Part shown: positions 1-64,000 of the stretch, one piece after another | How positions within the stretch are numbered: the stretch's first letter is position 1 | How the letters are laid out: each line of letters begins with the position of its first letter | Assembly: GCF_013376095.1 (NCBI RefSeq) | Contig: NZ_JAAMFN010000010.1 | Span: forward strand, 1-64,000 | Length of the DNA: 64,000 nucleotides | Direction: 5' to 3' | Source: Arthrobacter sp. SDTb3-6 | GTDB taxonomy: Bacteria > Actinomycetota > Actinomycetes > Actinomycetales > Micrococcaceae | Notes under the pieces: generated by a model | Database searches by the model: none | The model's input: the letters and a program-made list of their open reading frames with translations, nothing else | What the model was told of the DNA's origin: nothing | Position numbers and translations under genes: made by a program

Positions 1-56
1 GTTTATCTGTAGTTGGGGTCCAGCACCGGCTGTTTGTGCGGGTCAATGATGAGGCG

Positions 57-1331
57 TCATTGGTCATTCGTTTTTTGAGATGCGGGATTCTCAGCGTCTT
101 GATGTGTTGAAGGAGCGTCGCTGATGCCCGGCAACAAAAGTGCTGAAAGTATTGATGCAATTGCTGTGAGCAGTGCGAGGGTTCCGAGGCCGGCAGCGAT
201 GCTGACGGTTGTTGCGATGGCCCCGACGATGAGCGGGCCGGCGGCGTCACCAACCTCCCTGCCGATTTCTGCCGATCCCATGGTTCGACCCATGCGTTCC
301 GGCGGGGTGGTTGATGCGAGATGCGCGAATCCCAGGGGTGTGGCGATCCCGATGCCGCACCCTATGACAAGCGCAGCCAGGTAGAGCGTTATTGGTTGAG
401 GGACGACAGCGAGCAGGACGATACCTGCCGCGATGAGGGCCAGTCCCAGGCTCATTCCGACCCTGGAGGAGACGCGTCCTTGGTCCCTCCAGCGGCCAAC
501 CAGGGGTTGGGTGATTGTGGAGGATAGCGCCAGGACCGCAACCACGGCCATGCTCGCAATCAAGGGCAGGTGGAGCGTGGTGCCCAGTAGTGGCAGGAAT
601 CCGACGGCTACACCGAGGGCGCCGGTTGCGCCGGCCAACACCATGGTGGGAATGAGGAAGGTGCGTTGGGTGCTTTGGCGCACCAGGTCGTTGATGGTGT
701 AACGGGGACGCGGGAGGATCGGGAGAGTGGGCATGGAGATGCTGACCCAGAGGGCGGCCGCAGCGGAAATGACTGCCATGGTCAGAAAGAGGGCGGGGAA
801 TCCGCCGATCCAGATCAGGCCGGCTCCCAGCAGCGGGCCGAGTACGTACCCCAGTCCCTTCCAGGAGCCGTATTTGCCGAAGTACCTGCCTGCGGCATCT
901 GGCCCGGACAGCCTTGCCACGGCTGCGGAGGATGCGGGAGAAAAAGCTGAAGCGGCAGCTCCCTGGCCAAGGCGTGCAATACCGATGATGAGCGGGGTGG
1001 TTCCCAGGGTGCCGATGAGGGATGCCAGGGCGAATGCGACTAGGCCTGCAATGATGACGGGCTTGGCCCCGATCCGGTCACTGAGTGAGCCAAAGATGGG
1101 TTTGAGAATGACTTCGGCCACGTCATAGAGGGCCAGCAGCACACCGAAGGTGAACAGCCCGAGCCCTATTCCTCCGCTCTCCGCGCCCAGGCCGGCGGCG
1201 ATGCTGTGGGCGCCAAACGCGGTGGTGAATCCCGCAGCATAGAGCGGGGCCAGGCCCCGGATAGGTGGCCTGGTTGCGTCTGTCTGCATCTTGGGTGGAC
1301 CAAGCGGATTGGGGTGGATTGGCATTTTCAT
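57..1331 (-). CDS. MFS transporter, probable exporter
   Basis: A 424-residue, strongly hydrophobic protein with about 12 predicted membrane segments. The classic MFS loop motif between segments 2 and 3 is present (GSLSDRIGAKP), and a weaker copy follows at the start of the second half (GRWRDQGRVSSR). The length fits the 12-helix drug/metabolite exporter branch. I place the start at ATG 1331 because its ATGA overlaps the stop of the ChrB-like gene upstream; the longer open frame would run antiparallel-free through that whole gene and is implausible. Translational coupling to a ChrB-type regulator suggests a regulated exporter. The substrate is not visible; chromate is possible by association only, since this is not a ChrA (CHR family) protein. 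Confidence 0.85.
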   Translation of the reverse strand: MKMPIHPNPLGPPKMQTDATRPPIRGLAPLYAAGFTTAFGAHSIAAGLGAESGGIGLGLFTFGVLLALYDVAEVILKPIFGSLSDRIGAKPVIIAGLVAFALASLIGTLGTTPLIIGIARLGQGAAASAFSPASSAAVARLSGPDAAGRYFGKYGSWKGLGYVLGPLLGAGLIWIGGFPALFLTMAVISAAAALWVSISMPTLPILPRPRYTINDLVRQSTQRTFLIPTMVLAGATGALGVAVGFLPLLGTTLHLPLIASMAVVAVLALSSTITQPLVGRWRDQGRVSSRVGMSLGLALIAAGIVLLAVVPQPITLYLAALVIGCGIGIATPLGFAHLASTTPPERMGRTMGSAEIGREVGDAAGPLIVGAIATTVSIAAGLGTLALLTAIASILSALLLPGISDAPSTHQDAENPASQKTNDQ

Positions 1332-1930
1332 GAGGTCCGCTCGTCCGGAATAACTGTTTTGCCGCCAGGTGCAGTGCCGGTGTCCTCGGATACTCCGTGG
1401 ACGGCCTGGTAGACCTGCTCGGCGTACCCCTCCAGGAGAGTTGAGCAGGCACGCAATCTTGATTCGGCGGACTTGGCCTCGGGCAGTTCCAGGACGTCGC
1501 GTTTTTTCAGGTCGCGGTACCAGCGCCGCAACCGGTCCAGGCTTTGTTCTTCTTCCTCCAGCTCGGCGAAGGTGAATTTCTTCTTCTGGATTTCCCTGGC
1601 AATTTCTGCCTCGAACTTGCCACAGTCCGCCGTGAACTCGGTCCATTCATCAACGCGAACGGCCATGAACGCGTCTCGAATCATGGAGGCTGAGGCATCG
1701 TCGCGCGGGGATGCGTCGATGATGACAAGGCTGCCGCCGCCGTTGCGGCAGAGCTCCCCGGCCCGGTCAAGATCGGCTTGGAAGGTCGGCCCCGCAGGTA
1801 GTGCCCACACGCCGGTGGAGACGGGGACGGCGCCTGACTTGCGCAGCTGACGCCACACGGCCACTCGGTGGCGGGATGGGTCGGACGGAACTTGGGGAAG
1901 AATCAGCACCCACTCAATTTTTTGTGTCAC
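1328..1930 (-). CDS. ChrB N-terminal domain regulator-like protein
   Basis: A 200-residue protein whose first 70 residues have the ChrB/PaaX-like pattern: a hydrophobic strand (WVLILPQVP), then a region rich in Arg (RHRVAVWRQLRKSGAV), then VSTGVWALPAG. The C-terminal half is helical and charged. Family knowledge: ChrB N-terminal proteins regulate chromate resistance or act as PaaX/PadR-type transcription factors. I chose GTG 1930 because the family-like sequence starts there; an in-frame start at 1981 would cover the operator and overlap the divergent gene. The stop overlaps the MFS start (ATGA). It is probably autoregulated through the palindrome at 1941-1954. The lack of the C-terminal ChrB enzyme-like domain argues for a regulatory role. 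Confidence 0.7.
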   Translation of the reverse strand: MTQKIEWVLILPQVPSDPSRHRVAVWRQLRKSGAVPVSTGVWALPAGPTFQADLDRAGELCRNGGGSLVIIDASPRDDASASMIRDAFMAVRVDEWTEFTADCGKFEAEIAREIQKKKFTFAELEEEEQSLDRLRRWYRDLKKRDVLELPEAKSAESRLRACSTLLEGYAEQVYQAVHGVSEDTGTAPGGKTVIPDERTS

Positions 1931-1940
1931 ACTGGGAATT

Positions 1941-1954
1941 GTAACATTTGTTAC
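1941..1954. promoter_or_regulatory. palindromic operator between divergent genes
   Basis: GTAACA-TT-TGTTAC is a perfect 6-2-6 inverted repeat in the 38-bp gap between the ChrB-like gene (start 1930) and the DUF2127 gene (start 1969). It is of the size bound by PadR/PaaX-like dimers. The obvious candidate ligand is the ChrB-like protein (inference). Confidence 0.6.
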
Positions 1955-1968
1955 TTTGTGGAGGAATG

Positions 1969-2598
1969 ATGGTTGAGTCAACTATTCGCAGCACATTGCT
2001 GGACAAGACATTCAAGGTCAGCCTGGTCCTCAAGGGGCTGGACGGGGTATTGGAACTGGTCGGTGGAATCCTCCTTCTGCTGGTTTCTCCGGCGCAACTG
2101 GGCTTCTTGGTTCAGATCCTGACCCAACATGAACTCTCCGAGGACCCCCATGACCTCATCGCCACAGCTCTCGTGCATCTGGCAGGGACCATGACCGTCT
2201 CCGCAACCCTGTTTGGGGCCATCTACCTGTTGCTGCACGGGATGGTAAAGATCGTCCTGGTCTGGGCGGTGCTGAAGGACAAGCTCTGGGCGTATCCGTG
2301 GATGATTGCCTTCCTTGGCGTCTTCATCCTTTACCAAAGCTACGAGCTGGTGGTTTCCTTTACCTGGGGCATGGTCCTGCTGACCGCCTTTGATATCTTC
2401 ATTGTTTGGCTCACTGTGCACGAATACCGGGCACACCGTTCAAAAACGAAACCCGCGAGACCGCGGGAACAACCAATCACAGGGGGCATGACGCAGCCCA
2501 AGGGACGATCGGAGGGCCAAAACTTGGCAGCCGCCGACCACAGCACACCTGGCCTGGAAAATCCGCAGAATCACGCGGATTCTGCGCCCGCGGATTGA
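1969..2598 (+). CDS. DUF2127 family membrane protein
   Basis: A 209-residue protein with about four membrane segments: one near residues 20-45 (GVLELVGGILLLLV), one near 70-95 (HLAGTMTVSATLFGAIYLL), one around 100-125 and one around 130-150. This is the DUF2127 pattern. GGAGG at 1960-1964 serves ATG 1969 better than the adjacent ATG 1966. The gene lies divergent from the ChrB-like gene and probably shares its operator. The last 55 residues are hydrophilic and run into the conserved end block of attachment site A (hairpin 2565-2585), so the native C-terminus may have been replaced when an element joined here. The function is unknown. Confidence 0.75.
   Translation: MVESTIRSTLLDKTFKVSLVLKGLDGVLELVGGILLLLVSPAQLGFLVQILTQHELSEDPHDLIATALVHLAGTMTVSATLFGAIYLLLHGMVKIVLVWAVLKDKLWAYPWMIAFLGVFILYQSYELVVSFTWGMVLLTAFDIFIVWLTVHEYRAHRSKTKPARPREQPITGGMTQPKGRSEGQNLAAADHSTPGLENPQNHADSAPAD
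2565..2585 (+). terminator. hairpin at the end of the DUF2127 gene
   Basis: GCAGAATC-ACGCG-GATTCTGC is a perfect 8-bp stem without a good T-tract. It lies inside the last codons of the DUF2127 gene. It is the counterpart of the better terminator at 25655-25680 just left of site D and of a degenerate version near 12140-12175 left of site B, so it belongs to the conserved element end. Confidence 0.4.
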
Positions 2599-2722
2599 AT
2601 CTGTGACGATAAACGGAGTCATAATTGGACCCGAACAAGCCAAAAACGTGACCAACTTTTCGATCAAAAACGTGAGCACAACGTGATTTGGCGTCTCAGG
2701 GCAAGCGTCCGAAACAGTAAAA

Positions 2723-3778
2723 TGTTACGCGTCGCATAGTTTGGCACGCATTGGTCATCGTGGGTGACGATGCAGCTGCTGCGGTTCGTGCATCGTTGGC
2801 GGCGTCAGCGTGACCACCAGATGAGCTATTCCCGCTGACGCCCAAAATTTTGCAGTAGCCAAATTGGCGGCATGATTCTGCCCTCCGGCCGGTGGCGGCC
2901 TGAATCATCCGTTCCGGGTGCTGCGGGTTCAACACGAACTGGCCCCTTCCGCGTTGTGGACATGGTAGGCAAGAGTCATTGACATGAGCGTTTTATGGAG
3001 GAAGAGGAGCGGGCACGATGATGGTCGTGGGCAGCCCCGAACAGAGCGAGACAGCCCTGCTGGCCGGCGAAGTTGCCTGCCCTCATTGCTCGGCGCCGCT
3101 GCGCGCTCACGGGCACGCCAGCACCCGGACCGTGCGCGGCCTGGGCCAGGAGCGGCTCACCGTACGGCCGCGACGGGCCCGGTGCGGCGGCTGTGGGCGC
3201 ACCCAGGTCCTGTTGCCGGCCGCGTTGGCCCTACGCCGGGCCGACACGGTGGAGGTCATCGGGACCGCGCTGGCGGCCAAGGCGGCCGGCAACGGGTACC
3301 GCACGATCGCAGCGGGGATGGGCCGGCCAGTCTCGACGGTGCGGCGCTGGTTCCGGCGGGCACCGGAGAAGCACGTCCACTGGCTGCACGAGCAGGCGGT
3401 CAAGCATGCATTCAGCCTCAACCCAGAAATCCTGGCTGATCTCAAACAGTGGCCGAGCCTACTGGGCCGGAGCCTGAACATACTGGCCGGCGCCGCACTG
3501 GCCTTCAACCGCTTGGCACGCGCCGAGCTGCCACCGTGGACCGTGATCGGGTACTTCACACGAGGTAACCTACTCAGCCCACCCCTGCGCACCTAAACGA
3601 GCGACGAGATCGTGCTTTGCCATGCACTGGAACAAACGCCACCATGACGACGACACTGAAATTCATCCACAAACACCCGGCAGCTTTGACGGCCGCCGCG
3701 TCACCATGACGACCAGACCATCATTCCCTTCGTCATTCAAGGTGACGTCGCCATCGTCAAACAAGGCGACGGTCAACA
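2723..3778 (+). mobile_element. 1056-bp transposon with TGTT...AACA ends
   Basis: The ends are imperfect inverted repeats: left TGTTACGCGTCGCATAGTTT, right (reverse complement) TGTTGACCGTCGCCTTGTTT, about 17 of the first 23 positions alike. AGTAAAA is duplicated at 2716-2722 and 3779-3785. Removing the element with one copy rebuilds GAAACAGTAAAACCGCAGG, which matches the uninterrupted site B (12296-12315) and site D. Further copies of GTCRTCATGGTGACG-like sequence lie inside both ends, as in transposons with multiple transposase-binding repeats. The only gene is a DUF6431 protein and no DDE transposase is present, so the element is probably non-autonomous. Confidence 0.75.
3018..3596 (+). CDS. 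DUF6431 zinc-ribbon/HTH protein of the transposon
   Basis: A 192-residue protein. Residues 21-24 (CPHC) and 56-59 (CGGC) form a zinc ribbon, followed by an Arg-rich linker and a helix-turn-helix around residues 75-115 (GNGYRTIAAGMGRPVSTVRR then WFRRA). This is the DUF6431 pattern. The C-terminal 80 residues are partly hydrophobic (SLNILAGAALAFNRLARAEL). AGGAG precedes the paired ATGs at 3018/3021. It is the only gene of the transposon, so a DNA-binding role in transposition or its regulation is likely. Zinc-ribbon plus HTH is also the build of many transposase N-termini, so a protein that helps a transposase supplied in trans is an alternative. GC content is higher than in the surrounding att DNA. 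Confidence 0.7.
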   Translation: MMVVGSPEQSETALLAGEVACPHCSAPLRAHGHASTRTVRGLGQERLTVRPRRARCGGCGRTQVLLPAALALRRADTVEVIGTALAAKAAGNGYRTIAAGMGRPVSTVRRWFRRAPEKHVHWLHEQAVKHAFSLNPEILADLKQWPSLLGRSLNILAGAALAFNRLARAELPPWTVIGYFTRGNLLSPPLRT

Positions 3779-3981
3779 AGTAAAACCGCAGGTCAGAGCA
3801 ACATTTGGTGCCCCGGGCCGGACTCGAACCGGCGGCCAAGAGAAACTCAGGACCCTCATGCCAACAGGCTCCATTGACCGTCAAAAACCTTGTGTTTCCG
3901 GGGGAGTGTGGAACAACAGGGCCCCTTTGACATGCCAAGGATTGCCATGGGTTTTCGTTGAAAAACGTGAGTAAAACGTGA

Positions 3982-4481
3982 CGTGCACCTGCAGCACCGG
4001 GATGGAGCTGTTGTTTGATGGCCGTTTGCAGGTTCATCAGAATGGCTGGTGACATGTCGACAGCTGTCATGGGTGGGTGTCATCTGCCAACAAATCTTGT
4101 TGTCTAGGGAGTGGTTTCATTTCCCGGGGAAGAGTCTCCGGTTTGGCAGATAATTCAGATTCTTCGTGGCGTTTTCGGGGGTGAGCTGACCATGAATATC
4201 AAGGCATCAGCAGCGGTTTTGGCCTATGGCAAGGCACCGATTTGGTTTTCCGGCCGGCCCCGATGAGTAGCATTTACGTGACCTTGCTGCGAACAGTCGG
4301 AGGTCTGATGCGAGAAACGATCTGAGACCGAATTCTTGGCGGCGGGTCCGAAAGTCCAACCCGAGGAAATCCTGCGACTTGGTTGTCTGAAGAGTGCAGA
4401 TGAAGGGGTGTCCCACTTCCATGGAAGTGGGACACCATAGATTCTCAGGAGACAGGTGCGCCCCTCATTGTCTTACCCTCG
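3982..4481. other. intergenic, conserved right flank of site A
   Basis: To about 4085 this matches the right flanks of sites B, C and D (stretch with GCAGGTTCATC and a following GGCATGTC-like block). From 4085 to 4481 I see no convincing gene or RNA. A short inverted repeat, CACTTCCATGGAAGTG, at about 4416-4431 could be an operator or weak hairpin before the small gene that follows. Confidence 0.5.
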
Positions 4482-4754
4482 ATGCAGAATGATCGGGTGA
4501 ACAAATTTGATCCCGATTCCGTGGCAGTGATGTTGGCCCTCGATGCTGCCATTGCCTACCACCCCGACCCCGGAGACGGACCATTGCGCCGATTCTCGGT
4601 CTGGGCACAGCCTCACGTGATCATTGGTGATCGCACGGGACGTGTTGTTGCCTACACACGCAACTGCGGCTTGATAAAGATGCCGGATGGCGAGGGAAAC
4701 ACCGCACTCGAATGCTACCCAGCAGTAAGCATCAAGAGAGTGAACCCCACCTAA
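4482..4754 (+). CDS. small hypothetical protein
   Basis: A 90-residue acidic-to-neutral protein with no membrane segment and no family I recognise. The N-terminus (SVAVMLALDAAIAYHPDPGD) is helical and the rest looks like beta structure (PHVIIGDRTGRVVAYTR). There is no clear Shine-Dalgarno sequence before ATG 4482. Codon use is plausible for the host and no better frame overlaps it. It converges with the membrane protein gene ending at 4761. I keep it as a low-confidence gene. Confidence 0.4.
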   Translation: MQNDRVNKFDPDSVAVMLALDAAIAYHPDPGDGPLRRFSVWAQPHVIIGDRTGRVVAYTRNCGLIKMPDGEGNTALECYPAVSIKRVNPT

Positions 4755-4760
4755 GAAGGA

Positions 4761-5375
4761 TTACGAGGTCACCTCCGGCAAGTCCTCGGAATCGTTGTGC
4801 AGTGTTGACCAAGGGCCAACCAGTGTCCGTTCCGCGCCTATGCCTTTTTTTATCTCGCGTCTTGTGGGGCGTGCTACAACAGTGGCGTACGGGCGACCCT
4901 GTAGACCATGCCAGATAGTCCCATGAATATTTATATGCATTTCCCAGTCTTGAGAGTCAAGGCCTTCTAGCTTCATGGGAACAGCGGGTTCCAGCGGTCC
5001 CCCCTTGACATTTATCAAACCGCCATCGGCCCTTTTGAGCTGCCAGCCAATATCTTTGACAGATGCAGTCCTATGGCCGGTGTTTGCTAGGTGAACGGTT
5101 AATGACCATTTAGGCTCCGTGGGCTGCTCACTCATCCACGTCACACCGCACTGTCCTGAGACAGAGAGGCTTGGACTATCAAGACGAGAGCGGTGATACT
5201 GCCAGTAAAGGCTCACCGTTGCCAGGAGGAACGCCAAGGTAGAAACGATGTTTGCGTATACCTTTGAATAGTCTCCGCCTGGATGGGCAGGTTGTTCCGC
5301 GGGGTTCATCGACTCAATGGGTACTACAGGTGGGGTTTGTAGCAGATCTGTCACGTCAAATATCCAAGGATTCAT
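4761..5375 (-). CDS. hypothetical single-pass membrane protein
   Basis: A 204-residue protein from ATG 5375, with GGGACAG upstream as a weak ribosome site. One membrane helix lies near residues 42-64 (VYANIVSTLAFLLATVSLYW). A soluble C-terminal domain with immunoglobulin-like beta strands follows (SLSVSGQCGVTWM, WSLTVHLANTGHRTASVKDI). The domain has the look of small phage- or island-borne proteins of unknown role. An in-frame start at 5486 exists but adds Arg/Cys-rich sequence without family character. It lies in the cassette between sites A and B. No function is assigned. Confidence 0.6.
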   Translation of the reverse strand: MNPWIFDVTDLLQTPPVVPIESMNPAEQPAHPGGDYSKVYANIVSTLAFLLATVSLYWQYHRSRLDSPSLSVSGQCGVTWMSEQPTEPKWSLTVHLANTGHRTASVKDIGWQLKRADGGLINVKGGPLEPAVPMKLEGLDSQDWEMHINIHGTIWHGLQGRPYATVVARPTRREIKKGIGAERTLVGPWSTLHNDSEDLPEVTS

Positions 5376-6081
5376 GCCATAACTGTCCCATGATCGGCCA
5401 CCAATCTTTGCCCCTCCACAGGGTGTGCGCCTGTTGAGCGTGCGGGTTGAGCGATAAGACAAGAAGTCCGCCAGCTGCAAAGGCACAGCAAATTGGCAGC
5501 GCCCCTGTAACGTCTAAACCGAAGTGGCCAATCGTCCCCCAAGAGTGAACTGCACCCCGAAAGTTGGACTCGGTGAATAGGAGTCTACGGGGTCTGAGGA
5601 TGATCCATACGGGAATTCACGCTAAGGGGATCGATCGCGCGGAGTGTGCCGTTTGGCTCCCCATCATCGGGCTTTTCTCGGGCAGGGTATACGGCAATCT
5701 GACACCTGCAGAAAGACGTAGGTTCGAAAATTCCCGAAACCGTCTGCACTTGCTCCGGTGAAGGACCCGCGTGCGGGCAAACGTTGTCCAGCTTCCGTCG
5801 TCAAACTGTGAGCCAGCGGTTACCTCCGTCAGCGAGGCCTTAGCGTACGATTCATTCCGTTTTCTGAAGCGACCCCGATCACGCCGACCACCACATGCGC
5901 GTGCTCATGTCCGGAACAGGCCCGTTCGGGGCTTCTAAAGACCGCGCCGAACGCGGCGAGGCGCTATCCCACGTCTAGCCGCCCGAAGGGCCGTTCCCCG
6001 ACGAGCGCCTGCTGGCCGCCGAATGATCGTGAAGGGCGTTCGGCACCAATTGAGATGAACCCCAGAGGAGACAGACGCACC
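5376..6081. other. intergenic with insertion-sequence-like debris
   Basis: No convincing gene is seen. At about 5549-5571 a stretch containing CTGCACCCCGAAAGTTGGAC resembles the terminal repeat of IS3-group insertion sequences. A direct repeat copy follows at 5595-5646. At 5842-5870 AGCGTACGATT is followed by TTTTCTG, a combination repeated at about 9822-9850 ahead of another gene. These suggest decayed mobile DNA. Confidence 0.4.
5595..5646 (+). repeat. direct repeat, copy 1
   Basis: GAGGATGATCCATACGGGAA and the following CACGCTAAGGGGATC match copy 2 at 7375-7426 with only a few substitutions. The two copies flank the DUF1643 gene and a membrane protein gene. Probable insertion-sequence or duplication remnant. 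Confidence 0.6.
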
Positions 6082-6597
6082 GTGACCGAGCAGTGGATCT
6101 ACGAGCGTAACGCCGACAACTCCGCACGTTTCTTACTGGGCACGTTGGGCGTGAACACACTGATCTGCGTCGGCGTGAACCCCAGCACCGCGAGCCCGGG
6201 AGATCTGGATACCACCCTGCGCAGGGTCCGGGGCTACGCGGAGAGGAACAAGCACGATAGCTGGGTAATGCTGAACCTTTACCCGCAGCGGTCGACCGAT
6301 CCCAAGGGCATGCACGTCACCCTCGTTCCGAAGCTGAAGGTCGAGAACGAGCGACACATCGCCGAATTCGTCAATGGTCGCAAGCTCACGCTACTGGCAG
6401 CCTGGGGCGAGCCAATCAAGACCAGGGGGTACCTTCGTCAGACGCTCGAGGGGATCGTGAGAATCACGGACGCCTCTGCCTGCGATTGGATATCGATCGG
6501 TGGGCTCACAACTAAGGGACATTCGCGCCATCCGTCGCGAGGCATTTACCTCTCATTTGAGAGCTTCGATGTCGGGGCCTATCTGCGCGGTCTGTAG
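6082..6597 (+). CDS. DUF1643 domain-containing protein
   Basis: A 171-residue protein. The core reads LICVGVNPSTASPGDLDTTL at residues 27-46, WVMLNLYPQRSTDP at about 60-73 and LLAAWGEP at about 104-111, the DUF1643 signature (NPSTA, NLYP, WG). DUF1643 proteins are small, often phage- or island-borne and of unresolved function; a nucleotide-related enzymatic role has been suggested by their uracil-glycosylase-like motif layout, which I treat as inference. GTG 6082 follows GAGGAG at 6065-6070; an ATG at 6055 is possible but lacks such a site. It stands alone between the two direct-repeat copies. Confidence 0.8.
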   Translation: MTEQWIYERNADNSARFLLGTLGVNTLICVGVNPSTASPGDLDTTLRRVRGYAERNKHDSWVMLNLYPQRSTDPKGMHVTLVPKLKVENERHIAEFVNGRKLTLLAAWGEPIKTRGYLRQTLEGIVRITDASACDWISIGGLTTKGHSRHPSRGIYLSFESFDVGAYLRGL

Positions 6598-6787
6598 CCA
6601 GAGAGATGCAGGGTGCATCGCACACGCACAGAGGTGTAATGCTTGCGCCACCCGACCGGGTCTGACCATTTCGTATGGGGATGCCCGCCGGCCGCACACT
6701 GCGTCGCAGCAGGCGGAGCATAGCCGTCGGGATAGGACGTGGAAGTCGAGTGCTACGCTGGCCGAATCAACCGGAAGGCAGTGCGAC

Positions 6788-7318
6788 GTGACCAAGTACG
6801 AGCTGGACTACAACCTGCGGCACCACATGTCCGAGGAAACCTGGGCGGAGTACAAGCGGCTCACCGTTGTTGCCAATAAGCCGCCGTGGTCGGAGCTTCC
6901 CGCGACTCGGGTGCTCTACATCACTGGGGGCGTCCTGACGGCTTTCCTGCTCGTGCCTATCGGTATCGCCATCGGGAACAGCACGGATGGCGGTAGCAGT
7001 GCCCTGCCGTGGATGGTCGCCTTTAACGTCATGCTGTTTCTGACACTTCTCGTACCGCTATTCACGGTCTTCCGGGAGACCCGTGTGGCCCGCGAGAGGG
7101 CGCTGGCTCAAAGAGATGCTTTGGCCCGCACGGTGGAGTTGAAGAGCCCCGGAGTTCGTCGCTCATACGATTACGAAGACCCCATGCCGCATTACCCCGT
7201 CACCGACGAGTACAACCCCAGCCTCTATATGGCCCGCGGCGGGCCTGCGACGGCGCAGTGGCTTCGAGACACCGGCTACGGCGACTGGGAGACATACGAG
7301 GCGAACAAGCCGGACTGA
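6788..7318 (+). CDS. hypothetical protein with two membrane helices
   Basis: A 176-residue protein from GTG 6788. There is a hydrophilic N-terminus, then two membrane helices at about residues 40-62 (VLYITGGVLTAFLLVPIGIA) and 73-95 (LPWMVAFNVMLFLTLLVPLF). A cytoplasmic tail rich in Arg, Glu and Tyr follows (YEDPMPHYPVTDEYN). The longer in-frame start at 6500 would overlap the DUF1643 gene out of frame and adds low-quality sequence. No family recognised. Helical hairpin plus soluble tail resembles small toxin-immunity or effector membrane proteins, but nothing proves this. Confidence 0.55.
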   Translation: MTKYELDYNLRHHMSEETWAEYKRLTVVANKPPWSELPATRVLYITGGVLTAFLLVPIGIAIGNSTDGGSSALPWMVAFNVMLFLTLLVPLFTVFRETRVARERALAQRDALARTVELKSPGVRRSYDYEDPMPHYPVTDEYNPSLYMARGGPATAQWLRDTGYGDWETYEANKPD

Positions 7319-7374
7319 GCGCCCGCGAATCCCCAGCCGGGCTACCGGCCGAGCTGCGCCTCTCGCCCCGGGGT

Positions 7375-7426
7375 CGAGGATGATCCGTACGGAAATTCAC
7401 ACTAAGGGGATCAAATTGCATGGAAT
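7375..7426 (+). repeat. direct repeat, copy 2
   Basis: GAGGATGATCCGTACGGAAA and the following CACACTAAGGGGATC match copy 1 at 5595-5646. Same orientation, about 1.78 kb apart. Confidence 0.6.
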
Positions 7427-7612
7427 GTACCGGTTAGCCGTTCCCGCGCGGAACACCACGAGCACCGACGACGTAGTCCTTGTTTCGGTGAGTCGTGTGC
7501 TGGCAGGCTTACTGGCAGGTGCGCCGAAGTAATGTCGGTGGGCTCGACTAGGCTGGCGGCACGACCCCTATGTCCTTTTTTACGTCGCCAGCCAGCAGGC
7601 GGAGCTGATGTC

Positions 7613-7873
7613 TTGGACACCCTTGCATCTGCTGAACCGAACCCAGATCATGCATGGAAAGCTCTCTCCTTGGTGAATGAGTGGATCCGCCACTCAGACG
7701 CCAAAGCCGGAGTAACCTTCGCTTTCACCGGTGTACTTGCAACCATGACGTTTAACCTAGTGAAAGACTTCACGTCTCGTTCACCACTCTTGGATGTCCT
7801 CGTGGCAGTAGTCTGCACGCTAATCATGCTGACCGGCGCACTCTGCCGTCACAGAGGACCGTTATTGTGCTAA
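7613..7873 (+). pseudogene. truncated Pycsar-type TM effector (PycTM-like)
   Basis: An 86-residue remnant from TTG 7613, with GGAG eight bases upstream. The segment WKALSLVNEWIRHSDAKAGV then TFAFTGVLATM matches the start of PycTM / DUF5706-type membrane effectors, which have two to four membrane helices and depolarise membranes on cyclic pyrimidine signal or act alone. The second helix (LLDVLVAVVCTLIMLTGAL) is followed at once by an unrelated tail and a stop, where family members continue for another 60-100 residues. The break lies 25 bp from the stop of the opposite-strand gene, so the 3' part was probably lost at a rearrangement boundary. No pyrimidine cyclase is nearby. Confidence 0.6.
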
Positions 7874-7898
7874 ACCAAGGGCTATTGATCGTTCCTAT

Positions 7899-9326
7899 CT
7901 ACGGCAAATCAGGGTAGAACTTGTCGTAAGCGTCGACGAGTATTTGGTTAGTTTGCGCTCCCTCTTCAGGTAGGTGCTCATTAATAGCGTTATGAACACT
8001 CCATGAAGGACCGTCGATCACCTTCGAAATCACTTGGATCATTTTTTCAGCCCCCAACGCGGTTAATCTTTCAAGCTCACCGAGACTAATCGCCAAGCAA
8101 GGAATGCCCGGATTCTGGAGATTCCCAGTGAACATGCTGTCGTTTGCGCAATGGATTGGCTCAGTGGTGACAATAAGACCGAGCTGCTTCAAATGCTTTG
8201 GAATCGCTCGGAATTTCTCGTGTTCACCGAGGATCAACTCGCTTGAATTTTTGAGCTGTCCCCGCGCCTTATCAATGGATTTTTCCAATAGTTGGTACGT
8301 CTTGTCTGGGTCACCCGAAAGTGCTGGTTGAGAGATTTTGGCGCCCTTGCATTCAATCAACAGAACCGTGTCATCGAAGATGGCAAACCAATCGACCGAT
8401 AGTTTTGGTGACTTCGTACCGTAGTTAATCTCTGATAAGACCTGTCCGAATTGGGCGTATTCAAGTTGCTTCCCGACATAGGCTTCTACCCTGTGTCCCA
8501 GTTCAGAGGAGAAGTTCTTCCACGCCTCAAAACCGCGATAGTACAGATTCCCAACACTTAGCGTGTGCATGAGGTAAAAAGGCTGCGGCGCAACCAGGAT
8601 GCCTTCTCCGATGTCTACTATCGGATAGCGCGTAAGCGGATTAAGGGCGAACCTCTTGAGGTGTTCCGGAAGTCCAGCAACTTGACTCGCCATCTCACGC
8701 GAGCGTTTCACCGTCGTTGTTAGATCTTCGAGGGTTTGCATTAGCTTATCTATGCGAACCTCTGAATAGGCCGGATCATCTTTCAGGATGCTTAGATCGT
8801 CTTTTCTGAGTCTTCCACCAACCGCCAGCATAATCGCTTCAATCAAGGCGACAGCCTGCAACCGGTCTTCAAGAGACATGCCAAAAATTTCAGTCCAGTC
8901 CCGCTGTGGCGCTTTAATCGGATCAATTTGAAGGTCCGGGTCACAAAACAGGAGATACGTTCGCGCAATTTCACTGGACATCGATAGTTGAAATTTGTAC
9001 TGTTCGTACTGGTATGACCCGATCATCAAGTACTTTTCTTCCTGTGGCACTCCTTCAATTGAATCCGCGACACCATACAGGTAAAGCATCCGTGCCATTG
9101 CTTTGGGCGTTACCTCGTTGCTTCTAAGCTCGGTTCCGTATTGCATAGATTCTCGCGCCAGGCCAGCAAACGCCCACTGGCTATAGTGATTTTTGAGTGG
9201 ATGGAATGCTTTCTCACCAAGCCTGTACGACTCTTTGGCTAGCGCAGGCAAAAGCTCGGAGGGCTTGTGTCGTCGTACCGCTTGCCTTACTGCTGACCAC
9301 TTAGGCCATGATGCTTCATTCCCCAA
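7899..9326 (-). CDS. putative PD-(D/E)XK nuclease-like protein
   Basis: A 475-residue protein of lower GC than its neighbours. The N-terminal two thirds are alpha-helical and unlike anything I know. Around residues 305-327 the pattern SVDWFAIFDDTVLLIECKGA gives D...ECK, the Asp and Glu-X-Lys of the PD-(D/E)XK nuclease fold, followed by a helix with conserved-looking Lys/Gln positions. The start is taken as TTG 9326, with AGGAA upstream; no in-frame ATG lies close. Position in an att-bounded cassette next to a Pycsar remnant and a second nuclease-like gene suggests a defence protein (inference). Catalytic activity is unproven. Confidence 0.6.
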   Translation of the reverse strand: MGNEASWPKWSAVRQAVRRHKPSELLPALAKESYRLGEKAFHPLKNHYSQWAFAGLARESMQYGTELRSNEVTPKAMARMLYLYGVADSIEGVPQEEKYLMIGSYQYEQYKFQLSMSSEIARTYLLFCDPDLQIDPIKAPQRDWTEIFGMSLEDRLQAVALIEAIMLAVGGRLRKDDLSILKDDPAYSEVRIDKLMQTLEDLTTTVKRSREMASQVAGLPEHLKRFALNPLTRYPIVDIGEGILVAPQPFYLMHTLSVGNLYYRGFEAWKNFSSELGHRVEAYVGKQLEYAQFGQVLSEINYGTKSPKLSVDWFAIFDDTVLLIECKGAKISQPALSGDPDKTYQLLEKSIDKARGQLKNSSELILGEHEKFRAIPKHLKQLGLIVTTEPIHCANDSMFTGNLQNPGIPCLAISLGELERLTALGAEKMIQVISKVIDGPSWSVHNAINEHLPEEGAQTNQILVDAYDKFYPDLP

Positions 9327-9902
9327 ATGCGTGGTTCCTAGTCTCTATACCCACAGGCCCGACCCCATACCAGTCGTGTCCTCTAAATACTTGTTGCCGG
9401 CACATAGGCTGTTCTGTTCTTCAGTTTTCCCCTCGCGCATTCACCCATGATTCCATCATTCACAAAGCGATGCTGCATACGTCCACGGGTACAACGATGT
9501 GTCCCACTCACGGTTCCCGATACGGACAGGCTCTGGGTAGCTTCCATTGGCAAGTTCTAGTCCCAGGGCTCTGGACATGGCGATTTAATAGATGCAAGGC
9601 CATCGTGTCGTTTTGCCGATTTTGAGGAGCGCGAACCGCGAGATGTAGAGGATCATCGCATCCTGCGGGATACATGACCTTTCATCAATTATATCGAGAA
9701 TCCGCCTTGGAGCGCGGCGCTCCGGTGTCCAAGAGCCCTAGGATTCAACGAACTCAGCCTGCAGTCACCAGAGCGTGTCCAGAGTCCTGAGTCCAGTGAC
9801 CACCCAGTTCAACTTGTCCGTAGCGTACGATTTGTTTCCCTTTTCTGCGGTGCCGCCATCGTGGCCCACGCTATGTCATATCCATAGTCCACAATTGATG
9901 GT
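9327..9902. other. 576-bp gap between divergent genes
   Basis: I see no gene of credible codon use. The right end (about 9822-9850) repeats the AGCGTACGATT...TTTTCTG element found at 5842-5870. The gap must hold promoters for the two divergent nuclease-like genes, but no clear -35/-10 pair stands out. Confidence 0.4.
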
Positions 9903-11699
9903 ATGGATATGGAGCTGCAAGGCGTGACCGCCGTCAATGAAAGAATTCTCAGGTGCCATCGGCTCAGAGCCTACGTTTTGGCAAATGACCGCACACCCCT
10001 GACCGACGGACACCTTGACGTCTACGCAGATGCTACAAAGATCTCCAACGCGAACTTCCAGCACCGCGTAAATGTCCAGGTGAAGGCCCGAGGACATAAA
10101 GCCGGGAAGAATCCGCCGAAGTCATTCACCGTTAAGTCGAACGACCTTCGAGGATTCTTAGAACTGCGCGGTGTTCTCTACTTCGTTGTATACATCAACA
10201 AAAAGACACTTCAAACCAAGTTGATGTACGCACTACTCACGCCGTTCAAAATCGAGAGTCTACTTAAGAAGATTCCGCCCAGTGGAGGAGTCAGCATCCG
10301 CCTCGAACCATTCCCTCAAGACCCCGCAGAAATCGAGAAAATCGTTCGATTTGCGGCAAAGGCACAATCAGAGGACCCGCGGGCTCGAATTGATTTCAAT
10401 CTGCTTCAAGAGCCGGTAAGTATCACCCTGCATTCTGACAAGACGCTTGACCTTTCAGCTCCCCTGACCTTAACGCGAGATAAGGTCAACTACTCCGTCT
10501 CCTACCAATTCGCCGACGGCTCCAGAGTTTTCGCTGACCACGAACTAAAGATCATTCCGGAGGACTACTACGGGAGATACACCAACGTGCACGTTGAAGC
10601 CGGAGATTTTGAGTACTCGAATCCGCACCTGAGGAAAGTAGACGTCTCCACGGTTGAGCTCACCCTCTCCAAAGGAATAAGGATGACCATGTCTGTGGAA
10701 GGACCGACACTCAAATCCCCAGGCAACATCACTGTGTCCATGCGTCCCACACTCGAAGAGCGCCTCCACGACCTCGGCTTCTACTTCACACTCCTCGATG
10801 ACCAGTCTCTCAAGATCAATGGCACCCTTCACACGATGCTCGTAACTCCCAGTGACGAAACCGGTGATCTTCGTGACCACTTGCACTTCCTAGAAACCAT
10901 CGCCAACCTATGTGAACGCCTAGGCGTAGACACCCGACTCGTGGACCTCGATTCTCTTGAAGAGTACCGGGGCAAGCAGCTGCTGGCGCTCGAGGGCGTG
11001 TTGCTCCACGGTGAAACACTCTCCTCGGAACATCAACACGTAGGAAGAATCTCCCAACCTATCGGAGAGTGGAATGTCCAATTCATCGTGCTCAATGATC
11101 CACCCACCAATACATGGCGCTTGTACGGGACATTCGATCCAAACATGCCAGGACACATCGTTTCTCGATCGACGGACACGCACGATGCCCCCGCCATCGT
11201 CACTGTCTACGACGTGATCGAATACAAGTACCTTCCATTCACACTGAACCTGCACCTAGAGAATTTGGTCGCCGCATACCAAAAGGTCTCAAGCCATGCA
11301 GGAACAGATGATCGAGCCAACGACACGGTTCTAAGGCTCCTTCGCGCTGCCGACGACGTTCCCCGCAGACAAGGAGAATTTCTCACCGCCGCAGCCGAGC
11401 TCAACTCCTGGCTCCAAGCCAATTACGGAGAGCAACCCCACTATTTGATCAACGGTTGGCAAATCGCCGCACGCACAGGAGACCTGTCCTCACTCGACAA
11501 AGAATCCATTCGAACACTCAAACACCAAGCTGCTCGAGAAGTTGACGAACGCGCCAGAGAAACAGAACTTGCCTGCGCCATCCTGCTCCAAGATGATGAA
11601 GAGAGAGATTTCTTCTTGAATCAACTCGACACTCGTCTAGCCAAACGTTTCAAAACATGGCCCATCTGGCGCCTAACGGAAACCAACAGCACTTTCTAA
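9903..11699 (+). CDS. DUF4365-like nuclease-domain protein, 598 aa
   Basis: Residues 10-65 resemble the DUF4365 PD-(D/E)XK module: VNERILRCHRLRAY, then GHLDVYADA with D39, then RVNVQVKARG with Q59-V-K61. The strand KSFTVKSNDLRGFLEL and LYFVVYINKK continue the fold. The remaining 450 residues are beta-rich then helical and unfamiliar (VELTLSKGIRMTMSVEGPT; ELACAILLQDDEERDFFLNQ). DUF4365 proteins are common single-gene or accessory nucleases in bacterial islands. The large C-terminal part could be a sensor domain (inference). ATG 9903 and ATG 9909 are both usable. Its GC is lower than the chromosome-like genes. Confidence 0.55.
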   Translation: MDMELQGVTAVNERILRCHRLRAYVLANDRTPLTDGHLDVYADATKISNANFQHRVNVQVKARGHKAGKNPPKSFTVKSNDLRGFLELRGVLYFVVYINKKTLQTKLMYALLTPFKIESLLKKIPPSGGVSIRLEPFPQDPAEIEKIVRFAAKAQSEDPRARIDFNLLQEPVSITLHSDKTLDLSAPLTLTRDKVNYSVSYQFADGSRVFADHELKIIPEDYYGRYTNVHVEAGDFEYSNPHLRKVDVSTVELTLSKGIRMTMSVEGPTLKSPGNITVSMRPTLEERLHDLGFYFTLLDDQSLKINGTLHTMLVTPSDETGDLRDHLHFLETIANLCERLGVDTRLVDLDSLEEYRGKQLLALEGVLLHGETLSSEHQHVGRISQPIGEWNVQFIVLNDPPTNTWRLYGTFDPNMPGHIVSRSTDTHDAPAIVTVYDVIEYKYLPFTLNLHLENLVAAYQKVSSHAGTDDRANDTVLRLLRAADDVPRRQGEFLTAAAELNSWLQANYGEQPHYLINGWQIAARTGDLSSLDKESIRTLKHQAAREVDERARETELACAILLQDDEERDFFLNQLDTRLAKRFKTWPIWRLTETNSTF

Positions 11700-12179
11700 A
11701 CAACCGAAAACTGACCGACACAAAACAACCATGAACTCACAGTCCGCACTCCTCGCGCATGGCAACGAGCTATCTAAGAGTGCTCCGAAATGGAGAGGAG
11801 CCAAAAACCAAGGCCCGGTTTGGGGCGCTGATGACAACGCGGAAGTTTCGTTGACGTCCGTGGCGGTGGGATCCGCCGGAGGTTCCCCTTAGGGGATGAG
11901 TTGGCTGTATGGCTGAGCGGAAGAAGGGCAGTTTGGAATGGGCACGCCGTATTCGTGTCGCTGGGCCGTTGGTCCAAGGCATGATTGCAGAATTACGTGA
12001 GCTGAGGGCTTGGAGCTGACGCGCCGGCTCGTTCAGGGTGCGACGGGCTAGTTCCTTGCCAGTTGGGCTCGTTCGAATCCGTGATTACGACGAACGGAGG
12101 TCCAATACACGGCAGTCACAGTCGTAGGTCGCCCCTGCCTGGGAAAACCCCGAATTTCCGCGGATTTCCCCCGCGACGA
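11700..12179. other. intergenic, left flank of site B
   Basis: No clear gene. A 36-codon frame at 11909-12019, with AGGGG before its ATG, could be a small gene or remnant but has no recognisable family. Near 12140-12175 a CCGCGGATTTCC-type block corresponds to the hairpin regions left of sites A and D. Confidence 0.4.
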
Positions 12180-12505
12180 TTGAAAAACATGACGTCAAAT
12201 GGAGCCGGAATCGACCCCGAAAAAGTCAAAAACGTGACCAACTTTTCGTTCAAAAACGTGAGTAGAGCGTGATTTGGCACCTCGGCGATCCCCGCTGAAA
12301 CAGTAAAGCCGCAGGTCAGAGGCCCTTTTCGTGCCCCGGACTGGAATCGAACCAGCGACCAAGAGAATCTCAGGAGTCTCATGTCAACAGCCGCCGTTGA
12401 CCGTCAAAAACCGCGTGTTTCCGGGGGACCGCGGGGCTACGGGCCCCTTTGATATGCCAAGGATTGGCACTGGTTTTCGTTCAAAAACGTGAGTAAAACG
12501 TGACG
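12180..12505 (+). repeat. attachment-like site B, complete
   Basis: Left arm: GAAAAACATGA at about 12182-12192, CAAAAACGTGA at 12227-12237 and 12251-12261, and GAGCGTGA at 12265-12272. Core: CCGCAGGTCAGAGG at 12309-12322, then a minus-strand tRNA 3' fragment at 12331-12366 with acceptor half, intact T-arm (GCTGG/CCAGT stem) and TCTCTTGGTC. Right arm: TCAAAAACGTGA at 12481-12492 and AAAACGTGA at 12495-12503. The layout of several arm repeats on each side of a tRNA-derived core is that of a tyrosine-recombinase attP or a tandem element junction. Confidence 0.75.
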
Positions 12506-13152
12506 TGGACCTGCAGCGCAGCGCCGGACCTGCTGTTCGGAGGCTGTTTGCAGGTTCATCGACATGGTTGATGGCATGTCACTGACTGTGGAAAAAGGTC
12601 AGTCGCGTCTCAACAACCTGTGCTGTCCTGTCCGCGGTTTCAGTCCGGCCGACGGGGCTGCCGTTGGCGGCCGTGAACCTTGCTTATTTGGTGCATTTTT
12701 GTTGGACGCATGAGTGTGAATATCGACAAATCAGGCGATGGGTTGCTTTCGATTTGCCGTTCCGGTGGGTCTGAATTTGGATCATTTTCGTGATTCAAAC
12801 TGCGAACCGGCAGAACACTGCTGCGCGGAACGATTCGCGATCGGTTGGTTTGCTACGGGCCCAACAAATCCGATGTCAAGCAAACCTTAGTCAGACCCAA
12901 GTCGTCCATGCCACGAGATTAATCTGACTCGCAATGGTGCCTCCGTCGCTCATACTGCGTCCGAGTCGTCGATTCTAGGATGAACATGGCGGGGAATGAC
13001 TGTGTCCAGTAGCAGCATTGAGTAATGCGACTGGGTCCTTGGTTACCGCGAGTAGGCGATATACGGTGCATCTCGTAGGGCGCGGCCAAATCGCCAGTTT
13101 GGGTTCCCTAGAGGTCGAGATTGGCAGGACGGATAGAGAGTCGGCGCGGAGA
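12506..13152. other. intergenic, right flank of site B
   Basis: Until about 12600 and again at 12750-12815 it matches the right flanks of sites C and D (GCAGGTTCATCGACATGG; the GATCATTTTCGTGATTCAAA block). The rest shows no gene. The sequence then enters the 3' end of the LacI-family gene. Confidence 0.5.
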
Positions 13153-14229
13153 TCATCCGTGGGATGTTTCAGGAATGGGCGCCGGCTTGGGTGTGAGGCG
13201 TGGCGTCCGGGTGGGCGGGGTCCGCCCTATCGTGGACTCGCGCTGGACGAGCTGTGCTCCAAACATTCTTTGCTGTACTTCCCGGGTGCCTGGTCGTTCG
13301 ATTTGTTCTAGGAGCAGATGACCGGCTGCCCTGCCCATCTCGTAGGCGGGTTGGCGGATTGTCGTCAGGGGCACGACGGCCTGGCGAGAGTAGGGCACGT
13401 CGTCGTAACCAACAATTGCGATGTCCTCCGGAATCCTGAGACCGGTTCGCAGGAATACTGTCTGGGCGCCGACGGCCACCATGTCGTTGGCGGCGAAGAT
13501 TGCGTCGGGCCGTTCTGATTCGGGCATTGACAGGATTTGCTCGGCCGCTTCGATGCCGTCCTGGACAGTGAGGTTCGTGACGGTCACTGTCATGACTGTC
13601 GCCTCCGTGCCGGATGCTTCCACTGCCAGCATCATGCCCTTCAATCGGTCTGCCGATTGAACAACGTTATGTGGATTACCGAGGAAGGCAAGGTGGCGGC
13701 GGCCAATCTCCAGGATGTGGGATCCCGCGAGCCTGCCACCGCCGACATCATCAAACGTCACGGCAGAGATGAGGTCGGACGTCTCAGTCGGACCTACTAC
13801 CACACATTCAATGCCACGGCTTTGAAGTTGCTCCAAACGGTCTTTGACCCGGCCTTGGGGGATGATCACCAGACCTTGGACCCGGTGGGCCTCAAACATG
13901 TCCAGGTTGGCCAATTCGCGCTCAGGATCTCGGTTGCTGTTGCTAAAGAATAGCGACCACCCACAGTCCCTGACAGCGTCCTCCACCCCTCGGGATAGAT
14001 CGCTAAAATATGGGAGCCAGGCGTCAAGCAGGATCAGGGCCAAGGTCTTACTGGAACCTGCCCTCAACTGGCGCGCTGATTCGTTGGGGACGAATCCGAG
14101 CTCAGCTATTGCCGCCTCAACATTCTTGCGACTACGTTCACCCAGGAGTTGGGGACGATTGAGATAGTTGGACACCGTGGATGCGGAAACGCCCGCCAAT
14201 GCGGCAACGTCCTTGACACTCGCGGCCAT
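13153..14229 (-). CDS. LacI-family transcriptional repressor
   Basis: A 358-residue protein. Residues 3-50 are a LacI helix-turn-helix and hinge (VKDVAALAGVSASTVSNYLN ... FVPNESARQLRAG). Residues 60-335 form a periplasmic-binding-like effector domain (TLALILLDAWLPYFSDLSRG; PDAIFAANDMVAVGAQ; DIAIVGYDDVPYS). It is divergent from the D-allulose-type operon. Four sites with the LacI half-site CGTTGCA lie in the 230-bp gap, so it very probably represses that operon and itself, with a ketohexose or a phosphorylated intermediate as the likely inducer (inference). The C-terminal 25 residues are Pro/Thr/Arg-rich and dispensable-looking. The length is normal for the family. Confidence 0.92.
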   Translation of the reverse strand: MAASVKDVAALAGVSASTVSNYLNRPQLLGERSRKNVEAAIAELGFVPNESARQLRAGSSKTLALILLDAWLPYFSDLSRGVEDAVRDCGWSLFFSNSNRDPERELANLDMFEAHRVQGLVIIPQGRVKDRLEQLQSRGIECVVVGPTETSDLISAVTFDDVGGGRLAGSHILEIGRRHLAFLGNPHNVVQSADRLKGMMLAVEASGTEATVMTVTVTNLTVQDGIEAAEQILSMPESERPDAIFAANDMVAVGAQTVFLRTGLRIPEDIAIVGYDDVPYSRQAVVPLTTIRQPAYEMGRAAGHLLLEQIERPGTREVQQRMFGAQLVQRESTIGRTPPTRTPRLTPKPAPIPETSHG

Positions 14230-14281
14230 ACCTCTCCTTCATGTAGCAATAGCTGTACTAGGGCCAGCATAGGCCCAGAGT

Positions 14282-14293
14282 TGTTACGTTGCA
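14282..14293. promoter_or_regulatory. LacI-type operator 1 (weak)
   Basis: TGTTACGTTGCA matches the perfect site at 14403 in 10 of 12 positions, with the half-site CGTTGCA intact. It lies near the start of the repressor gene and may serve autoregulation. Confidence 0.45.
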
Positions 14294-14336
14294 ACAATCC
14301 GCTCATCAATCCGGGATGGAGGCGGACTTGGGGATG

Positions 14337-14348
14337 TGTAACGTTGCA
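14337..14348. promoter_or_regulatory. LacI-type operator 2
   Basis: TGTAACGTTGCA, 11 of 12 positions identical to the palindrome at 14403. It lies directly upstream of the -35 box at 14357. Confidence 0.6.
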
Positions 14349-14356
14349 AGTGACAT

Positions 14357-14385
14357 TTGACACGTTGCAAGTGATCTCCTAGTCT
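14357..14385 (+). promoter_or_regulatory. promoter of the ketohexose operon, operator overlapping
   Basis: TTGACA at 14357-14362, a 17-bp spacer, then TAGTCT at 14380-14385: a good sigma-A promoter. A third operator, TGACACGTTGCA at 14358-14369 (10 of 12), overlaps the -35 box and spacer, which fits repression by occlusion. Confidence 0.7.
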
Positions 14386-14402
14386 AGTTTTCATCCACAA
14401 GT

Positions 14403-14414
14403 TGCAACGTTGCA
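14403..14414. promoter_or_regulatory. LacI-type operator 4, perfect palindrome
   Basis: TGCAACGTTGCA is a perfect 12-bp palindrome with the central CG typical of LacI-family operators. It lies 18 bp downstream of the -10 box and about 50 bp upstream of the epimerase start. Confidence 0.75.
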
Positions 14415-14463
14415 GAATTCCTGTTGCACTCCAATGAATCCCAAAATTTTAGGTAGGAATCCG

Positions 14464-15333
14464 ATGAAAATTGGTTGCCACGGTCTGGTCTGGACCGGAC
14501 GTTTCGATGCTGAAGGCATCCGCCATTCTGTCCGGAAGACTCAGGAAGCAGGGTTCGACCTGATTGAGTTCCCCCTGATGGACCCTTTTTCTTTTGATGT
14601 GGCGACAGCCAAGTCGGCTCTGGCTGAGCATGGTCTGGCCGTTTCGGCGTCGTTGGGTCTCTCGGAAGCGACAGATGTCAGCAGCGACGATCCCGCGATC
14701 GTGAAGGCGGGGGAGGAGCTGTTGAACCGTGCAGTGGATATCGTTGCGGAGCTTGGCGGCACGGATTTTTGCGGTGTTATCTACAGCGCCATGAAGAAGT
14801 ACATGGAGCCGGCAACGGAGCGGGGGCTGGATAACAGCAAGGCCGTCGTTGGGCGGATCGCCGACCGTGCCGCGGGTCTGGGTATCAATGTCTCGCTTGA
14901 GGTCGTGAATAGGTACGAGACGAATGTGCTCAATACCGGGCGGCAGGCACTTGGGTACCTCAACGATGTTAATCGAGGGAACCTCGGCATCCACTTGGAT
15001 ACGTACCACATGAACATTGAAGAGTCGGATATGTTCTCACCAGTTCTGGATACCGCTGAGGCTCTTCGCTATGTGCACATTGGCGAGAGCCACCGTGGCT
15101 ACCTCGGCACCGGCAATGTTGACTTTGACAACTTCTTCAAGGCCCTGGGCCGTATCGGCTATGACGGCCCCGTCGTTTTCGAGTCCTTCTCTTCCGCCGT
15201 TGTGGCACCGGATTTGAGCCGCATGCTCGGGATCTGGCGCAACCTGTGGGCAGATAACGAGGAACTTGGCTCCCACGCGAATGCCTACATCCGCGACAAG
15301 CTGACGGCCATCAAAACCATCGAACTGCACTAA
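14464..15333 (+). CDS. D-allulose (D-psicose)/D-tagatose 3-epimerase
   Basis: A 289-residue TIM-barrel enzyme that interconverts ketohexoses at C3. The metal ligands line up as E146, D179, H205 and E240, with the same spacing as the Pseudomonas cichorii D-tagatose 3-epimerase (E152, D185, H211, E246). The substrate residues E152, H182 and R211 also match (E158, H188, R217 there). The sequence (MKIGCHGLVWTGRFDAEG) and the length are as I remember for the Arthrobacter globiformis D-allulose 3-epimerase. ATG 14464 follows AGGTAGG; the earlier ATG at 14410 overlaps the operator region. It is the first gene of the operon with the ABC transporter. The physiological direction is probably rare ketohexose to fructose. 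Confidence 0.92.
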   Translation: MKIGCHGLVWTGRFDAEGIRHSVRKTQEAGFDLIEFPLMDPFSFDVATAKSALAEHGLAVSASLGLSEATDVSSDDPAIVKAGEELLNRAVDIVAELGGTDFCGVIYSAMKKYMEPATERGLDNSKAVVGRIADRAAGLGINVSLEVVNRYETNVLNTGRQALGYLNDVNRGNLGIHLDTYHMNIEESDMFSPVLDTAEALRYVHIGESHRGYLGTGNVDFDNFFKALGRIGYDGPVVFESFSSAVVAPDLSRMLGIWRNLWADNEELGSHANAYIRDKLTAIKTIELH

Positions 15334-15406
15334 GACATCTAGATCCGGGCATTATGGGCCGCGGCGCCGCCGTTCCCACAACAAATACGTATCAAAGGAG
15401 ATAACC

Positions 15407-16432
15407 ATGCTGAAAAAGAGACTGCTTCAATCGGCTGCAGTACTGGCAATCGGAGCGTTGGCCATGACCGGCTGCACCAACAAGAACGCAACCAACAGCG
15501 GCAACGACGCCGGCAACTCAGGGACCACCACGATCGCTTTTGTGCCCAAGCTACAGGGCATTCCCTACTTTGAGGCGATGAACGCCGGCGGCAAGGAGGC
15601 GGCTGAAGACCTGGGTATTAACTGGCTCTACCAAGGCCCCACCACGGCAGATGCTGCCGCGCAGGCCGACATTGTCCGCTCCTTCATTCAGCAGAAGGTA
15701 GACACGCTGATTGTGGCCCCGAACGATCCGGACTCGATGGCCCCGCTGCTCAAGCAGGCACAGGAAGCCGGCATTAAGGTTGCCACCGCTGACACCGACG
15801 CGCCAAACTCGGTACGCCAGGTGTTCGTTAACCAGACCACTGAAGAAAACCATGGCAAGGCCCTCAGCGAGAGCCTGATGAAGGCCATGGGCGGCAGCGG
15901 CGAATTCGCCATTGTCTCCTGTTCAGAGACCGCCGCGAACCTAAACGCCTACATTGACGTGATCAAGAAGGACGTTGCGGCCAACTACCCGCAGGGCGAG
16001 CTGGTTGACCTGGTCTATGCCGGTGAGGACCAGGCCAAGGCTGCGGCCATGGCGACGGACCTGATGAATGCCCACCCGAACTTGAAGGGCATTGTCGGAC
16101 TGTGCTCCGCAGCAGCCCCGGGCGTCGCGCAGGCCGTGAAGGATGCCGGAAAGATCGGCCAGGTCTTCACCGTGGGTGGCGGCACCCCGATGGCGATGGC
16201 ACCGTACCTGAAGGACGGCTCATCCAGCGCTTCAGTGTTGTGGGACGTGCAGAATCTGGGTTACCTGACCGCTTGGACGGGCAAGGAGCTGGCCGACGAC
16301 AAGCAGCTGCAGCCTTCCTTCGACGTCGATGACAAGATCAAGGGCGTCACTTTCGACGCGGCGACCAAGATCGAGCTGCTCGGCCCGCCGCTGATCTTCA
16401 CCAAAGACAACGTCGACCAGTTCAAATACTGA
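15407..16432 (+). CDS. sugar ABC transporter substrate-binding lipoprotein
   Basis: A 341-residue protein. The first 23 residues are a lipoprotein signal with a lipobox ending at C23 (LAMTGC), so the protein is anchored outside the membrane. The rest is a class I periplasmic-binding fold of the ribose/rhamnose/AI-2 type (TIAFVPKLQGIPYFEAMNAG; KVDTLIVAPNDPDSMAPLLK). AAAGGAG precedes ATG 15407. It is followed by a stable hairpin and the ATPase gene, the usual order of a CUT2-type operon. The presumed ligand is the ketohexose acted on by the epimerase next door (inference from context). Confidence 0.92.
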   Translation: MLKKRLLQSAAVLAIGALAMTGCTNKNATNSGNDAGNSGTTTIAFVPKLQGIPYFEAMNAGGKEAAEDLGINWLYQGPTTADAAAQADIVRSFIQQKVDTLIVAPNDPDSMAPLLKQAQEAGIKVATADTDAPNSVRQVFVNQTTEENHGKALSESLMKAMGGSGEFAIVSCSETAANLNAYIDVIKKDVAANYPQGELVDLVYAGEDQAKAAAMATDLMNAHPNLKGIVGLCSAAAPGVAQAVKDAGKIGQVFTVGGGTPMAMAPYLKDGSSSASVLWDVQNLGYLTAWTGKELADDKQLQPSFDVDDKIKGVTFDAATKIELLGPPLIFTKDNVDQFKY

Positions 16433-16438
16433 CATGAT

Positions 16439-16469
16439 CCGGGTGTTGCCGCGATGCGGCACCACCCGG
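16439..16469 (+). terminator. intergenic hairpin after the binding-protein gene
   Basis: A 14-bp stem with one mismatch (16439-16452 with 16456-16469, loop GAT) and no T-tract. Such hairpins after binding-protein genes usually stabilise the upstream message or dampen expression of the transporter genes, rather than ending transcription fully. Confidence 0.55.
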
Positions 16470-16510
16470 CCTTCAGCCCTCGACCATATCCCGACCAAGG
16501 ACAGTGCCAA

Positions 16511-18031
16511 GTGAGTGAACAATCAACCACGCCCCGCATCGCCATGCGCGGCATCTCCAAGAATTACGGAGGCGTACGAGCCATCCGGCAGGCGGAACTG
16601 ACAGTTCAGCCGGGCACCGTGCATGCTCTGGTCGGCGAAAATGGTGCCGGCAAGTCCACCCTGATCAAGATCCTCGCCGGCGCCGAACAGCCCGACACCG
16701 GCACCATCGAGTTCGACGGCAAAGCCGTATCGATCACGTCGACCACCGATGCCATCAAGCTCGGAGTCCAGACGGTGTACCAGGAACCGCAGCTCTTCCC
16801 GGAGCTGAGCATCACAGAAAACATCTTTATTGGACGCGAAATCAAGCGCGGGCCACGAGTTGACTGGGCTGCACAGGCGGCCCAGATCCACGAGTTGCTA
16901 GACATGATCGGCCTACCTCACAAATTGGCGACCGCTCCGGTCGGGGACCTTTCCATTGCACAGCAGCAGCAGGTGTCTATCGCCAAGGCAGTGGCGGGGG
17001 AGGCGAGCATCCTGATTCTCGATGAACCGTCGGCGATCCTTACAGACACTGAAATTAGCGTCTTGTTCTCCATTGTGCGGCGGCTGACAGAGCGCGGCGT
17101 TGCTGTCATCTACATCACGCACCGGCTCGATGAGCTCTTCGAGATCGCAGACACCGTCACTGTCATGCGGGATGGGGAAACACTGGACACGTATGCCATC
17201 CAGGATCTCACCGTGACCAAAATAGCCGAGCTCATGGTGGGTGGGATCGTCACCGAAAAGCGCGAAGTGCGTTCGTTTGACGATGTTGTCCCGACGCTTG
17301 AGTTGCACAATGTCGACGTTGGACAGCTTCTGCGGGGCATCGACCTCCAGATTCGTCCCGGTGAAATCCTGGGTCTCTACGGTCTGCTGGGGTCCGGTGT
17401 CGCCGAGATTGCCGAGGCCGTTTACGGCATGAAGCAGCCCACTGGCGGCCACATGCTGTATCAGGGAAAACGCATGGTGAACAAGGGGCCGGCAGCGGCC
17501 AGGCGGCGGGGCATCACGTTGGTGCCGGCCAATCGCTCGGCTCAGGGCGTTTTTTCCTTCCAAAGCATCCGGTTCAACATCTCCATTGGCGATCTGGCCA
17601 AACTCAGCCCGCTGAAAGGCTGGATCAACAGGCGCCGTGAACGCGAGATCGCACTGGACCTGATCAAGCGACTGGGCGTCAAAACTCCCAATGAAAACCA
17701 GCCAATCAGTGCCATGTCCGGCGGCAACGCCCAGAAGGTGGTCATCGCCCGCCAGCTGCTGTCCACGCCGAAGCTGCTGATCCTGGCCGAACCCACCCAA
17801 GGGGTGGATGTTGGAGCCAAAGAAGAAATACACCGCCTGATCGGCCACCTTGCCGAATCCGGCACCGCCGTTCTTGTCGTCACCACCGACCTTGCCGAGG
17901 TGTTGCGGATTTCCGACCGTGTTCTCGTGGTCAGGGAAGGCAAAATTGCAGCCGAATTTGGCACGGACGCGACCCAGGTCGACATCCTTGCCGCAGCCTC
18001 CGGCGCCATCTCCACTAGGAATGAATCATGA
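16511..18031 (+). CDS. sugar ABC transporter ATP-binding protein (two ATPase domains)
   Basis: A 506-residue protein with two fused ABC domains, as in RbsA/XylG-type proteins. The first domain has a Walker A GENGAGKST (42-50), a Q-loop with VYQEPQLF and a signature-like LSIAQQQQVSIAKA, with Walker B ILILDEPSA. The second has a degenerate Walker A (LYGLLGSGVAEI) and a good signature (MSGGNAQKVVIARQLL), as is normal for the family. GTG 16511 is chosen because family similarity begins there. The stop overlaps the first permease start (ATGA), so the genes are translationally coupled. Confidence 0.93.
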   Translation: MSEQSTTPRIAMRGISKNYGGVRAIRQAELTVQPGTVHALVGENGAGKSTLIKILAGAEQPDTGTIEFDGKAVSITSTTDAIKLGVQTVYQEPQLFPELSITENIFIGREIKRGPRVDWAAQAAQIHELLDMIGLPHKLATAPVGDLSIAQQQQVSIAKAVAGEASILILDEPSAILTDTEISVLFSIVRRLTERGVAVIYITHRLDELFEIADTVTVMRDGETLDTYAIQDLTVTKIAELMVGGIVTEKREVRSFDDVVPTLELHNVDVGQLLRGIDLQIRPGEILGLYGLLGSGVAEIAEAVYGMKQPTGGHMLYQGKRMVNKGPAAARRRGITLVPANRSAQGVFSFQSIRFNISIGDLAKLSPLKGWINRRREREIALDLIKRLGVKTPNENQPISAMSGGNAQKVVIARQLLSTPKLLILAEPTQGVDVGAKEEIHRLIGHLAESGTAVLVVTTDLAEVLRISDRVLVVREGKIAAEFGTDATQVDILAAASGAISTRNES

Positions 18032-19047
18032 GTACCAATCTGGAATCCCGCTCTCCGGCCACGGACGGGACCCCCGCGCCGCGGAAAATACTGCCCAGCC
18101 TGGTCACCGGACAGGAAGGTGTCCTTATCGGCATCATCGCCGTCCTTTGGATCCTGCTGGGCTTGCTGACTCCTGCCTTTTTGACTTCCGGTTCCATTCT
18201 GCCGCTACTGGTAGCAGTCGCCCCGATTGCCTTGATCGGGGTCGGGATGACGTTCATTATCATCACCGCTGGTATCGACGTGTCCGTGGCGGCCGCGATC
18301 ATGGTCACCGCAGTCATCACCTCCCAGACCATGGTGGCCACAGGCATCCCACTGATCCCTGCCGTCCTGCTTTCCATCGGGGTGGGGGCGTTGCTCGGTT
18401 TGGTCAACGGCCTCCTTGTTGCCTACGGCAAGATTCACGCCATCATCATCACTTTCGGCACAGCAAATGTCTTCCAGTTCATCGGCCTGCGCTTCTTCGG
18501 GTCATCCACGGTCAACGGACTGCCCGATACTTTCGATGTCTTCGGACGTGGCGAAGCGGGACGGACGCTGGGCATCCCGCACAGCTTCGCCATCACCCTA
18601 CTCGTGGTGGCCGTCGCATGGTGGTACCTGCGGCATGCCGCCAGCGGACGGCATCTCTTTGCCATCGGCGGAAACGAGAACGCCGCCCGGCTGGCGGGCA
18701 TCAAGGTCAAACCATTGGTGCTCATGACCTACGTGATCACCGGTGCCCTGGTCGGACTGGCAGCCTGCTTCTTCATCGGCCAGGGCACATCGACCCTTGA
18801 GCAGTCCGTCGGTGCCGGCCGCGAACTATTGGTGATCGCCGCCGTCGTCATCGGTGGAACATCGATTCTCGGTGGCCGAGGCACTGTGTTTGGAACTCTC
18901 CTTGGCGCCATTCTTGTTCAGACGGTCACCTCAGGTGTCACCCAATTGGGTTGGCCCTCTCAGCTCTCGGACCTCTTTGTCGGAGTGGCCATTATTGCAG
19001 CAGTCGGAACGGATATTCTCCGTGAACGCTCCAGGAGGAAGTCATGA
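18028..19047 (+). CDS. sugar ABC transporter permease 1
   Basis: A 339-residue protein with 8-10 membrane helices of the RbsC/BPD_transp_2 family. The conserved loop GITFGIDVSVAAAIM-like sequence is present as IIITAGIDVSVAAAIMVTAV, and the cytoplasmic coupling segment as GGNENAARLAGIKVKPL. The start overlaps the ATPase stop and the stop overlaps the next permease start (both ATGA). The pair of permeases forms the membrane channel for the sugar bound by the lipoprotein. Confidence 0.93.
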   Translation: MSTNLESRSPATDGTPAPRKILPSLVTGQEGVLIGIIAVLWILLGLLTPAFLTSGSILPLLVAVAPIALIGVGMTFIIITAGIDVSVAAAIMVTAVITSQTMVATGIPLIPAVLLSIGVGALLGLVNGLLVAYGKIHAIIITFGTANVFQFIGLRFFGSSTVNGLPDTFDVFGRGEAGRTLGIPHSFAITLLVVAVAWWYLRHAASGRHLFAIGGNENAARLAGIKVKPLVLMTYVITGALVGLAACFFIGQGTSTLEQSVGAGRELLVIAAVVIGGTSILGGRGTVFGTLLGAILVQTVTSGVTQLGWPSQLSDLFVGVAIIAAVGTDILRERSRRKS

Positions 19048-20126
19048 CTACCACAGCACTCAAAAACAACGAAGTTGGACACCGGCAAGAGAACCTCGGC
19101 TACAGGGCGGTGAGAATGCTGCTCACGCAGCGGATCGCCCTCCTGGGTTTGCTGATCGTGGTGGTCCTGGCGATCATGACATCATTGGACTTCGCCGGAG
19201 CGCTGAGCGGTTCCTACGACGCGGACTATCTGGCCGCGGCCTTGATCAGCGCCGTGCCCCTGGCAATGCTTGGTCTGGCCCAACTGATGGTCATCCTCTC
19301 CGGCCGTGGCGGCATCGATTTGTCTGTCGGTGCCATGGTGTCATTGTGTGGCATCGTTTTCGGGTACTCCTACGGGATTTGGGACCTGGGACTCTTCCCC
19401 GCCATCCTGATCACTGCAGTTGCAGGCGTCCTCTGCGGAGCGCTCAACGGATTCCTTGTCGCCTACATGGGTTTCCCTCCGTTGATTGCGACACTGGCGA
19501 CGTTCTATGCATTGAAGTCCCTGGCCCTGATCGTCAGCGGACAAAAACCCATTAGCACGCTGCAGATCCAGGACTTCTTCTCGGCAGCACAATCAGTGGA
19601 AATTCCGGTCATCGGCCACAGCCTGCCGGACGTCCCTTTGGGCATCTTCACCTTCCTGATACCTACCGCCTTGCTTGCCTGGGTGCTCCTGAACCGAACC
19701 ACCTTCGGCCGGCGGCTGTACGCGCTGGGAACCAACGACGTCGCCGCAATTTGGGCCGGTGTCGACACCCGCGCCAACAGAATGCTGGCCTACGTGCTCT
19801 CGGGCCTGATTTCTGGTCTGGTTGCCATCGTCATCGTCGCCCAGTTTGCCTCCGCCCGGCCCGACGCCGGCGTATCCGGCAACGGACTGGCCTTGCCGGC
19901 AATCACCATCGCCGTACTCGGCGGCGTAGCGATCACCGGCGGAATCGGCAGAGTGTCAGGGATCCTGCTCGCCACCCTGCTCATAGTCTGGCTCAACGCC
20001 GGCATCCTGCTGGCATTCGCAGGCAACGAAGGCACCCAGCTCCAGCTGCTGGCCCTTGGCCTGCTGCTCATTGGCGCCTCACTCCTGAACAACGTGACGC
20101 GCAAGAAGTTCGGCGTACTTCACTGA
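19044..20126 (+). CDS. sugar ABC transporter permease 2
   Basis: A 360-residue membrane protein of the same RbsC-like family (LSGRGGIDLSVGAMVSLCGI; coupling segment LGTNDVAAIWAGVDTRAN). It has about 10 helices. The ATGA start overlaps permease 1, which indicates a heterodimeric channel. It is followed by a GC-rich hairpin before the kinase gene. Confidence 0.92.
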   Translation: MTTTALKNNEVGHRQENLGYRAVRMLLTQRIALLGLLIVVVLAIMTSLDFAGALSGSYDADYLAAALISAVPLAMLGLAQLMVILSGRGGIDLSVGAMVSLCGIVFGYSYGIWDLGLFPAILITAVAGVLCGALNGFLVAYMGFPPLIATLATFYALKSLALIVSGQKPISTLQIQDFFSAAQSVEIPVIGHSLPDVPLGIFTFLIPTALLAWVLLNRTTFGRRLYALGTNDVAAIWAGVDTRANRMLAYVLSGLISGLVAIVIVAQFASARPDAGVSGNGLALPAITIAVLGGVAITGGIGRVSGILLATLLIVWLNAGILLAFAGNEGTQLQLLALGLLLIGASLLNNVTRKKFGVLH

Positions 20127-20140
20127 CCGGCCGCCTTGCT

Positions 20141-20164
20141 CCGGATGCCCCCAGGGGCATCCGG
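20141..20164 (+). terminator. hairpin between permease and kinase genes
   Basis: CCGGATGCCCC-CA-GGGGCATCCGG is a perfect 11-bp stem with a very short loop and no following T-run. It could lower read-through into the kinase gene or stabilise the transporter mRNA. Confidence 0.5.
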
Positions 20165-20289
20165 ATCAAGACAGCGCCACGGGAATCCTCCTGGCGCAGC
20201 GGCCGAGGAATCGCCGGCCCACCCTTAGTCTTTAGAACGAACTCCGCACAGACCCGATGCTGGCGGACCATCATCCTGAAAGTATCCCG

Positions 20290-21222
20290 ATGAATCCTTC
20301 TGTTGCGCCAGCTGTCTCTCCCGACGTGATAGTTGTCGGTGAAGCCCTTATCGACGTAGTCCACGCCCGAGGTACCGCCTCTGAGCATCCCGGCGGTTCA
20401 CCCGCCAACGTAGCCTACGGCCTCGCACGCCTTGGTGTTTCAACCGGATTCCTCACCGCCATCGGTAACGACGCCCGCGGCCATGCCATTCACGCCCATC
20501 TGACAGGCGCTGGCGTTGAACTTCTCCCCGGTTCCCAGTCCATGCCCACCACATCAACAGCAACGGCAACACTGGCCGACGACGGGTCCGCCAGTTACAC
20601 ATTCGACCTCACCTGGGACTTGGCCTCCGCTACACCCACACACCAGCCAAAGATCCTCCACACCGGGTCAATCGCCAGCTTTCTCGCCCCCGGCTCCGGC
20701 AAGGTCAGATCCATCCTGCAACACTATGCCGGGACCAGCACCATCACCTATGACCCAAACATCCGGCCCGACCTGCTCGGCAGCCACCACGAAGCCCTAG
20801 CCATCTTCGAAGACCTCGTACCGCTGACCAATGTGGTCAAACTCAGCAATGAAGACGCCGCCTGGCTCTACCCGAACAAATCGCCCAAGGACGCTGGCCG
20901 ACACATAATCAACCTGGGCACCGACCTAGTGGCAGTCACACTAGGAGCAGAAGGATCCCAGCTCCTGACCGCCGTAACGGACGTCAACATCCCGGCGGCC
21001 CCGTCAATAGTGGCAGACACCATAGGCGCCGGGGATTCCTACATGGCAGCATTTATCTCCGGCCTCCTCACCAGAAACACCCACGGCTGGACAACCTCCG
21101 TTCTAGAACCAATCGGCAGAATGGCTGCCATGGCAGCCGCCATCACCGTCCGACGACCAGGGGCGAACCCTCCCACCACCGATGAACTGCAGGCCCACTT
21201 GGAACAACCAACAGCCTGCTAG
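20290..21222 (+). CDS. PfkB-family sugar kinase, probable fructokinase
   Basis: A 310-residue kinase. The N-terminal PfkB signature is at about residues 36-52 (GGSPANVAYGLARLG). The C-terminal ATP/catalytic signature is DTIGAGDSYMAAFISGLL, in which the Asp of GAGD is the catalytic base. The gene lies 163 bp after the transporter on the same strand. As the epimerase would produce D-fructose, phosphorylation to fructose 6-phosphate completes entry into glycolysis (inference). ATG 20290 gives the normal N-terminus; the in-frame ATG 20257 adds a short, atypical extension. Codon use shifts slightly from the ABC genes, with more A in third positions. Confidence 0.88.
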   Translation: MNPSVAPAVSPDVIVVGEALIDVVHARGTASEHPGGSPANVAYGLARLGVSTGFLTAIGNDARGHAIHAHLTGAGVELLPGSQSMPTTSTATATLADDGSASYTFDLTWDLASATPTHQPKILHTGSIASFLAPGSGKVRSILQHYAGTSTITYDPNIRPDLLGSHHEALAIFEDLVPLTNVVKLSNEDAAWLYPNKSPKDAGRHIINLGTDLVAVTLGAEGSQLLTAVTDVNIPAAPSIVADTIGAGDSYMAAFISGLLTRNTHGWTTSVLEPIGRMAAMAAAITVRRPGANPPTTDELQAHLEQPTAC

Positions 21223-21462
21223 TCCGTGCCTCATTCCGTGATGGCCGCCCTCCAAACGGCAACGGTCTGGGTGATCAGGAAGATCGAAGAAGACGGTCCT
21301 GACGCCTTCATACGCGTGAGTTTTGTTCTGTTCCAAGTCGCTGAGTCCCGGAAGTACGGCGATCGAAGGCCCAAGTAGTGATTGGACCTGCTCGTCGCTG
21401 TCCGGCCGATTTCAGGAAATTCAGAATCGCGGAATCTAGCCATTTTTTGTGACTGAACGGTG
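21223..21462. other. intergenic after the kinase gene
   Basis: No gene and no clear terminator hairpin are visible. The region leads into the unusual left arm of site C. Confidence 0.4.
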
Positions 21463-21786
21463 AAAATGATGACCATCAGGTGCTGAAAGAGATGACCAGA
21501 AACTCAGGAAAACTCTGTTGAATTAGATGAATAAAAGATGACCGGGGCCATTTTTGCCTCTTAAAGGGGCTCTGACCTGTGGGGTATAACTGCAGGTCAG
21601 AGGCCCTTTATGTGCCCCGGGCCGGACTCGAACCGGCGGCCAAGAGAAACTCAGGAGTCTCATGCCAACAGTCATCGTTTCACGTCAAAAACTGCGTGTT
21701 TCCGGGGGAGTGCGGGGCTACGGGGTCCCTTTGATATGCCAAGGATTGCCATGGGTTTTCGTTCAAAAACGTGAGTAAAACGTGAC
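21463..21786 (+). repeat. attachment-like site C with a different left arm
   Basis: The core at 21590-21646 and the right arm (CAAAAACGTGA at 21764-21774, AAAACGTGA at 21777-21785) match the other sites. The left side lacks AAAACGTGA. Instead it has three copies of another motif: AAAATGATGACC (21463), AAAGAGATGACC (21486) and AAAAGATGACC (21533). The core hairpin is partly kept (GGGGCTCTGACCTG with CAGGTCAGAGGCCC), as at the tRNA site E. This suggests the left neighbour was brought in by an integrase with a different arm specificity. Confidence 0.65.
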
Positions 21787-22622
21787 GAGGCCTCGTAACG
21801 TAGCGCCGAAGCTGCTTGTTGAAGGCCGTTTGTAGGTTCATCGACACGGTGGACGGTATGTCACCGGTTGTCGAGATCAGGATATTGCGTGCCAACAAGC
21901 TGTGTTGTTCGGAATGCTGATTTGGACAAAGCTCGAACCCGTCCCAGCGGGGCCAAAAGGCTACTTGGAGGTGCCGATTTCACAGCAAGAATGGACGTGA
22001 ATTGTGTCGTTCCTAGATGGAAAGCACTCATTCAGTCATCGATTTGCGGTTCTGGTTGGCCTGAAATGGGATCAGTTTCGTGAGTCAAAATACGAACGGA
22101 TAGTAGACCGTGTGCAGAATAAGTTGCGATCGCCCAGCCGGATGCAGGCTCGATTTTTGGTATGAAGCCTGCTTGATCTTGCCCTCGAGTTGCAGATCCG
22201 GCATGTTCCGCTCCGATAGTGGTGAGGGGGTGTTTGCAAAGTCGTCCAGCTGACTGTGAGACCAGCTCGCTTGTGGGCTCGTGCCGAGTATATTCGGGCC
22301 GGGGTAGCTTTGGCAAGGATTCGCTCGCCTTTCAAGCGCAGGACCGTGATCTAGCTATTTCGTAGGGATGCCAGGACTCGAGGTGCAGTGCCTCGCCTGA
22401 TCTGACATTTCTACCGTCGTCCCGTCATGTCCCTTTCCAGGGCAAGCCGTATTAGACGCTTCAACAGCCGCGCCACTTGGAAGCTATGAGAACCTGTTTC
22501 CTCAGCGTGGAGGCCAGTGAGGTGACGATTTACATGGTCTGCGGTGAAGAACCGTTTCACGGGCGTTGAACTCATGTGTGCTGTTACCGATTGAATCGGA
22601 AATTACGACGATAATTTCCAGT
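21787..22622. other. intergenic, right flank of site C
   Basis: To about 22110 it is closely related to 26016-26325 right of site D, including the blocks GGATATTGCGTGCCAAC and GTGTCGTTCCTAGATGG. It is a conserved element end without a credible gene. From 22110 to 22622 nothing further is recognised. Confidence 0.5.
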
Positions 22623-23411
22623 ATGACTATTGAAACCTCACTTCGATCAATACGCGCCACGTACGCCGATCTAGACGGGTGGCAGGAGCGAGCTCGACGA
22701 ATGCCGCCTGAGCAACCTGAGCGTGGTAGCCCACTCGCAGTGGACGACACCGTGTACCCGTGGCACGCCATTAGCGAGGCGGCCCGACTTTCATTGATGA
22801 CATCGGGCGAGCATCTGCGACTAGCCCGAACGTCGATCGAGGCTGGTCAGGTCTATCCCAGCGCGCACTTCACCGTGCTTCGTGGTGCACTGGTGGGGGC
22901 AGCGCCAGCAGTATGGATTCTGGCAGCGGAAGAACCGGCGAAGCGTCAAGAACGCGGACTCACATTGATTGATGAGATGTATCGGCAACTGCAGACGTAC
23001 TATGGGGAGCTGGCGGCCTCTCAGTTGACCGCGGAAGAACGAGCAGCTCTCAAGGGCCAGGTCGATTGGTGCATGGAGCGGCGGGGGCAAGTCGCGAAGG
23101 TTCGTCGAACGAATACAAAGCTCATTCAAACCGACGTCATCAAGTGGGCCCTGCATCATCGCTTCCCAGATGATCAACGACGCAGTGCGGGGAGATTACT
23201 CTGGCGGCAGGTGAGTGCTGACGCACACGTCTTAGGGTGGTCCATGTTCCAGCGCGGGAATGTGGTGACTTCGGACCGTCGCTCCGGCTTGGGAGTGAGC
23301 GAGTCCGGCGGGGACCTGTCACATATCGCCGAACCGTTCGTGGCTATTCATCTCCTCCTAAAGGAGGGCTGGTCTTTATTTGACCGCCTCTGTGAGTCCC
23401 CAGCACTATGA
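22623..23411 (+). CDS. hypothetical protein, 262 aa
   Basis: A soluble, mainly helical protein from ATG 22623 (MTIETSLRSIRATYADLDGW). It has no signal peptide and no membrane segment. The middle (FTVLRGALVGAAPAVWILAA) and the end (HIAEPFVAIHLLLKEGWSLF) are hydrophobic helices of the sort found in small regulatory or HEPN-like proteins, but the HEPN RxxxxH motif is not evident. I do not recognise a family. It sits alone in the 4.2-kb C-D cassette, upstream of a convergent DUF4238 gene. Confidence 0.6.
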   Translation: MTIETSLRSIRATYADLDGWQERARRMPPEQPERGSPLAVDDTVYPWHAISEAARLSLMTSGEHLRLARTSIEAGQVYPSAHFTVLRGALVGAAPAVWILAAEEPAKRQERGLTLIDEMYRQLQTYYGELAASQLTAEERAALKGQVDWCMERRGQVAKVRRTNTKLIQTDVIKWALHHRFPDDQRRSAGRLLWRQVSADAHVLGWSMFQRGNVVTSDRRSGLGVSESGGDLSHIAEPFVAIHLLLKEGWSLFDRLCESPAL

Positions 23412-23595
23412 TTTCCTGACGAAGGGACCGACGCTCGGTGAGGATCCTTTGCTGAAACTGCAAGGGGTGAAAGTCGTGACTCACGCTAATGCCGATGCTG
23501 AGGACGGGAGTGCATTCCGAATCCGGGTTCGCAGCGGCCGGCCGAAACTCGTATTGCCTTGCCAAGAAGCAGCCCTCCGCTTCGCCATGTAGCGG

Positions 23596-24639
23596 CTAGC
23601 GGCTGTCATAGGTACGTTTGGCATGCTCCAAGTGCTCTGACATTTGGCGCACCGCATCGAGAGGATTGACGACCGGGTTTGGTTCCGCAGTCAGGTCCTC
23701 ATGTTCCCACGAATGGAGGTCCAGCCATCGTCGTTCAATCCCCATATTTGGCGGCATCGCGTCGTAATACATGATCGACTGGGAGGCCGTGGAGTCTCGG
23801 CGTTTCGCCGTGTCCTGAATGATGGACTCGTGCATCTTCAACCGTGGATCATGTTCCGGGTGGAAGAAGATGTGGCGATGGGCGGTCGCAATAATGAGAT
23901 CGTTGAGCGCCATCGCCAGCCCACCGGGGAGATTGATCCTGTGGTCTCGTCTCAGTCGAGGCTGGTCATTGTGCAACGCGCCGGGCAGGTATAGGAACCG
24001 GTGCGGGTCGAGTGGGACATAGATGTCCCAGTAGCTTGCAGCGCGCAGTTGGTCCTCATCGTCCTGCCCATTGATGATTTGAACGGGAACGTCGGAAGTG
24101 AACAGACACAGGTTCGTAAACCCAATGCCCCATGGTCGTCGCGCCAGAAGAAAGGCGAGCGGTCCGATCTCTCGCGCAATGTACTCCAGGTGGGGATTGT
24201 TGCTAGCTAGCCGTGAGGGAAACGGCAGCGACTCGCCATCCAGTTTCCTTAGTCGTTCTCTTTGACGGGCTGTTCTGAGGATCTGTGCAGCGATCCACCA
24301 TGCAATGGCATGCCGGGTTTCGTCCCGTGTCGGCCATTTTCCAGGCAGGGCACTATCAGCCGGTAGGCGCCCTTTATCGAGCACGAAACGAAATGCGGTG
24401 GCCGCCTCACCCTCTATGATCCCCAAGAATTGCTCCATATGGTGATGGGGCACCCCTTCAGGATCGGTCCCCCAGTAGAAGCCCTTGGCGGACCCCACAT
24501 TGCGGATTCCTTGCGTGAAGTCGGTTTGGGGCCTATCTGCAAGGGCCGCTTGGATAACCTGGGTGGTTGCCGCCTGCTTGGCAAAGCGTTTGAGGTACAT
24601 CACCGGCACGATGTGGTCGTTCGTGCTACCTGGCTTCAT
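23596..24639 (-). CDS. DUF4238 domain-containing protein
   Basis: A 347-residue protein that starts with the DUF4238 hallmark (TNDHIVPVMYLKRFA at residues 6-20). An aromatic- and Trp-rich core follows (GSAKGFYWGTDPEGVPHHHM; NLCLFTSDVPVQIINGQD; LDPHRFLYLPG). AAGGAGG lies nine bases before ATG 24639. DUF4238 proteins are widespread in bacterial islands; the conserved H and the later DxPV-type stretch suggest an enzyme, possibly a nuclease, but its activity is unresolved. It converges with the preceding gene. Confidence 0.8.
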   Translation of the reverse strand: MKPGSTNDHIVPVMYLKRFAKQAATTQVIQAALADRPQTDFTQGIRNVGSAKGFYWGTDPEGVPHHHMEQFLGIIEGEAATAFRFVLDKGRLPADSALPGKWPTRDETRHAIAWWIAAQILRTARQRERLRKLDGESLPFPSRLASNNPHLEYIAREIGPLAFLLARRPWGIGFTNLCLFTSDVPVQIINGQDDEDQLRAASYWDIYVPLDPHRFLYLPGALHNDQPRLRRDHRINLPGGLAMALNDLIIATAHRHIFFHPEHDPRLKMHESIIQDTAKRRDSTASQSIMYYDAMPPNMGIERRWLDLHSWEHEDLTAEPNPVVNPLDAVRQMSEHLEHAKRTYDSR

Positions 24640-24915
24640 CTTCCCTGCCCCTCCTTGAATTTCTCGCAGCTGTCCGGCGCAAGAGCGCAATACTGAATTG
24701 AATATATCCTTCCCGTCACTCTAGGCGCGTCTTCCCGCTATACACGGTGCACTGACGCTGGACGTCTAGGCAGATCTGATCCAAAACTTTGGGTGCCACT
24801 GGCTCCGGTAGAGGATTCGCTTTCGGAACTCCTTGGCGGTCCTGTTGGACGTTCCGTTCGCGGGACATGGCCGGTGCTAACTGATCTAGAACTGCCGAAG
24901 TGGGATGCTAGTTCC

Positions 24916-25422
24916 GTGGACTTGAAAACAATCACCAATGCGCCAGCAATTGTCATTCGCCCGTATCGTCCCGCTGATGCTGCAGACACCATGGCGATAT
25001 TCCTCGCCGCCGTGACCGATACCGCTGCCGCCGACTACTCACCGGAGCAGATTCAGGCGTGGGCACGCCCAGAAACGCGCGAACTATCCACCTGGCACGC
25101 CGCGATGCACGCGAGGAACAGTTACGTCGCGATCGTCGATGGAGAGCCAGCAGGCTTCTCAGACGTAGACCGGTTTGGGTATATAGACATGATGTTCGTG
25201 GACCCTCGTTTCCTAGGACTTGGGGTAGCACGGCAACTGCTTGCCCATGTGGAGGCCTACGCACGTGCAGGGCGCCTGACAGAGTTGACGGCCAATGTCA
25301 GCATCACGGCCAGACCCTTCTTCGAGCGATACGGATTCACCGTCGAGGCGAAACAACATCCTGTGATGATCGGCGTACAACTAACCAACTACGCAATGAA
25401 GAAGAACCTACTGAGCAACTGA
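24916..25422 (+). CDS. GNAT-family N-acetyltransferase
   Basis: A 168-residue protein from GTG 24916 with the GNAT fold: IRPYRPADAADTMAIFLAAV at the N-terminus, the beta4 segment RFGYIDMMFVDPRFLG, then the acetyl-CoA loop GLGVARQLLAHVEAYA (Q/RxxGxG/A-like). The end is FFERYGFTVEAKQHPVMIG. The sequence resembles the YafP subgroup (SPEQIQAWA). A longer frame begins at ATG 24793, but its extra 41 residues have no family similarity, so the start is uncertain. The substrate is unknown; YafP-like enzymes have been linked to genotoxin tolerance. Confidence 0.8.
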   Translation: MDLKTITNAPAIVIRPYRPADAADTMAIFLAAVTDTAAADYSPEQIQAWARPETRELSTWHAAMHARNSYVAIVDGEPAGFSDVDRFGYIDMMFVDPRFLGLGVARQLLAHVEAYARAGRLTELTANVSITARPFFERYGFTVEAKQHPVMIGVQLTNYAMKKNLLSN

Positions 25423-25654
25423 TCCACATCAAGAACGAAGTAGTTCCCAGCGGCAACAGTCCCGCTAAAAGGTTCCCTATTACTGGATAGTGAGTCGACA
25501 CTTGGCCGATTGAATGAGCATCGCGTCGGAAATCTCTTGTCCCAAACCACCGTTAGGCTAGTGGTTCGAAGCTTACCGTCCGAGTCAGCGACGGGATCAG
25601 GACGATCGGAGGCCCAATAGTTAGCAGCCGCCGGCTGAAATAACGCTGATTCGG

Positions 25655-25680
25655 AAAAACCGCGGATTCCCGCGGTTTTT
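25655..25680. terminator. bidirectional terminator left of site D
   Basis: AAAAACCGCGG-ATTC-CCGCGGTTTTT: a perfect 11-bp stem, A-run before and T-run after, so it can stop transcription on both strands. Degenerate versions lie at the same place left of sites A and B. It would insulate neighbouring elements. Confidence 0.85.
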
Positions 25681-25693
25681 CTGCCCCGTAGGT

Positions 25694-26015
25694 TGAAAAA
25701 CGTGACAACAGGCGCGGATTAATCGGATCTCAAGGGTCAAAAACGTGATCAACTTTTCGTTCAAAAACGTGAGTTGAACGTGATTTGTCCTTTCCGAGCG
25801 GCCGTCGAAAACAGTATAACCGCAGGTCAGAGGCCCTTTTTGTGCCCCGGACTGGAATCGAACCAGCGACCAAGAGAAACTCAGGAGTCTCATGCCAAAG
25901 GCCTCCATTGACCGCCAAAAACAGCGTGTTTCCCGGGGAGTGCGGAACAACACGGTCCCTTTGATATCCCAAGGACTGCCGTGGGTTGTCGTTCAAAAAC
26001 GTGAGTAAAACGTGA
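25694..26015 (+). repeat. attachment-like site D, complete
   Basis: Left arm: GAAAAACGTGA at about 25695-25705, TCAAAAACGTGA near 25737-25748, TCAAAAACGTGA near 25761-25772 and TGAACGTGA just after. Core: CCGCAGGTCAGAGG from 25820, then a minus-strand tRNA 3' fragment to 25877 whose T-arm is the same as at site B. Right arm: CAAAAACGTGA from 25994 and AAAACGTGA to 26015. It is the left boundary of the 36.5-kb segment with the conjugative element. Confidence 0.75.
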
Positions 26016-26338
26016 CGAGACCCTGCAACGTAGCGCCGGGCCATCTGTCTGATGGCCATTAGCAGGTTCATCGACATCGTGGACAGCATGCCACCGGTTG
26101 TCGAAATCAGGATATTACGTGCCAACTGTGTTGTCCGGAGCGCTGATTCGGGCAGAGCCACAAAACCGTCCTAGCATGGCCAAAAAGGCTACGTGGCGGT
26201 GCCGATTTCACAGCTGAAATGGACGTGAGTGGTGTCGTTCCTAGCTGGAAAGCACTCATTCGGTAATCGACTTACGGCTCTGGCTGGCCTGAAATGCGAT
26301 CGGTTTCGTAGGTCAAAATGTGAGCGCCATCAGCATCG
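26016..26338. other. intergenic, right flank of site D
   Basis: Closely related to 21787-22110 right of site C. No gene visible. It ends at the stop codon of the NACHT gene. Confidence 0.55.
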
Positions 26339-29300
26339 CTAGTCTTCTTGAGCGAGCCATTCCAGCCAAAGTGGAAGTTGCGAAAACGACCTTAAAGCTT
26401 TGGTCATCTCGCGACTGGTTGGTACATTACTATTGGGCAGACACCTGAGGAGTTGAGTGCGTACCTGATTCCGATCGTTCTCGCTGGGGTCAAGCATGGT
26501 GAACATCTTCACTAGTTGGCTGACTGCATTCGATTTGGCGCTCGGCAATGATTCCACGACCGCTGCTCGTGCCTGAGATTTCTCAACGTCATTGGGCTTA
26601 AGCGTTCCCAAGATATTACCCAAAGTATAAACCGCTGGCGGACTTGCGCCGGAGAGTGCTGCGAGAATGGTTGTTCTTGCCCAATCAATCTCGACAGACT
26701 TTGTCGCTATTGCTGCAACTACCTTGATCAGGATTTCAGTAGTCCCAGGTTCAGCACGGGGGAGAGCAGTGAGAAGAGCGGCAGTTGCGTCATGTCGGTC
26801 CGGCTCGTCTGCCACGAGAGGTAGGAATATTGAGGGAAATTCGTTCAAGTACCAACTCCTCTCGTTTGACAACATTGCCACCAGAATTGTTCGAGCTTGC
26901 TTCCGTTCATCGGTAGATGGATCCAAAGCGGGAAGATTCGACAACAGTTTTAGCTGACGACTCGGATTGGTGGCAAGGGCAGCGTCGAGTATAGCGGGGC
27001 GGGTTTTTGCCTTCTCCTCATTGCTGGGGTCTAGCTTCGGGAGGACCAACAGGAGCTGGATCAGGAGGTCAGGGTCGGCATCTGGAAGTGCAGTCAATAC
27101 AAAAGTACGTGCCCAGGCCTTTTGCTTGTTGCCGAGGCCCAATATCGGAAGGGCCGCCAGGAGCTGAATCAGGAGGCCATGGTCGGCATCTGGCAGTGCA
27201 GTCAATACGAAAGTGCGGGCCCGCGCCCTATCCTTCTTAGTGGGTTCCAGTAAAGCGAGCACTCGGATGAGTTCGACGAATGAGCTGGCATCACTCTTGG
27301 ATAGGGCATCAACTAGAGCATTGCACGCCTGGGTCCGCTCGTCATCGTTCCAAATTAGTGCAGAAAGTGACTTGGCCGCGTCGCCGGGGTCCGAATATTG
27401 TTTTCTGTAAGAGCTAGTCAGTGATACTATGAACGATTCACGCGCCTGACATCGGTCGTCGTCACCTGGTTTCAGTGTGAGCAGCTCGTCGACCAACTTT
27501 CGAATTGTCCAGTCTGCCGTGCCGTGCATTGCATTTATCACGGCGATGCGCGCGATGCTGCGTTCCTCATCGCTTTCCGCCAACTTCGACAGTATGCGGG
27601 CTCGATTGGCATAGCCATCCTCGCTGGAACTCGAGGCGGTAAAAGCGCGTAGAACTGAGGAAAATGCGTGCTGCCGATCAACTTTATCTTTCGTAAGAGC
27701 CAATAGAGCACTCGCCGCATTGTCGACTAACCACTTGTCGAGCCCGGGCAGCGCGTCGAGCACAATCTTGCGTGACTCTTTCAGATCATCATCGTCAGGA
27801 TCTAGCGCAAGCAGCGAAGCAGTTAGAACGTCGATATTTTGCGAATTCTCGCGTCGCATTTCGGCCAGTATTACGCCTCGAGTCTGCATGCGCTCCTCGC
27901 TGCCTCCTACAAGTGACAGTAAAGCTACTGCGAATCCGCTTGGGGACCACAGTGTGGAATGCGACAATGTCTCCATTGCAGCCGCGCGTGCCCGCTCACG
28001 TTCCAAAGGACTGCGGACTAGTCTTGGGAGAACTCCGAGCAATTCCGGTTTGCCATACAGCCCTTCCTTGGAAAGGGCTGCATGTACCATCGTTCGTGCG
28101 TCCCACCTGTCGTCAGCATCTTGCAATAAGGTGGGGATTACGGCTGCAATGTCGGCAACGGCCCAAAAGTCGTCACTCTCATCGGCGCCATCGATTAACT
28201 TGGACATTGCCGCTATCGCTGCCCTGCAAGCCATACCGTTTGACAACGACCAATGCGCGGACCTCGCTATCCGCTTGGGGGCCTTGGGCGCGCACCTAAT
28301 TCGGCATTCGTGGATAAGCACTTGTTGCTCCGGTGACCAATCGTTGGGTTCAGACTCTTCGGCCAGCGACAGTAATAGTCGGTCAACTTCATTCCGTGCA
28401 ATTTGCCTTGCCGTATCCGGAGCCGGTTTGAGGGCCTGGTTCAGGATGAGGTCGAGAAGCACACCTTTTTGTGTCTCATTGTGCGCTGTGATCGATGCGG
28501 GTACCGATACCAGCCAGTCCGGATCAAACCATAAGTGTGGGAGAAGTATGAGAGCAGCTTCTTTCGCGTCCTTAAGACTAGCAACATATTCAGCTACAAA
28601 GTGTTCCAAAAAAGTCCGGTGTACGAAACGGCGGGTGATGTTGCCATCGAAGTCGACACTGATTTTCGGTGCGATATTATCTATGGCTCGGCGGTCAGCC
28701 AGCCTGACGCTGGAGGGTTGAACGAAGGTATCACCCCAGTCGCCCAAGCCCCCGGAGGTATTTCGAGTGCGAACTGCATCCCAGGCCCACTTCCTGAGGA
28801 GCACTTCACAGTAGTCGTGATCAGGTTCTCCATCTACTCCCGGGACGATTGTCGCCCACCCGCCCCTTAGTAACTGGCGTACCAATTTACGATAGAGGTC
28901 ACGGCGCCTCGTGGGTAGCGGAGGGGCCTCTGCACTTGGCCTTTCGGCCAACAAGCAATAGAAAGTCAGCATCAATGGGACTACGGAGGCTCTGACCAAA
29001 TCTGCGTGGGCATCAATCTGATCAATGAGTGACTCGCCGCGGGTGGGATCCAAAGCGGTTGAGAACCAGTTGCGGATGAACGAAAATACGTCTTTTGGGT
29101 AGCTTAGGTCACACAGCTCCACAACTTTGCGCGACGGGACTTGGACCGAATCACTCCGACAAGTTGCCTCCCACGCTGCTGGACGGCTTGTGATCACGAC
29201 CCGCCACTGTTCAGTCAAATCTTCTAGCTCCCGAAGCCTATTCGACTGACCCGTAATGTCCGCAGCCTCATCCAAGGAATCTACAACCAAAAGAACGCGA

Positions 29301-30334
29301 GTTAGTGGATCTCGGAACGTGCGTTGAAGTCGATCTACGATGGCGGCTTCTCCGAAGTCTGCGTGGCCTTGTCCGGACGCGAATGAGGCGGCAATCAAAG
29401 AGGCGCGGAGGGGTCCGCCAGTCTTCGCCCATTGGTCCCAAGTTGTCAGAAGAGGGAGTTCCACATCGCTCAGACTTGCTCCTTCCTGTAAGCGGGATAG
29501 CGCTATTTGCGCAGCTTCTCTGGCGTATCGGCGGGCCTGCCACGTTTTGCCTGATCCCGGACCACCCAACACGACTAGCATTTGCTGGTTCTCCAGAGCG
29601 TCTTCGGCAGTCAGCGCTTGGCCGTCAGTGGCTGATTTTGATATGACACGTACGTGAAGACGACGCGATAGAGCGGAGGCTGAATGATTTTCAGGGTGCC
29701 ATGATGATGTATCCCAGTTTTCGATTCTAGTCCGCAAATACGTCATTACATCTGAAGAAGTACCAGTTGAAACTAAGGCCTCACTGATCGTATTTAGCTG
29801 TAATTTATTCTCCTGTATCAGTGCTTCAGCTTGAGCTGCATAGGACTCAATCCCACTCCACAGCGCTCGTACTGCGGGGAGCAGCATGCCTTGGCGGATC
29901 TCATACTGCTCGACTAGCGCCTCATATGTCACTTCTATTCCTCGAACCGCGACGTAATAATGATCTTCTAATCCCCAGGATTCGTCTTTCGATTTTGCTG
30001 CATTTACAACTTTGCTAGCTGCGTACTTTGGGTCAAAGTTAACTGCGGCGAGGGCTTGAGCGTCGAGCCCAAAACTGGCTATGGACGCGGCTGCCAATTT
30101 CAAACCTCGATCAATTACTTCAGTATCGAAGTGCTCGCTGGCTGCCCACGCCGAAATAGCTCGCACAACTTGTTTGTGGACTTCACGGGTTTGTTCATTG
30201 CCCTCATGTTTGTTTTGCCCGTACTTGATTGCTTCATTCAGTACAGCCCGGAAGATAGATAAGGGGCCACCGAGGGAGGCTATCCCCACGGACGCTAGCG
30301 CCAGCACCAATTCTCTGGATTTTGACCTAGCCAT
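26339..30334 (-). CDS. NACHT-type STAND NTPase with C-terminal helical repeats
   Basis: A 1331-residue protein of the kind that acts as a bacterial NLR-like antiphage sensor. It has a helical N-terminal domain (1-210), then an NTPase: Walker A GGPGSGKT (257-264), Walker B LLVVDSLDEA, the acidic pattern typical of NACHT, and a sensor-like VVITSRP. The winged-helix/helical region follows with FVHRTFLEHFVAEYV. From about residue 700 the protein is built of 35-37-residue HEAT-like repeats (LDPSxxxRxxARxxxLxALP). Two adjacent repeats are almost identical (RTFVLTALPDAD twice, 36 residues apart), a recent 108-bp duplication. ATG 30334 has AGGGGA upstream. No separate effector domain is obvious; the N-terminal helices may be it. 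GC is lower than in the transfer genes. Confidence 0.85.
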   Translation of the reverse strand: MARSKSRELVLALASVGIASLGGPLSIFRAVLNEAIKYGQNKHEGNEQTREVHKQVVRAISAWAASEHFDTEVIDRGLKLAAASIASFGLDAQALAAVNFDPKYAASKVVNAAKSKDESWGLEDHYYVAVRGIEVTYEALVEQYEIRQGMLLPAVRALWSGIESYAAQAEALIQENKLQLNTISEALVSTGTSSDVMTYLRTRIENWDTSSWHPENHSASALSRRLHVRVISKSATDGQALTAEDALENQQMLVVLGGPGSGKTWQARRYAREAAQIALSRLQEGASLSDVELPLLTTWDQWAKTGGPLRASLIAASFASGQGHADFGEAAIVDRLQRTFRDPLTRVLLVVDSLDEAADITGQSNRLRELEDLTEQWRVVITSRPAAWEATCRSDSVQVPSRKVVELCDLSYPKDVFSFIRNWFSTALDPTRGESLIDQIDAHADLVRASVVPLMLTFYCLLAERPSAEAPPLPTRRRDLYRKLVRQLLRGGWATIVPGVDGEPDHDYCEVLLRKWAWDAVRTRNTSGGLGDWGDTFVQPSSVRLADRRAIDNIAPKISVDFDGNITRRFVHRTFLEHFVAEYVASLKDAKEAALILLPHLWFDPDWLVSVPASITAHNETQKGVLLDLILNQALKPAPDTARQIARNEVDRLLLSLAEESEPNDWSPEQQVLIHECRIRCAPKAPKRIARSAHWSLSNGMACRAAIAAMSKLIDGADESDDFWAVADIAAVIPTLLQDADDRWDARTMVHAALSKEGLYGKPELLGVLPRLVRSPLERERARAAAMETLSHSTLWSPSGFAVALLSLVGGSEERMQTRGVILAEMRRENSQNIDVLTASLLALDPDDDDLKESRKIVLDALPGLDKWLVDNAASALLALTKDKVDRQHAFSSVLRAFTASSSSEDGYANRARILSKLAESDEERSIARIAVINAMHGTADWTIRKLVDELLTLKPGDDDRCQARESFIVSLTSSYRKQYSDPGDAAKSLSALIWNDDERTQACNALVDALSKSDASSFVELIRVLALLEPTKKDRARARTFVLTALPDADHGLLIQLLAALPILGLGNKQKAWARTFVLTALPDADPDLLIQLLLVLPKLDPSNEEKAKTRPAILDAALATNPSRQLKLLSNLPALDPSTDERKQARTILVAMLSNERSWYLNEFPSIFLPLVADEPDRHDATAALLTALPRAEPGTTEILIKVVAAIATKSVEIDWARTTILAALSGASPPAVYTLGNILGTLKPNDVEKSQARAAVVESLPSAKSNAVSQLVKMFTMLDPSENDRNQVRTQLLRCLPNSNVPTSREMTKALRSFSQLPLWLEWLAQED

Positions 30335-30584
30335 GAGTTCCCCTGTCGTTGGAGTGATCATATCCCTAGTCGGGTCTTGTCGTGGTTTACCTGATATGAG
30401 TTGAGGTTGGGTACACCAGCGTCTTTGGCCTTCGTTGTAGCCGGGTCGATCCATTGCCTATGCTTTCCAGAATGGAGGCACCTCGAGTCGCTGTCATGAC
30501 GCGATGGATGGACTGGTGGCCTTAGGCCACATTTTTCTTGCCTTGTCGGTGCCTGGAGCAGCGACGCAAGAGTAATGCCCAATG

Positions 30585-31790
30585 CTATTTATCGTCGTCG
30601 GTCGGCCAAGCTCCTTCAGACATATCTGAACCAAACGCCTGAAGCGTTTCAGAATTATCGGGAGCTTCGTGCGTCTTCTGGACGTAGTGCTTGCTGGTGA
30701 TCTGCTCGCTGGAGTGCCCCAACTGTGCGGTTGCGGCTGACATGCCCTGGGTGTTGGCCAGGATGGTTCCGACGGACTTTCGGAACGTGTGGGGTGTAAC
30801 CCAGTCAAAACCGACGGCCTTCCTGGCGTCGCGCCATTGCTTCCGGAACCCGTTGGGATCCCTAATGGTCAAGACACTGGAGGGGAACACCAAGTCAAGA
30901 TCATTCTGGCGAACCGGATCAGCCTGGCGCCGGCGCAGCATTTCCACAGCAAAGGGCGGCAGGAAGTAGCGTTGCCGTGAATTGGCGCTCTTCGGGTGAT
31001 CCTGGATCTGGAGTCCGTTCTTGCCCCGAACGTCGATGATGGTCCCGCGAACAGTGACCGTTGGCTTCTCGGCGGAAAGGTCGACGTCGGACCATCGAAT
31101 GGCCAGTGCCTCGCCGATCCTGACGCCGGTGGCCAGCATGATGTCTACAACGTCGAGGATGTCCTTTTCGTGCAAACCGTTCTGCCGCCCTGTTGGTTGC
31201 TGCCAGACGTAGACGCCGCGACGAAGTTCGGCCACCTCGTCGATGGTCAATGCTCTAACTTCCTTGCTGGTGGTGGGGATGCGGGCGACCTCACGGAGTG
31301 GATTAGCGGGGGCTGCACCATGGCGGGTTGCCAGGGATAGCATGCCGGTCAGCAGCGTTTTCGACATTTTGGCCGTGGCATTGCCGTGTTTGGTTCGCAC
31401 ACCCTTGAGGAACTTATCCAGGGTGGATACATTGGCTTCACGGATGGTGAGGTTGCCAACGCCGGGCAGGATGTACGTGTCTATGATTTCCCGGTAGCGT
31501 CGGCGTGTATTGGCGGCTCTGTCGAGGTCTTCGAATTCCAGCCACCAGAATTTGGAGAGTTCACTCATGGCCATGTCGGGGCTGATCACGTCATCGCTGG
31601 GTGGCATCATCGCGTTGAGCTTCGCCAGAAGGGTGGCTTCGGCTTGTGCCCCTGTTGGCCCGGTTGATTGGTACATGCGAGGCTTCCCGTCGTAGCCGCG
31701 CATGGTTGCCCGGGCCCTCCATGTGGTTGGCCCGAGCTTCCGGCGGGTTACTTTTCCCCACGTCCCGAGTGGTGTTTTTGCTCTAGCCAA
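30585..31790 (-). CDS. int: tyrosine recombinase (phage-type integrase)
   Basis: A 401-residue integrase. An arm-binding N-terminus (GKVTRRKLGPTTWRARATMR) is followed by a core-binding SAM-like domain (FWWLEFEDLDRAANTRRRYR) and the catalytic domain. Catalytic residues: Arg in ATGVRIGEALAIRW, a Lys in the beta-hairpin region, HTFRK (HxxR), LGHSS (His) and the nucleophile Tyr in SKHYVQKTH. It begins at TTG 31790, overlapping the end of the excisionase gene (stop 31783-31785), so the two are coupled. It is the only recombinase that could act on the att-like sites here, and its arm-binding domain is a candidate reader of the AAAACGTGA repeats (inference). Confidence 0.92.
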   Translation of the reverse strand: MARAKTPLGTWGKVTRRKLGPTTWRARATMRGYDGKPRMYQSTGPTGAQAEATLLAKLNAMMPPSDDVISPDMAMSELSKFWWLEFEDLDRAANTRRRYREIIDTYILPGVGNLTIREANVSTLDKFLKGVRTKHGNATAKMSKTLLTGMLSLATRHGAAPANPLREVARIPTTSKEVRALTIDEVAELRRGVYVWQQPTGRQNGLHEKDILDVVDIMLATGVRIGEALAIRWSDVDLSAEKPTVTVRGTIIDVRGKNGLQIQDHPKSANSRQRYFLPPFAVEMLRRRQADPVRQNDLDLVFPSSVLTIRDPNGFRKQWRDARKAVGFDWVTPHTFRKSVGTILANTQGMSAATAQLGHSSEQITSKHYVQKTHEAPDNSETLQAFGSDMSEGAWPTDDDK

Positions 31791-32004
31791 GAGGGTCTTC
31801 CGTGGTGGCGAGCCACGCGTTGAAGTCCGTGCGGCTGATGCGAAGGTGGCGTCCTATCCTGTGAGCCCTCGGACCCGCGTGCTTGACGCGCCACTGATAG
31901 AAAGTTTGCTCGGGAATCTGCAGCTCATGGCAGATCTCCTTCGGAGTCATCCATTCGTCCACGAAAGCAGGGACGGACTGTGCATGGTTTGGCTGCTCGG
32001 TCAT
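31783..32004 (-). CDS. xis: AlpA-type excisionase / HTH protein
   Basis: A 73-residue winged helix-turn-helix of the MerR/AlpA type: WMTPKEICHELQIPEQTFYQ then HRIGRHLRISRTDFNAWLA. AGGAGA precedes ATG 32004. It overlaps the integrase start by 8 bp. Proteins of this type bend DNA to direct the integrase towards excision and may also regulate the int promoter. Confidence 0.88.
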   Translation of the reverse strand: MTEQPNHAQSVPAFVDEWMTPKEICHELQIPEQTFYQWRVKHAGPRAHRIGRHLRISRTDFNAWLATTEDPLG

Positions 32005-32414
32005 CGGATTCTCCTAATCGATGTCGGTGTTTCTCTTCCATGGCGCCAAAGCGACGAAACTACATGACCTACGTTGATCTGCCGACTGGACGACGGCGAT
32101 TCACTTGTCTGTCGAGGACTTAGGCAATGCCACACCCGTTCCTGCAAGGATTGCCGCCGTCGGATCCACTTCCCATTTCTACGGCGGAAGGGGCCTGGTT
32201 CATTGGCTCATCCATTGGACTCTCCTGTTCAACGTGGCCTACCTCAGTTCATAGTGGAAAAGCGTCGGAACCACGTGACCACCTTTGCCATATCGAAAGA
32301 ACGACGGCGGCAACCTAACCCAATACCGCGGCTCGGCACGGGAGTTCGGCCCCTTGTAGCGCTCGATGTCCGAGACGATACTTGAGACAATCACGGGACA
32401 CAGAAGGGAGGGCC
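32005..32414. other. gap between divergent xis and HTH genes
   Basis: 410 bp without a credible gene. It must hold the divergent promoters that decide between integrase/excisionase and regulator expression. I do not see a clear palindrome. Confidence 0.4.
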
Positions 32415-32915
32415 ATGGCTGATAAGGAATCAGCTGAGGGGGCCAGGTACACGCCGCAGGGTGAACTTGCTCGGAGGCTTCGGCTCTTGCTTGACGCCGC
32501 TGTTGCGGAGCGGGGCGGGCCGGTGCTGTTTCCGGACATTCGTGCTGCGATGACCGTCCGTGGGGTGAAACTGTCCAGGGCCCGGTGGTTCTACATGAAG
32601 GACGGTAATGGTGCCTTGGTCCGAGACCGGCCCCTGCTGACCGCACTGGCTGACTTTTTCAATGTGGATCCTGAGTACTTGCTCAGTGTCGAGAACGTTG
32701 AGGCTCCTGCCCTCACGGACGAGCAGCTAGAGTTCGTGAAGACGTTGCGGGCGGCGAAGGTGAAGTCCTTTGCGGCCAAAACCCTTGGCGATGTCTCGCC
32801 GGAAGCGTTGGAAGCGATTATTGATTACCTGGATCGGGATTTTGCTCGGCAGCCTCGGGGAGAGAAAGCTGGCGATTCAGTAGATAGTCCTGTTGCGCGC
32901 CCAGAAGTTCCTTGA
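32415..32915 (+). CDS. XRE/EspR-like helix-turn-helix regulator
   Basis: A 166-residue protein from ATG 32415, with AAGGGAGGG upstream. Residues 10-90 form an XRE-like HTH in which LFPDIRAAM, GVKLSRARWFYMKDGNG and LLTALADFFNVDPEYLL recall the EspR/phage-repressor layout used by actinobacteria. The C-terminal helical half (FVKTLRAAKVKSFAAKTLGD) is a likely dimerisation domain. It is divergent from xis and so a likely element repressor or activator. Its last 98 bp overlap the convergent ArsR-like gene. Confidence 0.75.
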   Translation: MADKESAEGARYTPQGELARRLRLLLDAAVAERGGPVLFPDIRAAMTVRGVKLSRARWFYMKDGNGALVRDRPLLTALADFFNVDPEYLLSVENVEAPALTDEQLEFVKTLRAAKVKSFAAKTLGDVSPEALEAIIDYLDRDFARQPRGEKAGDSVDSPVARPEVP

Positions 32916-33192
32916 TGCGGGCCTCATCCAAGGTATAACGTGGTGACCTGCCGTGCCGGCGCCCTTGGACGATGTCCACGACGACGGCACCGGTTTTTTC
33001 CAATGCGATCAGGTGTTCGGCGACGCTTGCCTCACTGGAGCTCACGGCTTCAACGATGTCCCCACGAGGTACCGGCCTATTTCCTTCCAGGTACCGGATG
33101 ATTTCGCTGCGTCCGCGATTGCCAAACGTCTCAAAGGCTGCTTCCACATTGGAAGTCCAAGCCATGTCTACGGGATGCATGATTCTAGGCAT
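32818..33192 (-). CDS. ArsR-like winged-helix regulator
   Basis: A 124-residue protein. The winged helix is residues 10-85: AFETFGNRGRSEIIRYLEGN, then VPRGDIVEAVSSSEASVAEH with the recognition helix, then the wing (GRRHGRSPRYTLDEARI). No metal-binding Cys/His cluster is seen. ATG 33192 is about 11 bases after GGAG; a GTG at 33210 is an alternative. The 3' end runs 98 bp into the convergent XRE-like gene, so both transcripts are antisense to each other there, which allows mutual interference. Confidence 0.75.
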   Translation of the reverse strand: MPRIMHPVDMAWTSNVEAAFETFGNRGRSEIIRYLEGNRPVPRGDIVEAVSSSEASVAEHLIALEKTGAVVVDIVQGRRHGRSPRYTLDEARIKELLGAQQDYLLNRQLSLPEAAEQNPDPGNQ

Positions 33193-33503
33193 GATCCCAT
33201 TTTGCTCCACTTATCCACAGATTGACATAGCAGGGGTTGACATTGGCAAATGCTGAACAGACACTGGTTTATACAGTCTTTGGGATTCTGGTGAGCAGCT
33301 GGGATCCCTGCCAGGGCCGGAACGCCGCCTCTTCACTCGAGCAGCGTAGGGACTCATCCCCATAGTGTGCAGTTTCTCTTTGAACGAAGACGACGATGGT
33401 CCGTTACACGTCAGCTCGATTGCCCCACCGCAAAGACCAGCTTCCGGCGAATTTCCGGCCGGAACCCGGGACCAATGGCCCGGCCATCCGCGGGGAGGAT
33501 GTC
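33193..33503. other. gap before the transfer operon
   Basis: 311 bp without a gene. Two TTGACA boxes occur at 33222-33227 and 33237-33242, pointing towards the transfer genes, but a good -10 at the right distance is not evident. GGGGAGG near 33491-33497 is the ribosome site of the sigma-like gene. Confidence 0.4.
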
Positions 33504-34304
33504 ATGACCGCCGTGGATGATATTTCCCAGTTTGTTCGTTCACGCTTGGCCCGGGCAGGATGCCTGCGTGAGCTGGAAGACGTACTCCAGGACATTCGCA
33601 TCGCAGTGTGGTCCGGGGTGCAGCGGGGTCGGTACCAGCAACTGCCCAGCGTCCGATTCGGGGCTTGGGTCCAGGGCATTGCCAATCACATATGCGCGGC
33701 TCACATCGCCAAGGCATCTGCCCACTACACAGTTCCACTGTTTACTCCGGAATCTGGCGACCATCCCACCTGTGACCGGCCGCAGGAAGCCGGGGCGGAA
33801 CCTGCCGGTATTGCAGATCGCGAGTGGGCCCTGAACGTCCTGAAACTGACACGGATGTGCGCTGGCGAAGAAGCCTGGGGATCAGCCATGTTCCTCCTCT
33901 TGGATGACTACGACGACAACGACCGCACGACTACCGACGTTACTGCGCGGGCCGACACCCCGGCCTACCGCAGGGCGCAAAGGGACTTGAGATTCGTGCG
34001 CCAAGTGGCCATCACGGTCAGGAACGCGCTGGCCGTGGTGGAATCCGAGAGCAGAATGCACAATGCCCTGGCCGTGAGCGCCTCGAACTGCCTGCCTACC
34101 GAGTTGCACCGCGCCATTGCAGCCACGATCGTTGTTCCCCAGTTGAGCGGATCGGAACGGCTTGCCGCCCTCCCTGTCATAGCGGCCAAGACCAACGTCA
34201 CGCCCCGGTATGTCGCCGTGCAGACTGGGCGCGCCAGGGCGCTGTATCTGGCGGCACTGAGAGTCATCCGCATGTCGCAACCGGCGCAGGTCATGCCCCA
34301 GTAG
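33504..34304 (+). CDS. sigma-70 region 2-like protein heading the transfer operon
   Basis: A 266-residue protein from ATG 33504. Residues 10-75 fit sigma region 2: QFVRSRLARAGCLRELEDVL, then QDIRIAVWSGVQRG and FGAWVQGIANHICAAH. The C-terminal half has a long helical part ending in ALPVIAAKTNVTPRYVAVQT then GRARALYLAALRVI, which looks like a region 4 HTH. The length exceeds a standard ECF factor because of an insert at about 90-150. No anti-sigma gene is adjacent. It precedes the transfer genes on the same strand and may direct their transcription (inference). Confidence 0.7.
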   Translation: MTAVDDISQFVRSRLARAGCLRELEDVLQDIRIAVWSGVQRGRYQQLPSVRFGAWVQGIANHICAAHIAKASAHYTVPLFTPESGDHPTCDRPQEAGAEPAGIADREWALNVLKLTRMCAGEEAWGSAMFLLLDDYDDNDRTTTDVTARADTPAYRRAQRDLRFVRQVAITVRNALAVVESESRMHNALAVSASNCLPTELHRAIAATIVVPQLSGSERLAALPVIAAKTNVTPRYVAVQTGRARALYLAALRVIRMSQPAQVMPQ

Positions 34305-34504
34305 TCCCAATTACCGGGGACATGGCGTGGCCCGGTGCTCTTGCACACGGGGGCGATCCGGTTCGGACCCTGACGGCTTGCGCCCCTGTCGTTGGGACGT
34401 GCACGACGGCGTGGCCGAGCTTGGATGGGCCTCTTCAGATCCGTAACGGCTGGGTCATACGCCAATGCCGCCTTGGCTGCATGGAGGGGCAAAGGAGGTC
34501 TTCA

Positions 34505-35218
34505 ATGCGCGGCTCATCAGCATGGAAAAACTACGTGCCCCGTTCCCGGCGGCAGTGGTTGCTGATCGCGCTGCTGGGAGTTCTGGCGGCCGTGGTCATC
34601 GCACTGTTTTTGCCATCGGGCACTGATACGTCCAAACGTTCGGCGGATGTTCCGACATTCCTGCCACTGGCGAGCCAGGCGGCAGCCGGGCCGGGGCCTG
34701 AAGCCACGGAACCGGCTGATGTGGCGGTGTCGCCGGGGGAGCCGCAGACCCTCGATTTCAAGGCGTATGCCGAAGACACCGCCCGTGCGCTGTACACCTG
34801 GGACACACGGGCCTCAAGCTATACGCAGGTTTATGCGCATGTGCGCAGTTGGTGGTTAGTCCTGCCTGACGGGTCGAACCCACTCACCATGTACACGCAG
34901 GAATTCGAGGGAACCGGCATCAACTCCGCGGCCTTCGCCCAGCTCTCCGCCTACGGGGCCCACCGGACGGCCACAGTCATCCAGACGAGCTGCGATGGCC
35001 AGCTGGCGCAATTCCGGGATCACCCGGCCCCGTGGGTCGGGCTGCATGTGTGCACCATGACGGTCAGCGTCACCGACCGCTCCACGGTGGAGCCGAACGC
35101 GACGGCCTACCGTGTTCCGGTCAGTGTCATTGTGAACTGCCCACCGGCGGCAACGGCCCCCGCACAGCGTTGCGCCCTGGCCGGCTTCTACACCTCGGCC
35201 AGCAGAATCGTCTACTGA
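34505..35218 (+). CDS. conjugal transfer protein, single-pass membrane
   Basis: A 237-residue protein from ATG 34505 with AGGAGG upstream. A short basic cytoplasmic N-terminus is followed by one membrane helix (residues 18-37, QWLLIALLGVLAAVVIALFL). After a Pro/Ala-rich linker comes a soluble outer domain (FKAYAEDTARALYTWDTRAS; SYTQVYAHVRSWWLVLPDG; VQTSCDGQLA-type stretch). The layout is that of VirB8/TcpC-type proteins of Gram-positive transfer systems. The stop overlaps the next start (TGATG). Assignment rests on topology and context. Confidence 0.65.
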   Translation: MRGSSAWKNYVPRSRRQWLLIALLGVLAAVVIALFLPSGTDTSKRSADVPTFLPLASQAAAGPGPEATEPADVAVSPGEPQTLDFKAYAEDTARALYTWDTRASSYTQVYAHVRSWWLVLPDGSNPLTMYTQEFEGTGINSAAFAQLSAYGAHRTATVIQTSCDGQLAQFRDHPAPWVGLHVCTMTVSVTDRSTVEPNATAYRVPVSVIVNCPPAATAPAQRCALAGFYTSASRIVY

Positions 35219-36378
35219 TGCCCGCGGCAGCCCTGGCCACGATCGCGAAAGCTCGACTCATCCAGCGAGCACTTGCCGCGCTGGTCGTGGTGGTCCCCGT
35301 GGGGATGGCCGCCCTGCTCGGCGGGACCAGCATCCTTGTCGCCCAGATAGCGGGTACCAGCACATCGTGCACGTCGGCACCCCAGGAATCAGCGACGACG
35401 AGCAACACTTCGCAACCAGCAGCGCAGCTGAGTGAAGGTGTTGGCAGCCTGACTGTTCCGGGACCCAACGGCGCGGCACTGACACTTGACTCCCAACAGC
35501 AGGTCGTCGCAGGAAACTACATCTCCGTGGGCCAGTCTCTGGGCGTATCGGCGAAGGGCATCCAGATTGCCATCATGGTCGCCCTCCAGGAGTCCGGGCT
35601 CAGAATGCTCGCCAACCCTGCAGTCCCCGAGTCGCTGGGCATGCCCCATGACGGACTGGGCTACGACCATGATTCCCTCGGATCAGCCCAACAACGCTCC
35701 AGCGCAGGGTGGGGGACCGTCCTGCAACTGATGACTCCCGCCTACGACGCCGAAGCTTTCTTTGGCGGCCCCCGCGGTCCCAACAACGGCTCGCCTCCCG
35801 GGCTCCTGGACATCCCAGGCTGGGAGTCGATGGGTCTGGGGCAGGCGGCCCAGGCCGTGCAGGTGTCCGCGTTTCCGGAGCTCTACGACCGTTGGGCACC
35901 AGCGGCCCTGGCCATCATGGACTCCGTTAACGGAACGGACCTCCCTCAAAACTGCTCGCAAGCGGGACCGACGGAGGACCCATCCGCGTCGCAGATTCCG
36001 GCCAACCTGAGCGCAACCCGGCAAGCCGTTCTCCGCTATGCCCAAGAAGGCGTGGGCGGCAGTTACGTGTGGGGTGGGACCGCGTTCAAGGCGTGGGATT
36101 GCTCCGGCTACGTGCAATGGATCTACGCGCAGGTGGGGATTGTGCTGCCTCGCACGGAACAGTGGCTGGCCGGGCGCCCCACAGCCGCGCCGCAGCCGGG
36201 AGATTTGGTGGTCCAGGGCCCGGATGGGCCGAACCACTGGGGCCATGTCGGTATATACGCGGGGGCAGGGATGATGTACAGCGCCTTGAACCCCTCGGCC
36301 GGCACGCTGCTCCACCCCGTGAGCTGGAACCCCGGCGCACAATACTTCGACCTTCTCGGCCCGGCACCGACCAACTGA
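35218..36378 (+). CDS. lytic transglycosylase-like / NlpC-P60 cell wall hydrolase
   Basis: A 386-residue, probably membrane-anchored enzyme that opens peptidoglycan for the transfer channel. A membrane helix lies at about residues 18-45. Residues 95-235 look like a lysozyme/transglycosylase domain with a candidate catalytic Glu at 125 (IAIMVALQESGLRML). Residues 265-380 are NlpC/P60: catalytic Cys295 in WDCSGYVQW, His343 in WGHVGIYAG. This is the VirB1-like enzyme of Gram-positive conjugation systems. The ATG at 35218 overlaps the upstream stop by one base. Confidence 0.85.
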   Translation: MPAAALATIAKARLIQRALAALVVVVPVGMAALLGGTSILVAQIAGTSTSCTSAPQESATTSNTSQPAAQLSEGVGSLTVPGPNGAALTLDSQQQVVAGNYISVGQSLGVSAKGIQIAIMVALQESGLRMLANPAVPESLGMPHDGLGYDHDSLGSAQQRSSAGWGTVLQLMTPAYDAEAFFGGPRGPNNGSPPGLLDIPGWESMGLGQAAQAVQVSAFPELYDRWAPAALAIMDSVNGTDLPQNCSQAGPTEDPSASQIPANLSATRQAVLRYAQEGVGGSYVWGGTAFKAWDCSGYVQWIYAQVGIVLPRTEQWLAGRPTAAPQPGDLVVQGPDGPNHWGHVGIYAGAGMMYSALNPSAGTLLHPVSWNPGAQYFDLLGPAPTN

Positions 36379-36481
36379 TGATCGGCAGCGAACTCAGGTC
36401 ATACGGTTTGATGCTGGGTCGTGCATGGAAGTGGAGAAGCAAACGCACGGTCTGCCTCGAATATCCGGATGGAGTAGTGTC

Positions 36482-36769
36482 ATGAATTTCGCGCCCGTGG
36501 ACCCCGGAATCGTCCCCAACAGCAGCTTTCCCTTCCTGGACTCCCTCAAGCAGATCGGTGGGGGAATCCTGGTTGGTGCCTTCATCGTCATCGCCATTGT
36601 TGCGATCATCGGTGCCGCCATGTTGCTGGCCGGCAAACTCAGCCAATCGTCCCGGCTTGCCTCCGGCGGTGGGATGATCTTGCTGTGGACCGGCCCCATC
36701 GCGGCGATCCTGGGCGGGATCAACGGCTACATCCTGTGGTCGCAGACCGCCTTCCACCTCGGGTTCTGA
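36482..36769 (+). CDS. small membrane protein, VirB2/TrbC-like position
   Basis: A 95-residue protein with two membrane helices (residues 26-50, GGGILVGAFIVIAIVAIIGA; and 64-90, GGGMILLWTGPIAAILGGIN). The start ATG 36482 is 10 bp after GGAG. Size, topology and place between the hydrolase and the VirB6-like gene match the pilin-like or PrgI-like small protein of actinobacterial conjugation operons. No sequence motif settles it. Confidence 0.6.
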   Translation: MNFAPVDPGIVPNSSFPFLDSLKQIGGGILVGAFIVIAIVAIIGAAMLLAGKLSQSSRLASGGGMILLWTGPIAAILGGINGYILWSQTAFHLGF

Positions 36770-36778
36770 GCCTTCGTC

Positions 36779-38242
36779 ATGCCACCGCTGGAGTGCACCT
36801 TCGGAGGATGGTGGCCCCTTGGCTGCGGCATTGTGTCTGCGGCCAAAGACACCGTCAACTCAAGCATTAGCGGCTTCTTTGCCGGAATCCTGGAGAGCAT
36901 CGCCTCCTGGCTGTGGTCCTTCATCTCCGGGGCGTTCGGAGTCTCCGACGTCGATGATTCCCAGTGGACGGCGGTCCAAGGACTGACGAGCTGGTGGGTC
37001 GTTGTCATGATGACGCCGCTGGTGGCCGTCATGATCCTGCAACTAATCTCGGGCCTGATCTCGCAACAACCACGCAGGATCTGGCGGGCACTGATCGGCG
37101 GCGCCGTTGCCGTGCCGGTCGTCGGTGGGGCCGTGTATCTGATGCAGGCCCTGACCCATGTCAGCGACAGCGCCTCAACGGCCCTTTTGAACACCATGGG
37201 GCCGGACCCGTACGTAGTTTTCATGCGCCTCTTCGGGTTCGAACATGGCCCGGCCGGTTCCGGCCAGGCCTGGATAGTCAGCCCGATCGGCGGGCAGGCT
37301 TCGACAGGGGACCAAGTCACGGGCACCATCGTCATCACCGTCTTGGCAACGCTCATTGTCTGGGTGCTGGCGTTCATCCTGATGTGTTCGATGATCTTCC
37401 GCTCCTTCGCCCTGATCGTGCTGGCTGCTGTTGCCCCGGTGGCACTGATGTTGATGCCGTGGGAGAAGACCAAGTCCTGGGCGGGGCGGTGGTGCGAGAT
37501 CGTCGTTGCCCTGCTGCTCGCGAAACCGCTGGCGGCGACTGTTCTGGCCGTGGCCGTGAAGCTATACGCCCATTCCACCTCTTTTGCCGGGATGGCTGCC
37601 GGCGCCGTGGGCATGACCCTTGCCTGTGCGGCACCGCTGATGGCCCTGAAACTTGTCGGGTTCGCCGGCGGTGAACTGGCTGCGGCCGCCCAAACAGCCG
37701 GCGGAGGCCATCTTGCCCACACGGGGGCAAGCTTTGCCGGACGGCAGCTTGGGCAACAGATCCGCGGGCACCACATGCTCACCACGGGCAGCAGCCTGAA
37801 AAGCCCCAAAGTAGTGCCATCAAGTGAGAAGCCCGAAACGCTCCCCGTCAAAGATTCTGCCGACTCCGGCTCGACGTCCGCGCCCAAGAAACCCAAGATC
37901 CAACAACGCCCCGGGGCTGCGGCGAGTTCGCAACCTCCCACGGCTGCGTCGAGTCCGCAGGCCCCCGCGGCTGGACACCCGGGCGCACCAGCTTCAAGTG
38001 CAGGGCGGAAACCCGGCCCGCCCCCCGCACCCCAGACACAACCAACAGCAGGTGCTCCCGCAGCCGGGCAGAAGCCGCCACCCGCGACGCCGAGCGCCAG
38101 TGTCCCGCGCCCAAAGGCTGCCGCGACGAATCGTGAACCAACCCCTCCGAGCTCTTCAGCTGCGCCGAAACCGCGGCCCCCGGCCTCCCGGCCTAACAAC
38201 CCACCCATTAGACCGCCCCACACTGGAGGAAATCATGACTGA
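36779..38242 (+). CDS. VirB6/TrbL-like integral membrane transfer protein
   Basis: A 487-residue protein. Residues 15-320 contain about six membrane helices (WWVVVMMTPLVAVMILQLIS; VITVLATLIVWVLAFILMCS; FALIVLAAVAPVALMLMPWE), the VirB6/TrbL arrangement. The MPW-type turn after helix 5 is typical. The last 150 residues are Pro/Ala-rich and hydrophilic, ending close to the cytoplasmic ATPase partners. It is only 9 bp from the preceding gene and overlaps the SCO6880-like start by 8 bp. Confidence 0.8.
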   Translation: MPPLECTFGGWWPLGCGIVSAAKDTVNSSISGFFAGILESIASWLWSFISGAFGVSDVDDSQWTAVQGLTSWWVVVMMTPLVAVMILQLISGLISQQPRRIWRALIGGAVAVPVVGGAVYLMQALTHVSDSASTALLNTMGPDPYVVFMRLFGFEHGPAGSGQAWIVSPIGGQASTGDQVTGTIVITVLATLIVWVLAFILMCSMIFRSFALIVLAAVAPVALMLMPWEKTKSWAGRWCEIVVALLLAKPLAATVLAVAVKLYAHSTSFAGMAAGAVGMTLACAAPLMALKLVGFAGGELAAAAQTAGGGHLAHTGASFAGRQLGQQIRGHHMLTTGSSLKSPKVVPSSEKPETLPVKDSADSGSTSAPKKPKIQQRPGAAASSQPPTAASSPQAPAAGHPGAPASSAGRKPGPPPAPQTQPTAGAPAAGQKPPPATPSASVPRPKAAATNREPTPPSSSAAPKPRPPASRPNNPPIRPPHTGGNHD

Positions 38243-39707
38243 GGACAGCAACGCCCTGCAACCGGTGAGTTTCCCCCGGCACGAACGCCGCGGCATCATC
38301 GTGGGATTGCAGTGGTACCAACTCGCCATCACCGGCGGAGGGGTCCTCATCGCCGGTATTTCCTCGGCAATCGGCGGGCCAGCCGGATTCCTGGGCTCCA
38401 GCCCGGTGTGGGTCTTCCTGCTGCTCTTTGGGGTCCTGCAATATGCGAGAACCCCGTATCCCCTCTGGGCGCTGACCGGGACGCGGTTCCTGGTCCGGAA
38501 GATGACTGGGCAAACCACCTATTTCCTGCCCACAGAGGACCCCGTCCCGGTCGGCACACTGGTCCTTCCCGGAGGGCTCGCCTCCCTGGACATCCACCGC
38601 ACCGTCCTGGGCGAGTGCTTTGTCGTGGATGCACAATCCCACGAGGCCTTCGCCGTTCTGCGCTGCCGGGCTGGCGCTTTTGCCCTGCTCGATGATGGCG
38701 ACAAGGCATATTCCGTCCAGGGGTGGTCCCGGGTACAGGCCGCCTTGGCCAAACGGCCCGTCGTGGCCAGGATTGCCATCCAAGACCACACAGTCCAGTT
38801 TCCGGCAACGGCCCTCCAGGACTATTACGACCAGCAAATCACCTCCCGTGGCGGGGAGACCCCCGCCACGGGCTGGGGCGACAGCTCCTACCAGGACCTC
38901 ATCGCTGCGGCAGGGACAGCATCAAGCCATGACATTCTCCTGACACTGGTGCTGGACACCTCCAAGGCGAGGCGCCGGATCCACGACGCCGGCGGCGGGG
39001 CAATCGGCCTAGAGCACACGCTCCGATCAGAAATCCAGGCCCTGCGCACCGGGCTGAAAACCCATGGGGTGATCGTGGAGGAATGGCTCGGCGACAGGAG
39101 CTTCGCCGCGGTCCTGCGCGGCGCGTTCGACCCCGCATCGGTCATGCGAATCTCCCAACGGACCGGTGACTTCAAGGGCGTGGACCCCAGCCAGGGCGGC
39201 CCCACGGCCCTGGAGGAACACTGGTCCTACATCCGCACCGACAGCGGCTTCCACCAAACCTTCTGGATCGCGGAATGGCCACGCCAAAAAGTCTTCCCAG
39301 GATTCCTGCACCCGCTGATCTACGTCGGCGGGTTCCGGCACACCGTCACCCAGGTCATCAAGGCAATCCCCACCGACCAGGCACTCAAGGACATCCGCTC
39401 AGCCCAGGAAGCCCATGAAACCAGGCGGCGAATCAACTCAAAGTTTGACCGTCCCTCCACGCGTGAACAACGCGCCGAGGAAGAAGAAGTCCAACAGCGC
39501 GAGGAAGAAATCGTCGCCGGCCATGGCGACGTCCGCCCCGCCGCGTACGTCACCATCACCGGAGACTCGTTGGAAGAACTCTCCAGCCACCGGCAGGAAC
39601 TCGAATCAGCGGCCGCCAGCGCCTTCGTTGATCTCCGGCTGCTCGTCGGTGAGCAATGGCCGGCCTTCATCGCCGGGGGACTGCCCCTGGGAAGAGGACT
39701 GAAATGA
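38235..39707 (+). CDS. SCO6880-family conjugation protein
   Basis: A 490-residue protein of the SCO6880 family: an N-terminal PrgI-like part with two membrane helices (residues 25-75, YQLAITGGGVLIAGISSAIG; VWVFLLLFGVL), then a large cytoplasmic domain (ECFVVDAQSHEAFAVLRCRA; WIAEWPRQKVFPGFLHPLIY). In actinobacterial ICEs this protein sits directly before the VirB4-like ATPase and probably forms the base of the inner complex. GGAGG precedes ATG 38235. The stop overlaps the ATPase start (ATGA). The start inside the VirB6-like gene is clear from the ribosome site. Confidence 0.85.
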   Translation: MTEDSNALQPVSFPRHERRGIIVGLQWYQLAITGGGVLIAGISSAIGGPAGFLGSSPVWVFLLLFGVLQYARTPYPLWALTGTRFLVRKMTGQTTYFLPTEDPVPVGTLVLPGGLASLDIHRTVLGECFVVDAQSHEAFAVLRCRAGAFALLDDGDKAYSVQGWSRVQAALAKRPVVARIAIQDHTVQFPATALQDYYDQQITSRGGETPATGWGDSSYQDLIAAAGTASSHDILLTLVLDTSKARRRIHDAGGGAIGLEHTLRSEIQALRTGLKTHGVIVEEWLGDRSFAAVLRGAFDPASVMRISQRTGDFKGVDPSQGGPTALEEHWSYIRTDSGFHQTFWIAEWPRQKVFPGFLHPLIYVGGFRHTVTQVIKAIPTDQALKDIRSAQEAHETRRRINSKFDRPSTREQRAEEEEVQQREEEIVAGHGDVRPAAYVTITGDSLEELSSHRQELESAAASAFVDLRLLVGEQWPAFIAGGLPLGRGLK

Positions 39708-41164
39708 AAACCACCCAGCAAGCCGTCACCTTCATCCCAAGCCACGAGTCCCGCAGCGCCAGGCGAGAACGCCAGGCACTGCAGGAGAAGGCCGTCGCCG
39801 GCGGGCAGGAGCCCTTCTTGAAGAAGTTGGGACTGTTGGCCGGCGACGAAGAAGGAGCCGACACAAGAATTCGGCAGCAGCCGTTCGGTCCGCATTCCCT
39901 CAGGGGCCCGCACCGGCTGCACCCGGCCCCTCACAGGGCCTCCACCATGACCTTCGCCGCCGCCTATCCGTTCATCACTGAATCCGGGCTCGGCCACGAA
40001 GGCACCTACATCGGCAGCGACGTGTTCGGCTCCGGAGCCTTCTCCTACGATCCCTGGGTCCTCTACGACAAGGGCGTCATCAGCGGCCCCTCCATCGTCA
40101 TCATCGGCACCGTGGGCACCGGCAAATCCATGTGCGCCAAATCCCTCGTGGCCCGCTCCATCACTCTGGGACGCAAGGCAGCCGTCGCCTCCGACCCCAA
40201 AGGGGAATGGGTCCCCGTCGCCAACCCCGTCGGCGGGAAGGTTATTTCTGTTGGACCTGGCCGGGCCACCAGGGTCAACCCGCTGGACGCGGGTCCCCGC
40301 TCCCGGGATCTGTCGAACGCGCAATGGCAGGCCGTGGTCCGGCAACGACGCCGGCAACTGCTGGTGGCGCTGGTATCCCTCATGCGCCAGGGTGTGCCGA
40401 TGCATCCGGTCGAACACACCGCCCTCGACATGGCCCTGACCGAGGCCGTTGCCGCCAACGAGACACCGACACTGCCCATGGTCCTGGGGTACCTGCTGAA
40501 CCCTTCGAAGGAGACGAGGGAACTCGTCGGCCCTGATGGTGGCCGTGCCGTCGCCCATTCCCTGCGCCGCACCGTCTCAGGGGACCTGGAGGGCATGTTT
40601 GACGCACCCTCCACCGTTTCGTTTGACGCGGACGTGCCGATGATGGTCATGGACACCTCGGCCCTGATCGGCGCCTCCGAACAGGCCCTATCCCTGGCGG
40701 CCGCCTGCGGAGCCACGTGGCTTGAGGCGGCCATCACCAACCCCGACGGCGGCAAGCGCATCGTGGTCTACGACGAGGGCTGGCGCATGCTGGCCGACCC
40801 TTACATGCTGGTCAAGATGAGCGAACAGTGGCGGCTCGCCCGTACCTATGGCATCGCGAACCTGCTGATCATGCACAAGGTCGCGGACCTGAACGAGATT
40901 GGCGACAGCACCAGCGGCCACCGCCAAAAGGCCCTCGGACTGCTCACCGAGGCCGACACCCGGATCATTTACCGGCAAAAGCACGACTCCATGCGCCTGA
41001 CCAAGGACGCGCTCGGGCTCACCGAGGCCGAATGCGGCCAGGTTGAGGAACTCCCCAAGGGTGTCGGGTTGTGGAAGGTCGGCAACCGTTCCTTCATCGT
41101 TGCCAACCAGGTCACCAGCAATGAACTTACCGTCTTCAGCACCGACCACCGGATGATGCCATGA
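39704..41164 (+). CDS. VirB4/TraC-like conjugation ATPase
   Basis: A 486-residue ATPase. The P-loop GTVGTGKSM is at about residues 134-142. Walker B-like ...RIVVYDEGWRMLADPYMLV contains the DEGWR-type motif typical of VirB4/TraU-like proteins, and motif C-like LLIMHKVADLNEIGD follows. The N-terminal 80 residues are polar and lie in place of the usual VirB4 N-domain, which is carried by the SCO6880 protein. The ATGA overlap at both ends couples it to SCO6880 and the coupling protein. Confidence 0.85.
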   Translation: MKTTQQAVTFIPSHESRSARRERQALQEKAVAGGQEPFLKKLGLLAGDEEGADTRIRQQPFGPHSLRGPHRLHPAPHRASTMTFAAAYPFITESGLGHEGTYIGSDVFGSGAFSYDPWVLYDKGVISGPSIVIIGTVGTGKSMCAKSLVARSITLGRKAAVASDPKGEWVPVANPVGGKVISVGPGRATRVNPLDAGPRSRDLSNAQWQAVVRQRRRQLLVALVSLMRQGVPMHPVEHTALDMALTEAVAANETPTLPMVLGYLLNPSKETRELVGPDGGRAVAHSLRRTVSGDLEGMFDAPSTVSFDADVPMMVMDTSALIGASEQALSLAAACGATWLEAAITNPDGGKRIVVYDEGWRMLADPYMLVKMSEQWRLARTYGIANLLIMHKVADLNEIGDSTSGHRQKALGLLTEADTRIIYRQKHDSMRLTKDALGLTEAECGQVEELPKGVGLWKVGNRSFIVANQVTSNELTVFSTDHRMMP

Positions 41165-42972
41165 GCATCGTGCACGCAGACTCCACCCCGATGATCACGG
41201 TTGGCCTGTTCTGCGCGGCGGGGTATGTCGGGTTCAGCGGGCTCACAGTGGCGGCCGCCAACGTCGCCTCCCAATGGAAGTGCGGGCATGGGCTGGAGGG
41301 CCCACCCAGCCCGGTGGCCACAGTCGGACTGTTTACCGGCAACTTTTCCGCCATCGGCCAACCACCGCCAGGATGCTCGATAGGCATAGGAGCAGTCTGG
41401 GTCCTCCTTGGCCCGGTGCTGGTCCTGCTGCTGGTTGCCGTCCTGTTCACCTTCTTCCTGTGGCGGAGCTGGCGTCAATCCGGGGCGTGGCTGCGCCAAG
41501 ACATCCTCGGCCGCGACGGCATGGCCCAGCGGGCCGAAGTGGTGCGCGAATACGGCCGTCGGGCCGCCCGCAAGCGGGGCAGGATCACCCGCCCCGGACT
41601 GAGACACCCGTCATTGGCTGACGTGTCCTGGACCCTGGGCACCTCACGCGGCACGAAGGTACACGTCTCGACCGAGGAATCCATGGTCATCCAAGGCGCT
41701 CCACGTTCCGGCAAAGGCCTCTTCGTCGTCATCAACGCCATCCTCGACGCGCCGGGAGCGGTGGTGACAACCTCGACCCGAGCCGACAACCTGGCCGTCA
41801 CCATGAAAGCCAGGGCCACCGGCGGGCGCCCCGTGACGGTCTTTGACCCGCAAGGCATGTCCGGACTGACATCCACCCTGCGCTGGTCCCCGGTGCGGGG
41901 ATGCGAAGACCCGGACGTGGCCGTCCGGCGCGCCTTGGTCATTTCAGCGGACTCGAAAATGAGCGGCGAAAACGCTGCCTGGCAGAAGCGGGCACAAATT
42001 GTCCTGCAATGCCTCCTGCACGCCGCAGCCCTATCCGGTGAAGGCATTCAGGCCTTCCGCCGCTGGTCATCGAACCCCACCCTGGCCACCGAGGCACTGG
42101 ACATCCTGAACGGGCCACGGGCAGCCCTGGGCTGGCATTCAGACCTGATGGGCATCCTCGAAGACGACCCCCGCAACACCTCAAACTCCTGGATCGGTGT
42201 TTCGGCGGCTGTCGCACCCCTGTCCTCACCCCGCGTCCTGGCCGCCCTGGACCCGGTGAACCGTGAGGACGAATTTGATCCCCAGGCCTTCATCCGTGAC
42301 CGCGGGACCCTTTATCTGATCGGCACAAAGTCCGGGGCAGCAGCGGCTGGACCCTACCTGTCGGCGCTAATTGACGACATCGAGGCGGCGGCCAGGGACA
42401 TGGCCTTCACCGCCCCGGGCGGCAGGCTGGATCCGCCCCTGTCCCTGATCTTGGATGAAATCGCGAACCTCTCGCCCTGGCCCGGACTGCCCATTGTGCT
42501 CTCCGACGGTGGCGGCATCGGGATCTCCACCATGGTCGTGCTCCAATCCCTCTCTCAAGCCCGTTCGGGCTGGTCGATCGAAGAGGCCTCCACCATTTGG
42601 GAATCGGCCATCATCAAGGTCATTTTCGGTGGCGGCTCGGACGAGAGGGATCTGCGTGACCTGGCCTCCTTGTTGGGGGAGCGTCGCCACACCTACAGGA
42701 CCCACTCCTGGTCATCCCAGGGCCGGCAGGAAGGTGAACAAATTCGGGATCTGCCTGTCATTGCTCTGCATGAAATTCGGCGCCTGCCCGCAGGGACCGC
42801 GCTGATGCTGGGCCGGCGTACCCGCCCCATCCTGTTGGACCTGCGCGGTTGGCACCAACGCCGCGACGCGGCTGCACTGGGCCGCTCTAAGATCGAGGCC
42901 GAGGACGCCCTCGCTCAGGGCCACATCCACCAACAAGTCGTGGAGGCCGAGGTCCGTGATGAATCCCTTTGA
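41161..42972 (+). CDS. VirD4/TraG-type coupling protein
   Basis: A 603-residue hexameric ATPase that brings the relaxase-DNA complex to the channel. Two N-terminal membrane helices (MITVGLFCAAGYVGFSGLTV; VLLGPVLVLLLVAVLFTFFL) precede the P-loop GAPRSGKG at about residues 180-187. Walker B is LSLILDEIANLSPWP, and the following GISTMVVLQSLSQARSGW is the typical sensor stretch. The final part carries ERRHTYRTHSW, as in actinobacterial homologues. It overlaps VirB4 by ATGA and the DUF4913 gene by 17 bp. Confidence 0.9.
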   Translation: MSIVHADSTPMITVGLFCAAGYVGFSGLTVAAANVASQWKCGHGLEGPPSPVATVGLFTGNFSAIGQPPPGCSIGIGAVWVLLGPVLVLLLVAVLFTFFLWRSWRQSGAWLRQDILGRDGMAQRAEVVREYGRRAARKRGRITRPGLRHPSLADVSWTLGTSRGTKVHVSTEESMVIQGAPRSGKGLFVVINAILDAPGAVVTTSTRADNLAVTMKARATGGRPVTVFDPQGMSGLTSTLRWSPVRGCEDPDVAVRRALVISADSKMSGENAAWQKRAQIVLQCLLHAAALSGEGIQAFRRWSSNPTLATEALDILNGPRAALGWHSDLMGILEDDPRNTSNSWIGVSAAVAPLSSPRVLAALDPVNREDEFDPQAFIRDRGTLYLIGTKSGAAAAGPYLSALIDDIEAAARDMAFTAPGGRLDPPLSLILDEIANLSPWPGLPIVLSDGGGIGISTMVVLQSLSQARSGWSIEEASTIWESAIIKVIFGGGSDERDLRDLASLLGERRHTYRTHSWSSQGRQEGEQIRDLPVIALHEIRRLPAGTALMLGRRTRPILLDLRGWHQRRDAAALGRSKIEAEDALAQGHIHQQVVEAEVRDESL

Positions 42973-43441
42973 TGACGACGAAGCCGCCGACAAGCTCTTC
43001 GGCAACCTCGCCACGGGCGAGCTCCTTGAAGGGCCACCTGATGGTTTGGTGGAGCCCACCTACAGGTGGCGGGACCTCGATGAGATCAGCGCACCCAAGG
43101 CTTGGAGGGCGTTGAGCGGGTGGGTGTCCTGGTTTGTGGCCATCTATCGACTGACGACCTCGGTCGTTCCTGACTGCTGGTGGCGGCACCCGGAGATCGT
43201 CGCCGAACTCTACGCCCTGCAAAAAGCCGAACTCGCCTCCTACACGCCAACCGATCCTGGCTTCGGCCCGCTCGGGTTCCACGAACGCCTGCCCCTGGCC
43301 ATCGAACGCCTGAGGCTGGAGACCAGAACCATTGGCTGCGTGGGACTGCAAGTCCACCGCGAGACCAGCCTCCGGCAACTGCCCACCGATGACCCGGAGT
43401 TCCTGGCCTGGACCACAGAACCACACCAGCCTGGAAACTAA
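42956..43441 (+). CDS. DUF4913 domain-containing protein
   Basis: A 161-residue protein whose core WVSWFVAIYRLTTSVVPDCW then WRHPEIVAELYALQKA is the DUF4913 hallmark. Such genes follow the coupling protein in actinobacterial ICEs and plasmids; their role in transfer is unknown. GGAGG lies nine bases before GTG 42956, with ATG 42959 as the alternative start. The C-terminus has an ERLPLAIERLRLETRTIGC helix. Confidence 0.85.
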   Translation: MMNPFDDDEAADKLFGNLATGELLEGPPDGLVEPTYRWRDLDEISAPKAWRALSGWVSWFVAIYRLTTSVVPDCWWRHPEIVAELYALQKAELASYTPTDPGFGPLGFHERLPLAIERLRLETRTIGCVGLQVHRETSLRQLPTDDPEFLAWTTEPHQPGN

Positions 43442-43539
43442 TTTGGGCGCTGGTCATGTCGTTGAGGGCAATTCGCACTATGGATAAGTATCACCGCAAA
43501 AACGGGGAGAAATTCTTAGAAGTAAGGGAGGCGGCCGCC

Positions 43540-44688
43540 GTGGCCCCTGCAACCAGCAACCACCCGGAAGGCAAGGAGGAAGTGGGTCGGCACCCCGCTG
43601 GCCCACGTCCGAGCAGCGAGGACCGGCTGGCCTGGCTGACCCAGCAACTGGAGGCCCTGCTGGAGAACGCCATTTCCACACCGGGCCGCTGGCACATGCT
43701 CCTGGACACCTCAGCGACCCTGTGGCGGTACTCCGGAGGGAACATCGCCCTGCTGATGGCGCAAATGGAAGAACGCGGCCAGCAGCAACCCCTGCTCGTG
43801 GCAGGGTTTCGTGAGTGGGAACGCCACGGCCGCAACGTGCTCGAAGGCGAGCACGCCCTGTGGGTCCTCGCTCCACGGACAGCGGCCAAAAACACGGAGA
43901 CCAACCCGGAAACTGACGCCAAGACAAAACCCGTTGTTGCCGATCAGAACAGTGGCAGCACCAAGGAAGCTGAACACCGCAGGATTGTTGGGTGGCGGGC
44001 CCAAGCAGTCTTCGACGTGTCCCAAACCGAGGGGCAACCCCTTTACATTCCACGCCCCATGGTGGAAGTTGGATCCTCGCCCATGGGGTTGTGGCCATCC
44101 CTGGTGAAATTCGCCCAGAACCAGGGTTTCACTGTTGAGCAATCCATGAGCCAGTACGGGCTCACGAGCGGATACACGGACTTCGCCGGCCGCAAGATCC
44201 AGATCGGCGCTTGGTTGGGCCAGGAAGAACGCGTTGCCGTGCTGGCCCACGAACTCGGCCACGTCTGCCTCCACGGGCCCGACGACAAACTCGGAAAACT
44301 CTACGGCAGCGGACTGGACCACCGCGGCCTGGCCGAAGTCGAAGCAGAATCCGTCGCCTACACGGTGCTGCGCGCCCACGGCATCGACCGCAGCGCCCAA
44401 TCCGGGAGCTACCTCGCAGGATGGGCCAACCAAGTAGTCGCCGTCGAGCAATCCAAGCTGTCCGATTCACCAGTCGGGAAGGATCCGACCAACAGGCTCG
44501 AGATCGCCCGCTCCACCCTGGCCCGGGTGACGTCCGCCAGTCGCTCCATCCTGGAAGTCACCCAGCCACACAACCTGGGCGGCAAACCAGCCACTGGCGG
44601 AGCAGCCGCCTTCGAACGCGGCGACCTCACCGGGCCAGTGACTGGTCACCAAACAGTCAATACCTCGCCCAAGATCGACGCGTCATAA
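43540..44688 (+). CDS. ArdC-like / ImmA-IrrE-type metallopeptidase
   Basis: A 382-residue protein. Residues 20-130 resemble the ArdC ssDNA-binding domain (WHMLLDTSATLWRYSGGNIA; LVAGFREWERHGRNVLEGEH). Residues 210-300 hold a zinc peptidase-like motif HELGHVCLHGP (HExxH variant HELGH) with a downstream Glu (LAEVEAESVAYTVL). Such proteins help incoming DNA survive restriction or switch elements by cleaving repressors. GTG 43540 follows AAGGGAGG; earlier in-frame ATGs at 43456 and 43480 lack such a site. It lies just before ssb, a usual ICE arrangement. Confidence 0.8.
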   Translation: MAPATSNHPEGKEEVGRHPAGPRPSSEDRLAWLTQQLEALLENAISTPGRWHMLLDTSATLWRYSGGNIALLMAQMEERGQQQPLLVAGFREWERHGRNVLEGEHALWVLAPRTAAKNTETNPETDAKTKPVVADQNSGSTKEAEHRRIVGWRAQAVFDVSQTEGQPLYIPRPMVEVGSSPMGLWPSLVKFAQNQGFTVEQSMSQYGLTSGYTDFAGRKIQIGAWLGQEERVAVLAHELGHVCLHGPDDKLGKLYGSGLDHRGLAEVEAESVAYTVLRAHGIDRSAQSGSYLAGWANQVVAVEQSKLSDSPVGKDPTNRLEIARSTLARVTSASRSILEVTQPHNLGGKPATGGAAAFERGDLTGPVTGHQTVNTSPKIDAS

Positions 44689-44747
44689 ACCAAACAAGCC
44701 ACCCGGCCGGGCAAACCGACCGGGACCAAGAAAGGTAGGGAAAGAAA

Positions 44748-45248
44748 ATGGGCACCAGAATCCCAGTCAGTATCAACGGCAACCTTGTTGCCGATCCGGA
44801 ACTCTCCTATGGGGAGTCCGGTATCGCCCACGCGAAGCTGCGCGTCGCCGTCAACCAACGCTTCCAGGCAGCCGACGGCACCTGGCGCGACGGCATCCCC
44901 GTCTTCCACAACGTCTCCGCATTCAGGGGACTGGCCGAGAACGTGACAGCATCCCTCAAGAAGGGCGACCCCGTCCTAGTCATGGGGGAACTGGAATTCA
45001 GGTCCTACGAGAAGGACGGCGCCCAGCACGAAGCCCGCCGCATCGTCGCCGAAATCGTCGGTCCGGACTTGCGGTTCGGGACAAGTTCCTACGAACGGGC
45101 ACCCAAGGCACACATCGTGGCTTCAGTCGCGGCACACGGCCCGGAGCAATCTGAGCCCGGGGTGGCCAGTAGTTGGGGAACGTCGCCGGCGCGGCCGTTG
45201 TCAGCACCTTCTGTGGCTGGAGCGTCTTCCAACGGGATGCAACTGTAA
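44748..45248 (+). CDS. ssb: single-stranded DNA-binding protein (ICE copy)
   Basis: A 166-residue OB-fold SSB: IPVSINGNLVADPELSYGES, VFHNVSAFRGLAENVTASLK and GDPVLVMGELEFRSYEKDGA are the canonical strands. The C-terminal tail is Ala/Ser/Pro-rich and ends NGMQL, without the acidic DDDIPF tip needed by housekeeping SSBs to bind partners. It is therefore likely a dedicated copy for coating transferred single strands. AGGTAGGGA precedes ATG 44748. A second, longer SSB is at 62584. Confidence 0.9.
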   Translation: MGTRIPVSINGNLVADPELSYGESGIAHAKLRVAVNQRFQAADGTWRDGIPVFHNVSAFRGLAENVTASLKKGDPVLVMGELEFRSYEKDGAQHEARRIVAEIVGPDLRFGTSSYERAPKAHIVASVAAHGPEQSEPGVASSWGTSPARPLSAPSVAGASSNGMQL

Positions 45249-45514
45249 CCGAACGATGTTGCGGCAAAGTGCATACACTCAAGCCTGAAGTCCGGAGGCC
45301 GAACATGTTCCCAACCTCTGTAGCAGATACATCTCGTCAGCAGTCACAGGATCACCCCCAAGCTGAAAATCAAAAAACCGGTTCGGTCGAGAACCAATTC
45401 CCAGCCTGACCGACAGCCCGACCATCATGAAAAGCCGGGTTACCGCACCTTCTTGCTGGCGACCAAATGACACGCCTGCTGCAACTTCCCTGGCTTCTAC
45501 GGCAGAATGAATCC

Positions 45515-46873
45515 ATGTCGCAGCCAAATACTGACTTCTACCTCATCGTGGGTAAGTCCACCGAGTCGATCACAAGCAAGATAACGACTATGGGTGGTGT
45601 GTATGCTGTCAAGCGGCTCGAATCCAAGCCTGAGAACTGGGAGTCTATCGTCGAGCTTATGCAATCCACTCACTTGCGAGGCGTCGTCTTGACATTGAAT
45701 GAATCCACGTACGCCCGAATGGCATCGGGCGACTATCAAGTTGTATCTACCGCTCTCCTTGATAAACTAGCCGTCGTTCCTCATATTGCTTTAGTTCATG
45801 AAGCAGTTTTCGGCGGTTCGACGACTTCCGCACCCTCCAACAACTCGAATGGCGATGAGGAAGAATGGGATGGTTACACATGGAATGATTTTGCTGCCCG
45901 TGAACATTTCGGTGACATAGATGAACATCTTCGAATCCGTGTAAACGGAATGCTCAAAGCCGCAGAAATTAATCCAGTAACATACAAGCGAAACGCTGAA
46001 CTATCCATTCTCGCTTTGGCGTTCATTGATGACCATCAAAACAATCTATTGTTTCGTATATATATTCCCTCTGGTCGGCTCTATGAAAATGAGTCTGCTC
46101 AGCTACTAACTCTCTTCAGCGAATGGTTACGTACCGTTCGAGGCCACAACGTACGACAGGGTGGCTATCAGACAAATCATGGGAGGGTCATCGAATTCTT
46201 TTCAGAAAACCAAAATGATAATCAAGAATTTACTGCAGATCTTCAGCAATTTAGCGAGTTTGTAGCTTCGATCGAGGACCGTGAGTCATCCACGATGATT
46301 TTGCAGGGACTAGGACTTTCTGAAAATAGGGCAGAGGAAATTGTGAGTCGGTACGCAAGACTCCTTAGGCGCGTCCAAGTGGATGCGAAACATGAGCGGC
46401 AAAAGCGAATCCTACTGATTAACCAAGAGCTTGAATCTGAGCTTATCGAAACCGACTTATCGATTCCCCTAGAAGCAATATCCACTCTTGTAAATCAGCT
46501 TGTTCCAACTGAACCGTCCCTTAGTTCTGGAAATCCGATACTGCAACTACGCCAGACGCCATCCGCTTCGATCGTGATAAATAATCAATTTATTAACAAG
46601 GTGAAAGGTACGGTCGCACACCATATCAATGGAGACGTATCATATGGCTCGCAACCAATCGAGCTCCTTGAACTTATTTCCCAGTTGGGCGGAAGCGAAC
46701 AAGATGGCCTGATGTCGGCAATCGGGATGGTCTCTGACTCTAACGCACCTACGGTTACTCGATTGAATGCAAAGCAGAAACTAAAAACTTTCCTTATCAA
46801 TTTGGGGGGCAGCGCTTCATCCGCAGCGATCGGAGTTGGTCAAGCTTGGGTGGAAAAGCAAATGGGACTGTGA
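45515..46873 (+). CDS. unknown low-GC cargo protein, possible defence gene
   Basis: A 452-residue protein from ATG 45515. N-terminal residues 5-100 form alternating strands and helices (DFYLIVGKSTESITSKITTM; LRGVVLTLNESTYARMASGD) like a Rossmann/TIR-type fold, unproven. The middle (ELSILALAFIDDHQNNLLFR; YIPSGRLYENESAQLLTLFS) looks like a ligand-sensing domain. The C-terminus VAHHINGDVSYGSQPIELLE then LISQLGG and GVGQAWVEKQMGL resembles a tail I associate with several antiphage-type proteins. GC content is far below the flanking transfer genes, so it is a late cargo insertion. The ribosome site is weak. Confidence 0.55.
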   Translation: MSQPNTDFYLIVGKSTESITSKITTMGGVYAVKRLESKPENWESIVELMQSTHLRGVVLTLNESTYARMASGDYQVVSTALLDKLAVVPHIALVHEAVFGGSTTSAPSNNSNGDEEEWDGYTWNDFAAREHFGDIDEHLRIRVNGMLKAAEINPVTYKRNAELSILALAFIDDHQNNLLFRIYIPSGRLYENESAQLLTLFSEWLRTVRGHNVRQGGYQTNHGRVIEFFSENQNDNQEFTADLQQFSEFVASIEDRESSTMILQGLGLSENRAEEIVSRYARLLRRVQVDAKHERQKRILLINQELESELIETDLSIPLEAISTLVNQLVPTEPSLSSGNPILQLRQTPSASIVINNQFINKVKGTVAHHINGDVSYGSQPIELLELISQLGGSEQDGLMSAIGMVSDSNAPTVTRLNAKQKLKTFLINLGGSASSAAIGVGQAWVEKQMGL

Positions 46874-47020
46874 TGAAACTCCTTGGATTGCTTCGAAAAT
46901 CCCAATTTATGATTCCTCTGCAATTGCCCCGTTTGCTCATCTCGGCGCAACCGAGCGGGATGATGGGCAAACGGGCGCACCGTGCTCGTCCTGACTCAGA
47001 AACTGCTATTCAGGTCGTTG
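46874..47020. other. short gap between convergent operons
   Basis: A 53-codon frame starts at 46873 in a TGATG overlap with the preceding stop, but its sequence has no family and its reality is doubtful. No terminator hairpin is seen. Confidence 0.3.
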
Positions 47021-47590
47021 TTAGTTGGTGCTAATTGGGGCCTGAAACCTGCGATTTGTGAAATAGGGAATTGCTGCAACTGATGCAAAGGTATGGTAGT
47101 CAGTCGCCATCAGGTAGTAAGTCTCGGGCCAAGGTCCGTGCACGTGGATTTGGGCAGGATCAGGGGAGATCAGGAGCACGGATCCTCGCCATATTTCATC
47201 GGGTAGAGCTTCCACCCAGGCCCTCTGGATGTGTCCGAACTTGTTCCAGCGGATGGTGGCCCACGCGCCAAGCGGATCTGTGGAGTGGATGTCCAAGATA
47301 GTGATTTCGGTGGAGACGCGGAGCTTGCTCTTGACGGCGGAGAGGTGCTCCCATTGTTGAACGGCATTGGTGATCCAAGCCTTGGCACGGCGGATTTTTA
47401 CGAACCAGATGGCAGTTGCAATGGCGGCCAATACGACAGCGGCAGCCACCAAAACCCAGCCGACTAAGGCGGGCGCCGGCTGGGCCAGGAGCAGACGAAT
47501 GGCGGTGGCGAGGCAGACGCAGCTGATCACGGTGAGTGTGACTGCCCAGCCCGAGGAGGTCTGGGGCTTAACCATCGGATTCGTTCGCAT
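47021..47590 (-). CDS. membrane protein after the relaxase gene
   Basis: A 189-residue protein with two membrane helices (residues 15-35, WAVTLTVISCVCLATAIRLL; and 42-65, LVGWVLVAAAVVLAAIATAI) and a cytoplasmic or external C-terminal domain (SAVKSKLRVSTEITILDIHS). AGAGG lies before ATG 47590, 27 bp after the relaxase stop, so it belongs to the mobilisation operon. No family recognised. A role in entry exclusion or channel contact would fit the place, but is speculative. Confidence 0.65.
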   Translation of the reverse strand: MRTNPMVKPQTSSGWAVTLTVISCVCLATAIRLLLAQPAPALVGWVLVAAAVVLAAIATAIWFVKIRRAKAWITNAVQQWEHLSAVKSKLRVSTEITILDIHSTDPLGAWATIRWNKFGHIQRAWVEALPDEIWRGSVLLISPDPAQIHVHGPWPETYYLMATDYHTFASVAAIPYFTNRRFQAPISTN

Positions 47591-47617
47591 GACTCAACCT
47601 CTGCCTATGTACCGATT

Positions 47618-50600
47618 TTACAGCGAGGGGCCGACAACGGGGGCTGTTGAGTGGATGTTGGCCGTCGGTCCGGGCGCCTGCTTTGCAGCAAAGGTGTTGG
47701 TCGTGATGGCGGTGATGCGGGCCTCGAGCCGGGCCCGCTGATCGGAATGGTCCCAGTCCGTGGCGCTGGGTGGTGCCCCGAGCGGCAGTGCGGGGTTGTC
47801 GATGTCCCAGCGGTCGCGGAAGCCGGCGACGTCCCGCACTAGGGACTTCCACGCCTCGTCACTGGGTTTCAGGCCGGTTTGTGCCCGCAGGGCACCCATC
47901 CAGGGCTCTTCATTGGCGAAGGCGTGGACGGCCACCGCGGACAGCCGTTTGGTGATCCGCTGTTGAACGTCGTCTAGCAGTACACGGAGGTCTTCCCGGT
48001 CCGTGGGCACTGATACTGGCGCCATCGTCAAGGACGACGCGGCGGCTAGGTGCTGCTGGAGAGGTTGCAGGCGGGAGTGCACGACGGCGGCAACGTCGCG
48101 GGCGCCTGCTGTTGGCCCCAGGCCGTCGACCAAGACCCGTTCAGCCTCTGGCCGGTTGGTGCCGGCGGTGCGCCGCCACGCAGCCACCATGGCGCCCCAG
48201 GATGGGGACGCTTGCATTTGGGCCACCAGGGCGGGGGACTGGGTGTTGAGGAGTCGGGTGATGTCGTCGGACGCGGCGATCTGTGCCAGGTAGTCATGCT
48301 CGGCCAGTAGGCGGGACAGGGAGTTGGCCTGGTTGCGTTGTTCCTCGCGGGCCTCGTGGGCGGTGTGCTCGGCACCCTCGATGGAGAGTATGGCGCTGAG
48401 GATTTCCCGCCAGTCCGGCAGGGATGACGGGTCCACGCCGTGGTGGTCGCGGGGGTCGGGTTCGCTGATGTAGGCGTGATTGCCGGCCTTCCCGCGGGTC
48501 ATGGAGACGTAGAAGAGTTCGCGGGTGAGCCTGCCTTCACTGACTAGGGTGTGACCGGTGTCCACGGTGATGCCCTGGGAGCGGTGGGCTGTGGTGGCGT
48601 AGCCGAGTTCCACGGACTCGGCGAGATAGCCGGCGCCCAGGACGATTCGTGCACCGTTGTCCTGGCGGATCCCTGCGATGGAGCCGTCCGGATTGGGCGA
48701 ACCAGACACAGTGATGAGGGTGCCGTTGCGAATGAAGTCGCCCGTGTCATCGAGGAGACGGCGGTCGTTGCGCCTGGCCAGGATCGTGTCGCCTCGTCCG
48801 GCGTGGAGCCCGTCGCTGAGATCCACGGTGGCTTCCGCATCGACGGCGCCGGAGCCGACGCGGTCGGCCTGGGCGCGTTCGTTGAGCATGGCGACGGTGT
48901 CGTTGTCGGGGGCTATCAGGATCGAGGTCTTCCCGGTGCGGATGTCGGCGTCCCAGCGGTTGTAGGCGTCATCGACCATGGCGTCGTAGGTGCCGCTGCT
49001 GATGCGCTCGTGGGCTGTGTACTCGGTGATGACATTGATGTCGCCTGTGCGCAGTTTCAGGGAGGCGGTGCGTTCCCACTCATGGGTGAATCGCCAGACC
49101 GTGCTGAGCCGTTGCGCGCAGCCCGACCTCTCCAGCCAGCCCAGGACCCCGCCGGCGTCGATGGAATCGAGCTGTGCCGGGTCGCCGACCAACAGGATCT
49201 TGGCCCCAGCACCGGTGGCCTGGTCCAGGAGTGCGGCGAGCTGGTAGGTGGAGACCATGGATGCTTCGTCGATGATGACCAGCTGGTTGGGCCGGAACTG
49301 CCACTTTGTCTGGGTCGCTGTCAGGGCACTCATGCGCTGCGCTAGGCGTTCCAAGGATTTCCGGGCCTGAGTGTCCTGGCGTGGGGATTGACAGGCTGCT
49401 TGGTACCTTTGTGCGGCTTCTGCGTAGTGTCCTGCCCGTACGGCGGCGCCGGGGCCGGTGGATTCGTAGAGCCATTTGCTCACGTTGTTTGTGGCCAGTC
49501 CGAGCTCGCGGCCCAGGACGTCGGCAGAGGCCGCTGCCGGGGCCAGCCCCACTACGGTCCCCGCACCGAAGCAGTCTTCCCAGAGGGTTCTGACGGCGCT
49601 CATCGTGGTGGTCTTGCCCGTCCCGGCCGGGCCGACGACGGCGTCCAGCCGCCTCCCGCTGGCCAGAACAGCCTCGGCCGTCCTGCACTGCTCTTCCTGC
49701 AGGGGCTCGCCGCGGGTGGTGAGGAACTGTTGGAGAGCGTCCTGGACTGTCGTGTGCTCGAGGTGGGGGCCGGCGTCGTGCGTGTGGGCTCCCATAATGG
49801 CTTCCTCGTTCGCCAGGGTGGAGACATCGGTGAACAGGTGGGCGCTGGCCAGGTCAAAGACACTGCGGCCGTTGAATGCTAGGTCCGGGGCTGTGGTGAT
49901 GGGGATGGAGTAGCGGAACTCGTTGAGCGCCACGGACTGCTCCTCGGCGGAGGTGGCGATGGCGTCCATGAGGCGGATCCGGTCGGCGGCGGTGGCGCAG
50001 CGGATCTCAAGACAGACCCGTTCTGCCTCGGCGATCAGGTTCCAGCGGTTCCAGGTGGCCCGGCGCCTGGCGACCAGGTCCTTCACCAGCCCGGCCGTGC
50101 TGTCGATCCAGGCAGTGTCCGTGTCGGCTGCGTTGAGCGGGTGGGTGTGGGAGCGGTTGATGGTTGCCGCCAGCACCGCCTCGGTGTCGAAGCCCTTGGC
50201 CTGGGCGCGTTCGCGCCACTGCCGGGTGCGGGTGTTGAGGGGGATCACGTCGTGGTTCTTGGCGGTCCGGGTGGACAAGGTGGCCTGTTGCCGCAGCTTG
50301 AGTTTTACCGCGTTGCTGGGTTCCCGCCCGTGGGTTTCCAACCAGTCGTGGATGAGCCTGTCTGCCTCGATGTCGATCAACCGGGACCTGCTGGAGAACT
50401 CGCGGATCAGCGCATCGTCGACACCGGAGAGTTCGAAACTGTAATTGTGGACGGCACTGGTGGGTATGCGGACCTCGGCCTCTGTCCCCAGATCCCGGCC
50501 GAGCTGGTCATAAAGCAGCCCGTTGTAGTGCTCGCTGGCGGCCACGGTGGCCTTGTAAAGGGTGCGCGAGTCAAGGGTGGTCCAGACACCGTCGCTGACA

Positions 50601-51196
50601 CGTTGGGCGCGGTTTGCGATGACGACGTGGGTGTGCAGCTGGGGGTCTCCGGAGCGGGACTCCCAGTGGTCGAAGGCGGCCGCGATGGCGCCGTGGACGC
50701 CAACGTGGGCCACGCCGCCGTGTCCGGCGCGGGTGTGGATGGCGGAGCTCTCCAGCCAGGCCAGGGTGGCTTCCATGGCCGCGTGGTGGGCTGCCATGAC
50801 CCTGTCCTTGTACTCGGCGTCACTCAGGGCCCAGAGCACGGAGACGGACTTGGGCACACTGAAGGTCAGGTCAAAGCCGGCCACCGCTGCCCGGCGCACG
50901 GTTTGGCCGTTGGTGCCGGTGACGGTGGAGGCCTGGTTGGGTGTCCGGCCGAGGGATGCTCCCGTGGAGGGGTGTTCACCTCGTTCAAAGAGGGCTTTCG
51001 CGGCCGCGTCGGTGACGGTGTCGTGGAGGTTCATGCCGATGCCGGCAAGTCCAGCGCCGAGCCATTGCCCGGGCGGGTTGCTGGCCGCGGTGTAGTAGCC
51101 GGTGAGGTCGCGGGTTTCAACGTCGGCGTGGCTGGTGGTCTTGAGCAGGTAGGAGACGCCGGCCTCGGTGGAGAGGCGGGCTATGGAGACGGTCAT
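47618..51196 (-). CDS. MobF relaxase-helicase (TraA/TrwC type)
   Basis: A 1192-residue protein that nicks oriT and unwinds DNA for transfer. The relaxase domain (1-320) has a candidate catalytic tyrosine pair in LTGYYTA (Y34/Y35) and the metal-binding histidines in FDHWESR (H177) and DPQLHTHVVIAN (H188, H190). The helicase has Walker A GPAGTGKTTTM near residue 525, Walker B LVIIDEASMV, and RecD-like motifs (TTAHRSQGITVDTGHTLV; FYVSMTRGKAGNHAYI). The C-terminal 250 residues are helical. The start overlaps the small upstream gene (ATGA). The size is normal for actinobacterial MobF proteins. Confidence 0.93.
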   Translation of the reverse strand: MTVSIARLSTEAGVSYLLKTTSHADVETRDLTGYYTAASNPPGQWLGAGLAGIGMNLHDTVTDAAAKALFERGEHPSTGASLGRTPNQASTVTGTNGQTVRRAAVAGFDLTFSVPKSVSVLWALSDAEYKDRVMAAHHAAMEATLAWLESSAIHTRAGHGGVAHVGVHGAIAAAFDHWESRSGDPQLHTHVVIANRAQRVSDGVWTTLDSRTLYKATVAASEHYNGLLYDQLGRDLGTEAEVRIPTSAVHNYSFELSGVDDALIREFSSRSRLIDIEADRLIHDWLETHGREPSNAVKLKLRQQATLSTRTAKNHDVIPLNTRTRQWRERAQAKGFDTEAVLAATINRSHTHPLNAADTDTAWIDSTAGLVKDLVARRRATWNRWNLIAEAERVCLEIRCATAADRIRLMDAIATSAEEQSVALNEFRYSIPITTAPDLAFNGRSVFDLASAHLFTDVSTLANEEAIMGAHTHDAGPHLEHTTVQDALQQFLTTRGEPLQEEQCRTAEAVLASGRRLDAVVGPAGTGKTTTMSAVRTLWEDCFGAGTVVGLAPAAASADVLGRELGLATNNVSKWLYESTGPGAAVRAGHYAEAAQRYQAACQSPRQDTQARKSLERLAQRMSALTATQTKWQFRPNQLVIIDEASMVSTYQLAALLDQATGAGAKILLVGDPAQLDSIDAGGVLGWLERSGCAQRLSTVWRFTHEWERTASLKLRTGDINVITEYTAHERISSGTYDAMVDDAYNRWDADIRTGKTSILIAPDNDTVAMLNERAQADRVGSGAVDAEATVDLSDGLHAGRGDTILARRNDRRLLDDTGDFIRNGTLITVSGSPNPDGSIAGIRQDNGARIVLGAGYLAESVELGYATTAHRSQGITVDTGHTLVSEGRLTRELFYVSMTRGKAGNHAYISEPDPRDHHGVDPSSLPDWREILSAILSIEGAEHTAHEAREEQRNQANSLSRLLAEHDYLAQIAASDDITRLLNTQSPALVAQMQASPSWGAMVAAWRRTAGTNRPEAERVLVDGLGPTAGARDVAAVVHSRLQPLQQHLAAASSLTMAPVSVPTDREDLRVLLDDVQQRITKRLSAVAVHAFANEEPWMGALRAQTGLKPSDEAWKSLVRDVAGFRDRWDIDNPALPLGAPPSATDWDHSDQRARLEARITAITTNTFAAKQAPGPTANIHSTAPVVGPSL

Positions 51197-51741
51197 GACC
51201 GGCCCATTTCCGTGTTCCAGCCGCGGCGTGCAAAGATCGCGGCCGTCGACGGGTCAAGGTGCGTGTTCGCGTTCGAGTGCAATGCCAGGACCCGGGCGGC
51301 GAGGTGTTGCATGTCCTTGACAGCCTGCCGTTCGCTGAGCTCGTGCTGCTTGTTTTCGTGATGCAGGCGCAGCACCAGGCGCTGCAGGTCATCGGCCTTC
51401 GACTGAGCCCGGGACACTGCCTGGGCGCTTTCGTTGAGCTTTTCGTAGGCTTCGGCCAGCCTGCCCTCAAATGACCGTGTCAGGTTGGAGAGCTTTCGCC
51501 GCTCCGTGAGTCGCAGGTTCCGGATGGTCGCCTCATAGAGTGCGGTGAGCGCCGCCAACGACTCCTGGGTTTCGGTCCTGGGCTGGCCTGCTCGACCGGT
51601 CATCCGCAGCTCTTCATCCTGGAGGCTCTGCCGGTACTTTCGTTGCCGCTGGCGGTGGGCACACGCCGGTCGGCAGAAGAGCTGCCGGGGGCTGGCGGGT
51701 GTGAAAGTGGTGTTGCATTCGGGGCAGGTTCGCGTAGTCAT
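51193..51741 (-). CDS. zinc-ribbon/coiled-coil protein upstream of the relaxase
   Basis: A 182-residue protein. The N-terminus TCPECNTTFTPASPRQLFC then RPACAHRQRQRKYR is a treble-clef type zinc motif with Cys pairs. Residues 60-150 form a long coiled coil (LTERRKLSNLTRSFEGRLAE; LHHENKQHELSERQAVKDMQ). Coupled by ATGA to the relaxase and beside the oriT candidate, it is a likely relaxosome accessory protein (inference). In the same place other ICEs carry small DNA-binding proteins. Confidence 0.7.
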   Translation of the reverse strand: MTTRTCPECNTTFTPASPRQLFCRPACAHRQRQRKYRQSLQDEELRMTGRAGQPRTETQESLAALTALYEATIRNLRLTERRKLSNLTRSFEGRLAEAYEKLNESAQAVSRAQSKADDLQRLVLRLHHENKQHELSERQAVKDMQHLAARVLALHSNANTHLDPSTAAIFARRGWNTEMGRS

Positions 51742-52015
51742 ACCTATCCATGGTGATTCGGCCGGTTTACACCATGACCAAACGTCACATTGGCGTCACG
51801 CGGCCGTGACGGGCACCGCTTCGGTGCCAAAGGTGTGAAGGGCTTTTTGGTACCAGTTGGAGCAGGGTATTTAGGGGTTAATTTGCTCAGGAAATTGACT
51901 TGGCGAAGGGATCTGGGCGGCGGTGATATGGAGGGGAAATTGGCCGGTTGGTGGTGCCGCAGGGGAGTGCCGCATGAGGATTTCATACAGCACTGGATCT
52001 CCAGTTGGAGGGTGA
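51742..52015. other. candidate oriT region
   Basis: A gap before the mobilisation operon. GTCACG-CGGC-CGTGAC (51795-51810) is a perfect inverted repeat. It is immediately followed by GGCACCG-CTT-CGGTGCC (51812-51828), a second perfect hairpin. CGTCAC also occurs just upstream as a direct repeat. Inverted repeats next to a MobF gene are the typical setting of oriT; the nick site itself cannot be fixed. The rest is AT-richer and gene-free. Confidence 0.55.
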
Positions 52016-52252
52016 TTATTGGATCGCTTGCTTGAGCCGTTCGATCTCGGTGGGGTTGAATCCGGACCAGTGGTGGTGGTCGTTGACGACGACGACAGGC
52101 GCTTGTGAGTACCCGAGGTCCTGGACGTACTCGAGGGCGGCCGCGTTCGTGGTCAGGTCGACGACACTGTAGGGGATCCCGGCGTGGTCCAGGGACAGGC
52201 AGGTGAACTTGCATTGCTGGCAGCCTAGCTTGCTGTAGACCGTGACATTCAT
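52016..52252 (-). CDS. NrdH/glutaredoxin-like redoxin
   Basis: A 78-residue thioredoxin-fold protein. The redox motif is CQQC (C11 and C14 in VYSKLGCQQCKFT), and the cis-Pro loop is SQAPVVVV, followed by HHHWSGFNPTEIERL, the end typical of NrdH/mycoredoxin-like proteins. ATG 52252 is used; the in-frame start at 52300 would overlap the DUF4192 gene. In the chromosome NrdH reduces class Ib ribonucleotide reductase. Here, inside an ICE, it may supply dNTPs for DNA synthesis after transfer (inference). Confidence 0.85.
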   Translation of the reverse strand: MNVTVYSKLGCQQCKFTCLSLDHAGIPYSVVDLTTNAAALEYVQDLGYSQAPVVVVNDHHHWSGFNPTEIERLKQAIQ

Positions 52253-52296
52253 TGCTCTCACCTCACTTCCCTTTTCTGGTGCTGGGCGGCGTGGAA

Positions 52297-53322
52297 TCAC
52301 TGGTGGTGGTTCCGGTACGCGGTGTTCTTGTGTTGCGCCCAGCCGGACACGACCCCGGCGCCGAGCATCTGGTCTAGCAGCCTGGCCAGGTGGTAGCCGG
52401 GGTCAAATGTCAGGGCGACGTGCATGTAGTTCGCGGCCGCCGTTCCCCTGCCCTTCCACCAGCAGATGTGGCCGAGCATCGTCAACGGCGCTGCCGCATG
52501 GGTGGGGGCGGCGATGGTGAGCAGCTGGCGCAGCAGCTTTTCGGAGCTGTCGATCCGGTCCCATTGAGGTGCTTCGTCCGTGGCGCCGAAGAGGGTGGCT
52601 GCCATGGGTTCGTTGATGCCGGGCATGTCGGCCAGGATCTGGTCGCGGAATCCGACGTGCTGCAGCCCGGCCAGGACCTCGGCCAACTGCTCATGTGTGG
52701 GGTCGCCACCATGGTCGATGAGCTCCATCCACAACTGGTAGGCGGCGGCCAGGCTCTGGGACGGGTTGGTGGACATGGCGCTCACGGCTGTTTCGACCGC
52801 GTCGGGGTCGACGGCGGTGAACAACTCGGGGATGGCGGGCAAATCGTTGTGTCCGACGGTGCTGCCTTGGTAGACCAGCTCGGCGTTCATGAGGCAGGAT
52901 TCAATGGCAGCCAGCGGGGTCTCGTTGCCACAGGAGGCGGGGTTGGCACCGTCGTAGGTGGCGAAGGATTCGGGGCCGACGATCCACACATCATGGACGA
53001 GAAGCCCGGCAGCCAGGAGCCGTCGCTCGAGTCCCTGGATCATGGCGGCGAAGGGCTTGGGGTGTCCCTGGCCCCAGGGCTGGTGGGTGAACAGGGCGAT
53101 GAGGACGGCGGTGGCTTCGCGGTCGAAACCAACGGCGTGGGCGACCCGCTCGGCGTAGGACTCACTGGGGTCCGTTGTGCCCGGCAGGTTCACGCGGAGG
53201 GTGGGGCCCAGTGTCTTGCCCTCGAGGGCGACGCAGACGAGGCTTTCCTTCGGCCAGTAGCCGAGGCTGTGGCCCATGTAGCTGATGGCGTCTGCCGGGC
53301 TGCTGATTCTGATCGGTTCCAT
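52297..53322 (-). CDS. DUF4192 domain-containing protein
   Basis: A 341-residue protein. The N-terminus ISSPADAISYMGHSLGYWPK then ESLVCVALEGKTLGPTLRVN is the DUF4192 signature. A tetratricopeptide-like helical C-terminus follows (WWKGRGTAAANYMHVALTFD). AGGAG precedes ATG 53322. DUF4192 proteins are actinobacterial, frequently plasmid- or ICE-borne, and their role is unknown. It is the first gene of the minus-strand mobilisation operon. Confidence 0.85.
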   Translation of the reverse strand: MEPIRISSPADAISYMGHSLGYWPKESLVCVALEGKTLGPTLRVNLPGTTDPSESYAERVAHAVGFDREATAVLIALFTHQPWGQGHPKPFAAMIQGLERRLLAAGLLVHDVWIVGPESFATYDGANPASCGNETPLAAIESCLMNAELVYQGSTVGHNDLPAIPELFTAVDPDAVETAVSAMSTNPSQSLAAAYQLWMELIDHGGDPTHEQLAEVLAGLQHVGFRDQILADMPGINEPMAATLFGATDEAPQWDRIDSSEKLLRQLLTIAAPTHAAAPLTMLGHICWWKGRGTAAANYMHVALTFDPGYHLARLLDQMLGAGVVSGWAQHKNTAYRNHHQ

Positions 53323-53871
53323 TGTCCTGCTCCTCTTGTGTGAACGGTGGCTGGTTGTTCGCGGCCGCCTGCTCTGTTGGTGCCTTCTGGTAAGAGGAAT
53401 CACCGCTGGGTGTTAGGGGCCGGAGGGCAACTTGGGGTACCGGGCACGGGGCAAAAATTGTTTCGAGGAAATAAGCGACGCAGGAGCGCCGAGGAAGAAT
53501 TTTTGGAGGAGGGTCCGGCGCGCAGCGCCCTGGTTGCGTGGAGGGCCCGCCCAGCGATGATGGGGTACCAGAAGGCACAACGTGGTTCGGCATGTGTTCA
53601 TAGAGGTCCATCGACGATGATGCCCGTCTAAGCTGACCGTTGGTTTGGTGGGCGCTGTCCATAGAAGCGTCCCTTGTTCTCATCACGACTGTTCATGGGC
53701 GTAACCGCCTTTTACGACATGACCGCACGCCTTGGAACGTCACGGGGAGACCGTGCGCTGGACAACCGCGAGAGGATAATCACCGTTGCCGCACGTCTGA
53801 GCCGGTTGGGGCGTGTTGGGTGGAGCACCAATGCAGGGGTCCCCTGCATAACCTGGTAACTTAGAGCTACT
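53323..53871. other. gap between the mobilisation operon and the methyltransferase
   Basis: 549 bp without a credible gene. It is the probable promoter region for two divergent units. The only strong signal is the 19-bp palindrome at 53831-53849. Confidence 0.45.
53831..53849. promoter_or_regulatory. perfect 19-bp palindrome before the methyltransferase
   Basis: ATGCAGGGG-T-CCCCTGCAT lies 23 bp upstream of ATG 53872. It is large and perfect enough to be a repressor operator. It might instead contain the enzyme's own recognition site and serve autoregulation. Confidence 0.6.
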
Positions 53872-55497
53872 ATGACATCCGAAATTCCCGCCGCTGATCC
53901 GGTCTCCATCCCCGTAGTCGACTTACCTGCCGCTGGTTCGGTCTCCATCCCCGTAGTCGACTTGTTCGCCGGGCCAGGCGGGCTGAACGAGGGATTTTCT
54001 AGCATCGGAGAAGACGAAGGAGCCCCCCTGTTTCAAACGGTCGCTTCGTTTGAGATGGAGGCTAATGCCGTCAAGACTCTAAAGCTTCGCTCGATCTACC
54101 GTCATCTCAAGCGTAACGGTGGGGTACCTCAGTCTTACTACGACTACATAACGGGCGTAATGGACTGGGACGAGTTCACAACTGAACCGAGAGTAGATGC
54201 GGCAGTTGAGGCAGCCGATGAGCACGTACACGAAATTGAATTGGGCCAAGCAACGCGCAATGACGTAGGGGATCGGATAAAGAAGGCACTGGCTGCTTCA
54301 CCGAAGAATGCCTCGGGGGACTGGGTTTTGATTGGGGGTCCACCATGTCAGGCGTACTCCCTAGCGGGACGATCACGCCGAACGAACGACATCAAATTTG
54401 CGTTTGATAAGAAGCATTTCCTTTATGAAGAGTACCTAGACATCCTCAGGCGATTCAAACCCACGGTATTTGTCATGGAGAATGTAAAAGGGTTACTTTC
54501 TTCAAAGAATCACGGTGTCAGTATGGTCGACCAGATACTAAACGATTTGCGTCGACCGAGTGATTCGGTTAGTTACGACGTCAGGTCACTTGTTGTTGAT
54601 CCAAAAAACGGCAAAATACTGCCTAAAGAGTACGTCATACGAGCTGAAGATTACGGCATTCCACAGAAGCGTCATCGAATAATTCTCCTTGGTGTTAGAA
54701 CAGACGTGGTAAAGCGAACTGACTACGCAGTCCTGAAGGAGACACCGAAGGTCACCGTGCGGGACGCCATAGCGGACCTCCCGATTCTGCGTTCACGGAT
54801 TTCACCGATGCGCTTTGACAGTGACGAGAACTGGGAAATACTCAGGCAGCGAGCGGTTGCCCGACGAGGCGCACTTGAGATTGACGAAGCTGACGATTCA
54901 CTGGTGCAGGATTTCACGGAGCCTGAAACAACCGTCGACGGTTCCGGGATTGAAGCTCTCATCGATGATTCCGGGTCCGATGACCCCAAAATAAGATACC
55001 AAAAATGGATCCACGACGATTACCTTGAGAAGTCTCTTCAGCACCAATCAAGAAGCCATATGGAATCGGATATTGAACGTTATGCGCATCTCGCGTGGAA
55101 GGCTGGCGAATTAGGAAAGAGCCCTAAGTTCTCCGATCTGCCCGCCGGCCTAGAGCCCAACCACAAGAACATTGGCCAGATAAACACGCCGTTTCTCGAT
55201 CGGTTTAGGGTTCAAATTTGGGACGAACCAGCGACGACTATAGTCTCCCATATTTCCAAGGATGGTCACTATTACATTCACCCAGATGAATCACAAATGA
55301 GGAGTCTCACCGTTCGCGAAGCGGCGCGGCTCCAGACTTTTCCAGACAACTACTTCTTTGAGGGAACGCGAACCATGCAATACCACCAAGTCGGGAATGC
55401 CGTACCGCCATTGCTGGCTCGCCTCATCGCAGAAAAAGTTGTGGAGACCCTTCGTTTGGATGGAAAGAGCGAAAAGCGGATAGCTAAAACTGGCTAA
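53872..55497 (+). CDS. DNA (cytosine-5)-methyltransferase
   Basis: A 541-residue C5 methyltransferase. Motif I is VVDLFAGPGGLNEGF (FAGPGG at 32-37), motif IV is GGPPCQAYS with catalytic Cys159, motif VI is VFVMENVKGLL and motif VIII is QKRHRIILLG. The C-terminal motifs IX-X are present (SLTVREAARLQTFPD; QVGNAVPPLLARLIAEKVV). The target recognition region is about residues 330-440. It faces the GHKL-Z1-DUF4420 operon across 120 bp and is probably its self-protection enzyme. The N-terminus has a 13-residue duplication (SIPVVDL twice) before motif I. Confidence 0.93.
   Translation: MTSEIPAADPVSIPVVDLPAAGSVSIPVVDLFAGPGGLNEGFSSIGEDEGAPLFQTVASFEMEANAVKTLKLRSIYRHLKRNGGVPQSYYDYITGVMDWDEFTTEPRVDAAVEAADEHVHEIELGQATRNDVGDRIKKALAASPKNASGDWVLIGGPPCQAYSLAGRSRRTNDIKFAFDKKHFLYEEYLDILRRFKPTVFVMENVKGLLSSKNHGVSMVDQILNDLRRPSDSVSYDVRSLVVDPKNGKILPKEYVIRAEDYGIPQKRHRIILLGVRTDVVKRTDYAVLKETPKVTVRDAIADLPILRSRISPMRFDSDENWEILRQRAVARRGALEIDEADDSLVQDFTEPETTVDGSGIEALIDDSGSDDPKIRYQKWIHDDYLEKSLQHQSRSHMESDIERYAHLAWKAGELGKSPKFSDLPAGLEPNHKNIGQINTPFLDRFRVQIWDEPATTIVSHISKDGHYYIHPDESQMRSLTVREAARLQTFPDNYFFEGTRTMQYHQVGNAVPPLLARLIAEKVVETLRLDGKSEKRIAKTG
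53900..53963 (+). repeat. 39-bp tandem duplication in the methyltransferase N-terminus
   Basis: CGGTCTCCATCCCCGTAGTC and the following GACTT occur at 53900-53924 and again at 53939-53963, 39 bp apart and without mismatch. The reading frame is kept, giving SIPVVDL twice. Confidence 0.9.
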
Positions 55498-55619
55498 AGC
55501 ACTTCGTTGGCCAAGCTTCTTCCGGAATAGGCGGGCTCAGCGGTAAACGGATTCCAGGATAATCCATCCGACCAACTGATCGCGATTGGCCCATTGCATA
55601 CTCACTCGATCGCCGGCTG

Positions 55620-56312
55620 CTAGTCGTCATATCCGGGAAGGCGGGCAATCGGATCCCCGTTGAAGGTCTTCCAGAGCTGGCGGCCATTAGACGTCGCCCC
55701 AGTGAGAATACAGGCCGCCTTTGAAGGTGAATCAAATAACATATGCTCTATAAGCACCAGCTTGTCCTCTGAATATGACAGGACCCCTTGATCGATCAAT
55801 TGCCGACGGGCCTTCTGATAATATTCTGGGAGGGAAGGGGCTTCTGAACTTGCGGCCACTGCACCCGCGATGACAAATACGCCACCTCCAACTGCGTATC
55901 CTTTTGCTTGCGAATCTCGTGATTCCAAATAGACCGCTGGATTGAGACTATATTCATAATAGTCTTCGTCTCCCGAAGCGTCCAAAGGGGCCCAATATAT
56001 TGCACTTGCAATGCCGTCGATAATAGTAGAGACAATCCAGAATCTCTCGTCAGTCACCACATCGCGTTCCTCAACGCGCCATTCGTGATCGCCTTGGGTC
56101 ATGATTAGTGACTGTGTGGCTGTTCGTTTTCTCGAAGATTCCAATCCAAGGACTTTGGCCGCCTTTGTGAGCCAGTCGTACTGTTCCACACTTATTCTTG
56201 ACTGCCATGTGCCAGGGCGATAGTGGGGCGACCCGGTGAATTGACAGAATCCATTTGACCAAATTGTCATCATAGACTGATCCACGCGAAGAAGTGTAAT
56301 TGAATCAATCAA
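55620..56312 (-). CDS. DUF4357-like C-terminal protein, last gene of the Z1 operon
   Basis: A 230-residue protein. Residues 185-225 (LFDSPSKAACILTGATSNGR then QLWKTFNG) match the DUF4357 pattern of a helical motif with SxNGxxxWK, found in restriction-linked proteins. The N-terminal two thirds (WLTKAAKVLGLESSRKRTAT; FWIVSTIIDGIASAIYWAPL) are unfamiliar. It overlaps the DUF4420 gene by 8 bp, so it is co-translated with the restriction-like genes. In related operons the usual last gene is an AIPR protein; this one is much shorter and different. Its role is unknown. Confidence 0.65.
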   Translation of the reverse strand: MIDSITLLRVDQSMMTIWSNGFCQFTGSPHYRPGTWQSRISVEQYDWLTKAAKVLGLESSRKRTATQSLIMTQGDHEWRVEERDVVTDERFWIVSTIIDGIASAIYWAPLDASGDEDYYEYSLNPAVYLESRDSQAKGYAVGGGVFVIAGAVAASSEAPSLPEYYQKARRQLIDQGVLSYSEDKLVLIEHMLFDSPSKAACILTGATSNGRQLWKTFNGDPIARLPGYDD

Positions 56313-57303
56313 CTCTGATCAGGTCCTTGACATAGATCTTTCCGCTTTCGACCGAAGACGCGACAAGATTATTCGTGCAGCCGGACATATCGAGAGCGTA
56401 GTTAACGGAGGTGACTGTATCTGGTATTCCATTAGAAAACGATTTGAGCGTAAGGGCAGGGAAAGTGTCATCAATTTTATATAGCTGTTCTGAGACTATT
56501 CTAAATGAAAATCCCGGTTGGTGATTGAAGTACGACACCCAACCAGCTTGAGCCAATTTCTGGAGGAATTGATCTTGACGGCTTGGATCATCTTGCAATA
56601 TATTCAATCCAGTGGTGACCAGTTTGCCCAATGAGTTCCCGGCGGCCTCATCTGCTGATATGACCAAACTAAACAGGTACAAGGAGCCGTTTTCTAGGGG
56701 CGTCAGTTGTTGGAGACTGGCAATTTGATGGACCGGCCCTTTGAGGGCTGTTGAACGTGAAGTCTTGACTTCGACAGATACCCCTTTCCCTGCGAAATCA
56801 TGCAAATTGCCTTCCGGTCCCAGCCAAGTATCTAAAGATTCAGAAATTCCGGCCCACCGGAGCAGGAACCATAGTTCGCCAATGAGGCCCAAAGCCCGGT
56901 CTTCGGTTAGTTCCGCTGTATCAGAGGTCCAAAGCCAACGCCAAGTTCGCAGTACGCGGAGCGTGAGTGCGACATGATCCTGGCTTCGCGTGTCGAGTTC
57001 TTCTTGGAGTGATTCGGCGAAGGCTAGAAAAGGTTCCCAATACCGTGAGTCACGACAAACAACCACGATCCACTTAGCAGCCGGTCCATGGGACATCTGA
57101 AGTTCCTCAATGGAGGCGGAAACGCCCTTGGTCTCGAATAGGACCGTGCCAATCGTCGTGGTCGTGTTGTCGCAGAGAACCACACAACGTCGGCCAGTGC
57201 TGTCAACGGCAAGCCACAGTCCGCTTCCGGTTTCCAATTCAAACCCCTGAATATTTTCCGGCGGGATATGCAGGTTATTCCAACGATCGAGAATGCTAGT
57301 CAT
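56305..57303 (-). CDS. DUF4420 PD-(D/E)XK nuclease
   Basis: A 332-residue protein. GPEGNLHDFAGKGVSVEVKT at about residues 165-185 gives the Asp and Glu-X-Lys of the PD-(D/E)XK fold, followed by STALKGPVHQIASLQQLTPL as in DUF4420 (restriction-type) proteins. It starts at ATG 57303, overlapping the Z1 gene by 8 bp; the open frame runs to 57345 but the start at 57303 has the normal N-terminus (MTSILDRWNNL). In the Z1-type systems this is the predicted DNA-cutting subunit. Confidence 0.85.
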   Translation of the reverse strand: MTSILDRWNNLHIPPENIQGFELETGSGLWLAVDSTGRRCVVLCDNTTTTIGTVLFETKGVSASIEELQMSHGPAAKWIVVVCRDSRYWEPFLAFAESLQEELDTRSQDHVALTLRVLRTWRWLWTSDTAELTEDRALGLIGELWFLLRWAGISESLDTWLGPEGNLHDFAGKGVSVEVKTSRSTALKGPVHQIASLQQLTPLENGSLYLFSLVISADEAAGNSLGKLVTTGLNILQDDPSRQDQFLQKLAQAGWVSYFNHQPGFSFRIVSEQLYKIDDTFPALTLKSFSNGIPDTVTSVNYALDMSGCTNNLVASSVESGKIYVKDLIRVD

Positions 57304-60046
57304 TAGAGGCAACCTCCGCATCGGAAATTGGACGTTTTCGGCCACGAACGTAAGGGACTGACGTTATGGTTTGAGAAGGCGGTAGAGAAATGCCAACGCC
57401 TATAACAGCCGGTTTTCCATCCGGTTCATCAAACAGATCGTGGCGGTTCTTAGTCGTAGCTGTGGAGTAGGGGCTGATTGGATAAATAAGTAGCAGTCCT
57501 TCACTGACATCTCTTACGGATCTCAGGGCCAGGCCAGGAGTGATCCCGCTGCGTTCGGCTGGATCCAACGATTGGTCCTTTTTGTATGCGAGTTCGGCAG
57601 CAGCAATCTGCTCACCGCTCAGGCCGATGGATTCATCCCCGGCACGGAAGTCTTCGCCCGTCGAGGGATTCATTAGAACGCCGATGCTCAAGTCATCTAA
57701 CTTCAGACGGCTACGCGTCATTGCGGTAATTGGGCCTAGAAAGTCGTTGCCAAAGTCGATTTCGTACTTGGTTGCATCATATTTGCCATGAACTATCGCG
57801 ATGGTCCAATTGATCAATTCTGCATGATTTATGGCCATTCTTTGAATATAGTCGGCAATGGTTTGTGCGTCGAATGACGAAGCGTCTTGTGCAGAATTTA
57901 GATTTTGGAGATATCCCACGACCGTTTCCCAAGGGATTCCTTGCCAAACGGGTTGTTGACTGGTTCCGTGTCTGTAATGCGGCTCCGAAAGCGACTGGAC
58001 CAAGATGCTTGTGTTATCCACATTCTGCTTTAGCCATGAATCATCTTCAAGTAGGAAGCGAACAGTCTGAAGCTGACGACCCGAGTATGTCTGTTCAACT
58101 AGTTCAGCACTGCCCATACGGTTTTTTGCCGTTGCCAACATGGCGGGATGGGTTCGAACTTTGGGAGCTACTTCTCTGGGAGTCAAATTGTTTTGTTCAT
58201 ACATTTTTATTTCGTCCCGAAGCTCTTCCTCTACAAGGGACAAATGCCGAAATTTGAAAACCAGTTCTTTGGTGGTCCAGAGCCTCGTGAGGTCAGCATA
58301 TTTACTTCTATATCCGAACCAACGGCCCATTTGGAGCAAGGTGTCGTAATTATTAGCATCGCGACAGAAGTATGATATCGTAAGGTCCTCAATAGTCAGG
58401 CCACGGCTTAAGCGGTTGCCGCCCAAAAGGAGTACTTTTAGATTCGCATCTTTTTCGTAGTCCAAGATATCTTTGCTCGTACTGTTGAGTGCAATGAGTT
58501 CGAATGAACTTGAGTGCTCGAAGAATTTATCGATCCAAGGTTCAATTTGATCAAATGTACGAATATTAGCTATGTCATAGCTCGATACTACTGGTAGATA
58601 GTCATTGTTCCATCTGTCATTAAGTACTTCCCGAAGTGCCGAACGATCATAGAGCCATTCTTGCCGGATTTTTTTGACATGAGCGGTGAGTGCTTCAAAG
58701 AGGCTGTTCTGGAGCTGGGTCTTGTGTGATGTGTGGACCAGCATGCTGCTCATTCCACCATTCAAACGTTCGGATTTGGCCGCGGATGACAATATCCAAT
58801 CTAGGAACGCTTGATGAAGTGTCGGCGTTACTACGGGCATCCAATCAGCTTCGTCTTTTTTCTTGGGAGCCAGGAGTGGTATTTCGTTGGTTGGTATATG
58901 GCGAATGACATCTAGGCCCGGAATTGGATCGTCTTGACCGTCAACAGCCAACCTGCCGAAAATCTTTTCTGCGCCCACATATGCACCTGGGCGTGGCAAG
59001 CTAATAATGAAGTTTCCGGGATAAAGATCTTGACCATGAATTTCGCTAGATGCTTCTGGGTCAATAAATATGTTTGCGAATGGTGTGGCAGTGTAGGCTA
59101 CATATGTCACACGCCTAAATTTTCCAACTAGTTGTCTGATTAACCCATTAATTGTGGAAGGATCTAGTTCCTTCTCCGCAGAGAAGTCTCCCTGGTCGGC
59201 GTTGTTAAGGTCGGAGTAATCTTGACTGTCGTAGTTCGTATCGATGGACGCTTGGTCTGACTCGTCATCGATTATGAGCACCGGAAGATCTGTTAGATCG
59301 CTTTCGAGCCATTCATTCACGCGATTCAAAACTGTTGCGTTCTTCTTCACGACCATCAGCCCAGGCATTCCTCGGCGCAATGGGGTGGCATCTGTTCCAG
59401 GCTTGAAGTCTCCGGTAGGAGTGGACTGGGTAATGTTCCACATTGCGTGTTGCCTGGGCGCTTTGCCAACCCCTTTAGGGTCGTCGACCAATCCAAGCTC
59501 TAGGTCTAGGCGCCGTTGGGTTTGGTATCGCAGGGAGTTGTGGATTCCCGATAGTACGATGACCAGTTTGTATCCACGGTCAACTGCCTTCGCAATGAGA
59601 GCTGTAAAGTTAGCTGTTTTCCCGGATTGCACATACCCCAGAACAAGTCCTGCGACACGAAATTCTTCCTTGGCGTAGGGAGCGCCGTCCTTGGGGTCTT
59701 CTATGTAGGACAGGATCTTGGTGGACCAATGGTCGAGGTCGTCAATGGCCTCTGGCGTCCAGTGTTTGCGCGTACTGAGATACCTGTTTAGAGTGCTCCA
59801 AAGATACCCATTGCTGGGTTCGTAATCTTTGATCCACGGGAGAGGGCCGCCTGGAACGACGACTGCGCCTGGTTTCGCGAATGTGGTCACCTTCTGTTCT
59901 GCATCAAAATATGCCTGGATCCCGTCCTTTGATTCGGGATGAAGCAAGTCGATGCAATAGTCAATGGATTTTCCACTTGTCGTCGAATAGGCGCGAACGA
60001 CGAAAGCTTTCTCACGGAATTGTTCGGAATTACCAACCAAGCTCAT
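57296..60046 (-). CDS. Z1-domain superfamily II helicase-like protein
   Basis: A 916-residue motor protein. Walker A is GYVQSGKTANF near residue 140, Walker B is LIIDDESDQAS near 260 and motif III-like VTYVAYTATPFANIFIDP follows. The Z1 region has LLGGNRLSRGLTIEDLTISY near 547, then QMGRWFGYR. This is the helicase of the GHKL-Z1-DUF4420-methyltransferase systems described by Iyer, Abhiman and Aravind in connection with MutL/MORC ATPases. It overlaps the GHKL gene by 17 bp and the nuclease gene by 8 bp, which implies one complex. Confidence 0.9.
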   Translation of the reverse strand: MSLVGNSEQFREKAFVVRAYSTTSGKSIDYCIDLLHPESKDGIQAYFDAEQKVTTFAKPGAVVVPGGPLPWIKDYEPSNGYLWSTLNRYLSTRKHWTPEAIDDLDHWSTKILSYIEDPKDGAPYAKEEFRVAGLVLGYVQSGKTANFTALIAKAVDRGYKLVIVLSGIHNSLRYQTQRRLDLELGLVDDPKGVGKAPRQHAMWNITQSTPTGDFKPGTDATPLRRGMPGLMVVKKNATVLNRVNEWLESDLTDLPVLIIDDESDQASIDTNYDSQDYSDLNNADQGDFSAEKELDPSTINGLIRQLVGKFRRVTYVAYTATPFANIFIDPEASSEIHGQDLYPGNFIISLPRPGAYVGAEKIFGRLAVDGQDDPIPGLDVIRHIPTNEIPLLAPKKKDEADWMPVVTPTLHQAFLDWILSSAAKSERLNGGMSSMLVHTSHKTQLQNSLFEALTAHVKKIRQEWLYDRSALREVLNDRWNNDYLPVVSSYDIANIRTFDQIEPWIDKFFEHSSSFELIALNSTSKDILDYEKDANLKVLLLGGNRLSRGLTIEDLTISYFCRDANNYDTLLQMGRWFGYRSKYADLTRLWTTKELVFKFRHLSLVEEELRDEIKMYEQNNLTPREVAPKVRTHPAMLATAKNRMGSAELVEQTYSGRQLQTVRFLLEDDSWLKQNVDNTSILVQSLSEPHYRHGTSQQPVWQGIPWETVVGYLQNLNSAQDASSFDAQTIADYIQRMAINHAELINWTIAIVHGKYDATKYEIDFGNDFLGPITAMTRSRLKLDDLSIGVLMNPSTGEDFRAGDESIGLSGEQIAAAELAYKKDQSLDPAERSGITPGLALRSVRDVSEGLLLIYPISPYSTATTKNRHDLFDEPDGKPAVIGVGISLPPSQTITSVPYVRGRKRPISDAEVASND

Positions 60047-61463
60047 GTGCGACTCCTGGGTTGTCGAGGATCAGAGCCTCAATGGTCCGACGCAGAGCAT
60101 CTGACTCGTTGATGCTGTCGGCAGCCTTCTCCAAGGCTTTTCTCCTGTTTTGAAGAAGGCGCTGGGGTGGTTGCACCGGTGCTGGAGGCCAAGCCACCGC
60201 TCCCGTTGATGTATTTCCAGACGGCATGGAATCCTGCTGACTAGGCATGACGTTTGACTTGGGTTGTGTGGGTGCAGGAACATCAAGTTTTTCACGTCGA
60301 GCGTCTTGCTCTGTTTGGATATCAGGAGTAATACTTGCCGCCTTTTTAGCGGCAGCTTGTCCATAGGAGTATTTGGCTTGGCCCCGTAGGGCGGCGATCT
60401 TGGGCTTTAGTAGATCCCGAAGCATGCTTGGTAGCGTGACTGTCATTTTAGATATGTTGATCCCAAAGGCGGCATCCAGCTGAGGGAAGAATTCGAGGGC
60501 AACACGGGCCTGTTTTGTATGTTCGTCAGCAGCTCCGAGACGGGACCAACCACCGGATTGGATCAGTCTGTCAGAGCGGTAGATGTAGAAACCTTGCTGT
60601 TGGTTCCACTTCGAGGGACCAGAGAGCCTGTCGAATTCCTGGGGGGAAGAAAATTCGTCCTTTCTGGGAAGGATCCAAGCGACTGCCCTGACGCTCCCTG
60701 CCACACCGTGACCCGTTATTTCGAACTGGTCATCGCTGAATTGCTTAGTGGCGGCCTCGCCGGGAGCAAAGGGGTTCCACGGCTGGATGGTGCGTCCATT
60801 GATTTTGAGGCTAATTGTATGCCCCAAGCGGCTTGTTGCCGTTCCCTCCAGAAATTTGTGGAACACCATGCCTAAGTGTTGTTCGAGGTCTTCGGCGTGA
60901 TCGAAGAATCGGCCCTTCGCACGCTCGGTGTCCTGAAAATGATCGCCAAGAATTCGGTCGAGTTTGTACCAAACGACCGATGTACCAGTCTCACCACTGA
61001 GGGGTTCGGTCGCTTCATCCGGAAGCTCGGCCTCAGGAACTGACTCGATTACCCATTCATTGCGTCGGGCGATGAGCTCCTGGTCGAACCGACGAGCGTA
61101 GACTTGACCGTTTCCTTCCAAGGCGCGAGAAGAGACCAAGAATTCGGTGCATTGTGACAAGCTGGCGGTCTTGAGGCCGAACCCGAACTTCCCGAGGTCG
61201 TCGCTCTTGTAGTCTCGTTCGGAACCGAAACGTAGAGCCTCTGTGATCCGGTGGGGAGTCATGCCGTCTCCGTCGTCTGCGATGCGGATGAATGAATCTG
61301 CCCCGGCCCAGGCCATGGTTATTGACACTTCATTTGCATTGGCTGCAATGCTGTTGTCTACAAGGTCCGCGATGGCGCCCCGGAACGAATAGCCAACGTC
61401 TCTGAGACTGCTTATCATGCGTGCCGCAGAAGGCAAAACCTCGATTGACTCTCGTGTCTCCAA
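60030..61463 (-). CDS. GHKL ATPase, MORC/MutL-like
   Basis: A 477-residue protein with a Bergerat fold: N-box DLVDNSIAANA (Asn37), G1 DDGDGM (63-68) and G2 GKFGFGLKTA (91-100). Residues 220-370 resemble the S5-like transducer domain (AVAWILPRKDEFSSPQEFDR; LEFFPQLDAAFGINISKMTV). The C-terminal 100 residues are low-complexity and helical. ATP-driven clamp closure on DNA is the expected action, by analogy with MutL and MORC. It is the first gene of the four-gene overlapping operon. Confidence 0.9.
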   Translation of the reverse strand: METRESIEVLPSAARMISSLRDVGYSFRGAIADLVDNSIAANANEVSITMAWAGADSFIRIADDGDGMTPHRITEALRFGSERDYKSDDLGKFGFGLKTASLSQCTEFLVSSRALEGNGQVYARRFDQELIARRNEWVIESVPEAELPDEATEPLSGETGTSVVWYKLDRILGDHFQDTERAKGRFFDHAEDLEQHLGMVFHKFLEGTATSRLGHTISLKINGRTIQPWNPFAPGEAATKQFSDDQFEITGHGVAGSVRAVAWILPRKDEFSSPQEFDRLSGPSKWNQQQGFYIYRSDRLIQSGGWSRLGAADEHTKQARVALEFFPQLDAAFGINISKMTVTLPSMLRDLLKPKIAALRGQAKYSYGQAAAKKAASITPDIQTEQDARREKLDVPAPTQPKSNVMPSQQDSMPSGNTSTGAVAWPPAPVQPPQRLLQNRRKALEKAADSINESDALRRTIEALILDNPGVAHELGW

Positions 61464-62164
61464 CTAAAACTTCCCCTTGTTTGCCGTGTCCAACAGTTGG
61501 TATCAAGCCCAAAATTGAGCCCGGGTGCGACGATTACACCCATAGCAGCCCGACTGGTCCTCTTTGAAGTCTAGCTAAGGTGTGCCCTGGTGTCGGTCTC
61601 CTCTGTGCTGAGCGCAATGGCAGACGGGAATGTGACCACCGCGATGCCCTCGAAAGGAGCGCCTCGCTGATTGGTGTGATGACTGGTGGCGGGAGGTATG
61701 ACTGTGGAGAGTGTTTGAGATCCACTGTCCTGGGTATCTCACGTTGGTGTGTCCACAGCCGCGACGTTTACAGAGGAGCAACATTGGGCAGGCAGGCAGG
61801 CAGGCAGACCGGACGGTTCGGTTCGGTTCTTCCATCACGTAATTGACGCCATTCGTGTGATGTGGTCAACGGTTATCAGCGGGTGAGCACCGGTGCCCAG
61901 CCATGGGAACTGGTCCGATCTGCACCCGATTTTGCCGACAATACGAGAACTCTCCGGTGTAGTCAGTCGATGATTCAACTCAACAGCGACTGGAGAATCA
62001 GGCATCACTCGATTGCAGCCGTCGTCGACGACTTGGATTGATGAGCGAACGCTGTTTACGATCGGGAAATCAGGGCGCCAGGAGTGCGAGCACTACTTTG
62101 CTGCGACGGACATTATTTGAATCAAGTGTGCCCGCACTGATTGTGCGGTTGGGCTTCACGCACT
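61464..62164. other. gene-free right part of the D-E segment
   Basis: 701 bp without a credible gene. It contains the promoter region of the GHKL-Z1 operon near its left end and a GGCA microsatellite at about 61787-61807. No terminator or RNA is seen. Confidence 0.5.
61787..61807 (+). repeat. GGCA microsatellite
   Basis: About five uninterrupted GGCA units. Tetranucleotide runs can change length by slippage. It is outside any recognised gene, so a coding effect is not expected. Confidence 0.7.
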
Positions 62165-62362
62165 GAAAAACGGGAGCAGAAATTGAGCCTATTTCGACTC
62201 CAGCGAAGGCCAAAAACGTGACCAAGTTTTCGTTCAAAAACGTGAGTAAAACGTGACTTGGGCCGTTTTTGGCCTTAAACGCCTCTGACCTGCGGAACAT
62301 AACCGCAGGTCAGAGGCGCTTTTTGGTGCCCCGGGCGGGAATTGAACCCACGACCAAGAGAT
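62165..62362 (+). repeat. attachment-like site E at the tRNA gene
   Basis: The left arm has GAAAAACGGGA (about 62164), CAAAAACGTGA (about 62211-62221), TCAAAAACGTGA (about 62234-62245) and AAAACGTGA (about 62248-62256). The core begins at 62304 with CCGCAGGTCAGAGG and passes directly into the 3' part of the real tRNA-Arg gene. The right-arm repeats of sites A-D are absent. This is the pattern expected where an integrated element ends at its tRNA target. Confidence 0.75.
62281..62325. terminator. 16-bp hairpin between the element end and tRNA-Arg
   Basis: CGCCTCTGACCTGCGG (62281-62296), loop AACATAA, then CCGCAGGTCAGAGGCG (62304-62319), a perfect 16-bp stem. TTTTT follows on the plus strand, so it ends plus-strand transcription running towards the tRNA. 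On the minus strand it lies 3' of the tRNA. Its right half is the conserved core of the att-like sites. Confidence 0.8.
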
Positions 62363-62400
62363 TAGAAGGCTCCTGCTCTATCCGCTGAGCTACCGAGGCG
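62325..62400 (-). tRNA. tRNA-Arg (TCT)
   Basis: A complete tRNA on the minus strand: acceptor GCCTCGG pairs with CCGGGGC, D-arm GCTC...GAGC, anticodon loop CTTCTAA with anticodon TCT at 62365-62367, T-arm GTGGG-TTCAATT-CCCGC, discriminator A and encoded CCA (62325-62327). The anticodon stem has a mismatch at its last pair (C/T). It decodes AGA. It is the probable integration target of the elements to its left. Confidence 0.93.
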
Positions 62401-62493
62401 TGGCCGCCACAAGCGGCCCCCACTAAATTATCAGGTTTGCGGGCGTATCTCTCCCTCCACAGGCCCACGCCGCCTTGTAGTTGTCCACAAATC

Positions 62494-62534
62494 AGCCAAG
62501 CCCCCTTTTGGAGCCCGTGGCGGGGGAGTTGGCT
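62494..62534 (+). promoter_or_regulatory. leader hairpin before ssb
   Basis: AGCCAA-G-CCCCC pairs with GGGGG-AG-TTGGCT around a 16-base loop, 50 bp ahead of the SSB start. It may affect translation or be incidental. Confidence 0.35.
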
Positions 62535-62583
62535 TGATCCAAGCGAACAACGCCCAAGCAAGGCATAACCGAAAGGAAATCTC

Positions 62584-63243
62584 ATGTCGAACTACTTGAC
62601 GATCCGGGGCTTTGCCTCGTCACCCGTCGAACTGCATACCAAGGACTCCGGGCTGGTCATTGGCAAGTTCAGGATGGGTTCCAATGACAGGGTCCTGGAT
62701 CCCTCCACGAACGAATGGGGCGACGGTCCCACCAACTGGTACCGCGTCAACACCTTCCGGACCCTGGCCGGCAACGTCGCCGCCAGCATCAAAAAAGGTG
62801 ACCGTATCATCGTGACCGGCAAGTTGAAGATCAACACCTACACCAAGCTTGACGGGACCCAGGGCATGTCAGTCGAGATCGACGCCGATTCCGTCGGCGC
62901 CGACCTGAAGTTCGGAAGCTGCGCCTACCACCGCAATTCCACCCAGCGCCCCGGCTCCCAGCCACAGCATGGTCAGCAGTCCCCGGACGACTCCGGAGCC
63001 ACCTCCGAGGCGGGCTTCAACACTGCGGAGGATGGACGGACATCCACCGCGCCCGACCTGGACGCTGAAGGCGGTGAGGTGGATGAGGATGATGACGAGG
63101 CCGCAGCCGCCGCACAAAATGCTGACGGCAGCGCCGTGCCGGATGAGGACGGCCGGTATGAGGGGGCGGGAGACAATACTGACGAAGAGGCATATGTGGA
63201 CAAGGAAACCGGGGAACTCGTCAAGAGCGGCCCACCGTTCTGA
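62584..63243 (+). CDS. ssb: single-stranded DNA-binding protein (chromosomal-type)
   Basis: A 219-residue SSB. The OB fold is residues 1-115 (YLTIRGFASSPVELHTKDSG; NWYRVNTFRTLAGNVAASIK; GDRIIVTGKLKINTYTKLDG). The long, highly acidic C-terminal tail (EVDEDDDEAAAA) ends DKETGELVKSGPPF; the terminal PPF recalls the partner-binding tip of housekeeping SSBs. AAGGAAA precedes ATG 62584. It lies just outside site E, with the tRNA and ettA, and differs from the ICE copy in length and tail. It may be the second ssb (ssbB-like) of the chromosome. Confidence 0.9.
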   Translation: MSNYLTIRGFASSPVELHTKDSGLVIGKFRMGSNDRVLDPSTNEWGDGPTNWYRVNTFRTLAGNVAASIKKGDRIIVTGKLKINTYTKLDGTQGMSVEIDADSVGADLKFGSCAYHRNSTQRPGSQPQHGQQSPDDSGATSEAGFNTAEDGRTSTAPDLDAEGGEVDEDDDEAAAAAQNADGSAVPDEDGRYEGAGDNTDEEAYVDKETGELVKSGPPF

Positions 63244-63294
63244 GCCACGCCTGCGATGGCGCCCACCCGTCAAGGCGCGTGACACAATGGCGGG

Positions 63295-63819
63295 GTGACT
63301 GCGATGAACCTGACACCCCGCCGGCCGTTCCTTCCTGCCAGGAACCGGCTGCGTGCCACGGCAGCGGCACTGGCGCTTGCTGCCACGCTGGCCGCCACCG
63401 GGTGTTCAACGCTCCCGGCCGGTACAAGCGCCGCGCAAAGCCCCTCGCAGGCAGCCAGCCAAGAAGCCAAGGCGAGCAGCACAGCGGGTCCTAAGGAATC
63501 AGCTAAAGCCAAGCAACCGGCGTCGGACGCGGCGGCCTTGGCGGCAAGGGTCAAGACCTCCCTGACCGCGCTGGGCAACACCACAAAGTCGCCAAATCGG
63601 GGCCAGATGATGCAGGCCATGTTGTCGGCGGGTGCGGTCAAGAACACCGTGGAGGTTTCCATCGACAAGACCCCCACGGGCCTGGCCGTGGACGCCATCC
63701 AGTCTGCAGCACGGGTGGCCAAGGAGTGTGTCATTGGCCAGGTGCGCGACGGCAAGGCTGCCGTCACAGTCCTGCCGGTGCTCGCCACCGACCTCTGCTT
63801 TGTTGGCGACCAACACTGA
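63295..63819 (+). CDS. DUF6993-like lipoprotein
   Basis: A 174-residue exported lipoprotein. An Arg-rich n-region, a hydrophobic stretch (ATAAALALAATLAAT) and a lipobox ending at Cys37 (ATGC) predict attachment to the membrane outside. An Ala/Ser/Lys linker precedes a small domain with VEVSIDKTPTGLAVDAIQSA and AKECVIGQVRDG, which matches my recollection of actinobacterial DUF6993. The start is GTG 63295 or ATG 63304. It lies between ssb and ettA on the same strand. The function is unknown. Confidence 0.75.
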   Translation: MTAMNLTPRRPFLPARNRLRATAAALALAATLAATGCSTLPAGTSAAQSPSQAASQEAKASSTAGPKESAKAKQPASDAAALAARVKTSLTALGNTTKSPNRGQMMQAMLSAGAVKNTVEVSIDKTPTGLAVDAIQSAARVAKECVIGQVRDGKAAVTVLPVLATDLCFVGDQH

Positions 63820-63874
63820 CCTCAGCCCTGCCTTGAATGTGAGTTAACCCCCTGCACCCACTAACCTATTGGGT

Positions 63875-64000
63875 ATGGCGGAATTTATTTACACGATGTC
63901 CAACGCCCGCAAGGCCGTTGGCGACAAACTCATTCTTGACAACGTAAGCATGTCCTTTTTCCCGGGTGCCAAGATTGGCGTCGTGGGACCCAACGGTGCC
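63875..64000 (+). CDS. ettA: energy-dependent translational throttle protein EttA, 5' part
   Basis: The first 42 codons of an ABC-F ATPase, cut off by the window end. AEFIYTMSNARKAVGDKLIL then DNVSMSFFPGAKIGVVGPNG is the EttA N-terminus, with the beginning of Walker A (GPNGA). EttA binds the ribosomal E site and gates translation under low ATP. It is a core gene and marks stable chromosome to the right of the islands. Confidence 0.92.
   Translation, partial: MAEFIYTMSNARKAVGDKLILDNVSMSFFPGAKIGVVGPNGA

Follow-up and report, generated by a model that had tools for sequence, protein, structure and literature searches.

Systems built around a Z1 protein, a GHKL ATPase and a DUF4420 nuclease are widespread. 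One of them is the anti-phage system MzaABCDE, which was reportedly first described by Gao in 2020. Gene sets of a similar make-up have appeared in print under other names. A third operon type of MORC and paraMORC proteins, set out in 2008, joins an SFII helicase, an E-D-ExK nuclease, a GHKL ATPase and a DNA cytosine methylase, frequently with a Vsr gene, and restriction-modification was predicted from this context (PMC2292703). Two putative defence systems published in 2022, Type I and Type II, have as their core a Z1 protein (925 aa in the example given), a PD-(D/E)XK nuclease of the DUF4420 family (spelled DUF4220 in the text) and a cytosine methyltransferase (MTase); Type II is also associated with MORC, the gene context was predicted to mean defence, and the same paper terms MzaA a sigma factor (PMC9523054). 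CglI and NgoAVII combine a DEAD-Z1 motor, a separate nuclease and an MTase in ATP-dependent cleavage (PMC4267653). Further afield are the BREX-related, restriction-modification-like systems centred on DUF499, whose DUF3780 proteins, some of them fused to a RAMA domain, are proposed readers (PMC12839542).

The window we analysed, a stretch of 64,000 nucleotides from Arthrobacter sp. SDTb3-6, holds a set of this kind, carried by a bacterial mobile element (Table 1). The initial annotation had described an overlapping operon of GHKL, Z1, DUF4420 and DUF4357 genes facing a C5 MTase, and so it is: the five open reading frames (ORFs) are in place and all five Pfam assignments exceed the Pfam cut-offs. 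Along the minus strand the successive overlaps are 17, 50 and 8 bases. An alignment of relatives suggests that the DUF4420 protein probably starts at codon 15, in which case its overlap with Z1 would shrink from 50 bases to 8. The MTase gene is convergent with the operon, 122 bases separating its ORF from that of the DUF4357 protein, and no promoter or terminator pattern was found between 55300 and 55800.

Table 1. Genes of the locus and the modelled part of its last protein (positions in the window).
Feature	Position	Strand	Product	Pfam match (E-value)
C5 cytosine DNA methyltransferase (MTase)	53872..55497	+	541 aa	PF00145 DNA_methylase (1.6e-49)
Last gene, DUF4357 protein	55620..56312	-	230 aa, TTG start	PF14267 (1.5e-14)
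Modelled stretch with DUF4357 domain	55623..55970	-	residues 115-230 of last protein; RAMA-related by sequence	
DUF4420 PD-(D/E)XK nuclease, MzaD-like	56305..57345	-	346 aa	PF14390 (1e-42)
Z1 protein, SF2 helicase-like ATPase, MzaC-like	57296..60046	-	916 aa	PF10593 (3.7e-60)
GHKL ATPase, MzaB/MORC-like, first in operon	60030..61463	-	477 aa, TTG start	PF13589 HATPase_c_3 (1.5e-28)

The motifs of the core proteins are intact. Z1 carries GYVQSGKTANF, IDDESDQ and DTLLQMGRWFG, the last of which (residues 568-578) satisfies the DThhQXuRhFG motif given for the helicase C-terminal domain in PMC2292703. The E-D-ExK nuclease expected of that paper's third operon type is present as the DUF4420 gene, with residues E157, D183, E192 and K194 invariant in all five rows of the alignment (A7). 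A GHKL profile made from six relatives reaches the structures of MutL and of MORC2 and MORC4. The window shares with MzaABCDE the order B-C-D, in adjacent and overlapping genes, at scores far below the curated NCBI equivalog cut-offs, none of which is passed: MzaB matches the GHKL protein at E 2.4e-69 (233.9 bits, cut-off 850), MzaC the Z1 protein at E 3.5e-131 (438.8 bits, cut-off 1500) and MzaD the DUF4420 protein at E 2.7e-23 (82.6 bits, cut-off 420). The window differs from the Mza system in that its genome gave no match to AIPR (MzaE), in ending with a DUF4357 protein and in its adjoining C5 MTase.

All three core genes of the Type I and Type II systems are in the window, but the AIPR gene of Type II is missing, as are the three extra genes of Type I, which by our inference are T1a, T1b and DUF6339, after the DUF4420 gene. 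The third type of PMC2292703 is matched in helicase motif, nuclease, GHKL ATPase and cytosine methylase; no Vsr gene, common in that type, turned up in the window, whose set includes a DUF4357 gene not named in that paper's account of the operon. CglI and NgoAVII have the motor, nuclease and MTase, but the nuclease is a PLD-B3 protein rather than DUF4420, and GHKL is not among their three genes (PMC4267653). The DUF3780-RAMA systems likewise add a small protein to a set of several genes, and in a subset this protein is joined to a RAMA-type reader; their core (DUF499 and an N6-MTase) is unlike the window's. As judged from sequence, the gene set is distantly related both to MzaBCD and to the restriction-like systems predicted in print. 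The families and the distant Mza matches agree with its earlier description as a variant form of the restriction-like Z1/DUF4420/GHKL/C5-MTase set.

What sets the locus apart is its last gene. DUF4357 is an uncharacterised domain of restriction-associated proteins, and the last protein matches it with 54.1 bits against a cut-off of 38.4. When the DUF4357 profile is compared with one for RAMA (seven RAMA matches, two of them below the Pfam cut-off), the two are related with 97% probability (E 1e-10, score 59.6). Among the controls, 40 column shuffles scored no higher than 16.4 and three unlike alignments no higher than 15.7. The resemblance peaks over the final 40-57 residues. Two proteins, L305 and L309, bridge DUF4357 and RAMA (PF18755); L305, from a viral contig, exceeds the Pfam cut-offs of the two domains on stretches that overlap (RAMA 3.7e-18, DUF4357 1.2e-10). 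Positions 256-354 of the PADLOC DUF3780 profile match residues 130-224 of the window's last protein at 1.2e-8, with no match to its N-terminal part. The Pfam RAMA model does not list the window's last protein, even with the limit relaxed to E 10. On these comparisons DUF4357 is related to RAMA, a tie that would give DUF4357 proteins a testable function. In MPND, the RAMA domain binds dsDNA; 6mA had no significant effect on that binding, and RAMA as a 6mA reader is disputed (PMC9963953). RAMA domains more generally are proposed modification readers (PMC12839542).

AlphaFold2 models residues 115-230 with a pLDDT of 94.3, and the full-length protein, from one sequence, with 32.5. The domain model brought nothing informative from Foldseek (best E 0.68 in the PDB and 0.35 in BFVD) or VIA-align (best Z 2.6), neither of which listed CcrM or MPND. 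A search of solved structures with the DUF4357 alignment gave weak matches only, with DEP domains first at E 0.15. We do not take these results as a sign of a new fold in the DUF4357 domain.

A DUF4357 gene, the partner singled out by the initial annotation, stands in another Z1 operon too. Our survey of gene neighbourhoods met it again at locus L258, in a genome of the same family (G086), in the same place and with its start overlapping the end of the DUF4420 gene, so the last gene is no stray. The two operons have strongly diverged: Z1 is 45.6% identical between them, GHKL 42.7%, DUF4420 32.6% and the last protein 20.6%. Such divergence marks the association of DUF4357 with a Z1 operon as old and not a recent copy. 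DUF4357 is uncommon in the family, a two-row profile matching 33 of its 395 genomes (the window's and G086 included). Seen at two loci, the arrangement seems to be an uncommon but genuine form of a defence system whose kind is already known.

The N-terminal part of the last protein had been noted as belonging to no recognised family. We agree: residues ~1-118 find no family in NCBIfam, PADLOC, PHROGs or PDB sequences, and in Pfam DUF6438 alone, at E 0.24. Between the two last proteins the N-terminal parts show a weak resemblance (z 3.8-3.9 over shuffles). Kinship is not established by it, since phmmer scores the L258 part (3.4 bits) below that of a DUF4357 protein of genome G110 (5.1 bits), which is not known to belong to a Z1 operon.

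Is the last gene, as first proposed, a replacement for AIPR? We surveyed 149 rows, repeats between collections included, labelling each from the four same-strand ORFs downstream of Z1 with our own ORF caller and dropping rows with a Z1 phmmer E above 1e-55 or a length below 700. AIPR follows Z1 in 64 rows, T1a/T1b/DUF6339 in 48, DUF4357 in two and none of these in 35, a label that contig ends and miscalled ORFs can falsely create (L140 is an example). The survey took in the best 80 of 593 matches of its contig scan, 38 of 42 other genomes of the class with a Z1 match, 6 of 21 other genomes of the order and 3 of 8 genomes of one further search, with viral loci L131-L138 outside it. A quick tree of 121 Z1 rows, near-copies and rows above 1150 aa removed and supported by SH-aLRT only, pairs the window with G086 (99) inside a clade of nine rows (97). 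The other seven show no AIPR, six of them being readable; in L140 the contig edge comes right after Z1. Neither the window's genome nor G086 has an AIPR match at E 0.001. Tree, survey and genomes do not support the replacement idea, which we reject on these grounds, and the picture of AIPR as the default last gene needs correcting: several Z1 branches do without it.

Rather, the last gene looks added, since the six readable relatives in the clade end without AIPR. Nor is it a core part, since these relatives are without it and five searched records were blank for any relative of the last protein (a search without positive control). The simplest reading would be that a DUF4357 gene was gained once, downstream of DUF4420, by an operon from which AIPR was already missing at its 3' end.

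The MTase is full-length, with its motifs present, and among the ORFs of the compared loci its nearest relative is the MTase of a same-family Z1 system of the T1a type (about 52-55% identical); with the MTases of its own Z1 clade (L139, L141, L089) it shares 42.7-44.2%. In G086 it finds no match at E 1e-10, a search that is not exhaustive, since it left unlisted an AlwI-type C5 MTase ~7 kb from the operon, which phmmer matches at 1.9e-17 and Pfam confirms. No related MTase was found beside the G086 operon, and a simple self-marking scheme therefore fits badly there. Vsr is expected beside enzymes that make 5-methylcytosine. A Vsr gene is in the loci of all seven clade relatives versus neither of the two DUF4357 loci.

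The sequences show which families are present and in what order, that the genes overlap and their motifs are intact, that DUF4357 is related to RAMA by sequence and that a second, diverged operon has a DUF4357 gene in the same place. To this we would add by inference a defence role, a complex, DNA binding by the last protein and a part for its N terminus. By making 5-methylcytosine, the MTase would label the cell's own DNA as self. The GHKL ATPase (a putative clamp or loop former), Z1 as an ATP-driven motor and the DUF4420 nuclease would form one complex attacking incoming DNA; the C-terminal, RAMA-related domain of the last protein may bind dsDNA or sense its modification state, and the N-terminal part may dock it to the complex or add target choice. 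We give an even chance to this account, a restriction-like anti-invader system with the last protein as an accessory subunit reading DNA or its modification. It is unlikely that, in the DUF4357 branch, a protein reading modified DNA steers the complex, rather than only the absence of a self-mark, the MTase of the window being loosely attached and exchanged. The proposal that RAMA domains read modifications would suit such steering, as would the absence of Vsr, the unmatched MTase in G086 and a window MTase whose nearest relative (52%) belongs to another Z1 type and not to its own clade, but the window keeps a complete MTase, the AlwI-type enzyme of G086 or an unlinked one could serve, and two loci are few. 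Also unlikely is an evolutionary scenario in which a Z1-GHKL-DUF4420 branch gained a dedicated reader (a new N-terminal domain plus a RAMA-type one) and with it shifted from simply marking self to recognising modifications on foreign DNA; Vsr would thereby have been lost, and the MTase would have become exchangeable or, as in G086, dispensable.

Could the last protein instead be an effector or toxin in AIPR's stead, killing or arresting the infected cell? Its gene does sit directly after DUF4420, where AIPR sits in AIPR-type operons (64 of the 149 rows), and AIPR proteins have been described with an N-terminal HEPN toxin domain (PMC3506569). We think it distinctly improbable, with no AIPR to replace in the six readable clade relatives or the two genomes and an N-terminal part matching no nuclease or toxin family. 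In restriction-modification systems, regulator genes usually stand first. A small protein with a DNA-binding-type domain, encoded between two convergent transcription units, might regulate the operon, or its balance with the MTase, from outside the restriction complex; against this stand its last place, its start overlapping the nuclease gene in both cases and an N-terminal part matching no known regulator family, and we hold the idea to be decidedly doubtful. That the gene is a passenger, inserted by chance and with no role, is very unlikely indeed. It is not seen in the other 147 rows, the two N-terminal parts are not clearly related and 3' ends gather other genes too (L139, L259), but the same position and overlapping start recur in two operons with Z1 proteins so diverged that fewer than half of the residues agree, in a family where DUF4357 is matched in just 33 of 395 genomes. 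A branch with one extra subunit of DNA-reading type would also offer a handle on how Z1-GHKL-DUF4420 systems find their targets, since operons ending at DUF4420 can be set against those with the added subunit.

The last gene was also considered as a phage or plasmid copy, and this was rejected. tblastn gave one plasmid record, for the C-terminal part only, and no phage record; the L258 protein found none among plasmid records, and viral contigs searched with the window's last protein and with the two-row alignment held no relative. The 3' ends of such operons acquire other genes as well: an AbiEi/AbiEii pair at L139, and Vsr with ORF6N at L259.

The five-gene set belongs to a known kind of restriction-like system, of which it is a rare variant, and its extra last gene most likely encodes a predicted accessory protein that reads DNA or its modifications. 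The ORF layout and the Pfam calls, with all five main assignments exceeding their cut-offs, confirm the anatomy claimed in the initial annotation, a methyltransferase facing an overlapping GHKL–Z1–DUF4420–DUF4357 operon. What we take to be the motifs of the methyltransferase (GGPPCQ and MENV) and of the GHKL protein (DLVDNS, DDGDGM and GKFGFGLK) are intact, as are GYVQSGKT and DTLLQMGRWFG in Z1 and E157, D183, E192 and K194 in DUF4420. The 846-base stretch upstream of the operon (61464-62309) holds short ORFs only. That the set is a variant of the known Z1/GHKL/DUF4420/methyltransferase system also stands: its three large proteins match MzaB, MzaC and MzaD with good E-values (PADLOC, NCBIfam), but distantly, scoring far under the NCBIfam equivalog cut-offs. 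A passage published in 2008 describes an operon type with a DThhQXuRhFG-motif helicase, an E-D-ExK nuclease, a MORC/paraMORC ATPase, a cytosine methylase, Vsr and AIPR (PMC2292703), and one from 2022 a putative defence system with a core of Z1, nuclease (written DUF4220) and methyltransferase, to which type I adds three more genes and type II AIPR (PMC9523054). Published contexts of DUF4357 include GmrSD fusions and McrB neighbourhoods; the passages on DUF4357 there do not mention Z1.

Positions and contents of the gene groups discussed (window positions unless a surveyed locus, L plus number, is named)
Feature	Position	Content
Five-gene set	53872-61463	C5 cytosine methyltransferase (+) facing four overlapping minus-strand genes
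Minus-strand genes of the set		GHKL ATPase, Z1 protein, DUF4420 nuclease, 230-residue protein with C-terminal DUF4357
Mobility genes	30585-51196	integrase 30585-31790, coupling protein 41161-42972, TrwC relaxase 47618-51196, TrbL
T1a and T1b	L058:11808-15315 and other T1a loci	T1a 625 aa, T1b 295 aa; tested against Pfam, no family matched
Short viral-contig bridging proteins	L305:4175-4660, L309:1908-2306	match RAMA and DUF4357 models

How unusual is the last gene? Z1 relatives were collected at class level (394 genomes, 43 matching at E 0.001, with regions from 38 of the 42 other genomes used), from viral contigs (42 loci), from the GTDB collection (the best 80 of 593) and through phylum and order searches. 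Filtering left 149 Z1 rows, which we labelled by their downstream genes: AIPR in 64, a gene set we call T1a/T1b/DUF6339 in 48, none of these in 35 and DUF4357 in two, the GTDB share again being the best 80 of 593. A Pfam check of representatives identified L050 as AIPR and found DUF6339 in L065. The PADLOC candidate PDC-M33A matched T1a in its N-terminal part only. In Arthrobacter sp. zg-Y844 (L205) two Z1 systems stand in tandem, MTase-GHKL-Z1-AIPR and then Z1-DUF4420-T1a-T1b-DUF6339. Another AIPR-less type (L152, L155, L157, L159, L161, L173, L184, L188 and L217) has, in most cases, a GHKL protein of ~580-700 aa, then Z1 of ~772-789 aa and DUF4420, with no related gene following.

The gene-neighbourhood survey thus gave the DUF4357 partner one other Z1 operon, L258, in a genome (G086) of the window's family and a different genus. 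Its order is GHKL, Z1, DUF4420 and a last gene with its start (ATG at 14900 or 14903) overlapping the stop of DUF4420. The product, ~242 residues long, scores 38.3 bits against Pfam DUF4357, just below the cut-off of 38.4. Used as sole query, the window's last protein finds it at E 3.1e-8 over residues 91-222. Identities between the two loci are 42.7% for GHKL, 45.6% for Z1, 32.6% for DUF4420 and 20.6% for the last protein. The C-terminal parts of the last proteins are clearly related (28 of 111 residues identical, z 11.1, 0 of 1000 shuffles). Between the N-terminal parts the likeness is weak (19/117, z 3.9, 1 of 1000 shuffles), with control z values of at most 1.9 for the stretch before DUF4357 in 26 other proteins and 2.5 for that of genome G110. 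This suggests kinship but does not establish it, because phmmer scores G110's part (5.1 bits) above L258's (3.4). A two-protein profile matched 33 of 395 family genomes, the window's and G086 full-length by construction, G110 from column 75 onward and the others no earlier than column 121, in the DUF4357 end; among 121 genomes of G086's genus it matched 15, the 14 besides G086 from column 132 on only. Since these matches are confined to later columns, no third case was found in either set of genomes. The DUF4357–Z1 association comprises two loci, whose last proteins seem weakly akin at their N termini.

The suggestion that a DUF4357 gene had replaced AIPR was not borne out. A tree of 121 Z1 proteins places every one of the 53 AIPR rows in a single large part and every one of the 36 T1a rows in a second. 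In it, the window and L258 pair (SH-aLRT 99) within a six-row set with L141, L140, L139 and L089 (97), and L142, L259 and L226 complete a nine-row clade (97). Downstream of Z1, the six readable non-pair rows have neither AIPR nor DUF4357, and L140 stops at a contig edge after Z1. These relatives have a C5 methyltransferase, GHKL, Z1 and DUF4420, plus a Vsr gene in the locus; what follows DUF4420 varies (an AbiEi/AbiEii pair in L139, Vsr and ORF6N in L259). In the five records behind L139, L140, L141, L142 and L089, a search run without a positive control gave no match to the last protein. A search for AIPR, which matches 1 of 14 control genomes, finds none in the window's genome or in G086. 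With no AIPR seen in the six readable clade relatives or found in either genome, the last gene is most simply an addition and not a swap for AIPR.

The methyltransferase has a different kinship. Among ORFs of the compared loci, its nearest relative (52%) belongs to a T1a-type system of the same family, L262, where it likewise converges on its operon; AIPR-type loci come next (L218, 48%), and its own Z1 clade gives 42.7-44.2% (L139, L141, L089). The sole C5 methyltransferase that a locus scan found at L258 belongs to an AlwI/FokI-type set ~7 kb off, and the window's enzyme had no match in G086 at E 1e-10, in a non-exhaustive search that likewise left the AlwI-type enzyme unlisted. Vsr, present in 7/7 clade relatives' loci, was not found in the window or L258. 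Because of these three observations we considered a complex steered by a reader of modified DNA, with the methyltransferase a loosely attached, exchanged part, which we think unlikely. Slightly less likely still, on the same basis, is a branch that gained a reader protein and moved towards reading modified foreign DNA, losing Vsr and making the methyltransferase exchangeable or dispensable.

For the rare variant with an accessory reader that we prefer, the comparison to draw is with RAMA (PF18755). A DUF4357-relative profile picks up RAMA-bearing frames in four of six loci, a small set (E 1.3e-7 to 1.3e-3); a seventh, L299, was left uncounted because a DUF4357-like stretch lies beside its RAMA match. 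Profile-profile comparison gave 97% probability, E 1e-10 and a score of 59.6, against at most 16.4 for 40 column-shuffled RAMA alignments and 15.7 for DUF4420 (two) and GHKL alignments. Both Pfam models match two viral-contig proteins over overlapping residues, L305 exceeding both cut-offs, and these bridging matches suggest that the families belong together. In the window's genus, G024:C1:1007780-1008396 has a RAMA match followed ~45 bases on, in another frame, by a DUF4357-like one. The window's sequence and 27 viral-contig relatives yield a confident model of the DUF4357 domain (pLDDT 94.3, pTM 0.87), but it drew no informative match from Foldseek or VIA-align, leaving a common fold with RAMA unconfirmed. 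MPND's RAMA domain binds dsDNA, and the study reporting this saw no significant influence of 6mA (PMC9963953). The nearest published parallel found is a 2026 study on BREX-related systems, which proposes DUF3780 proteins, some RAMA-fused, as modification readers (PMC12839542); the PADLOC DUF3780 profile matches the C-terminal part of the window's last protein.

The contig (C2) is one of 144 that make up a 4.3-Mb genome. With the operon at 50.5% G+C against 58.2% for the window, and an integrase, TrbL, coupling protein and TrwC relaxase also present, the five-gene set probably travels on a conjugative element, and the window has the look of a plasmid or an integrative conjugative element bearing defence genes. 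Adjoining the phage-type integrase is a 1371-aa NACHT-domain protein (26339-30454, minus strand), which had no match in a PADLOC search at E 0.001 and is therefore possibly an uncharacterised NACHT-type defence protein.
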